DNA of 32,769 nt, from positions 1 to 32,769 of the forward strand of contig CAMDHE010000048.1 of assembly GCA_945898095.1 (NCBI GenBank), in the 5' to 3' direction. Made by a program: the position numbers and the translations under genes. Each line of letters starts with the position of its first letter. Positions within the stretch are counted from its first letter, which is position 1. Shown here piece after piece: positions 1 to 32,769 of the stretch. The notes below the pieces were generated by a model. It saw only the letters and a list, made by a program, of their open reading frames with translations. It had not been told where the DNA came from and searched no databases. Source of the DNA: Roseateles toxinivorans. Lineage in GTDB: Bacteria > Pseudomonadota > Gammaproteobacteria > Burkholderiales > Burkholderiaceae_C.

Positions 1-368
1 TCGAGCGGGCTGTTGGGGACAACATCCTGCGTCGAGGGTTTATTGGCTGCCGGCATGGCACTGGCATGTTCGGGTTCGGCAATGGCTTGGGCTCGAGTCG
101 AATTTGCACTGTCGCTGCTTGTCGCCTGTGTCGGGCTGCCGGGCATCTCGGCCGGCGCCGTGGGTTCTTGAGTCAAATGCCAATAACCCAGTCCAGCCAA
201 GCCGACGAGCACCAAAGCGGCGAACAGGCCGAACCAGGGCGGGGAACTGCGCTTTGCGGGCAATGCCGTAGGTTCAAGCATCGGCGCGGCCCCATCCTGC
301 TTCGCGCCGCAAGACAAGCATTGCAAGGTGGCGAGCGGTAGTTCGACGCCGCATTGGACGCATTTCAT
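1..368 (-). CDS. Zinc-ribbon, single-pass membrane protein (3' end outside window)
   Basis: This reading frame is open from an ATG at 368-366 to the window edge (122 codons), so the C-terminus is missing. The N-terminus has two Cys pairs, CVQC at residues 3-6 and CLSC at about 17-20, the pattern of a short zinc ribbon. A hydrophobic segment follows at about 45-63 (WFGLFAALVLVGLAGLGYW). The rest is a Pro/Ala/Ser/Thr-rich low-complexity stretch, probably periplasmic. The ATG overlaps the stop of the upstream glycerate kinase remnant (ATGA), so the two were once translationally coupled. The architecture is common in small proteins of unknown function; I do not recognise a specific family. The ORF is clear, the function unknown. 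Confidence 0.7.
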   Translation of the reverse strand, partial: MKCVQCGVELPLATLQCLSCGAKQDGAAPMLEPTALPAKRSSPPWFGLFAALVLVGLAGLGYWHLTQEPTAPAEMPGSPTQATSSDSANSTRAQAIAEPEHASAMPAANKPSTQDVVPNSPL

Positions 369-716
369 GGCTGATCCGGCGCGGCGATCAGGATCGCGCG
401 AAAGTCATTCACATTGGTCAGCGTCGGGCCGGTGATGACGGCGTCGCCGATGGCGCCGAAAAAACCATGGCCATCGTTGTTGGCCAGCATGTCCAACGGG
501 CTCAATCCGATCGCCCTGGCGCGCGCCAGTGAGTCAGGCGCCAATAGCGCGCCGGCGATTTCCTCCTGCCCATCGACGCCGTCGGTATCTCCAGCCAGCG
601 CGTGGATACCCGGCTGGCCAGCCAGCGCCACAGCCATCGCCAGCAGGCATTCGACATTGCGCCCGCCCGCGCCATCCCCGCTGAAGCCTTGCCGGCGCCG
701 ATGAAGATCAAGCGGC
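365..716 (-). pseudogene. Glycerate 2-kinase (MOFRL family) remnant, internally deleted and 5'-truncated
   Basis: The last ~110 codons (stop at 367-365) encode the C-terminal MOFRL domain: GGRNVECLLAMAVALAG, then ALAGDTDGVDG and a closing TGPTLTNVNDFRAILI. In another frame, just upstream, lies the N-terminal family motif RLIFIGAGKASAGMARA. In intact enzymes these blocks are separated by roughly 280 residues, so the middle is deleted and the junction (about 660-690) is out of frame. The 5' side stops at the IS3 remnant beginning at 717. Intact members phosphorylate D-glycerate with ATP; this copy lacks most of the enzyme and cannot be active. The downstream zinc-ribbon gene overlaps its stop codon. 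Confidence 0.75.
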
Positions 717-731
717 TGGACCAATGTGACT
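717..731 (+). repeat. Putative IS3 terminal inverted repeat, left copy
   Basis: The 15 bases TGGACCAATGTGACT match the reverse complement of 1672-1685 at the outer six bases and at an AGTC block, with one gap and a few mismatches. The repeat starts with TG, as IS3 ends normally do. Glycerate kinase sequence begins immediately to its left. Confidence 0.5.
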
Positions 732-740
732 CAGACCGCA

Positions 741-1299
741 TCAAGCCGCCTGCAGGGCGAGTTGTGCCACGTAGGCATTGGGTGACTGATCGCCGATAGA
801 CGAGTGCAACCGTTTGGCGTCTTGCGGGTCTGTTGAATCAGGGCAAGCGAGCTGTGAAGTCCCCTAAGGACTCATCGCCTGCCAGATAGACCGCCTCGGT
901 GTTCAGCGTTTTCATGGAGCTTTCCGTCTGGGAATTGTCATACGGGTAGGACGGCGCACGCATCGAACTGAGCAGTCCATCGCCGATCAGCGCCCGCCGG
1001 TACTCTGCAATCGTGAACTAACGTTCGCACAAGCCTCCGTTTTGGTCGTGCACCTGCGTTTTGTTACCGCGTGAACCCCCTCGCTCGCGCATGATCCTTG
1101 CCGCGCGTTTGCGCTTGAAGCAAGCGCCCTGGGCCGGGAGCTCGCGGGTGACGCAGAGGTTCCCGTGGCCGGGGACCTCGTCCTCAATCGCATTGACCAT
1201 CGCCGCGCGCTTCTCGTCGCTGAGGTCAGCGTGCCGGTCCGTGGATCGGTAATAGAAGGTAAGCCGCTCATTTACTTGACACCCCTTCTCATGGCGCAA
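741..1299 (-). pseudogene. IS3-family transposase OrfB remnant (deleted, frameshifted)
   Basis: From 1299 down to about 1020 the frame encodes an OrfB N-terminal block, with LSDEKRAAMVNAIEDEVPGH, then VTRELPAQG and RIMRERG. That is the HTH_21 region preceding the integrase core. It jumps directly to the end of the DDE integrase core at about 1010-840: YDNSQTESSMKTLNTEAVYL, whose Glu in TES is the last catalytic residue. After another frameshift the terminal block KRLHSSIGDQSPNAYVA follows, ending at a TGA at 743-741. The part carrying the first two catalytic Asp residues is missing, so it cannot transpose. Confidence 0.75.
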
Positions 1300-1660
1300 C
1301 CTGTCTTGGCTCGCTGACGATTGACGATGTCGCGCTGCTGTTGACGACTTTCAGCCTGGGCGTTTTTTTCAGGAGGTCGACTTCCATCATCAACTGCCCG
1401 ACCTTGCGCTCCAGGGTCGCGATCTTGGTTTCGTACGGCACCAGCTTCTCGGCAGAGCTCTCTTCTTCATGCATCTCGCCACGGGCGTACTGCGTGAGCC
1501 AAAGCTGAATGAGGTTCGACGACAGGCTGTGCTGTCGCCTCGCGTAACAGTTCCACTGTGTATCTCAGGGGGAAACTGCAGCTTGAACGCTGTCGCGTGG
1601 CGCCGTTATAGACCTCTATTGGGCATAGACCTTTTCCTGTTGAAGGCCCTCCAAGCGTAT
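1289..1660 (-). pseudogene. IS3-family transposase OrfA remnant
   Basis: The frame contains SLSSNLIQLWLTQYARGEM, the end of the helix-turn-helix, followed by AEKLVPYETKIATLERKVGQ and MMEVDLLKK, the leucine-zipper region typical of OrfA. Upstream, in a shifted frame, RRHATAFKLQF resembles the usual OrfA N-terminus, so at least one frameshift is present. It ends at 1289 and overlaps orfB by about ten bases in another frame, the normal IS3 arrangement. Confidence 0.65.
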
Positions 1661-1671
1661 CGATGAAATCT

Positions 1672-1685
1672 AGTCGTTCGGTCCA
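1672..1685 (+). repeat. Putative IS3 terminal inverted repeat, right copy
   Basis: AGTCGTTCGGTCCA is the imperfect inverted partner of the repeat at 717-731 (outer GGTCCA and inner AGTC shared, one gap). It ends in CA, as expected for the far end of an IS3 element. Confidence 0.4.
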
Positions 1686-2246
1686 GCCCTCGGGGCTCTG
1701 CAATACCGTTGGTTGCGACTCAATGTTGCGATGATTTTTTGCCGACTCAAGCGATCGCGTTCGCCGAAACTGGCCAGATGCACATCTGTGCCCGCCCTGG
1801 CATCGGCAATCCGCCACTGTGTGGCCGACGCGGAGCGCCTGCCCGGCAGCAGTTCATAATGCCGGCCGGCCCCCGCCGCTCCGGGAGGCGGCGAAAATCC
1901 CACGATCGCGTGGCTCTTGGCAGCTAAGCGGCCACTAAACGGAGTCGTCAGCAACGCCAGTTTCAAAAAACCTGAGGCAAGCGTGGGTCGAATTCGGCGC
2001 AAAAAATGCCTGTGACAGCGGCTAAACTCAGGTTTGTTGTAGATTTGATACAACAATTTCAGGGTTTTCCTAAGAAATATTTGCCATTCGCCTTAAAAAA
2101 CTGATTGCACCTCTGCTATGCTGACGCCAACCCAACGGGGCAACAAGGCGGAACATGTCCTCTTTTTGGCTGTGGGGGTGCGGGAGTATAAAGTGTGTGC
2201 AGTGCGAAGCTGGCAGTAAAGAAAGTAACTGTCTTCATGCTTTGCG
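1686..2246. other. Stretch without a convincing gene
   Basis: I recognise no gene here. A 128-codon minus-strand frame (2056-1670) runs through it, but it enters the IS end, has no family motif I know and no clear ribosome binding site. At best it is an eroded gene cut by the IS. From about 2020 the DNA becomes AT-richer, as expected for a long upstream region of the secreted-protein gene. A weak extended -10-like TGCTATGCT lies at 2114-2122. Confidence 0.4.
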
Positions 2247-2276
2247 TTGACGCCCTGAAGCATTACTGCATAGAAT
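2247..2276 (+). promoter_or_regulatory. Candidate sigma70 promoter of the secreted-protein gene
   Basis: TTGACG (2247-2252) and TAGAAT (2271-2276) are separated by 18 bases, close to the sigma70 consensus. Transcription would start near 2283, leaving a leader of about 65 bases before the ATG at 2348. Weaker alternatives are TATAAA near 2190 and TATGCT at 2117. Confidence 0.5.
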
Positions 2277-2335
2277 AGAGAGCGCGCCTTGCGCTGATTC
2301 GCAACTCATTGCGTTTTTGTGTTCCAACAATTTGT

Positions 2336-2340
2336 GGAGA
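2336..2340 (+). promoter_or_regulatory. Ribosome binding site fixing the start at 2348
   Basis: GGAGA lies seven bases before the ATG at 2348, which begins a proper signal peptide (MKKFTIK...). The upstream in-frame ATG at 2309 would add 13 residues ahead of that signal and has no such site. Confidence 0.7.
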
Positions 2341-2347
2341 AGTACTA

Positions 2348-3736
2348 ATGAAAAAGTTCACTATCAAGGCAGTCGCGGTTGCGATCGTGTCGGTTTGCGG
2401 ATCAGCTGCATTTGCTGGCTCAATCACTGCTCCGGCAGCTGATGCAGCTGCGACCAAGTATGCGGTTGAAGGCTTGATCAACACCACCGACCTCACTTCA
2501 GGTTCGACGGTCGTTTATACAATGGGTGTTACACGTACGGCCGCTCAAGATTTCACGATCATCATGACGCCTTCGGCTGGCGCAACATTCACGGCAGGCT
2601 ACTGCGCTACCACATTGCCTGTTGGCGGCGGTGCTGGTGCTTTGGCTGCTACGGTCAAGCGGGCGAGCGCAACCGAATGCGCTTATGAGATCGACGTTAC
2701 GGCTGCTACAGATACGACGACAACGCTGACTTTTGCTGCGCCAGTGATTGATGCTCACACGCTGGCAACCGCTGGCAATTCAGTCAGCGTTTCGCTCAAT
2801 CTGTGGGACTTGGGCGAGACCGCCCGTATCGACAACAGCAGTGCGGTAACCCGCATGATCATGCTGTCGGGTAATGCTCTGTCCATTACCGCTGCTGCAG
2901 ACACCGCGACCGTTGCGAATGTGAATCACGCTGCTGGCCCGTTGTTTGGTTTCCTGGCTAACGCAACGGCTCCGGCCGACACTGCAGCTGTGGCCACTGC
3001 ACGTTTTGTTGTGAATAACAATAGCGGTGCGACGACGTACAGGACCGCTGACGGCGCTACGAATTGGGACTTCAACTTGCATGGCACTTCGATCGCCGTG
3101 ACCGTTGCGGGTACTAATTTCACCGGCGTTGCATCGGCTGCTGTGGTACCTCCTGCTGGTGGTGCTCCGGTAGTTACAGTTGGCGCCGCTGCGGCTACCT
3201 TCTCATTGCTGCCAGCCAATATTGTTGGTGGTATTGGTGCTTACAACGTCGATGTGTCGATGACGTCGGCCCAGACCTCATCACTTGGAACGAGCCGCGT
3301 CTTTGGCGTATCGGCTGTTGGCGATGTTATCATCGGCGCTGACGTCACGCTGGCTGGCAATGCTGCTTGGTGGACTTGGTCTGCCAATGCGATCCAGTTG
3401 ATGACACCGTACATGTCGACCGATGCAGGTACAGGCGTGCTGACCCGCTTCTTCTTCCAGAACACGGGCCCAGCCGCGACCTACACCGCTACATGCCAAG
3501 CTGAAACTGGCAAGACTGTGACGGCTGGAACTGCTGCATCAGGCACATTGGCTAATGGTCAGACCGTGATCGATGCGAAGAATGTTTGCTCGTTCAGCAC
3601 CGGCATCCGCGGTTCGGTGACGTTCACGATCAATGCGCCGGCAGGGAACATCAAGGGTAACTACAACCTTGGTTTCAACGGCAATTCTTCGACGTTCGTC
3701 CCGCTTGAGCGTCCGTACGCAGCTGGCACGTACTAA
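2348..3736 (+). CDS. Secreted Ala/Thr-rich beta protein, candidate surface-layer protein
   Basis: The 462-residue product has a Sec signal peptide (MKKF..., hydrophobic core at 8-19, likely cleavage after AFA at 21-23). The mature protein is rich in Ala, Thr, Gly, Val, Ser and Asn, poor in Lys, and made of alternating beta-type segments. It has only four Cys, at 86, 111, 383 and 414, which suggests two disulfides. The C-terminal part (about 345-440: MTPYMSTD, TRFFFQNTG, then a Thr/Gly-rich stretch) recalls the C-terminal module of Slr4-type gammaproteobacterial S-layer proteins; this is from memory, not a search. The gene has its own promoter and strong terminator, and its codons favour GCT, GGT and GTT more than its neighbours, which suggests high expression. 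A T2SS operon starts 125 bases downstream, a natural exporter. It could instead be another secreted structural protein; no enzyme motif was seen. Confidence 0.6.
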   Translation: MKKFTIKAVAVAIVSVCGSAAFAGSITAPAADAAATKYAVEGLINTTDLTSGSTVVYTMGVTRTAAQDFTIIMTPSAGATFTAGYCATTLPVGGGAGALAATVKRASATECAYEIDVTAATDTTTTLTFAAPVIDAHTLATAGNSVSVSLNLWDLGETARIDNSSAVTRMIMLSGNALSITAAADTATVANVNHAAGPLFGFLANATAPADTAAVATARFVVNNNSGATTYRTADGATNWDFNLHGTSIAVTVAGTNFTGVASAAVVPPAGGAPVVTVGAAAATFSLLPANIVGGIGAYNVDVSMTSAQTSSLGTSRVFGVSAVGDVIIGADVTLAGNAAWWTWSANAIQLMTPYMSTDAGTGVLTRFFFQNTGPAATYTATCQAETGKTVTAGTAASGTLANGQTVIDAKNVCSFSTGIRGSVTFTINAPAGNIKGNYNLGFNGNSSTFVPLERPYAAGTY

Positions 3737-3738
3737 TC

Positions 3739-3761
3739 AATCTTCAGCTTCATTGAAGATT
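3739..3761 (+). terminator. First of two tandem hairpins after the secreted-protein gene
   Basis: AATCTTCA (3739-3746) pairs with TGAAGATT (3754-3761) across a seven-base loop. It has no T-run of its own; it may protect the mRNA 3' end or help the terminator just downstream. Confidence 0.5.
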
Positions 3762-3763
3762 CA

Positions 3764-3787
3764 AGGGCGCCTTCGGGCGCCCTTTTT
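3764..3787 (+). terminator. Strong rho-independent terminator
   Basis: AGGGCGCC (3764-3771) and GGCGCCCT (3776-3783) form a perfect 8-bp GC-rich stem closed by the stable tetraloop TTCG, followed by a run of T (3783-3787). It separates the secreted-protein gene from the T2SS operon. Confidence 0.9.
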
Positions 3788-3860
3788 CATGTCTGCAGGT
3801 ATGGAATAATCAGTAAGCCAATGAATGCAAGTTCAGCGTTCGGTATTCCGCAATTCAAAT

Positions 3861-4316
3861 ATGACTATTTCAAATTTTGTTGGCAGGCCTCGCCAATCGC
3901 GGGGTTTCACCCTGCTGGAAATGCTGGTCGTGCTGGTTATCATCGGCCTGCTTGCCGGCCTAGTCGGGCCGCGCTTGTTCAGCAAGGTCGATCAATCCAA
4001 GGTCACAACTGCCAGCACACAGATCAAGTTGCTGCGAGGTGCGGTGGAGAATGTGCGGCTTGACATTGGCCGCTATCCGTCGGTCGAAGAAGGCTTGAAT
4101 CTTCTGATCAAGCCGCCTGCAGACCCGGCGCTGGCAAGCCGCTGGCGCGGGCCCTATCTTGAAGATGCCGTGCCGCTGGATCCCTGGAACAAGCCCTACC
4201 AGTACGCGGTGCCAGGACAGGACAGCCATGGGTTTGCCTTGTATTCATTCGGCTCCGACGGGCAGCCCGGCGGTGAAGGCGATGCCAAGGACCTTGGCGT
4301 TTTACCGGTTCAGTGA
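3861..4316 (+). CDS. gspG: T2SS major pseudopilin GspG
   Basis: The 151-residue product has a short basic leader ending in RG, then FTLLEMLVVLVIIGLLAG. This is the type IV prepilin peptidase site (G|F, Glu at +5) and the N-terminal helix. The C-terminus has the calcium-site signature of major pseudopilins (SFGSDGQPGGEGDAKD), and ProLeuAspProTrp with downstream Tyr matches the family core. It forms the shaft of the inner-membrane pseudopilus that drives substrates through the secretin. The start is uncertain: ATG at 3861 gives a 15-residue leader, while an in-frame ATG at 3825 would give 27; neither has a good ribosome binding site. Its stop overlaps the GTG start of gspH. Confidence 0.93.
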   Translation: MTISNFVGRPRQSRGFTLLEMLVVLVIIGLLAGLVGPRLFSKVDQSKVTTASTQIKLLRGAVENVRLDIGRYPSVEEGLNLLIKPPADPALASRWRGPYLEDAVPLDPWNKPYQYAVPGQDSHGFALYSFGSDGQPGGEGDAKDLGVLPVQ

Positions 4317-4729
4317 AGAATCCGCAGCGCGCCGGGCAGCAGGGTTTCACCCTGCTTGAACTGTTGGTCGTGATGGCGCTGCTGGCGTTGAGCGCCGGGG
4401 TCGTGGCACCAAAAGCCAGTCGCTGGCTGGACGCGGTTCAAACCCGTGGTTGGCGCGCCGACCTGAAAGTCCGGATCGAGTCACTGCCTGTGAAGGCCTT
4501 TCTGTCTGGTGAACCATTGACCGTCGACGTCGCCAAGCTGCAAGAAGGGCTGCAGGGTCAAGCCGATGGTACCGAGTTGCGACTGCGCACGCCATTGCGC
4601 TACGGCGCCAGCGGCCTCGCAGCGGGCGGACGACTAGAGCTAAGGCAGGGCCGGGTCAGCGAAAGCTGGCTGATCACACCGGTGACTGGCCAAGTGCTTG
4701 TTGAAACAGCAGATGCAGCTCAGCGCTGA
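4313..4729 (+). CDS. gspH: T2SS minor pseudopilin GspH
   Basis: The 138-residue product starts at a GTG overlapping the gspG stop. Its leader KNPQRAGQQG is followed by FTLLELLVVMALLALSAG, a prepilin peptidase site with Glu at +5. The rest is short and variable, as usual for GspH. In the family it joins GspI, J and K at the pseudopilus tip. The assignment as H rather than another minor pseudopilin rests mainly on order (G-H-I-J-K) and length. Confidence 0.85.
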   Translation: MKNPQRAGQQGFTLLELLVVMALLALSAGVVAPKASRWLDAVQTRGWRADLKVRIESLPVKAFLSGEPLTVDVAKLQEGLQGQADGTELRLRTPLRYGASGLAAGGRLELRQGRVSESWLITPVTGQVLVETADAAQR

Positions 4730-5165
4730 ACGTCAGCGCGGCTTCGGTCTGCTGGAGGCTATCGTCGCCCTGGTGATCCTGGGCACGTCCGGCTTGATGG
4801 TCTTCACGTGGATCAATCAGAATCTGCAGACAGCGACAAGAGTCAAGGATGCCGAAGCGCAGGCGCAACTGCAATTGGAAGCGCAGTCCTGGCTGGCGAG
4901 TCTCAACCCGGCGCTTGCGCCCGGTGGCGAAAAGGCGGTCGGCAGTTTGCGGCTCAGTTGGCGTAGCGAACTGCTTGAGCCGATGCGCGACGAGTTCAAT
5001 CAGTGGGGGCACCTCGCGCCGCGATGGCAGCTCGGGCTTTACCGGATCCATGTGCAGGCCATGCGGGTTGATTCCGGGCAGCGAGTCGAATGGCGGCAGA
5101 TCGCCGCCGGTTGGAAGCTGAAGTCCGGGTTTGCCGCGCCCGCCGACGAGTCGAGGTCGCCTTGA
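4713..5165 (+). CDS. gspI: T2SS minor pseudopilin GspI
   Basis: From ATG 4713 the product is 150 residues: leader MQLSAERQRG, then FGLLEAIVALVILGTSGLMV, the form typical of GspI (G|F, Glu at +5, 'EAIVAL'). An in-frame TTG at 4698 could add five residues, but the ATG is preferred. It overlaps the end of gspH by 17 bases and its stop overlaps the gspJ start (TGATG). GspI nucleates the I-J-K tip complex in characterised systems. Confidence 0.88.
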   Translation: MQLSAERQRGFGLLEAIVALVILGTSGLMVFTWINQNLQTATRVKDAEAQAQLQLEAQSWLASLNPALAPGGEKAVGSLRLSWRSELLEPMRDEFNQWGHLAPRWQLGLYRIHVQAMRVDSGQRVEWRQIAAGWKLKSGFAAPADESRSP

Positions 5166-5800
5166 TGTCGCGCAGACCGTCGCCTGGAGCGCAGGGCTCG
5201 TCCGGTTTCACACTGGTTGAAATGCTGGTGACGCTGGTCATTCTCGCCATGATCTCGGGCCTGCTCTGGCAGGCCATGCAGCAGATCGGGCGCATCGAAG
5301 GCGTCATGCAAAGCGCGGGTGTCGAATCGCAACGCCAGGTCGTGCGGCGCGAGTGGCTGCGCAGCCTGCTTGAGTCGGCCCTGGCCGGACAGTTGAACAC
5401 AGAGCCGCAGTTCAGCGGCGATTCGCAAGGCTTGCGCCTGGCAAGCGCCGAGGCGCCCGATATCCCAGGTCTTGGCGCCGGCCTGGTGCAACTGAGACTC
5501 AAGCGCGATGAACGGGTGCAGCGCAACGAATTGCTGATCGGACCGGCGGTGCCGGATACGGCAGTTGCCGAACGCGTTTGGACCACTTTGCTCGCTTGGA
5601 CCGGACCGATGGCTGGATTCAAATATCTGGACGAAAAGGGCTCCTGGCTGGAGGCATGGCCGCGCCCGGGCGTGGCGATTCCAGGCCTGCCCGTTGCCGT
5701 ACTGATCGAGGCCGGCGATGAGGCCGGTGGGCCGCTGATTGCCGGCATCGCTGTCACCGAACCTGCGCGCCGTCGACGCATCGATTGGGAGCGCCAATGA
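5165..5800 (+). CDS. gspJ: T2SS minor pseudopilin GspJ
   Basis: The ATG at 5165 overlaps the gspI stop and gives 211 residues, usual for GspJ. The leader (MSRRPSPGAQGSSG) precedes FTLVEMLVTLVILAMISG, with Glu at +5. A longer frame upstream would put 25 Arg-rich residues before the leader and is unlikely. The body includes the family-like MQQIGRIEGVMQ helix after the membrane segment. It is part of the pseudopilus tip with I and K, and its stop overlaps the gspK ATG. Confidence 0.88.
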   Translation: MSRRPSPGAQGSSGFTLVEMLVTLVILAMISGLLWQAMQQIGRIEGVMQSAGVESQRQVVRREWLRSLLESALAGQLNTEPQFSGDSQGLRLASAEAPDIPGLGAGLVQLRLKRDERVQRNELLIGPAVPDTAVAERVWTTLLAWTGPMAGFKYLDEKGSWLEAWPRPGVAIPGLPVAVLIEAGDEAGGPLIAGIAVTEPARRRRIDWERQ

Positions 5801-6822
5801 GGCCGGTCCGGCGCCGGATCGGACGGGCGAACCGGCAGCAGCGCGGCTATGTCCTGTTGATGGTGATCACGACGCTGGCCGTGATTGCTTTTGTTGCGCT
5901 GCGATTCGCCGAGCGGATCGACTTACTGCGCAGCAATGCGCTGGGATTGCGCGACTATGCGGCGGCGCGGGTCAGCGCATCTGGCGCACAAGCCGCAACG
6001 CTCTATTGGATGGCGACCCGCCCGGTCATGCCCAATGGGCATGGCGAGGCACTTGGCGCTCTGCATGAGGACGGCAGGATCTATCGGCTGGAAGATGGCG
6101 CATTGGTCAGCGTGCAGGATCAACGCGGCCTGCTGTCGGTAAATGCGTTGAACCGGCCGGCGTTGCTGAATTTGCTGATTCAGGATGGCGTCGAGCCCGT
6201 GCGCGCACAGGCCTGGATGGACGTGCTCGAAGACTATATTGACACCGATAGTTTGAAACGCCTGAATGGTGCCGAGCAGCCTGAGTATGCGGCGCTGGGT
6301 TTGGCTGCGCCGCGCAATGACTGGTTGCTGAGCCTGAGTGAATTACAAAATATGCCCCTTTGGCGCGACGACCCCGAGCGCTTGGCGCGGCTTTCGCGTC
6401 GGCTCAGCGTGGCGATTTCAAATCACTTCAATCCGAATACTGCATCGCCTGAAGTGCTGCGGGCAATCTTTCCGGCGGCGGCACCTGAGCAATTGGACTT
6501 GCTCTTGACCCTGCGCAAGGGCGGCCTGTTGAGCAGCGGCGGCTTCGCCGCGCGCGCCACCGGGCTAGCAATGGATCGCGAAGACTATTGGTTCCTGCCA
6601 GGTTTCGAGACCCGGATGACCGTCTGGGCGCCAGGTCTGCCGAGAGCGATTGAGTACAATGCGCGAGTCACTCCAGCGGGTACGGTCGGGCCATGGGTAT
6701 TCACCGAAAAGCACAATGCGAGGCGCCCCAGTCAAAGCAATGAACCCAGCGCAGCGCTTACATTCCCTCTTGCGCTTGCTGCAAGCGGGCCATCCTTCCC
6801 GGCGAGCGCTGCTGCTCGGTGA
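5797..6822 (+). CDS. gspK: T2SS tip pseudopilin GspK
   Basis: The 341-residue product has a basic leader ending QQRG and then YVLLMVITTLAVIAFVALRF. As in other GspK proteins, the usual Glu at +5 is absent (Met here), the pseudopilin expected to cap the tip. The large globular part has the GspK marks: DQRGLLSVNALNR, DWLLSLSELQNMP and NHFNPNTASPEVLRAIFP, the last being a helix-hairpin-helix-type region. The ATG at 5797 overlaps the gspJ stop. Its 3' end overlaps gspL by about 80 bases if the start chosen for gspL is right. Confidence 0.88.
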   Translation: MRPVRRRIGRANRQQRGYVLLMVITTLAVIAFVALRFAERIDLLRSNALGLRDYAAARVSASGAQAATLYWMATRPVMPNGHGEALGALHEDGRIYRLEDGALVSVQDQRGLLSVNALNRPALLNLLIQDGVEPVRAQAWMDVLEDYIDTDSLKRLNGAEQPEYAALGLAAPRNDWLLSLSELQNMPLWRDDPERLARLSRRLSVAISNHFNPNTASPEVLRAIFPAAAPEQLDLLLTLRKGGLLSSGGFAARATGLAMDREDYWFLPGFETRMTVWAPGLPRAIEYNARVTPAGTVGPWVFTEKHNARRPSQSNEPSAALTFPLALAASGPSFPASAAAR

Positions 6823-7960
6823 TCGCTACGAGAGCCCTGCGTCGCGCGCGTTTGGTGCGCAGGTCGTCGTGCTGGCGCGCAGCCGCTGTCGGATCAAATG
6901 GTTTCGGCTGAATACCGTTCCCGTAGCTGAACGGCTTGCTGCCTTGCGCATGCAAGCGCTTGCTTGGCGGCCTTTTGACAACTGTGCATTCGCGCTGGCT
7001 TTGCGTGGCGATTCCGGCATGGCTCTGGCTTGGGACGATGAGCGCGCGCGCCAGAATCTACTTGATGCCGGCTGTGAGCCGTTGCGCTGTCGCCTGGTGC
7101 CTGAACCAATGCTGCGCCAGGCGGGCAGCGACGGCGCTCGCCTGCTGCGCTGCACTGAGGGTTTCGAGGGGCAAGTCTGGCGCGGTGGCTGGCTGTGCGC
7201 CAGTCGATGGTGGCCGGTAGCACCCGACGCACAGGAATGGCGTCTGCTTCTGCACGCTGGCGCTGGAACCGTCTCCGATCTGCCGCAGGGTGAATTCTCT
7301 GCTCTACAGAAGGGAATTCACCCTGCGGCGGAGCAGGCGCCTTGGCTCAACAAGCCCTGGGCCGCGCTGCAGGGCATGGCGGGTGACACCGGACAGATTT
7401 CGGGCATCGAGAATCGCGTGGTCGGCATAGGCGCGCTCGCGCTGCTGGTTTGCGCTGGCGCAGCAGGGCGCCAAGCCTGGGATGTCGATCAAGGCATCGG
7501 GCAACGGCGCCAGGAGATAGCCGCATTGCGTGAGTCTGCGGGGGTGGTTCTGGCTAGCCGGGACCAGGCGCTGGCGAAGGCTGCGCTGGCCCGACAAATG
7601 GCCACTTGGCTGGCCGAGCCTTTGCCGATCGAGGTGATCGTGCATCTGCATGACGTGCTGGGCAGGTCGGGCGTTCAACTCAAGGAGATGGATCTGAGCG
7701 GCAGCAAACTTCGCATCGGGCTGCAGCTTTCACCCCAAGCAAGCAGGGCAGCTATCGTGCGCGATTTGCAGGCTGGCAACTGGTTCAAGAACGTGGCTGA
7801 GGTCAGGTCCGAAGGTGCGGGTGGTTTGGTGGTGCTGGAGATGGTCCTGGATGGCTTGCGTCCGCCGCCGCTGCAAAGCGCGGCCGTCTCACAATTGGCC
7901 CCCTCAGCGGCGCCCGCTTTTGCGCCGCCTTCGGCATTTTCTACCGGAAGCAACAGATGA
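6740..7960 (+). CDS. gspL: GspL-like T2SS inner-membrane platform protein
   Basis: From ATG 6740 the product is 406 residues. A cytoplasmic domain (1-225) precedes one membrane helix (226-244, VVGIGALALLVCAGAAG), a coiled-coil-like stretch (250-290), a ferredoxin-like periplasmic domain (296-370) and a Pro/Ala-rich tail. This is the GspL layout: the cytoplasmic part should recruit the GspE ATPase and the periplasmic part should pair with GspM. The cytoplasmic domain is weakly conserved and I see no sharp family motif, so the call rests on order and topology. The start is uncertain; ATG 6716 is an alternative and both overlap gspK. The stop overlaps the gspM ATG. Confidence 0.75.
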   Translation: MNPAQRLHSLLRLLQAGHPSRRALLLGDRYESPASRAFGAQVVVLARSRCRIKWFRLNTVPVAERLAALRMQALAWRPFDNCAFALALRGDSGMALAWDDERARQNLLDAGCEPLRCRLVPEPMLRQAGSDGARLLRCTEGFEGQVWRGGWLCASRWWPVAPDAQEWRLLLHAGAGTVSDLPQGEFSALQKGIHPAAEQAPWLNKPWAALQGMAGDTGQISGIENRVVGIGALALLVCAGAAGRQAWDVDQGIGQRRQEIAALRESAGVVLASRDQALAKAALARQMATWLAEPLPIEVIVHLHDVLGRSGVQLKEMDLSGSKLRIGLQLSPQASRAAIVRDLQAGNWFKNVAEVRSEGAGGLVVLEMVLDGLRPPPLQSAAVSQLAPSAAPAFAPPSAFSTGSNR

Positions 7961-8601
7961 GCCTCTTGACGCAGGCCCCGATTGCCATGGGGGAATTCAG
8001 GGCGCAGTGGCAGGCTTCAACGCGATTGCGCTTGGGCGTCTGGCTGGTGCTGCTGATTCTTGCCCTCTATGGCCTGCAGTCCGGACTCGATCTGGTGGCG
8101 CTTCAGCGCGCGCAGGTCAAGACTCTGGACGGCGAGTTGAGCCGCCTGCGAGCGCTTGCCAAGGAGCGCGACTGGCCGGATCGCGCCGCGGAAGCGTCGC
8201 GGATGAATGCCGCGCTGGCCAGCATGGCATGGGCCGAAGCGGACTTGGCGCTGACTGAGGCGGCGTTCCAGGACTGGCTGCGCACGGTGCCGTCGCGGCT
8301 TGGGCTGAAGACGCTCGCGCTGACCATCGCTCGGGTTGAAGATGACAAGGGCACTGCCGGAACGGCCAAGCAGGGCGCGGCGGGGGTGCAAGGGCTGAGC
8401 GTGCCTGCGGGGTATGTGGCGCTGCGCGCGCGCGTCAGCTTCGAGTTGCAGCGCGCGCCGCTGATGGCATTCTTGTCAGAATGCGCGCGCAGCGAGCATT
8501 CTGTGGTGGTGGAGAGGCTCAGCTTGCGAGGCTTGAGTCAGCCTCCAATGGCGGAGCTGGATCTGCGAATCCTGGTCCGAAAGAGCGAGGTTGCACCGTG
8601 A
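7957..8601 (+). CDS. gspM: GspM-like T2SS inner-membrane protein
   Basis: The 214-residue product has a short cytoplasmic N-terminus, one membrane helix at about 26-43 (LGVWLVLLILALYGLQSG), a helical region (45-100) and a C-terminal domain where GspM folds as a small ferredoxin-like module (about 145-210, FELQRAPLMAFLSECARSEH). It should form the inner-membrane platform with GspL and the XpsN-like protein. ATG 7957 overlaps the gspL stop, and its own stop overlaps the GTG of the next gene. The call rests on topology, size and position. Confidence 0.78.
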   Translation: MSLLTQAPIAMGEFRAQWQASTRLRLGVWLVLLILALYGLQSGLDLVALQRAQVKTLDGELSRLRALAKERDWPDRAAEASRMNAALASMAWAEADLALTEAAFQDWLRTVPSRLGLKTLALTIARVEDDKGTAGTAKQGAAGVQGLSVPAGYVALRARVSFELQRAPLMAFLSECARSEHSVVVERLSLRGLSQPPMAELDLRILVRKSEVAP

Positions 8602-9041
8602 AACCTCGGGCATTCAAGTCAGCTGGCGCGGTCCTCGTGGCGGCTGTGTTGGGGTGGTTTCTGGCACCTGCTGAACAGATTGAAAAGCCGCTGGTGCAAG
8701 TGCGCCGCGATGCCTGGAATTTGCCTGAGCTGCCACGTAAACCTGATCAGGTGGGGCAGGGCTTGGCGGTGGTAACCTCGTCGATCTTTGGCGCCGAGCC
8801 ACAGATCGGCGCGGCTGCAACGGCGCCCGAGGACAATCGTTGGCGTGTGGCTGGTGTGTACCGCACCGGCGCAGAGCGCAAAGTGCTGATCAGCTTCCTG
8901 GCGCCAGGCAAGCAGTCTCTGAGGCTTGGCGTGGGTGATACCTTGCCGAGCGGGCACAGGATCACAAAAATCGATGACAGCGAGGTATGTATGCAGATAG
9001 GCAAAAAATCGTTCCGCCTGGGAGTCCAGTCCGGTGCTTAA
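8598..9041 (+). CDS. XpsN/GspC-like T2SS coupling protein, short form without PDZ
   Basis: From GTG 8598, which overlaps the gspM stop, the product is 147 residues. It has an N-terminal membrane helix (8-23, SAGAVLVAAVLGWFL), a Pro-rich linker and a small beta domain at about 80-143 (RWRVAGVYRTGAERKVLISF ... RLGVGDTL ... KIDDSEVC). That domain resembles the homology region of GspC, which docks on the secretin N-terminus. There is no C-terminal PDZ domain. Position between M and D matches xpsN of Xanthomonas, where XpsN is thought to play the GspC role. A longer upstream frame exists but lies inside gspM. Confidence 0.7.
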   Translation: MKPRAFKSAGAVLVAAVLGWFLAPAEQIEKPLVQVRRDAWNLPELPRKPDQVGQGLAVVTSSIFGAEPQIGAAATAPEDNRWRVAGVYRTGAERKVLISFLAPGKQSLRLGVGDTLPSGHRITKIDDSEVCMQIGKKSFRLGVQSGA

Positions 9042-11241
9042 GCAAACCTGGCGTTCAATCGAGCGTAACGCAGCCCCTGTGATATCAGCTCTTGCCGGCC
9101 GACCGGCCATGGCCGTCATGGCTGCGGCCTTGTTGAATGCCTGCACTGTTGTCAACCCCAGGATTCCGGTGCCGCTGCTGAGTCCGCCAGCGGCCGATGC
9201 GACTGCTGACGACCGCGCGTTGAACAAACTCGGGCGCGAATTGAAGGTGTTGCCGGCGCCCAAGCCGCCTGCGGCAGCGGCAGCAGCGTCGAACGGGGCA
9301 GGCGACGTACGCACCTTGGGCGGCGCTGGCGGCGAGGTGATCGCAGCGATCAATTTGCAGCAAGTGGCGCTGCCGGCTTTTGTGCAGATCGTGTACGCCG
9401 AGATCCTCAAGAAGACAGTGAATTTGCACCCCGCCGTTTCATCCCGGCAGGATCTCGTGACCTTCCGGACCGGTGGCGGGCAGACTGCAGAGCAGCTTGA
9501 AATTGCCATGCGCCTGCTGCTGAAGAGTTACGGCATCTCGGCCATTGATGTCGGAGGACTGATTCGGGTTGTGCCGGATAACGCCAACCTCGGCGATCTG
9601 CCGAGCATCCGCTATGGTGCGGCAATGCCCGATGTTCCGTTGCCGCTGCGGCCGGTCTTCAACTTGGTGCAGTTGGAGGCTGTGCGGCAGACCGATGTGA
9701 GCAACTGGTTGCGAACGATGTTCGGTGATCGTGTCACCGTTCAGGATGACGCAGGCCGCAACGCGGTGCTGATCAGCGGCAATCCTGACAACGTCAAGGC
9801 GGCTTTGGAGGCGATTGCCATCCTCGATCAGCCGGCGATGAAGGGTCGTGCCAGCATGGCGCTGTCTCCCGCCTATTGGTCAGCCGATGAAATGGCGCGA
9901 CGCCTTGCCGAGCTTTTAAGCGCCGAAGGCTATGCCGTGCACCCTGTCGGCCAGCCGATAACAGCTGGCGGGGTGCGTTTCCCGGTGATTCTGCTACCGA
10001 TATCGGCATTGAATTCGGTTTATGTCTTTGCCACCAATGACGCGGTTCTTGGGCATGTGACGAACTGGGCACGAACGCTGGACCGGCCGAACGAGCGCGG
10101 CATCGGCAAGAATTTCTTTTCGTACGCGGTCAAGAACAAGGACGCAGACTTGCTGGCGCAAACGCTGGACCGCATTCTGGCAGGCTCACGCAGCGCAACA
10201 GCAGGCGTGGCCGTGGCGCCCGCACAGAGTCAGGCAGTTGCAGCGACGAGGCTGACAGCGGTGGTGGTCGACAAGTCGACGAATACCTTGATATTCCAGG
10301 TCAACCCTGATGAGTACGGCGCGATCATTTCCTTGCTGCAGACGCTGGACCGGCCGACCAAGGCGGCGCTGATCGAGGTCACGGTCGCCGAACTTTCGCT
10401 GACCAACGACGCGCAACTCGGCGTCGAGTGGCTGTCCTCGCAGGTCGATAGCGCCGGGCGTACGAGTACGGCCGGAACCCAGGGTGGACTTTCTTTGGGC
10501 ACGGCCGGGTTCAATTACCGGGTTTTCAACGGTGCCGGTCAGCTCAGGGTGGCGTTGAACGCGCTGGCATCGAATAACCGGGCAACGATTCTGTCCAGCC
10601 CGCGCGTGATGGCGCGCAATGGCGAAACCGCGACGATTCAGGTCGGCCAGGAGGTGCCTATCATCACTAGCCAGCAATCGACAGGCATCGCCACCGGAAC
10701 AGCAACACAGACGGGCTTGTTGCAGACGGTCCAGTACCGCAGCACCGGCGTGATCCTCAAGGTCAAGCCGGTGATGCACTCTGGCGATCAGGTGGACCTC
10801 GATGTGTCGCAGGAGGTGAGCCAGGCTCTGGCGACTGAAACCGGCGTGGCGAGTTCGCCCACGTTCACGACGCGCAAGGTGGACACCAAGCTGACCCTGA
10901 AAAACGGCACGACCGTGCTGTTGGGTGGTCTGATCTCGGAGGATTCGGCAAGCGGCTCGGCCGGTATTCCGTACTTGAAAGACATTCCGCTGGTCGGCAG
11001 CTTGTTCAGCAAGCAAAGCCGCAGTGGCGGGCGACGCGAACTGATTGTGTTGATTACGCCCTACGTGGTCAACGATTCGCACGATGCCGAAACCATCACC
11101 GATTCTTTCCGGAAGTCGCTGGGCTCATGGGCTGGCGTGGCGCAGCCTGTTGAGAAGGCTGCTGGCAACGCAGTGACTCGGCCCGGCACAGCCAGTCCAC
11201 CACCGGCCAATGGATCGGCCACTGGAACGGCTGAGCGCTGA
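9034..11241 (+). CDS. gspD: T2SS outer-membrane secretin GspD (lipoprotein form)
   Basis: This 735-residue secretin starts at a GTG (9034) just before the preceding stop. The signal sequence ends LLNAC, a lipobox with Cys37, as in lipoprotein XpsD. A Pro/Ala-rich linker leads to N0 (about 105-190, NLQQVALPAFVQIVYAEI), further N domains (about 205-455), then the secretin barrel (about 470-690). The barrel has VGQEVPIITSQQS, a gate-region stretch, VLLGGLISED, IPYLKDIPLVGSLFS and RRELIVLITPYVV. A Gly/Pro/Ala-rich tail follows. It forms the outer-membrane gated channel. Its stop overlaps the gspE ATG. Confidence 0.95.
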   Translation: MLKQTWRSIERNAAPVISALAGRPAMAVMAAALLNACTVVNPRIPVPLLSPPAADATADDRALNKLGRELKVLPAPKPPAAAAAASNGAGDVRTLGGAGGEVIAAINLQQVALPAFVQIVYAEILKKTVNLHPAVSSRQDLVTFRTGGGQTAEQLEIAMRLLLKSYGISAIDVGGLIRVVPDNANLGDLPSIRYGAAMPDVPLPLRPVFNLVQLEAVRQTDVSNWLRTMFGDRVTVQDDAGRNAVLISGNPDNVKAALEAIAILDQPAMKGRASMALSPAYWSADEMARRLAELLSAEGYAVHPVGQPITAGGVRFPVILLPISALNSVYVFATNDAVLGHVTNWARTLDRPNERGIGKNFFSYAVKNKDADLLAQTLDRILAGSRSATAGVAVAPAQSQAVAATRLTAVVVDKSTNTLIFQVNPDEYGAIISLLQTLDRPTKAALIEVTVAELSLTNDAQLGVEWLSSQVDSAGRTSTAGTQGGLSLGTAGFNYRVFNGAGQLRVALNALASNNRATILSSPRVMARNGETATIQVGQEVPIITSQQSTGIATGTATQTGLLQTVQYRSTGVILKVKPVMHSGDQVDLDVSQEVSQALATETGVASSPTFTTRKVDTKLTLKNGTTVLLGGLISEDSASGSAGIPYLKDIPLVGSLFSKQSRSGGRRELIVLITPYVVNDSHDAETITDSFRKSLGSWAGVAQPVEKAAGNAVTRPGTASPPPANGSATGTAER

Positions 11242-12953
11242 TGCCGGACCCATACAGCATTGCGGGCGGTCAGTTGCTCGGTCAACTGCTGCTGGAGCGA
11301 GGGCTGCTGCGCGCTGCCGACCTTGAGGCCGGTCTCGGCTATCAGGCCGTGCATGGCGGGCGCCTAGGGGCTGTGCTGATGCGCATGGGGTCCATCACGG
11401 CCGACAGCCTTTATCCGGTGCTGGCCGAGCAGTTGGGTCTGGGCCTGGTGCGCGCTGTGGAACTTGACGAAGACGCGCTGCGGGCCGCGCTGGCGCTGCT
11501 CGGCTCGCACAGCCGCTATCTGCTCGATAGCGCAGTGTTGCCTTGGCAGGATGAGCATGGCGGCTGGCATATGGCAAGCGCCGACCCCTTGCAGGCCGAT
11601 CTTCGCGAGAGCATTGCCGAGCTCGCGCTTTGCCGCGATGCTGTCTGGCATTTGATGCCGGAGGCGGAGCTGGCGCAGTGGCAGCAGCGGCTGGCGCATA
11701 CCGATCTCGTGTCCCAGGCGCTCGACGTTCGCGCCCTGCGCGAACTTGCCGAAGACGCGCCTGTCATCGCGCTGGTCAATAACCTGGTTGCGCAGGCCGT
11801 AGAGGCGCGAGCGTCGGACATCCATCTGGAGCCGGGTGAGCGTGAATTCGAAGTGCGGCTGCGCATCGACGGCGTGCTGCATCTACGTCAAACCATGGGC
11901 ATGGATCGTTACCCGGCAGTGGCTTCGCGCATCAAGTTGATCGCCGGCATCGACATCGCCGAGCGTCGCCTGCCGCAGGACGGGCGCATTTCAATGCGAG
12001 CCGCCGGTACCGAAATCGACGTGCGCGTGTCCTCGATTCCCGCTGTGTTTGGTGAATCCATCGTGCTGCGCTTGCTACCCAAGCGCCGCGCCGATCTGTC
12101 CCTGGAGCGGTTGGGCATGCGCCCAGTGCAATTGGCAAGCTTCAGGCGTTGGCTTGGCATGGCCAATGGCCTGGTGCTGGTGACCGGTCCAACCGGATCT
12201 GGCAAGAGCACAACGCTTTATTCGGCGCTTGCTGCGACCAATGACTCCACGCGCAAGATCATCACCGTCGAGGACCCCGTCGAGTTCCGCCTGCCGCATG
12301 TGATCCAGGTGCAAACGCAGGCTGACATCGGCTACACCTTTGCCCGCGCGCTGCGCGCATTCTTGCGGCATGACCCGGACGTCATCATGATCGGCGAGAT
12401 CCGTGACCGTGAGACCGCCGAAATTGCGATCCAGTCAGCGCTCACCGGGCATCTGGTGCTGGCGACGCTGCATACCAACGACGCGTTGTCGGCCATCACA
12501 AGGCTGGTCGACATGGGGGTCGAACCCTTCCTTGTCGCTGCTGCCTTGCGTGCCGTGGTGGCACAGCGGCTGGTGCGCAGGCTGTGCGACAACTGTGCCA
12601 AGGCTGGCGATGCGCCGGCTGCGGTGATCGATGCAGCGCTGGCGCTGGCGCTGAGCGACGCGGCTGGAGACGGCATGGCGCAGGATGACCTGCCGCGCTG
12701 GCGGCGCCCGGTCGGGTGCCCGGCCTGCGAGCGCACCGGTTTTCGCGGCCGCATCGGCATCTACGAGATGTTGAGTCTTGGTACCGAACTCCAGCATGCT
12801 GTCGCTCAGGGCTTGACGATGGACCGCATCGAGGCGCTGGCCAATACCCAGGGCCGCCGTAGCTTGGCGCAAGAAGGCGCCATGAGAGTTGTAACCGGCA
12901 TGACCACGCTGGAAGAAGTGCTGCGGGCGACCGGCGGCGCTGGCGCCGACTGA
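11241..12953 (+). CDS. gspE: T2SS assembly ATPase GspE
   Basis: This 570-residue cytoplasmic ATPase powers pseudopilus assembly through GspL and GspF. An N1-type domain covers about 1-150. The catalytic part has SDIHLEPGEREFEVRLRIDG (PAS-like N2E region), Walker A GPTGSGKST at about 315-323, the Asp box TVEDPVEF, Walker B VIMIGEIRD at about 381-389 and the His box LATLHTNDA. A tetracysteine zinc module is formed by CDNC (about 449) and CPAC (about 493), as in GspE and PilB. ATG 11241 overlaps the gspD stop. The length and all motifs are normal. Confidence 0.97.
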   Translation: MPDPYSIAGGQLLGQLLLERGLLRAADLEAGLGYQAVHGGRLGAVLMRMGSITADSLYPVLAEQLGLGLVRAVELDEDALRAALALLGSHSRYLLDSAVLPWQDEHGGWHMASADPLQADLRESIAELALCRDAVWHLMPEAELAQWQQRLAHTDLVSQALDVRALRELAEDAPVIALVNNLVAQAVEARASDIHLEPGEREFEVRLRIDGVLHLRQTMGMDRYPAVASRIKLIAGIDIAERRLPQDGRISMRAAGTEIDVRVSSIPAVFGESIVLRLLPKRRADLSLERLGMRPVQLASFRRWLGMANGLVLVTGPTGSGKSTTLYSALAATNDSTRKIITVEDPVEFRLPHVIQVQTQADIGYTFARALRAFLRHDPDVIMIGEIRDRETAEIAIQSALTGHLVLATLHTNDALSAITRLVDMGVEPFLVAAALRAVVAQRLVRRLCDNCAKAGDAPAAVIDAALALALSDAAGDGMAQDDLPRWRRPVGCPACERTGFRGRIGIYEMLSLGTELQHAVAQGLTMDRIEALANTQGRRSLAQEGAMRVVTGMTTLEEVLRATGGAGAD

Positions 12954-12969
12954 GCTCAGAGCTGCCGGC

Positions 12970-14175
12970 ATGCAATTCGACTACAGCGCACGAGACCCTC
13001 AAGGTCAGGAGCACAAGGGCTTGATTGAGGCCGACGACGAGGGCGCGGCGATCCGCCAACTCGGCGCGGATGGCCTGACGCCGGTGCGGCTGGCGGCATC
13101 TGGCGCCAGCGCAGCCCGGCCTGCAAAGGTCTCGCGGCAGCGCGTCAGCGCAGCTGATCAGACCGTGCTGCTGCGTGAGTTGTCGACCTTGCTGGGTGCG
13201 GGTGTCTCGCTGGGGGATGCCTTGCCAAGCCTGGCGCAGGCCTATGCGGACCAGTCTCTGGGTCCGGCGATGAAGAGTCTGCACACCCATGTGCGCGGCG
13301 GCGGGCGCCTGTCCGAAGCGCTTGAGGATTCGCGCTTGCGCCTGCCGGCATTCGTGCTGGCATTGACGCAAGCTGGCGAGGCCAGCGGGCAGTTGTCAAA
13401 AGCGCTGTCCGAGGCTGCCGACCAGATGGAGCTTGATCGCAAAGTGACTGAAGAGCTGCGCAGCGCGCTGATCTACCCGACGGTGCTGGTGCTGGCGGGA
13501 TCGCTGGCAGTGTTCATCATCTTCGTTGGCGTGGTGCCGCGCTTCGCTTCGCTGATACGCGGCTCGCGTGCCAATGTCCCCGAGTTGTCGCGCTGGGTCA
13601 TCGAATCGGGTCTTTACGTGCGCACGCACCTGGGCGAGTTCGGCTTGGGCTTCGGCGCCTTGGCCGCCTTGATCGGCTATGGCGCGAGCCGTGAGGCCTT
13701 GCGCCACAGCGCGTTGCAGACCTTGATTAGAATTCCCGGCATCGGCCCCTGGTTGATCCAGAGCGAGATCGGGCGCTGGGCCACGGTGCTGGGCACCTTG
13801 TTGGCCAATCGCGTGCCCATCGTCGATGCGATGGGTATTTCGGCCCGCGTGTTGCGGCTGGATATGCTGCGCTCCGGACTGGAGCGCGCCGCGCGTTCGC
13901 TGCAGCAGGGTCAGACCCTGGCGACTTCGCTGGAGTCGCAGGGCTGGTTTCCGCCATCACGCTTGAACCTGATCCGCGTTGGCGAACGCTCGGGCGAGTT
14001 ACCCAAGATGTTGCTGGCACTGGGGCACAGCCAAACCGATGCGGCCCGGTTGATGCAACGCCGCTTGCTGACCTTGATCGAACCGGTGGCCATTCTGTTG
14101 ATCGGCGCGGTGATCGGCGTAGTGATGGTGGCGGTGATGATGGCGATTACCAGCTTGAACGCAGTGACGGTTTGA
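12970..14175 (+). CDS. gspF: T2SS inner-membrane platform protein GspF
   Basis: The 401-residue polytopic protein has the usual N-terminal stretch (QFDYSARDPQGQEHKGLIEA) and two T2SSF repeats (about 70-190 and 270-395). Membrane helices lie at about 165-190 (LIYPTVLVLAGSLAVFIIFV), 215-235 and 370-395. The family motif LTQAGEASGQLSKAL in repeat 1 is mirrored by IRVGERSGELPKMLLAL in repeat 2. It sits at the base of the pseudopilus and couples GspE to growth. It follows gspE by 16 bases and ends the operon; the next gene is convergent and stops only nine bases away. No prepilin peptidase (gspO) lies in this window. Confidence 0.95.
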   Translation: MQFDYSARDPQGQEHKGLIEADDEGAAIRQLGADGLTPVRLAASGASAARPAKVSRQRVSAADQTVLLRELSTLLGAGVSLGDALPSLAQAYADQSLGPAMKSLHTHVRGGGRLSEALEDSRLRLPAFVLALTQAGEASGQLSKALSEAADQMELDRKVTEELRSALIYPTVLVLAGSLAVFIIFVGVVPRFASLIRGSRANVPELSRWVIESGLYVRTHLGEFGLGFGALAALIGYGASREALRHSALQTLIRIPGIGPWLIQSEIGRWATVLGTLLANRVPIVDAMGISARVLRLDMLRSGLERAARSLQQGQTLATSLESQGWFPPSRLNLIRVGERSGELPKMLLALGHSQTDAARLMQRRLLTLIEPVAILLIGAVIGVVMVAVMMAITSLNAVTV

Positions 14176-14184
14176 TCCTGCGCG

Positions 14185-15261
14185 TCAGGCGCAAGCGCTG
14201 ACAGCAATTGCTTGCACCTCGCGCAGCGCGTTCACTGCTGCTCTTGACGAAGCAGGTATTTCCCCTAAGTAGACTTCTGTCTTTACGACGCGGGTTCTTT
14301 CGATGGCTCGATGCAGAGACTCTGGTTTGAGTTTGTCTGCCAACCCCAGTGCCTGCATTACTCTTGAGACCTCGACCCCCGGTTGCTGCCGCAATGCTTC
14401 TTGCGCGCAGACCGAGAATTGATCAGGCCCGATGTTGGTGGCTGCCCAGAGCAAGGCGTCTGCACTGGCAAGCAAGGCCTGCGACAGGAATGCGTCCAGG
14501 CTTTCAGGGTCAGTTGCTGTCAACCCATGCTCGGCAAACATGGCACGCCACATCTTGCGGTTTGAATGAAAAATGTCCAGCGGGTCGCGCAACATCCAGA
14601 CGACCTTGGCCTGCGGGAAGCGTCGCAGAATCGCCTGCACCCGAAAGCTGTGGTTGGGCGACTTGAGAATCAGCCGGTTGTCTGCGTAGCCGCTGCCGGC
14701 TAGCACAGCACGCATGAATGACTCCCACGGTCGTAGCCATTGCGGGTTCTGCAGCCAGAATTCGGCATCCAGCATGGGTAGCATCTCCATGATCCGATGC
14801 GGCATCAGAAAGGCCCGGTAGGCGGATGGCTGGCCCAGCGCCAGCAAGGCAAATTCATCCTCCTGCGGCGAGTCTGCGCCCAGCGCAAGGCCATCCATCG
14901 GCCGGGCAATCCGCACCGTGCTGCGGCGTGCGCGCTCGGCGCCAGCCAGCCTGAACGCGCAGGCATCCATGCACTGCCAGGTCAGAGGCGTTGGCCAGCC
15001 GGTAGCAGCCGTCAGTAGTTCATGCATGACTGTCGTGCCGCTGCGCCAAGGCCCGAGGATCAGCAACGGTGAAAGGGGGTTTGGCGACGCCAATGTGGAG
15101 CTTGTTTGCGCCTCGCTAAGGCGCGCATTGATTGAACCCCAGCCGGCTTTCCAGGCCAGCGCGGCGCGCAAACGCCAATCCAGCTGCGACCACAGCGGAT
15201 CTTCGCGCAGCCAGCCCAGCAACTCGCGTGACATCGTCAGCGTGGGCAGGCGCGGCATCAT
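14185..15261 (-). CDS. PAPS-dependent sulfotransferase family protein
   Basis: The 358-residue product carries the 5'-phosphosulfate loop LILGPWRSGTTVMHELL at about 68-84 and the 3'-phosphate motif VVWMLRDPLDIFHSNRKM at about 210-227, both needed to bind PAPS. DSPQEDEFALL (about 130-140) fits the Sulfotransfer_3 subgroup. No membrane segment is evident, so it is probably cytosolic or peripheral. The acceptor is unknown; its setting suggests a glycan or lipid. The ATG at 15261 overlaps the stop of the upstream sulfatase-fold gene, so the two are translationally coupled; a second in-frame ATG is the next codon. Confidence 0.85.
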   Translation of the reverse strand: MMPRLPTLTMSRELLGWLREDPLWSQLDWRLRAALAWKAGWGSINARLSEAQTSSTLASPNPLSPLLILGPWRSGTTVMHELLTAATGWPTPLTWQCMDACAFRLAGAERARRSTVRIARPMDGLALGADSPQEDEFALLALGQPSAYRAFLMPHRIMEMLPMLDAEFWLQNPQWLRPWESFMRAVLAGSGYADNRLILKSPNHSFRVQAILRRFPQAKVVWMLRDPLDIFHSNRKMWRAMFAEHGLTATDPESLDAFLSQALLASADALLWAATNIGPDQFSVCAQEALRQQPGVEVSRVMQALGLADKLKPESLHRAIERTRVVKTEVYLGEIPASSRAAVNALREVQAIAVSACA

Positions 15262-17213
15262 GGCGTGCCGAACATCGCGCTGCGCTTGAGCTCGGCCTGC
15301 GCCAGCGCCGCTTGCAAGCGCAGACGCAGGCTTGCGGCGAGTTGTGGCGCGCTGGCCGTGAGATCGGTCAGCTCATGCGGGTCTTGCCTCAGGTTGAACA
15401 GCTCGCTGTGAGCTTCGGCCAGGTGCAGCACCAGTTTGAAGTCGCCGTCGATGATGGCGTAGTGCCCAGCGCGCAGCGGTTGGAAGCGGCTTTGGCGCTC
15501 CATCGCCATCGCGAATACCGGCTTGGCTGGCAAGGCGCCACCTTCGAGGGCCAAGCGCAGCGAGCGCCCGTCTGTGCTTGGCAGCGCCTTGGCACCGGCC
15601 AAGTCAACCAGTGTGGGCGCCAAGTCGGCCAGGCTCACAGGGGTGTCGATCTGCTGCGAGCTGGCTTGGTTGGGCAGCTTGACCACCAGCGGCACTTGCA
15701 GGACCGCGTTGTGGATCAACTCGCCGGCATGCCCGAGGAAGCCGCGCTCGAACGATTCGCCATGATCCGATGTGACGATGATCAGCGAGTTGGCAAGCCT
15801 GCCACGCGCTTGCAGTTGTCGCAGCAACTCGCCCAGGGCAAGGTCGGCGCCCATGATGCTTTCCTGATAGCGCAGCCGGTATTTGTCGATCCAGCTCTGC
15901 TGCGCGGCCGGGTACGGCCCCATGCCAATGAACTCCGACCAACGCTCGAGCGTGCCGCGCTGCAGCAGACTGTATTTGGTCGAAGGCGGGGGTAAGTAGG
16001 GATCGTGCGGCGGCAACGTATGCACCCAGATGAACTTCGGCTTGGCGCTGCTGCGCTCATCAAGCAGCGACAGCATCGCCTGGTATGCGTATTCGGCCGC
16101 ATAAGGGTGCTTTTCGCCATGGAGATAGACGTCTATCGTGTCGAGGAAGGGCACGATGGCCGAGAGCCAGAACGGCAAGGTGGTGTCGGGAAACACCGTC
16201 AAAGCTTCGCGCGGCTTGCTGCCCAGCGATGTTGAATCGGCGATCACATGCGAGTCGTAGCCGGCACCTGTACCGTGATGCCGAGGGCTGGCAAGCAGGT
16301 TGGCGTTGATCGAATGGGTTTCGTAACCGGCGTCGCGTAGCCGCTCGGCCAGCGCCCCGCTCTGCATTGGCGTGGCGACCTGTGCAACGATTTGCACGGC
16401 CCAATGGTTCCAGGGCAGGGCGCCGGTCTCCATCGTCGCCGTGCTGGGTGTCGTGAAATTGGCACTTGCGTAGTGCCTTGTGAAGCAGCTCGCCCGCTGA
16501 GCGAATTCCCTTAGATGCGGCATCAGGGTCGGGCCGGCCCCGCAGACGCGCGCATCGGGTTCGGCTAGCGTGTCGATGGAGATCAGGTAGATGTCGGGGC
16601 GCACGTCGGCCTGCGCAGCAACGGGATCATGCCCGCCAGCGCTGCCAAGCAGGAATCGAGGTGTTTCGATGGCGATGCACAGGCAGGCCAGCACGAAAAG
16701 CAGCTGCGCAGGGCGCCGCAGGCTTACCAAGTGGGAAACGACGAATGTCGTCAGACCGGTCAGGCTCATGCTGCGCATCAGCAGCAGTAGGCAGAGCAGC
16801 AGCAAGGCGCTGGCCAGCACCCGGCCGTGCACGCCGATGCTCAGGCCCATGCCAGACACCGCCTTGGCCCAAGCCCAGCTGCTGCCGGCCAACTGCCAGA
16901 TGCAGACCCACAGCGTCGGCACCAGAGCGATGGACCAGGCCAGCAAATCAGCCTTTACGGGCAGCATGCCGATGAGTGTGGACAGGCGGCGCAGCGCCGC
17001 AGCTGTTCCAGCCAGCAGACCGGCCGGAATGATCAACAGTATGTAGGCGAGGGCGGCGTCGCGCAGCAACTGCAGCGGCGTCAGGAAAGCGACAAAGGCG
17101 TCGAGCTGGCGCAGCAGCACAAGCGGCATCCAGATCAAACCCAGTGCGGCAAAGCTGCAGCTGAACATGGTCCAGCCGCTACGGGCCAACGCGACCGGCC
17201 CGCGCACCGTCAT
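15258..17213 (-). CDS. Membrane-anchored sulfatase-fold (alkaline phosphatase superfamily) protein with atypical nucleophile
   Basis: From ATG 17213 the product is 651 residues. About five membrane helices occupy the first 185 residues, followed by a periplasmic sulfatase-type domain: IYLISIDTL (metal Asp214), SDHGESF (Asp483/His484) and GHAGE (His495). The end has the sulfatase-like ELFNLRQDPHELTDL. At the nucleophile position the sequence is TTPST (254-258), not C/S-x-P-S-R, so the formylglycine precursor and the Arg are both absent. Thr nucleophiles are known in phosphoglycerol and phosphoethanolamine transferases (LtaS, EptA types) of this superfamily, so transfer rather than sulfate hydrolysis is plausible. 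Its ATG overlaps the stop of the small upstream gene. A longer frame would cross that gene. Confidence 0.82.
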   Translation of the reverse strand: MTVRGPVALARSGWTMFSCSFAALGLIWMPLVLLRQLDAFVAFLTPLQLLRDAALAYILLIIPAGLLAGTAAALRRLSTLIGMLPVKADLLAWSIALVPTLWVCIWQLAGSSWAWAKAVSGMGLSIGVHGRVLASALLLLCLLLLMRSMSLTGLTTFVVSHLVSLRRPAQLLFVLACLCIAIETPRFLLGSAGGHDPVAAQADVRPDIYLISIDTLAEPDARVCGAGPTLMPHLREFAQRASCFTRHYASANFTTPSTATMETGALPWNHWAVQIVAQVATPMQSGALAERLRDAGYETHSINANLLASPRHHGTGAGYDSHVIADSTSLGSKPREALTVFPDTTLPFWLSAIVPFLDTIDVYLHGEKHPYAAEYAYQAMLSLLDERSSAKPKFIWVHTLPPHDPYLPPPSTKYSLLQRGTLERWSEFIGMGPYPAAQQSWIDKYRLRYQESIMGADLALGELLRQLQARGRLANSLIIVTSDHGESFERGFLGHAGELIHNAVLQVPLVVKLPNQASSQQIDTPVSLADLAPTLVDLAGAKALPSTDGRSLRLALEGGALPAKPVFAMAMERQSRFQPLRAGHYAIIDGDFKLVLHLAEAHSELFNLRQDPHELTDLTASAPQLAASLRLRLQAALAQAELKRSAMFGTP

Positions 17214-17440
17214 TCTTCTTTCCGACCCGTCATCCTGCGCCACAGGCGCTGCGCCAAGTCGGCGATCCAGCGCCTCAGGAACAGCCAGGCACCGACGACA
17301 GCGGCAAACACTGGCGCCAGCAACTGGAACAGCATGCCTCCTGCATTCGGATCGATGTATGCGTTTGCCGGGCCGCAAATCGCCATGCTCAGCATGGCAA
17401 TGGCGAAGAGGCGGCCGGCGTTGCGCTTGAATATGGGCAT
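17210..17440 (-). CDS. Small exported 'YIDP' membrane protein linked to the sulfatase-fold gene
   Basis: The 76-residue protein has a signal peptide (cleavage probably after ANA, about 25-27), then YIDPNAGGMLFQLLAP, a membrane helix at about 37-56 and a basic C-terminus (RRWIADLAQRLWRRMTGRKE). Small proteins with a 'Y(I/L)DPG(T/A)GS'-type start and one helix often sit beside sulfatase/phosphatase-like membrane proteins in polysaccharide loci; this is general recollection and the function is unknown. Its stop overlaps the ATG of the sulfatase-fold gene, implying matched expression and possibly a complex. It is the first gene of this minus-strand unit. Confidence 0.75.
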   Translation of the reverse strand: MPIFKRNAGRLFAIAMLSMAICGPANAYIDPNAGGMLFQLLAPVFAAVVGAWLFLRRWIADLAQRLWRRMTGRKEE

Positions 17441-17631
17441 GGGGTCAGGTTTTGAGTAGCGCTTGGCCGGCAGATCGCGGCCGTCATGCCGTTATCGCTT
17501 GCGTTCGTCCAGCGCGGCAGACAAACTTGGCCGACGAATTATATCGCCCGCATCATGCTGCGACGCCCCGGGGCAGCGCCGGTGCCGCAGATAGAATCAA
17601 GCCTTTGGCCGCCTCGCTTGCATTCGCGCCT
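17441..17631. promoter_or_regulatory. Divergent intergenic region between minus and plus units
   Basis: This is the only gap between two head-to-head transcription units (YIDP gene leftward, flippase rightward), so it should hold promoters for both. I see no good -35/-10 pair; AATTATAT near 17537-17544 is the most AT-rich spot. The coding limit on the right is uncertain because the flippase frame stays open to 17452. Confidence 0.4.
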
Positions 17632-19080
17632 TTGAAACTCGCCCGCCACACCCTCTTCAACCTGATCGGACTCGGCGCGCCGCTGCTCGTAGCGCTGGTG
17701 TCGATCCCGGTCCTCGTGCATGGGTTGGGTCCCGAGCGCTTCGGGCTGCTGACCTTGATCTGGGCGGTGACCAGTTACTTCGGACTATTCGATCTGGGCT
17801 TGGGCAGGGCGCTGACGCAGCAGCTGGCGATTTCGCTGGACCAGCGACTTGATGAGCAGATCGGCCCGATGAGCGCAACCGCGCTGGCCTTGATGGGTGC
17901 GCTGGGGCTTGCTGGCGGTCTGCTGATGATGGTGCTGGCTCCTTGGGGCGTGGACCTGATCAGGGCGCTGCCTGATCGGCAGGAAGCCATCAACGCGACG
18001 CTGGTGATGGGACTTGCCATACCCTTCATCGTGCTGACCGCAGGGCTGCGCGGCATGCTGGAAGCCTGTCACGCCTTCGAGGTGTTGAACTACATCCGGT
18101 TGCCGATGGGTATCTGGACCTTCGCCGGGCCCTGGTTGGTGCTTGTGCTGCACGGCCCCGATCTGCTGCTGATCACTGCGGTGCTGGCAATGGGCCGCGT
18201 GCTCGCCTGCGTCGTGCATGCGTGGTTTGCCTGGCGCGCCTTGCCGCAACTGCGCGGCCGCCTGGCTTGGCAACAGGCTTGGTTGCGTCCGCTGGCTGTG
18301 TCGGGAGGCTGGCTGACGCTGAGCAATGTCATCAGCCCGTTCATGGGCTATGTCGACCGTTTCGTGATCGGCGCCAGTTTGTCGGCCGCAGCGGTGGCTT
18401 TTTACGCGACCCCGCAGGAAATCGTCACCAAACTGTGGATCGTGCCGGGTGCCGTCACCGCGGTGCTGTTACCTGCTTTTGCCGCGCAGGTAGCCAAACA
18501 GGACGGCACTGCTTGGGCATTGTTCGATCGCGCGGTAGCTGCGCTGTTTCTGGTTTTGTTGCCGATCACGGCAGCACTGTGTCTGTTTGCGCACCAGTTG
18601 CTGGATTGGTGGATCGGGCCTGAATTCGCGCTGCAGAGCGGGCCGATTCTGCAGGTGTTCGCATTCGGCATCCTGATCAACTGCCTGGCCCATGTGCCGT
18701 TGACCTGGCTGCACGGTGCAGGGCATTTTCGTGCGCCGGCCCTGCTGCATTGCCTGGAACTGCCGCTGTTCGTGCTGGCCCTGTGGCTGCTGATTGAGCG
18801 TATGGGCTTGATGGGCGCTGCGCTGGCCTGGCTGCTGCGCATGGTGTTCGACTCGGCTGCGATGTTCGCGCTGTGTCTGATGCAGCGCGATGCCTGGGGC
18901 AATCTGCGGCAAAAGCGCGGCCTGTTCGCAGCTGCTTTGCTGACCGCACTGGCTTTTGCCGGCCTGGCTTTGCCTTCGACGGTCGGCCGTGCGGGATGGT
19001 TCGTTGCCGTGTCAGTTGCCGCTGCGCTGCTGGCTTGGCAGATGTTTCGCCAGCCTGAGCCTGGCCTGGTGAAACAATGA
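17632..19080 (+). CDS. Wzx-type polysaccharide flippase
   Basis: The protein is a multi-pass membrane protein (12 or more hydrophobic segments) starting with LKLARHTLFNLIGLGAPLLV, the usual N-terminus of MATE-like Wzx/RfbX flippases, with FGLLTLIWAVTSYFGLFDLG shortly after. It would move undecaprenyl-linked repeat units across the inner membrane. No ATG precedes the conserved N-terminus; TTG at 17632 gives 482 residues, a normal size, whereas the fully open frame (TTG 17452) adds 60 Arg/Ala-rich residues unlike the family. The start is therefore provisional. Its stop overlaps the ATG of the next gene, beginning a tightly coupled four-gene operon. Confidence 0.85.
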   Translation: MKLARHTLFNLIGLGAPLLVALVSIPVLVHGLGPERFGLLTLIWAVTSYFGLFDLGLGRALTQQLAISLDQRLDEQIGPMSATALALMGALGLAGGLLMMVLAPWGVDLIRALPDRQEAINATLVMGLAIPFIVLTAGLRGMLEACHAFEVLNYIRLPMGIWTFAGPWLVLVLHGPDLLLITAVLAMGRVLACVVHAWFAWRALPQLRGRLAWQQAWLRPLAVSGGWLTLSNVISPFMGYVDRFVIGASLSAAAVAFYATPQEIVTKLWIVPGAVTAVLLPAFAAQVAKQDGTAWALFDRAVAALFLVLLPITAALCLFAHQLLDWWIGPEFALQSGPILQVFAFGILINCLAHVPLTWLHGAGHFRAPALLHCLELPLFVLALWLLIERMGLMGAALAWLLRMVFDSAAMFALCLMQRDAWGNLRQKRGLFAAALLTALAFAGLALPSTVGRAGWFVAVSVAAALLAWQMFRQPEPGLVKQ

Positions 19081-20021
19081 ATGCTCGAGCGCTTGTCAGC
19101 ATCGTCACGCCGGCCTACAACCAGGGCGAATATCTGGCCGCCACGATCGAGAGCGTATTGGCGCAGGACTATCCCGCCATTGAGTACATCGTCATCGACG
19201 ACGGTTCGAACGATTCCACATTGGCTGTGGCGAACCAATATGCAATGCGCCATCCAGGGCGACTGACGGTGTTGACTCAGCCCAATCGCGGGCAGGCAGC
19301 CAGCCTTAATCGAGCTTGGGCTCAAGCAAGCGGCAGCATACTTGGCTATCTCAGTTCCGACGACATGTTGTGTCCTTCAGCAGTCAGTGAACTCGTCGCT
19401 GCGCTTGAGCTGCACTCCGAGGCCAAGCTGGTGTACTGCGATATGTGGTTGATCGATTCGCAGGGGCATCGTCTGCGCACCTTGCTCGCTGAGGACTTTG
19501 ACCGGCGGCGGATGTGTGAGCAACTGATCTGCCAGCCCGGCGTCGGTGCCTTGTTCAGGCGCGAGATCTTCGACCGCAGCGGAGGCTGGAACGAGCAGTT
19601 GCAGCAGGTGCCGGATTTCGAGTTCTGGCTGCGTGCTTCGTGTTTTGGGGATTTTGTACGTTTGCCGAGGCTGCTCGGCGAATACCGTGTTCACGACGGG
19701 TCGGCTTCGTTCCAATCGATGAGCGTGGCCCGTGCCGAGGAAATCATGCTTGTTGCGCGCAAGCATTGGATTTCCGGGCCGGCTACGGGAGCACGTATCG
19801 CATTGGCGCGCGCAATGAGCATTGCTGCCAAAAATCACGCGCAGTCAGGCCGCCCGTTGGAGGCCCTGCATTGCTTTTCGCGGGCAGTCGCCAAGCGTCC
19901 GAGGCTGGCGCTGGAATTGGGCGTTTGGCGTAGCCTTCTTGTCGGCTTCAGCCGGCGCAGCTATTACGGCGCAATGAGGCGCTGGGCGGCACTGCGCGCG
20001 GGCAAGGGACCCGAGGCGTGA
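19077..20021 (+). CDS. Family 2 glycosyltransferase
   Basis: The 314-residue product starts VSIVTPAYNQGEYLAATIES and continues YIVIDDGSNDST, the GT-A nucleotide-sugar fold. GYLSSDDML (about 90) supplies the metal-binding DxD equivalent, and VPDFEFWLRAS (about 178-188) the acidic catalytic region. A hydrophilic C-terminal extension follows; no strong membrane anchor is visible. It probably adds one sugar to the lipid-linked repeat at the cytoplasmic face; donor and acceptor cannot be told from sequence. ATG 19077 overlaps the flippase stop, and its own stop overlaps the GTG of the next gene. Confidence 0.88.
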   Translation: MNARALVSIVTPAYNQGEYLAATIESVLAQDYPAIEYIVIDDGSNDSTLAVANQYAMRHPGRLTVLTQPNRGQAASLNRAWAQASGSILGYLSSDDMLCPSAVSELVAALELHSEAKLVYCDMWLIDSQGHRLRTLLAEDFDRRRMCEQLICQPGVGALFRREIFDRSGGWNEQLQQVPDFEFWLRASCFGDFVRLPRLLGEYRVHDGSASFQSMSVARAEEIMLVARKHWISGPATGARIALARAMSIAAKNHAQSGRPLEALHCFSRAVAKRPRLALELGVWRSLLVGFSRRSYYGAMRRWAALRAGKGPEA

Positions 20022-21250
20022 AGATACTGTTGTTGAGCCAGCATTTCTGGCCCGAATCATTTCGAATCAACGAGGTCGCACAGTCGTTGATCGAGCAGGG
20101 TTGCGAAGTGACGGTCTTGACCGGCAAGCCCAACTACCCGGAGGGGCGGATTTATGCCGGCTACCGTATCTGGGGGGTGCAGCGCGAGCGCCATCAGGAC
20201 ATTGGCATCGTGCGGGTTCCGCTTTGGCCGCGCGGTTCCGGCAGCGGCCTGCGCCTGGCATTGAACTATCTCTCTTTCATTGCCAGTGCTGCCATTCTGG
20301 GGCCCTGGGCCTTGCGTGGCCAGCGCTTTGATGTGATCTTCGTCTACGGCACTTCGCCGATCTTGCAGGCCCTGGGGGCAATCGCTCTGAAGCGCATCAA
20401 GGGTGTACCGCTGGTCACCTGGGTTCAGGACCTCTGGCCGGATAGTTTGCAGGTCACCGGCTTTGTCACCAACCGCAGTGTGCTGGACGCTGTGGCCGCC
20501 CTGGTTCGGTGGATCTACCGTCGCAGCGACCTGCTGTTGGCGCAGTCGCCAGGCTTTGTCGAACCGCTGCGCGCGATGGCCGGTGGTACGCCGGTCGTCT
20601 ATCACCCCAATCCTGCCGGTCGATTCGATCCGGCTGCAACCGATGAGGTGTCGGGCGATATGGCGTTGCGACTCAAACCCGGCTTCAATATTGTCTTCGC
20701 CGGCAATCTGGGCCATGCGCAAGCGCTCGACCAGGTCTTGCTCGCTGCCGAATTGCTGGGACCTAAGAGCGGCATACGCTGGACTCTGATCGGCAGCGGC
20801 GGCTGCTCAGCCGAGCTTGCAGAACAGGTGCGTGCTCGGGGGCTTTCCGATCGGGTCGAACTTCCCGGGCGTTTCGAACCGGCGCAGATGCCGGCAATCT
20901 TCGAACAGGCCGGTGCATTGTTGGTCATTCTGCGCAAAAACCCAGCAACGAGCCGCACGGTTCCCAGCAAGGTGCAGACCTACCTGGCGGTCGGTCGGCC
21001 GATTCTGGCGGCATTGGACGGCGAAGGTGCCGAACTGATCCGCCAGTCTGGGGCGGGGATTTGTTGCGCGGCGGAAGACACTCGAGCACTCGCAGACGCT
21101 GCGCTGGCGCTGCGAGATTTGAGCGCCGCCGAGCGCCAGCGCATGGCGCTGGCCGGTCAGCGCTATGCTCGAGAACATTTTTCTCCCGAGCTGCTGGCGC
21201 ACCGTTTGATCCAGCATTTTTTGAATGTTGGCCAGCCCTTGAATCATTGA
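20018..21250 (+). CDS. WbuB-like family 4 glycosyltransferase (copy 1)
   Basis: The 410-residue product opens KILLLSQHFWPESFRINEVA and has VTVLTGKPNYPEG, VTWVQDLWPDSLQVTGF and LAQSPGF, hallmarks of the WbuB subgroup of GT4, which is associated with transfer of L-FucNAc-type residues. The C-terminal nucleotide-sugar domain includes NIVFAGNLGHAQ and SRTVPSKVQTYLAVGRPILA. It starts at a GTG overlapping the GT2 stop. It is clearly related to the minus-strand WbuB at 23302-24558, with the same motifs throughout but considerable divergence, so it is an old or separately acquired paralogue, possibly with a different donor. Confidence 0.85.
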   Translation: MKILLLSQHFWPESFRINEVAQSLIEQGCEVTVLTGKPNYPEGRIYAGYRIWGVQRERHQDIGIVRVPLWPRGSGSGLRLALNYLSFIASAAILGPWALRGQRFDVIFVYGTSPILQALGAIALKRIKGVPLVTWVQDLWPDSLQVTGFVTNRSVLDAVAALVRWIYRRSDLLLAQSPGFVEPLRAMAGGTPVVYHPNPAGRFDPAATDEVSGDMALRLKPGFNIVFAGNLGHAQALDQVLLAAELLGPKSGIRWTLIGSGGCSAELAEQVRARGLSDRVELPGRFEPAQMPAIFEQAGALLVILRKNPATSRTVPSKVQTYLAVGRPILAALDGEGAELIRQSGAGICCAAEDTRALADAALALRDLSAAERQRMALAGQRYAREHFSPELLAHRLIQHFLNVGQPLNH

Positions 21251-21260
21251 CAATGAGACC

Positions 21261-22136
21261 ATGAAACAGAAATCGGGATCTCGCTTGCTGGTACTAGGTG
21301 CCAGAGGCATGTTGGGTAATACAGTGCTGCGTTGGTTCGATCAGCATTCGAACTGGGAGGTGTTCGGCGCGGTACGGGACATGTCCTCGGCTGCCGGCCT
21401 GCAGATGCTGGCGCAGCGAGCGCGATTCATCGGTGGCTTCGACTTTTGCGATGCCGCCCGCATGAAGGTCTTGCTCATGCAGGTGCGGCCCGATGTGGTG
21501 ATCAACTGCATTGGTGTCGTCAAACAACTGGCCGGTGCCGATGATCCGCAGACGGCGATTCCGGTCAATGCGCTTTTTCCGCATCGTCTGGCGCGCATGT
21601 GCGGCAAGCTGGACGCGAGGTTGATCCATATCGGCACCGACTGCGTTTTTTCCGGTGGACGGGGCAATTACACTGAGCAGGACGAGCCTGACGCCAACGA
21701 CTTGTACAGCCGCACCAAGCTGATGGGCGAGGTCGATTACGTCAACGCAGTCACATTGCGCACGTCGATCATCGGGCATGAATTGAATACAGCGCACGCC
21801 TTGCTGGGCTGGTTTCTGGCTCAAAGCGGCCCGGTGCCGGGTTTCAGCAAAGCTCTTTTTTCGGCCTTGCCGACTGTGGAGTTGGCGCGAGTGATCCAGG
21901 AGTTCGTGATTCCCCATGCAGAATTGCGTGGCACCTACCATGTGGCCGGCCCGACCATCGGCAAGTATGAATTGCTCAAGCTGGTGGCCAAGGCCTATGG
22001 GCGCAGCACGGCGATCGTTCCGGAAACCAGTCTCGTGATCGACCGTTCCTTGAATGCGGATTACTTCCAGGCGGCGACAGGTTACTGCGCGCCCGACTGG
22101 AGTGAACTGGTCAGGCGCATGCACGCGTTCGGCTGA
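21261..22136 (+). CDS. RmlD/WbvR-like NAD(P)-dependent 4-keto-sugar reductase
   Basis: The 291-residue short-chain dehydrogenase has GARGMLG at 13-19 for the dinucleotide, VVINCIGVVKQL at 79-90, TDCVFSG at 126-132 and YSRTK at 149-153 as the catalytic Tyr-x3-Lys. It belongs to the dTDP-4-dehydrorhamnose reductase (RmlD) family, but rmlA/B/C are not present. WbvR of Vibrio cholerae O37 is an RmlD homologue reported to reduce the UDP-4-keto sugar made by the FnlA-type dehydratase to UDP-L-RhaNAc, and this locus has that dehydratase. I infer a similar role. It ends the plus-strand unit, 14 bases from the convergent glycosyltransferase. Confidence 0.8.
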   Translation: MKQKSGSRLLVLGARGMLGNTVLRWFDQHSNWEVFGAVRDMSSAAGLQMLAQRARFIGGFDFCDAARMKVLLMQVRPDVVINCIGVVKQLAGADDPQTAIPVNALFPHRLARMCGKLDARLIHIGTDCVFSGGRGNYTEQDEPDANDLYSRTKLMGEVDYVNAVTLRTSIIGHELNTAHALLGWFLAQSGPVPGFSKALFSALPTVELARVIQEFVIPHAELRGTYHVAGPTIGKYELLKLVAKAYGRSTAIVPETSLVIDRSLNADYFQAATGYCAPDWSELVRRMHAFG

Positions 22137-22150
22137 CTACAGTAGTCACT

Positions 22151-23305
22151 TCAAACCCCGGCGATGGCGTGCAGCAACAGCGCACGCATCGATTCAACAT
22201 CGTGTTGCGCGGTGAGGCGCTCGACGCCGTAAGCTTGAGCGCGCCGGCGCTGCGCCAGACGCAGCGGCTCTGGTGTCGTGGCAAAGGCATCAATGACCGA
22301 ACTAAATTGCTGCTCGGCGTCAAGCGGCAGGTCCTGCCCGACGCCCAGTGCCGCCAAGTCGCGCCAGGGTGTGCGGTCGCTGAGCAGTAGCGCGCAACCC
22401 CCCAGCAGTGCTTCCAGGATCACATAGCCGTTGTTCTCGGACCGACTGGGGAAGAAGAACAACTCGTAGCGGCTGAAAGTTTGCATGACTTGTTCGGGCA
22501 CGACTGCGCCAAGGTAGCGCACCTGCACATGTGCTGGCAATGCGGCGATCAAGCGCTGGCATTGCGACCAGTAGTCGGCATTGCCGATCGGTCCGACGAT
22601 GTCGAATTGCAGCGGCGCCTGCACCAAGGCCAGCGTCCGCAAGGCAAAGCACAGGTTTTTCGTCGGATCGATGCGCGATAAAAAGACCATGCGCAGGACC
22701 CCCAGGGGCAGGGACTGCGGCGCTGCGAGCGCGCCAGCCAAGAGCGGTGGCAGATCCGGCGATTCCAGCACCGGCCGCAGACCGAAGGCTTCGAGCACGG
22801 CGGCTTCCTCAGGGCTGGTCGCATGGAAGCCAAGCCTGGTTAGGATACCCGAGTGCCGCATCAAGCCCAGGTAAGCCAGCTTGCTGCGTCGCCGATGCTG
22901 CAGCGATCCGCCCAGCAACTCGCCGCGCGGCGCTAGCAGCGCCGGCGTTTGATTCCGGCGCTGCAAGCGCCTCAGCAGCAGCGGAAGCGCCGTGTAGCGC
23001 GCGGACAAGAAGCTGTTCAAATAGATCAGGTCCCAGCGCTCGGAAAGCAAGGTGCGAAGGATTCCCCAAAGGCAGAGGCCGCGTGGCAAGTAGCGGATGT
23101 CAAGGCCAGTCGCTTCGCGGGTCTGTTGCTGCAGCGCCTCCGCATAGGGCAGACTTGTGTGAAGGTCATGCTTGCTGGCAGCGATGACAAAGTCGAAATC
23201 CTGTCGCAGATGGTCGACCAGATTGACCAGCGCACGAACCGATCCCCCGCCCAGGCGGCTTGGCAGGAAATAAGGTGACAGGATCAGGATGCGAGGTTTT
23301 GTCAA
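22151..23305 (-). CDS. Family 4 glycosyltransferase
   Basis: From TTG 23305 the product is 384 residues, beginning LTKPRILILSPYFLPSRLGG with GSVRALVNLVDHL, the usual GT4 N-domain with a GG loop. The C-domain has MVFLSRIDPTKNLCFALRTL and FFFPSRSENNGYVILEALLG, the GT4 donor-binding region with a Glu-x7-Glu-like pair (SRSEN...ILEAL). The TTG overlaps the wbuB stop (TTGA), like the other coupled starts here; an ATG at 23338 is possible but overlaps wbuB by 37 bases. It is the last gene of the minus-strand polysaccharide unit and probably adds one sugar of the repeat. Confidence 0.85.
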   Translation of the reverse strand: MTKPRILILSPYFLPSRLGGGSVRALVNLVDHLRQDFDFVIAASKHDLHTSLPYAEALQQQTREATGLDIRYLPRGLCLWGILRTLLSERWDLIYLNSFLSARYTALPLLLRRLQRRNQTPALLAPRGELLGGSLQHRRRSKLAYLGLMRHSGILTRLGFHATSPEEAAVLEAFGLRPVLESPDLPPLLAGALAAPQSLPLGVLRMVFLSRIDPTKNLCFALRTLALVQAPLQFDIVGPIGNADYWSQCQRLIAALPAHVQVRYLGAVVPEQVMQTFSRYELFFFPSRSENNGYVILEALLGGCALLLSDRTPWRDLAALGVGQDLPLDAEQQFSSVIDAFATTPEPLRLAQRRRAQAYGVERLTAQHDVESMRALLLHAIAGV

Positions 23306-24558
23306 TTTGTCGCACCGCGCCCGGATTCTTGCAGCCATCGTTCCAACTGGCTCATCAGGCTGGCCCGGTCGAATTGTTCTTTTCCATAGGCTTGTCCGCG
23401 CAGTCCCATCGCATCGCGTTCGCCGGCACTCATGCCTGCGAGTCTAAGTGCGCGCTCGGCAAGCGCGGCGCCATCGCCTGCAGCGCAAACGAGACCGGCC
23501 CCGGCCTCCTCGATTACGCGCGCGCCTTCCCCGTCGAGCATGCCCAGCAGAGGCCGACCGGCAGCCAGATAGCTCTGCACCTTGCCCGGTATCGTCATCG
23601 AAAAAATGGGTTCAGCCTTCAATGACACCAGCAGCGCGTCGGCGCCGTGAAAGAATTCCGGCATCCGGTGCAGCGGGTGGCGGCCGAACATGAAGACGCT
23701 GTCCTGAAGCGCCAAGCGGGTGATGGTCTCGCGCACGGCAGGTGCCGCGCGACCGTCGCCGACGATCAACCAGCGGATGTCGCTGCGATCGCGCAGTCGA
23801 TGCGCGGCGTCGAGGATGGCCGGGAAGTCCTGCGCCTCGCCAATATTGCCTGCAAACATGATGTTGAAATGATGCTGGTGCTCAAGCAGTTCGGGCGCTG
23901 TCGCGGCGTCCAGGCCGACATCGAAAGCTGCCTCGGCCCATTGCGGAAAGTAACGGCTTTTGTGCGGCGCGCCCGACCAGCGTTCGATCGCTGGAAAGAA
24001 TCCCTTGGACTGCGCCAGAATCAAGTCGCAGTGGTTGTAGATGAATTGCACCAGCAGCCCCAACGCATCCAGTAAACGTTTGGATCGCACCAAGCCGACC
24101 GCCGACAGCGTGTCGGGCCACAGGTCGAGCACCCACATCAGCAGCGGGGCGCGTTTAAGTTTCTTCAGCAAGATGGCAGGCAGTGCCGACGTGATCGGCG
24201 ATGTCTCCCAAACGAAGATCGCGTCGAACTTGCGGCCGCGCAGCTTCCACGGACCCGCCAAGCTGGCCCAGAACACGAAACTCAAGTAGTTGAGTAGCAA
24301 TCGCAGACCGCCTTGGCCGCGCGGCCGTAGCGGCACGCGGATCACTTCGGCGCCTGCGTATTGGTTGAAGTCTTCCGGTCGCGCCAGATACTCGGGAAAA
24401 ACCTCACCTTGCGGGTAGTTGGGCCTGCCGGTTAGAACGGTCACCTGGTGGCCGCGGGCGCAGAGTTCGCTGACGATCTCGTTGACGCGAAATGTTTCGG
24501 GCCAGAAGTACTGGCTCACCACGAGAAGGCGCAAGGTTCGGACCTCAGGCGTAGTCAC
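23302..24558 (-). CDS. wbuB: WbuB family 4 glycosyltransferase (copy 2), probable L-FucNAc-type transferase
   Basis: The 418-residue product has LRLLVVSQYFWPETFRVNEI, VTVLTGRPNYPQGEVFPEYL, WVLDLWPDTLSAVGL, FNIMFAGNIGEAQDF and FSMTIPGKVQSYLAAGRPLL, the full WbuB signature. In E. coli O26/O145-type loci, wbuB directly follows fnlABC; here it follows fnlC in the same order. It would transfer L-FucNAc (or its amidino form) from UDP. The GTG at 24558 overlaps the fnlC stop by 14 bases; a TTG at 24534 is another possible start. Compare its paralogue at 20018. Confidence 0.88.
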   Translation of the reverse strand: MTTPEVRTLRLLVVSQYFWPETFRVNEIVSELCARGHQVTVLTGRPNYPQGEVFPEYLARPEDFNQYAGAEVIRVPLRPRGQGGLRLLLNYLSFVFWASLAGPWKLRGRKFDAIFVWETSPITSALPAILLKKLKRAPLLMWVLDLWPDTLSAVGLVRSKRLLDALGLLVQFIYNHCDLILAQSKGFFPAIERWSGAPHKSRYFPQWAEAAFDVGLDAATAPELLEHQHHFNIMFAGNIGEAQDFPAILDAAHRLRDRSDIRWLIVGDGRAAPAVRETITRLALQDSVFMFGRHPLHRMPEFFHGADALLVSLKAEPIFSMTIPGKVQSYLAAGRPLLGMLDGEGARVIEEAGAGLVCAAGDGAALAERALRLAGMSAGERDAMGLRGQAYGKEQFDRASLMSQLERWLQESGRGATN

Positions 24559-25678
24559 GCCAGACGACGCGCTTCACGTAGTCGGTATAGCTGTGGATGA
24601 TGCGCACTACCTTGTCCGAAACGTTGGGCATGCTGTAGTCGGTCACCAGGCGCAGGCTGCGTGCCTCGCCGCGCGCCTGAGTCTGCAAAATCGCCAGGCC
24701 TTGCCGGACGCGCTCGACATTGAGTCCGACCATCATCACCGATGCTTCTTCCATCGCCTCGGGGCGCTCATGCGCCTCGCGCAGATTGAGCGCCGGGAAG
24801 TTCAGGATTGACGACTCCTCATTGATCGTCCCGCTATCCGACAAGACCGCCCGCGAACAGGTTTGCAGCTTCACATAGTCAAGAAAGCCGAGCGGCTTGA
24901 GCAACCGGACTCTAGGATGAAACTGGATGCCTTCGGCATCAATGCGTTTTTGTGTGCGCGGATGCGTCGAAACGATGACCGGCAGCCCATGGTCTTCGGC
25001 GACTGCGTTGAGCACGCCGACCAGCTTGGCAAAGGTTCTGGGCGCCTCGATGTTTTCCTCACGGTGCGCGCTGACGACGAAGTACTGCTGTTCCTGCAAA
25101 CCCAAACGTTCAAGCGCAGTTGATGCGGCAATGCCGTCGCGGTAATGGCTCAAGACCTCGAACATCGGGCTGCCGGTCTTGATCACCAGATCGGGCGGCA
25201 AGCCTTCGCGCAACAGGTATTCGCGCGCGATACTGCTGTAGGTCAGGTTGACGTCGGCGGTGTGGTCGACGATGCGGCGGTTTGTTTCCTCAGGAACGCG
25301 CTGGTCAAAGCAGCGGTTACCGGCTTCCATGTGGAAGATCGGCACCTTGCGGCGCTTGGCCGCGATCACTGCCAGACAGCTGTTGGTATCGCCCAGCACC
25401 AGCATTGCCTCCGGCTGCTCGTCCTCCAGCACCTTGTCGACCTCGGCAATGATGTTGGCAATGGTCTGCGCTGCGCCACCGATCGCCGCATTGAGGAAAT
25501 GCTTGGGTTTGGCCACGCCGAGGTCGTCGAAGAAAACCTGGTTCAGCTCGTAGTCGTAGTTTTGGCCGGTGTGCACCAGCACATGGTCGCAATGCTCGTC
25601 CAACCGGGCCATGACGCGCGACAGGCGAATGATTTCCGGCCTTGTGCCGACGACGGTCATTACCTTCAATTTTTTCAT
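24545..25678 (-). CDS. fnlC: FnlC/WbjD UDP-N-acetyl sugar C-2 epimerase (UDP-L-FucNAc synthesis)
   Basis: The 377-residue WecB-fold protein starts KKLKVMTVVGTRPEIIRLSR (the GTRPE motif of non-hydrolysing epimerases). It has HTGQNYDYELN, VLGDTNSCLAVIAAKRRKVP, HMEAGNRCFDQRVPEETNRR, STHPRT and SDSGTINEESSILNFP. The form HMEAGNRCFD is typical of the WbjD/CapG subgroup. In the known pathway it converts UDP-L-PneNAc to UDP-L-FucNAc. ATG 25678 overlaps the fnlB stop (ATGA); an upstream in-frame ATG at 25738 lies within fnlB. Confidence 0.93.
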   Translation of the reverse strand: MKKLKVMTVVGTRPEIIRLSRVMARLDEHCDHVLVHTGQNYDYELNQVFFDDLGVAKPKHFLNAAIGGAAQTIANIIAEVDKVLEDEQPEAMLVLGDTNSCLAVIAAKRRKVPIFHMEAGNRCFDQRVPEETNRRIVDHTADVNLTYSSIAREYLLREGLPPDLVIKTGSPMFEVLSHYRDGIAASTALERLGLQEQQYFVVSAHREENIEAPRTFAKLVGVLNAVAEDHGLPVIVSTHPRTQKRIDAEGIQFHPRVRLLKPLGFLDYVKLQTCSRAVLSDSGTINEESSILNFPALNLREAHERPEAMEEASVMMVGLNVERVRQGLAILQTQARGEARSLRLVTDYSMPNVSDKVVRIIHSYTDYVKRVVWRDYA

Positions 25679-26787
25679 TGATTGACCTTCATGCTGATTG
25701 TGTCGGGGCGCTGACGGTCGAATATCTCGTTGACCCACACCATGACGAGCAGCTCGTCCTCTCCGATGTTGGTGATGTTATGGGTCCAGCCGGGGATGGT
25801 TTCGACGATCGTCGCTTCTCCGCCGCATGTCACCAGTTCATGGGTTTCGCCGCTGTCGATCTGGCGGAAGCCGAAGCGCGCCTTGCCCTTGATGACAAGG
25901 AATTTTTCGGATTTGGTGTGGTGGTAATGCTCGCCGCGTGTGATGCCTGGTCCGGCGGTGAAGTATGAGAACTGACCGCAGTCAGGCGTTTTCAGCATCT
26001 CGACGAAAACGCCGCGCGGGTCGGCGTGGCGCGGCACCTCATAGGCAAAAGCCTCGGCCGGCAGGTGACTGACGTAGGTGGCGTAAAGCGCGCGCGTCAA
26101 GCCGGTACCGACGCGGTCGGTCAGCAGATTGCTGCGCGTGTCACGAAAGCCTTGCAAGGTCGCGGCGAGCTCGCCAACGGTCGTGTCATAGGTCGGTTGG
26201 ACTTCAACGAATCCGCCCGGCGCCAAGGGCTTGTCCAGCAATGCCAGCATAAGGTCAACAACGTCGTCAATGTAGACCAGGCACAACGGCCCGTTCGGAT
26301 CGTTGACCGTGACAGCCATGCCGCGCGCGATGTTATGGCAGAACGTGGCGACCACCGAGTTGTAGTTCGGCCGGCACCACTTGCCGAACACATTGGTCAG
26401 ACGGAACAGATGCACCGGCACCCGGCATTGCCGGCCGTAATGCTGTAACGCCTCTTCCGCCGCGCGCTTGCTGCGACCGTAGCTGTTGTCAAGCAAGGCC
26501 TGGATTGATGAGGCGAAGGCGAGCGCCGGTGGGTTGGGCAGACTTCCCAGGATCGCGCAAAGGCGCAGGCTGAAATCGGCGTTCCCGTCCTCGAACTCCC
26601 CGGGATCCTGTGGTCGGTTCACACCAGCCAGGTGAAAAACGAACTGCAGCCCCTGCAATTGCTCGATCAGTTCGCTGTCGCTGGCGCGGTGCGAGATCAG
26701 GCGGACATCGTCGTGCCCTCGCTCCTTCAGACGCCAGCGCAGATTGCGCCCGACAAATCCCGACGCGCCGGTGATTGCGATGTGCAT
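25675..26787 (-). CDS. fnlB: FnlB/WbjC bifunctional 3-epimerase and 4-reductase
   Basis: The 370-residue protein joins a short-chain dehydrogenase (MHIAITGASGFVGRNLRWRL, GASGFVG; SYGRSKRAAEEAL as Tyr-x3-Lys) to a C-terminal cupin (about 245-370). The cupin has GEHYHHTKSEKFLVIKGKAR, with metal-type His residues, then PGWTHNITNIGEDELLVMVW. This is the WbjC/CapF layout: the cupin epimerises C-3 and the reductase uses NADPH at C-4, giving UDP-L-PneNAc. The ATG at 26787 is preceded by GGAGG inside the end of fnlA. Stop and next start overlap. Confidence 0.93.
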   Translation of the reverse strand: MHIAITGASGFVGRNLRWRLKERGHDDVRLISHRASDSELIEQLQGLQFVFHLAGVNRPQDPGEFEDGNADFSLRLCAILGSLPNPPALAFASSIQALLDNSYGRSKRAAEEALQHYGRQCRVPVHLFRLTNVFGKWCRPNYNSVVATFCHNIARGMAVTVNDPNGPLCLVYIDDVVDLMLALLDKPLAPGGFVEVQPTYDTTVGELAATLQGFRDTRSNLLTDRVGTGLTRALYATYVSHLPAEAFAYEVPRHADPRGVFVEMLKTPDCGQFSYFTAGPGITRGEHYHHTKSEKFLVIKGKARFGFRQIDSGETHELVTCGGEATIVETIPGWTHNITNIGEDELLVMVWVNEIFDRQRPDTISMKVNQ

Positions 26788-26791
26788 GGCT

Positions 26792-27826
26792 TCAATCCTC
26801 CTCGACGGCAAGTTCGCCGCGAGCGATGCGCTGCATGGAATCGAGTTTGAGCAGCAACTGTTTCATGGCCGGGACATCGAGACGAGTCGTGTTGTGCGAG
26901 TTGTAATCGTCGCTGCCGCTGATCCGCTCCTCGCCCTGTTCGACGAATTTGCCGTAATTGAGATCGCGTCCATCCGGCGGCACGCGGAAATATTCGCCTA
27001 GGTCTTCGGCTGTAGCGCGCTCCTCGCGGCTCAGCAGGGCTTCATAGAGCTTTTCGCCATGCCGGGTACCGATCACCCGCACTTCGTGCGTTGGCTTGCC
27101 CATGATGTCCAGCATGGCCCTTGCAAGTACCTCGACCGTTGCCGCAGGCGCTTTTTGCACAAAGATGTCGCCGTTGTTGCCATGTTTGAACGCGTAGAGC
27201 ACCAGTTCCACCGCGTCATCGAGCGTCATCATGAAGCGAGTCATCAATGGGTCGGTAATCGTGATCGGCCGACCGGCCTGGATCTGCTCGATGAACAAGG
27301 GGATCACGGAGCCACGCGATGCCATCACATTGCCGTAGCGCGTGCCGCTGATGATGGTGTTCGTGCCTTCAAGATTGCGCGATGCAGCGACCATCACCTT
27401 TTCCATCATCGCTTTGGAGATGCCCATCGCGTTGATCGGATAGACGGCCTTGTCGGTGCTCAGGCACACCACACGCTTGACTCCTGCAGCAATGGCGGCC
27501 TCAAGCACGTTTTCGGTGCCCAGTACATTGGTCCGTACCGCTTCCATCGGATGGAACTCGCAGGATGGAACCTGCTTCAGCGCTGCCGCATGAAAACAAT
27601 AATCAACGCCCCGCATTGCCGAGGCAATCGCCCGCGAGTCGCGCACGCAGCCAATGTAGAACTTCAGCTTGGCGTGGTGATAGCGCTTGCGCATATCGTC
27701 CTGCTTCTTCTCGTCGCGGCTGAAGATGCGGATTTCGCGCAGATCCGAGTCGAGAAAACGGCGCAGAACAGCATTGCCGAAGCTGCCGGTGCCGCCTGTG
27801 ATCAGAAGGGTTTTGTCATTGAACAT
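26792..27826 (-). CDS. fnlA: FnlA/WbjB UDP-GlcNAc C-5-inverting 4,6-dehydratase
   Basis: The 344-residue protein has GGTGSFG at 11-17, RIFSRDEKKQDDMRKRY, HAAALKQVPSCEFHPMEAVR and STDKAVYPINAMGISK. As in CapE/WbjB, the usual Tyr of the Tyr-x3-Lys pair is Met (MGISK), a subgroup trait, not a defect. It converts UDP-GlcNAc to UDP-4-keto L-sugars, the entry to both L-FucNAc and L-RhaNAc/L-QuiNAc. The ATG at 27826 gives the standard family length; the longer frame adds 49 unrelated residues overlapping hisF. It lies eight bases after the hisF-like gene. Confidence 0.95.
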   Translation of the reverse strand: MFNDKTLLITGGTGSFGNAVLRRFLDSDLREIRIFSRDEKKQDDMRKRYHHAKLKFYIGCVRDSRAIASAMRGVDYCFHAAALKQVPSCEFHPMEAVRTNVLGTENVLEAAIAAGVKRVVCLSTDKAVYPINAMGISKAMMEKVMVAASRNLEGTNTIISGTRYGNVMASRGSVIPLFIEQIQAGRPITITDPLMTRFMMTLDDAVELVLYAFKHGNNGDIFVQKAPAATVEVLARAMLDIMGKPTHEVRVIGTRHGEKLYEALLSREERATAEDLGEYFRVPPDGRDLNYGKFVEQGEERISGSDDYNSHNTTRLDVPAMKQLLLKLDSMQRIARGELAVEED

Positions 27827-27834
27827 GATTGATT

Positions 27835-28632
27835 TTATTGAACGCTTGGCCAAGGCAGTGTTGCTTTGCAGAGTTGATCCTTCTGCTGCGGCGTGGGGTA
27901 GTTGATCAGCACAGCGCGATATTTGCCCTTGAACACGAACAGACTGCCGGCAGCAGCGCCGACGAGGCCGCATGCGCCCAGCAAAGCAGCAATGTCGTCG
28001 AGCGAGCCTGCGCCGCCGAGCATTGTCAGAGGGACACGCAAAGAGGCCCGCATCTGCTGCGCCAGTGCCAAGTCATAGCCTGCCATCTCGCCATCGCGAT
28101 CCACCGAGTTGATGACGATTTCGCCCGCGCCGGCATCCTGCAGCGTCAGCGCAAATGCCACGGGGTCCTGCTTGTGTGCCGTCTTGGCGTTGTGTGTGCA
28201 CAACTCATAGCCCTTGGCGAACAGGCCCGACTTGCGGCGCACATCCAGTACGGCGACCACACTCTGCCGCCCAATGGCGTCGGAGATGCGCGTTATCAAT
28301 GTCGGGTCGGCAAGCGCCGCGGCGCTGACTGCCACTTTCTCGACGCCCAAATCGATGATGCGGGCGGCTTGTTCGGCCGTGGTGACGCCGCCGCCATAGC
28401 AAAGCGGCATGCGGCATTCAGCGGCTAATTTGGCGATCAATGCATAGTTGGGCTCGGCTCGGTTGACGGTGGCATCAATGTCAAGCACCACCAATTCGTC
28501 GGTTTCCTTCTCATTGAAGATCTTCACCGCATTGATCGGGTCGCCAACATACTTGGGTGCCTTGAAGGCCTGGGTCTTGACCAGGCCACCCTTGTGGATC
28601 AGCAGGCAGGGAATGATTCGGGGGCGCAGCAT
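27835..28632 (-). CDS. HisF-like (WbuZ/HisF2) ammonia-channelling partner, catalytic Asp11 lost
   Basis: The 265-residue TIM-barrel protein aligns with HisF without gaps at the N-terminus: MLRPRIIPCL then Leu11 where HisF has Asp11, DIDATVNR, LCYGGGVTT, VVAVLDVRRKSG (Asp130 kept) and INSVDRDGEMAGYDL. Asp11 and Asp130 are the acid-base pair of imidazole glycerol phosphate synthase, so normal histidine-pathway catalysis is unlikely. In polysaccharide loci, HisH/HisF-like pairs are thought to deliver ammonia to a WbpG/LfnA/WbuX amidotransferase. The start ATG 28632 lies four bases after the hisH-like stop. It is not the housekeeping hisF: no other his gene is nearby. Confidence 0.9.
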   Translation of the reverse strand: MLRPRIIPCLLIHKGGLVKTQAFKAPKYVGDPINAVKIFNEKETDELVVLDIDATVNRAEPNYALIAKLAAECRMPLCYGGGVTTAEQAARIIDLGVEKVAVSAAALADPTLITRISDAIGRQSVVAVLDVRRKSGLFAKGYELCTHNAKTAHKQDPVAFALTLQDAGAGEIVINSVDRDGEMAGYDLALAQQMRASLRVPLTMLGGAGSLDDIAALLGACGLVGAAAGSLFVFKGKYRAVLINYPTPQQKDQLCKATLPWPSVQ

Positions 28633-28636
28633 GGCT

Positions 28637-29251
28637 CTACAGTTCCGCAAAATTCTTCAGCAACTGCGCGCCGAAGTGATGACTTTTTTCAGGGTGACAC
28701 TGCACGCCATGGATATGCCCCTTCGACACCACGCAGTCGAAATTCAACCCGTACTCGGCCGTGGCGGCCACATCGGCGTCGTCATCGCAGTCGAAGTAAT
28801 ATGAATGTAAAAAGTAAAAACGCGGATCGGCTTCAAAGCCGCTGAACAAGCGGTGGTCCGGTTTGACCGCGAGATCGTTCCAACCCATATGCGGCATTGG
28901 CAGCTTCTGGGCCAACGGGTTCGACTCAAACGAACGCACCCGACCCGGCACCCAGTTCAGGCCCGGCAGCACGCCCTCGTCGCTTGCGGTTGCCAGCATC
29001 TGCATGCCAACGCAAACGCCCAGCACCGGCACCTGCTGACCCAGCACTAGGTCTTCCAGTGCCGGCCGCATTCCAGATTGATTGAGTTTGCGCATGGCGG
29101 GGTCGAATGCACCGACACCGGGCAATATCAGACGCGTTGCACAAGCCAAGTCAGCGGCGCTTTGTGCCCGGGTGGCCGGCAGATCCAGGCGTTTGAACAT
29201 GGTCATGAAGGCCTGGATATTTCCCACTCCATAGTCGACGACGCAAATCAT
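28637..29251 (-). CDS. HisH-like (WbuY/HisH2) glutamine amidotransferase
   Basis: The 204-residue class I glutamine amidotransferase has an intact triad: Cys80 in GVCVGMQ, His186 and Glu188 in GVQCHPEKSH. The oxyanion region LPGVGAFD and the N-terminus CVVDYGVGNIQ are normal for HisH. It hydrolyses glutamine to ammonia, to be channelled through the HisF-like barrel at 27835. Its ATG overlaps the stop of the LfnA-like gene (ATGA), so the three proteins should be made together. Confidence 0.92.
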   Translation of the reverse strand: MICVVDYGVGNIQAFMTMFKRLDLPATRAQSAADLACATRLILPGVGAFDPAMRKLNQSGMRPALEDLVLGQQVPVLGVCVGMQMLATASDEGVLPGLNWVPGRVRSFESNPLAQKLPMPHMGWNDLAVKPDHRLFSGFEADPRFYFLHSYYFDCDDDADVAATAEYGLNFDCVVSKGHIHGVQCHPEKSHHFGAQLLKNFAEL

Positions 29252-30399
29252 CGAAAGTACCTTTTCTCCAAACCCAGCCAGCGCATCGCGTTCGCGCCAA
29301 AGCCAATCATCCAGCGCTTGTTGCGGTAGTCGCGGTAGGTCTTGTTCTTGCCGTCGAAGATCTGCTGCAGTTCCTGGACGGTGAGGTCGAGTTTGTGGGC
29401 CACATACTCAAATTCCTGGCGCAGGAAATGCTCGTCCATCTCGGGCTTGGCCAGGCGCTCCAATGCTGCCGCGCGCGTCATCTGGCCGGTCATGATCAGA
29501 CTGGAGAAATGCGCGCGGCGCTTGTGAAAACCGAATTTGCGCGGCAGCCAGTAATCCTCATAGAAGCGCGTAAACCGCGATTCATGGTGCTTGTGCTGGA
29601 AGCGCTGCCAGCCAAAGCGGCGCTCGAGTTCGTTCTCGGCTTCGTTCTTGACGAAGGACACTAGGTTCAGCGGGTGATGCACCGTCATGCCGAGGATCTT
29701 CTGGTCGTAAAGCTTGTAGACCAGGATGTCAGTGAGTGGAAAGGTCTCGAGCGGGCGCTTGCCAAAGCGACGGTGGATGTCGCCGAACAACAGCTTGTCG
29801 ATGCCCAGGTAGCCACCCCACTCCTCGGGTTCGCGGCAGCACTCGGTCGAGAAATTCGAGCCGGTGATCACGTGCTTGATGCCGTGCTGGCGGGCGAACT
29901 TGTAGAGCGAGGAGAAAAAGGATGCATCCTGAGGCAAGTCCTGATCAGGGATCTGCGAACGCAAGAAAGCCACCTGCAGGTCTTTCATCTCTTCCCAGTT
30001 AATGACCTCGGTGTACAACTCCACCCCCAAGCCGTCGACCAGTTTCTCGATATTGCCAACCGCCTGATCGGTGTTCCAGCCCGCATCCACATGGAACAGC
30101 AGCGGCCGCAAGCCCATTTTTTCCTTGGCCAGGTAGGTTACGTAAGAGCTGTCCAAGCCACCGCTCAGGCCGATGATGCAGTCGAAATCCTTGCCCTTAC
30201 CCGCCGCGCGGATCTTGTCGGCCAGTTGCATCAACTCGGTATTGCCGCGCGCGTCGGTATGCCAGTTTGGCGCTATGGTCTTTGCAAAATTGCTGCAGTA
30301 ATCGCACTCACCCTGAGCATCGAAAATGATGCTCGGGTCGGAGGTGTCCATGATGCAGTGGGTGCAGATTTGGTACGGGCGCTTGATAGAAGTGGTCAC
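29248..30399 (-). CDS. LfnA/WbuX/WbpG-type N-acetyl sugar amidotransferase
   Basis: The 383-residue protein has two Cys pairs near its N-terminus (CTHC at 12-15, CDYC at 32-35), likely zinc-binding, and the ATP-pyrophosphatase loop SGGLDSS at 79-85. Further family marks are FHVDAGWNTDQAVGNIEKLV and TGSNFSTECCREP. WbpG-family proteins use ATP and ammonia to turn an acetamido group into an acetamidino group. LfnA (P. aeruginosa O12) and WbuX (E. coli O145) are needed for L-FucNAm, and this gene sits with the same fnlABC and hisHF partners. The GTG at 30399 is the only start keeping the Cys pairs. No membrane helix is obvious. Confidence 0.9.
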   Translation of the reverse strand: MTTSIKRPYQICTHCIMDTSDPSIIFDAQGECDYCSNFAKTIAPNWHTDARGNTELMQLADKIRAAGKGKDFDCIIGLSGGLDSSYVTYLAKEKMGLRPLLFHVDAGWNTDQAVGNIEKLVDGLGVELYTEVINWEEMKDLQVAFLRSQIPDQDLPQDASFFSSLYKFARQHGIKHVITGSNFSTECCREPEEWGGYLGIDKLLFGDIHRRFGKRPLETFPLTDILVYKLYDQKILGMTVHHPLNLVSFVKNEAENELERRFGWQRFQHKHHESRFTRFYEDYWLPRKFGFHKRRAHFSSLIMTGQMTRAAALERLAKPEMDEHFLRQEFEYVAHKLDLTVQELQQIFDGKNKTYRDYRNKRWMIGFGANAMRWLGLEKRYFR

Positions 30400-30423
30400 T
30401 GGAAACGCTCTCTCGGTTCTTCA

Positions 30424-31518
30424 TTAGTAGTTGCGCAGCGCCAGCTTCTTCAGGCGCAGTGCAGGTCTCTCGACCCATCGCCAGGAAGCCAGTGCCAAAG
30501 CCAGCGTGGCAATGCTGGCAGCGATCACGTACCACTGTGTGCCCGTCAAGCCATAGAAGACCAGCAGGTTAATCACGGGCATGTGGTAAATGTAAACGCC
30601 ATAGGAAATGTCATTGCGACCCAGCAGGCGTTCGGACAGCGTGGGCCGGGTGTAGGCGAGTCGAAAAACCAGTATCGCCAGCAGCAGATAGGACATCGGG
30701 TTGATCTCGTTGCCGGTGACTCGATAGCCGAGCCAATAGCCAAGAACGCCGATGGCGGCATAAGCTGCCAGAAGCGTGAACGGATGAAAACCGAGCAAGC
30801 GCTGCTGCCAGTCGCTGCGGGTCGACAACCATGCACCCAACACGAACATGTACAACCAGGGCGGAAAACTGACGGAGAACAGTTTGGCGCCAAAGCCCTG
30901 CGTCCAATAGGACATGGCGACGTTAGCAAAGGCACCTACGGCAAGAATCAGCGCCCAGGCCCAGCGTCGGTTCAAGGTCATCCAAGCCAGCAGTGGAGTC
31001 AGCAGATAGAACTGCAGTTCTACCGCTACTGTCCACAGGCTGCCATTGATGGACCCCACGCCGAAGCCTCGCATGAACTCGGCGTTGTAGATCTGCATAA
31101 CACTGAGTTGCGCGGCCGCCCAGACCAGGAAAGGTCGCGAAGCGAGCACAGACCATGAGAGGTAGCCTGTGCTCACCACGGCGACTATGGATACGACGAA
31201 GCAGCCGATCAGCGCCGGGTAGATGCGCAGCAACCGGTTGATGGCGAATTGGGTCAGGCTGCGGCTGTTACTGTGAGATTGAAAAATGAGGTAGCCGCTG
31301 ATGAAGAAGAACACCGGCACGCCCGGGAAGATGCCCAGCAATTCCGTCCACGAACCGGCGAAGCCGAGGTGCACCAAGGCGTGTTTAAGCATCACCTGAA
31401 GCGCTGCCAGAAGCCGGATCAGGTCGAAGTTGTTTGCCGTTTGCAGGGGCTTGGGTTGAAAGGAAGCGGTGGCTGCAGCGAACATGCTCGGTATGGCAAT
31501 CAGATTGGAAGCCGCCAT
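30424..31518 (-). CDS. Acyltransferase 3 family membrane protein
   Basis: The 364-residue polytopic protein (about ten hydrophobic segments) begins its core with NNFDLIRLLAALQVMLKHAL, carrying the Arg/His features of acyltransferase 3, then PGVPVFFFISGYLIFQS and NGSLWTVAVELQFYLLTPLL, both family hallmarks. It probably O-acetylates the polysaccharide repeat, taking acetyl from the cytoplasmic side. The start is either ATG 31518 or an in-frame ATG at 31485; neither has a clear ribosome binding site. It lies 24 bases ahead of the LfnA-like gene. Confidence 0.9.
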   Translation of the reverse strand: MAASNLIAIPSMFAAATASFQPKPLQTANNFDLIRLLAALQVMLKHALVHLGFAGSWTELLGIFPGVPVFFFISGYLIFQSHSNSRSLTQFAINRLLRIYPALIGCFVVSIVAVVSTGYLSWSVLASRPFLVWAAAQLSVMQIYNAEFMRGFGVGSINGSLWTVAVELQFYLLTPLLAWMTLNRRWAWALILAVGAFANVAMSYWTQGFGAKLFSVSFPPWLYMFVLGAWLSTRSDWQQRLLGFHPFTLLAAYAAIGVLGYWLGYRVTGNEINPMSYLLLAILVFRLAYTRPTLSERLLGRNDISYGVYIYHMPVINLLVFYGLTGTQWYVIAASIATLALALASWRWVERPALRLKKLALRNY

Positions 31519-31591
31519 GCATTAGCGCGAACGGCATCGGCGCAAGGAGATTTTATGGTCTTGTGATCGACGCGATTATTGCACTGACGAT

Positions 31592-32749
31592 CTATTCAAT
31601 GGCTATTCTTGCGATGTCGCTGTAGGAGAATTTTTTAAGCCCACGCGCCAGCGCAATTGCCTTCATGTTCTTGTACTTTTCTTTCTTGAGCAAAATATTG
31701 CTGATCACGGATTTCATTTCGTCGACATCGTCTTTGTACAAGAATTCGCAATTGCCGCCGACATCGACATGTGTGATGCCTTGCCAGTATTTGAAAATAC
31801 AGGGCGTTCCGGCACCAACTGCCTGTTCCCACAAAACTGAGTGCGTCCCTGGGAATACAACCAAGTCAGACAGCAGCAGGTAGTCAAGAATTTCATCGGA
31901 GCCCAGCCATCCGACGTAGACGATGGCTTCTCTAAGCAGTAAGCTCTCGAACAACACCTTCATTTCAGGTGCGACAGTTCCGAATACAAACAATTTGACA
32001 TCAGGTCGGCCAAGCTCGGCAACTGCTTTCATGACCAGATGAATATTCTTCTTCTCGTCGATCTTGCCGCCCGTGGTAATGATAAAACTAGAAGAATCAA
32101 TACCCAGGGCAGTACAATACTTGTTTCTTATTAATGCCCGGTCTTTGCCGTTTAGCAATTCATCATCGACGCCCATGACCAGGAGTTCGACCTTCTTGGG
32201 GTCTATTTTATAGGCGTTGCGCAGGAAGTCGCAGCGCAGCGGGGTTACCCCATAAAATTTCGCAACGTAGGGTGTTAAGCGTTTTGCGTAGTGCCTCCAT
32301 ATCATGTGATGGAATACGTTTTTGGAAAGCCAGGTGCTTGCGCTATTGATGTAGTCGGTGTGGCAATCTACATATATTTTTACCGATTTGTGCTTTGAAG
32401 CGTACTTTACAATTTTCCCGACATCCATGAATGAAAAGTCATGGATGAAGATTAATTCCGGCTTTTCATTCATCAGTAATTCAAGAAAATTATTATAATA
32501 ACGAGCAAATTTGTTGAAGTTGTAAAAAGGCCTACGGTAATCGACCCTGATGACTTTAAAGCCTTCTTTGGTGACGCAGGTGGACTCATTTTCGAGCAGG
32601 CAGGGTTTGCCGTCTGCGTCAAAGGACACCAACGAAGCGATGACCGTTACCTCGTGCCCCTGCAGCACGTGGTATTTCGGTAGCATGTTCTCTTGGTAAG
32701 AGTAATTATCAATAAAGAAATTCGACAGGCAAAGATGTACAATTTTCAT
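31592..32749 (-). CDS. Family 4 glycosyltransferase, AT-rich, probably acquired
   Basis: The 385-residue product starts MKIVHLCLSNFFIDNYSYQE and has LLVMGVDDELLNG, FIITTGGKIDEKKNIHLVMK (the GT4 donor-domain opening) and a phosphate-binding-type stretch VVFPGTHSVLWEQAVGAGTP. Its base composition is sharply AT-richer than everything to its left, and it uses Lys/Asn/Ile codons (AAA, AAT, ATT) avoided by its neighbours, so recent transfer is likely. It is the first complete gene of the minus-strand unit inside the window; 73 non-coding bases separate it from the acyltransferase. Sugar specificity is unknown. Confidence 0.88.
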   Translation of the reverse strand: MKIVHLCLSNFFIDNYSYQENMLPKYHVLQGHEVTVIASLVSFDADGKPCLLENESTCVTKEGFKVIRVDYRRPFYNFNKFARYYNNFLELLMNEKPELIFIHDFSFMDVGKIVKYASKHKSVKIYVDCHTDYINSASTWLSKNVFHHMIWRHYAKRLTPYVAKFYGVTPLRCDFLRNAYKIDPKKVELLVMGVDDELLNGKDRALIRNKYCTALGIDSSSFIITTGGKIDEKKNIHLVMKAVAELGRPDVKLFVFGTVAPEMKVLFESLLLREAIVYVGWLGSDEILDYLLLSDLVVFPGTHSVLWEQAVGAGTPCIFKYWQGITHVDVGGNCEFLYKDDVDEMKSVISNILLKKEKYKNMKAIALARGLKKFSYSDIARIAIE

Positions 32750-32769
32750 TAGAAATGTCCGACGTGATA

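Follow-up and report, generated by a model that had tools for sequence, protein, structure and literature searches.

The window analysed here, a 32,769-nucleotide stretch of Roseateles toxinivorans DNA, probably encodes an S-layer protein together with a T2SS dedicated to its export, both set in an O-antigen/exopolysaccharide locus, an arrangement like that of the A-layer, NpdA and Slr4 loci. The protein, here called type A, is best read as a new subfamily that seems to be paired with a sulfated glycan of its own, set apart from NpdA, Slr4 and VapA by the descriptions of these proteins. In our judgement, the pairing of S-layer protein, exporter and glycan anchor in Gram-negative bacteria is open for many lineages. 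This locus yields clean predictions: a single coat gene, a single secretin devoted to it and a sulfotransferase whose occurrence goes with the coat type.

Table 1 Features of the window and the basis of their assignment
Feature	Coordinates	Strand	Basis
Promoter-like site TTGACG-18-TAGAAT	2247..2276	+	Scores 10/12; TTGACG kept in 5/7 members
Candidate S-layer protein (type A), 462 aa	2348..3736	+	No Pfam, NCBIfam or PDB sequence match
Intrinsic terminator between protein gene and gspG	3763..3784	+	9-pair stem and T run
gspG	3825..4316 (start possibly 3861)	+	Pfam T2SSG and NCBIfam GspG above cut-off
gspH	4313..4729	+	Prepilin motif; position and identity in relatives
gspI	4698..5165	+	Prepilin motif; weak XpsI/GspI matches; relatives
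gspJ	5165..5800	+	Prepilin motif; relatives
gspK	5785..6822	+	Pfam T2SSK domains above cut-off
gspL by position	6650..7960 (true start probably later)	+	No family match
gspM	7957..8601	+	Sub-threshold XpsM/GspM match; relatives
GspC/XpsN-like protein	8481..9041 (start probably later)	+	Weak PilP match; relatives
gspD secretin, divergent type	9034..11241	+	Pfam Secretin above cut-off, below NCBIfam GspD cut-off
gspE ATPase	11241..12953	+	Pfam T2SSE; below NCBIfam GspE cut-off
gspF	12970..14175	+	Pfam T2SSF; below NCBIfam GspF cut-off
Sulfotransferase	14185..15261	-	Pfam Sulfotransfer_3; in 7/7 type-A genomes
Alkaline-phosphatase-superfamily ("sulfatase") enzyme	15258..17378	-	N-terminal hydrophobic segments; NFTTPST motif
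Wzx-like polysaccharide flippase	17452..19080	+	Profile match; co-occurrence test
Glycosyltransferase family 2	19077..20021	+	Profile match
WcaI-like glycosyltransferase	20018..21250	+	Profile match
RmlD-like reductase	21261..22136	+	Profile match
Two glycosyltransferases and WecB-type UDP-GlcNAc 2-epimerase	22151..25738	-	Profile matches
UDP-sugar reductase (WbcJ type), FnlA-like dehydratase, HisF/HisH-like pair, WbuX-type N-acetyl-sugar amidotransferase	25675..30399	-	
Acyltransferase and glycosyltransferase	30424..32749	-	Profile matches

The candidate coat protein is Ala/Thr-rich and begins with a Sec-type N-terminus (MKKFTIKAVAVAIVSVCGSAAFA followed by G, with the cleavage site placed by eye). 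Cysteines 86, 111, 383 and 414 of the mature protein are kept in all seven aligned members, and a fifth (17) lies within the signal peptide. The predicted model is almost all-beta, with a mediocre mean pLDDT of 67.8. The open reading frame, the alignment and the model agree with the first-pass annotation, which had described a signal-peptide-bearing, Ala/Thr-rich, four-Cys beta protein. Of the promoter and terminator also claimed for the gene, the terminator stands, being kept by eye in 7/7 members. The promoter-like site is weak alone, since a scan found five such sites in 15 kb versus 3.0 in shuffles, and gains from its TTGACG element, retained by eye in five members.

The protein gene is followed by the series gspG-H-I-J-K-L-M-(C/N-like)-D-E-F, an order that we take to resemble xps, with the C/N-like product presumably comparable to XpsN. 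The interval before gspG measures 125 bases, as originally given, with a gspG start at 3861, and 88 with a start at 3825. The Pfam families T2SSG, T2SSK, Secretin, T2SSE and T2SSF all score above their gathering thresholds, which identifies a T2SS in the broad sense. Its earlier description as a complete T2SS core holds by position. The assignments of GspL, GspM and the C/N-like protein are weak, because these products give no match, a sub-threshold match and a weak PilP match, respectively, and the prepilin peptidase, present as one copy in the genome, is encoded away from the locus spanning 2348..14175. A counterpart of gspL occupies the same place in six relatives, with 31-54% identity.

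All six homologues found in the named collection (Pelomonas, Paucibacter, Roseateles, Inhella, a Methylibium MAG and a Burkholderiales MAG) immediately precede gspG-F, whose gene order is conserved; among these six, the refuting condition named in the first-pass annotation, homologues scattered away from T2SS loci, was not observed. A full-length profile match (E 7e-19) unites type A with type B proteins of other genera. Type B proteins are located at the same place before the gsp genes in 4/5 cases; in the type-B genome G275 the protein lies ~4.6 kb from its gspG. Types C and D, which we take to be NpdA-like, resemble the window protein over only ~76 N-terminal residues. In a family sample of 150 genomes, 18 carry a GspD matching at E<=1e-100, and 16 of these 18 gsp clusters have an adjacent S-layer-like candidate (three of type A, 12 passing a strict filter and one passing a relaxed filter at a stretch edge); the other two are on short contigs. 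The strict filter gave one match in 10 control stretches, which on visual inspection resembles a membrane-embedded protein. An order-wide search gave 3/349, comprising the own genome and two weak matches, both in or near gsp gene sets. Class-wide, the A1 query gave 1/369 (the own genome only), and the A4 query, run without a positive control, gave 0/369. In a concatenated G, K, D and E tree of 12 genomes, the type-A rows do not form one clade when unconstrained, and the tree that holds them together is worse by 6.97 log units (AU p 0.042); a single type-B clade was rejected in the same analysis (p 0.0001).

Glycan genes follow the T2SS from position 14185 on, where profile matches locate them in line with the initial description. 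Those at 25675..30399 look like a FucNAc/QuiNAc-type precursor block. FGly sulfatases carry the motif CxPxR. The alkaline-phosphatase-superfamily enzyme of the window reads NFTTPST in its place, with Thr at the FGly position, and has hydrophobic N-terminal segments, and its label as a sulfatase hydrolase was therefore dropped. In the alignment of this enzyme, the rows L076 and L077 are translated in the wrong frame and were disregarded; long open frames of 664 aa (L076) and 647 aa (L077) are present at the enzyme locus.

A close wzx gene is found in 7/7 type-A genomes and in 0/7 genus-mates without the protein, which supports the view that the polysaccharide genes belong with the protein and its exporter; among type-B genomes the count is 3/5, with no wzx match in G107 and G275. 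The sulfotransferase occurs in all seven type-A genomes and in 0/4 type-B genomes, a count that stands because stretches extended by ~20 kb on each side, two of which originally ended ~6 kb past gspF, gave nothing. Moreover, in the close genomes G870 and G030 the protein, the T2SS, wzx and rmlD all diverge together, whereas the adjacent sugar-precursor genes do not. The protein-exporter-glycan block at one site appears to have been replaced as a whole, and the pair provides a natural experiment marking what seems to travel together. Both the co-occurrence and the joint divergence support the earlier claim that protein, exporter and glycan genes constitute a single region. It is somewhat unlikely, though to be taken seriously, that the glycan genes are mere neighbours, the S-layer/T2SS block having settled in an O-antigen hotspot and the glycan playing no part in holding the layer. 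O-antigen loci are common insertion hotspots, Paucibacter and Methylibium have the glycan genes in a different order, and wzx of G875 is on another contig, all of which would suit mere neighbourhood. Against it stand the sulfotransferase counts in type-A and type-B genomes, the G870/G030 pattern, and the D. acidovorans layer, whose reassembly required LPS according to the available part of PMC3110197.

Profile searches gave no match to the 462-residue protein in Pfam at E up to 1 or in NCBIfam at E up to 0.1, and PDB sequence searches with the window protein (P0001), A1 and A4 gave none; across these three resources, the protein has no sequence match to an S-layer family that is named or structurally solved. 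A plasmid search with P0001 and with a type-D protein found nothing, nor did a search of viral contigs for the protein. Foldseek returned generic Ig-like folds at low TM-score, and therefore no fold-based family is claimed; RsaA is absent among the best 50 of 1424 fold matches. Ig-like adhesins, pilins and integrins make up most of the matches listed; together with the lack of sequence matches to S-layer families, this would fit a T2SS-exported, non-crystalline surface protein such as an adhesin or biofilm-matrix component. We consider such a protein improbable: there is one secreted protein per separate exporter, the promoter-like site and terminator are present in most or all members, and the layout equals that of the VapA, NpdA and Slr4 S-layer loci as described in the available parts of their reports. 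An S-layer subunit, which would form a lattice, remains the preferred reading. The window protein is acidic overall by charge count, and no basic surface suited to a sulfated glycan shows up.

The proposed exporter is of a divergent type and is a second T2SS, distinct from a canonical one in the same genome. Core components of the canonical Gsp/Xps T2SS are recognisable in the window set, but its GspD, GspE and GspF score below the NCBIfam cut-offs (315.8 versus 351.35, 526.1 versus 630.25 and 277 versus 424 bits), which are passed by the second GspD, GspE and GspF of the same genome; the canonical system lies on another contig. The divergent secretins, 21 in all, group in a clade apart from canonical GspD, with support of 100/98. 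Over 10 type-A and type-B genomes, protein distances are correlated with linked-GspD distances (r 0.66, Mantel p 0.0002), and no significant correlation exists with canonical GspD (r 0.10, p 0.26). The former correlation rests largely on the A/B contrast, since it is non-significant within the six type-A genomes alone (r 0.25, p 0.23). That the canonical T2SS exports the protein, leaving the linked one to other cargo or a pseudopilus, is very improbable, for although a canonical secretin is present in 21/21 genomes tested, the divergent T2SS is sporadic, mostly has a candidate S-layer protein alongside, and its secretin is the one that the protein distances track over the 10 genomes.

With the divergent T2SS as dedicated exporter, the protein gene would be transcribed from its separate promoter to its terminator as its own short message, and Sec would deliver the product into the periplasm, where disulfides probably link the Cys residues of the two conserved pairs. 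The pseudopilins G-K, processed by the single prepilin peptidase encoded elsewhere in the genome, may then act with the platform F/L/M/C-like components, ATPase E and secretin D to export it, while the canonical T2SS would handle ordinary enzymes. The exported protein is predicted to assemble on the cell and to be retained by the surface glycan of the wzx/glycosyltransferase genes, with the sulfotransferase and alkaline-phosphatase-like pair presumably decorating this glycan. More tentatively, as a possibility that we hold to be not quite probable, S-layer protein, private T2SS and holding glycan may constitute one exchangeable, serotype-like "coat-type" cassette in the O-antigen locus. The type A glycan would be sulfated by means of a sulfotransferase, and often an APS kinase, that belong to the cassette itself, the type B glycan would be differently decorated, and strains would switch by swapping the whole cassette.

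Among known systems, NpdA is a Betaproteobacterial secreted S-layer/nanopod protein without known domain that adjoins gsp genes, and P. citrulli, which carries it, has two gsp clusters in its genome; the need for the NpdA-linked T2SS was left by the authors to future mutational studies (PMC10765051). The window protein gene likewise adjoins a gsp cluster, as in Delftia and Paracidovorax, and is set beside P. citrulli NpdA (WP_011797163) by description and layout. NpdA is larger, with a 52 kDa mature form in P. citrulli (PMC10765051) and ca. 61 kDa in Delftia (available part of PMC3110197), and Roseateles, Pelomonas, Paucibacter, Inhella and Methylibium are absent from the published NpdA ortholog table. 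Slr4 of Pseudoalteromonas tunicata (EAR28894), compared here by description, is an S-layer protein with a Sec signal encoded beside T2SS genes, as is the arrangement in the window; according to the available part of PMC7821379, it represents a marine Enterobacterales family predicted to be beta-helical after RsaA, whereas the window model, of mediocre confidence, matches Ig-like beta domains. In A. salmonicida, the available part of PMC4483657 locates vapA, together with the T2SS genes called sps, in the O-antigen cluster wbsalmo, which also carries WecB and a sulfotransferase-domain protein, and describes an LPS-tethered layer. In that locus, as far as described there, the T2SS genes start with E-F, vapA comes last and O-antigen export is of the ABC type, whereas the window encodes Wzx. 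The likeness to VapA drawn here is one of locus layout: in both loci, a surface-protein gene, a T2SS and O-antigen-type genes lie together.

The gene of the 462-aa S-layer candidate (type A) lies directly before the gsp genes, and its product carries a Sec signal and four mature cysteines, with no family match. A strong terminator follows the gene, and then the series gspG-H-I-J-K-L-M-(C/N-like)-D-E-F extends up to window position 14175. Beyond gspF are a convergent sulfotransferase and alkaline-phosphatase-like pair, followed by wzx, genes for glycosyltransferases and an RmlD-like protein, and a sugar block of FucNAc/QuiNAc type. The window is the entire 32.8-kb contig of a 4.7-Mb genome.

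Features and their coordinates (L numbers, DNA stretches fetched from genomes; G870, Pelomonas sp. Root1217)
Feature	Sequence	Position	Also in
Glycerate 2-kinase, C-terminal part (MOFRL domain), then short broken frames	window	365-1300	
5' untranslated region of the S-layer gene	window	2276-2347	L016, L018
S-layer candidate, type A	window (+)	2348-3736	
'Sulfatase'	window	15258-17378	
845-aa protein	L006 (own genome, contig C66)	3211-5748	
512-aa protein adjoining another divergent T2SS	L049	6657-8195	
CapD/WbpM-like sugar dehydratase	L057	6723-8483	L045, L046, L047, L048, L018, L020, L015
FAD-NAD(P)-binding protein, adenylyl-sulfate kinase, 239-aa protein of no known kind	L121 (G870, upstream of the S-layer gene)	2687-5507	
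Block with only 68-74% patches left against G030	G870	317.4-342.7 kb	
Second variable patch	G870	302-310 kb	

Three local features deserve mention. The S-layer gene has a 5' untranslated region that is kept across genera, L016 and L018 both showing TTCATGTTCCAACAATTTGTGGAGAATCCTTTA for example, and that may serve message stabilisation. The broken frames near the contig start look by eye like IS3-type transposase remnants, which Pfam did not confirm. The 'sulfatase' has hydrophobic segments at its N-terminus, and Thr replaces the formylglycine Cys/Ser, as in three relatives aligned in the correct frame; the protein may not be a sulfatase but a transferase or a Thr-dependent enzyme.

The closest named relatives of the candidate occur in Pelomonas sp. 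Root1217 (63% identity), Paucibacter sp. DJ2R-2 (55%), and a Methylibium MAG (53%). In a scan of the named genome collection, each of the six relatives found immediately precedes this gsp series, with its gene order unchanged (gspH of stretch L020 being assigned by a 33% match only), in keeping with the pairing of protein and T2SS proposed in the first-pass annotation. The candidate is present in 3/150 genomes of the family and 2/18 of the genus, own genome included in both and G158 being the genus-mate, and its distribution is therefore sporadic. These searches found no homologue away from a gsp cluster, except N-terminal copies in an 845-aa protein of the own genome. This protein has a lipoprotein-like N-terminus (LLTACGGG) and contains the candidate's N-terminal region (by eye ~residues 55-175) twice, at 46% and 68% identity, each copy being inserted at the equivalent point of a repeat module. 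A full counterpart was found in 0/16 other genomes searched, and the repeat is present in R. subflavus. The protein could dock into the lattice as an outer-membrane anchor or adaptor, or could have arisen by chance as a gene fusion.

The gsp set beside the candidate is a second T2SS. The own genome contains a canonical gspD-E-F elsewhere, scoring above NCBIfam cut-offs that the window copies miss, together with a PilQ-type secretin and a single prepilin peptidase. Canonical GspD is found in 21/21 genomes tested, including two genus-mates without the candidate (in two pieces in G875). A tree of 42 secretins places the 21 divergent sequences, among them that of G054 with no candidate in view, together on one side of a branch with support 100/98. 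Across ten type-A and type-B genomes, candidate distances correlate with GspD distances for the linked copy (r 0.66, p 0.0002) but not for the canonical one (r 0.10, p 0.26). Because the six type-A genomes alone give no signal (r 0.25, p 0.23), this correlation rests largely on the A/B contrast.

With the window GspD as query, 18/150 family genomes respond at E<=1e-100, and surroundings were fetched for the 15 that are not type A. A crude strict filter for long, Ala/Thr/Gly-rich, signal-peptide proteins identifies one candidate adjoining the gsp cluster in 12 of these 15 (that of L055 runs off the stretch), and a relaxed filter adds a 13th at the edge of its stretch; in the remaining two the contig breaks off, at 11.7 kb and 4.8 kb. 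Applied to ten control stretches, each from a different one of the 18 genomes, the strict filter picked out a single protein, with a membrane-embedded-looking N-terminus (by eye). Type B comprises five proteins of ~470 aa, including that of the order-level genome G275, four of them directly before gspG; types C/D (555-659 aa) lie beside gspD or gspF. Type A matches type B over the full length (hhalign, E 7e-19), and types C/D over the first ~76 residues only (E 1.2e-5). One further candidate, in L049, stands apart, with only two cysteines and a weak match to types C/D. In addition, many of the loci, a type-D locus included, are bordered by a CapD/WbpM-like gene with 62-80% identity to its G870 counterpart, which points to a common site of O-antigen type.

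The AlphaFold model (7 sequences) has a mean pLDDT of 67.8 and is best at residues 31-150 (block means 75-92). Beta regions are modelled at ~25-183, 215-305, and 316-456, in line with the beta protein of the first-pass annotation. The Foldseek matches listed are generic Ig-like adhesins and integrins (query TM-score <=0.28). Invariant residues number 43/159 in the N-terminal region, 29/150 in the C-terminal, and 7/98 in the middle, a pattern that would suit a protein whose anchoring or lattice part is conserved and whose exposed part varies.

The glycan genes appear to belong to the same unit as the candidate and its T2SS, as had been proposed from the window. A wzx close to that of the window is present in 7/7 type-A genomes, whereas seven genus-mates without the candidate have either no match (four) or one only 22-25% identical (three). 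Among type-B genomes it is present in 3/5 (G034, G007, and G030) and absent from G107 and G275; G084 (type X) has a 26% identical match. In 7/10 wzx-positive genomes wzx lies 3.2-3.5 kb past gspF in the same direction; it is inverted and distant in G871 (17 kb) and G873 (8 kb), and on a separate contig in G875. The sulfotransferase is found in 7/7 type-A genomes (~7 kb beyond gspF in G875) versus 0/4 type-B genomes (E<=1e-3; ~17-60 kb around each locus, the whole 47-kb contig for G107), the fifth, G275, being excluded for its contig of only 10 kb; by our own arithmetic the one-sided chance is 1 in 330, among genomes that are related. In G034 the 3-kb gap after gspF is instead taken up by genes for a methyltransferase and a different enzyme of the alkaline-phosphatase superfamily; the frames in G007 are similar.

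Adenylyl-sulfate kinase makes the donor used by sulfotransferase. Its gene lies within ~11 kb upstream of the candidate in 4/6 type-A relatives, while G873, G875, and the four type-B stretches showed none; the window contig ends too early upstream to judge the own genome. Of the G870 upstream genes, G871 and G872 have those for the kinase and the FAD protein, G874 those for the kinase and the 239-aa protein, and G875 that for the 239-aa protein.

The type-A genome G870 and the type-B genome G030 are closely related, with canonical GspD 97.4% identical over 682 aa, and have the locus at the same chromosomal site. In the DNA flanking the block, identity is 87% across 9.8 kb to one side and 82-89% across 6.6 kb to the other, rising to 94% over 14 kb further out. 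The sugar genes wecB, wbjC, and fnlA encode proteins 90-93% identical, versus 49-57% for gspD, E, and F, 78% for gspG, 50% for wzx, and 61% for rmlD, and the BLAST alignment of the two S-layer candidates is confined to 23 signal-peptide residues. By these identities, the differing block holds the coat protein, the exporter, and the glycan-assembly/decoration genes. We infer from this one pair that the block was replaced rather than fast-diverged.

In A. salmonicida, VapA and its T2SS reportedly lie within the O-antigen cluster, which also carries a sulfotransferase-domain gene, and the layer is held by an LPS tether (PMC4483657). Slr4 is described next to a T2SS (PMC7821379, PMC11094555, PMC12153261), NpdA adjacent to a gsp gene set in many Beta- and Gammaproteobacteria (PMC10765051), and LPS as required for reassembly of the Delftia layer (PMC3110197). 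O-antigen, polysaccharide, and LPS are not mentioned in the main text of the NpdA paper (PMC10765051). Among the matches listed, most subscription papers being outside reach, literature on S-layers of these genera, or on S-layers together with sulfotransferases or O-antigen clusters, contained no description of this locus. The locus is probably a new subfamily and locus variant of a known arrangement, an S-layer protein with a dedicated T2SS inside an O-antigen-type locus. Relative to these systems, what appears new is that glycan decoration matches coat type and that the block has apparently been exchanged as a single cassette.
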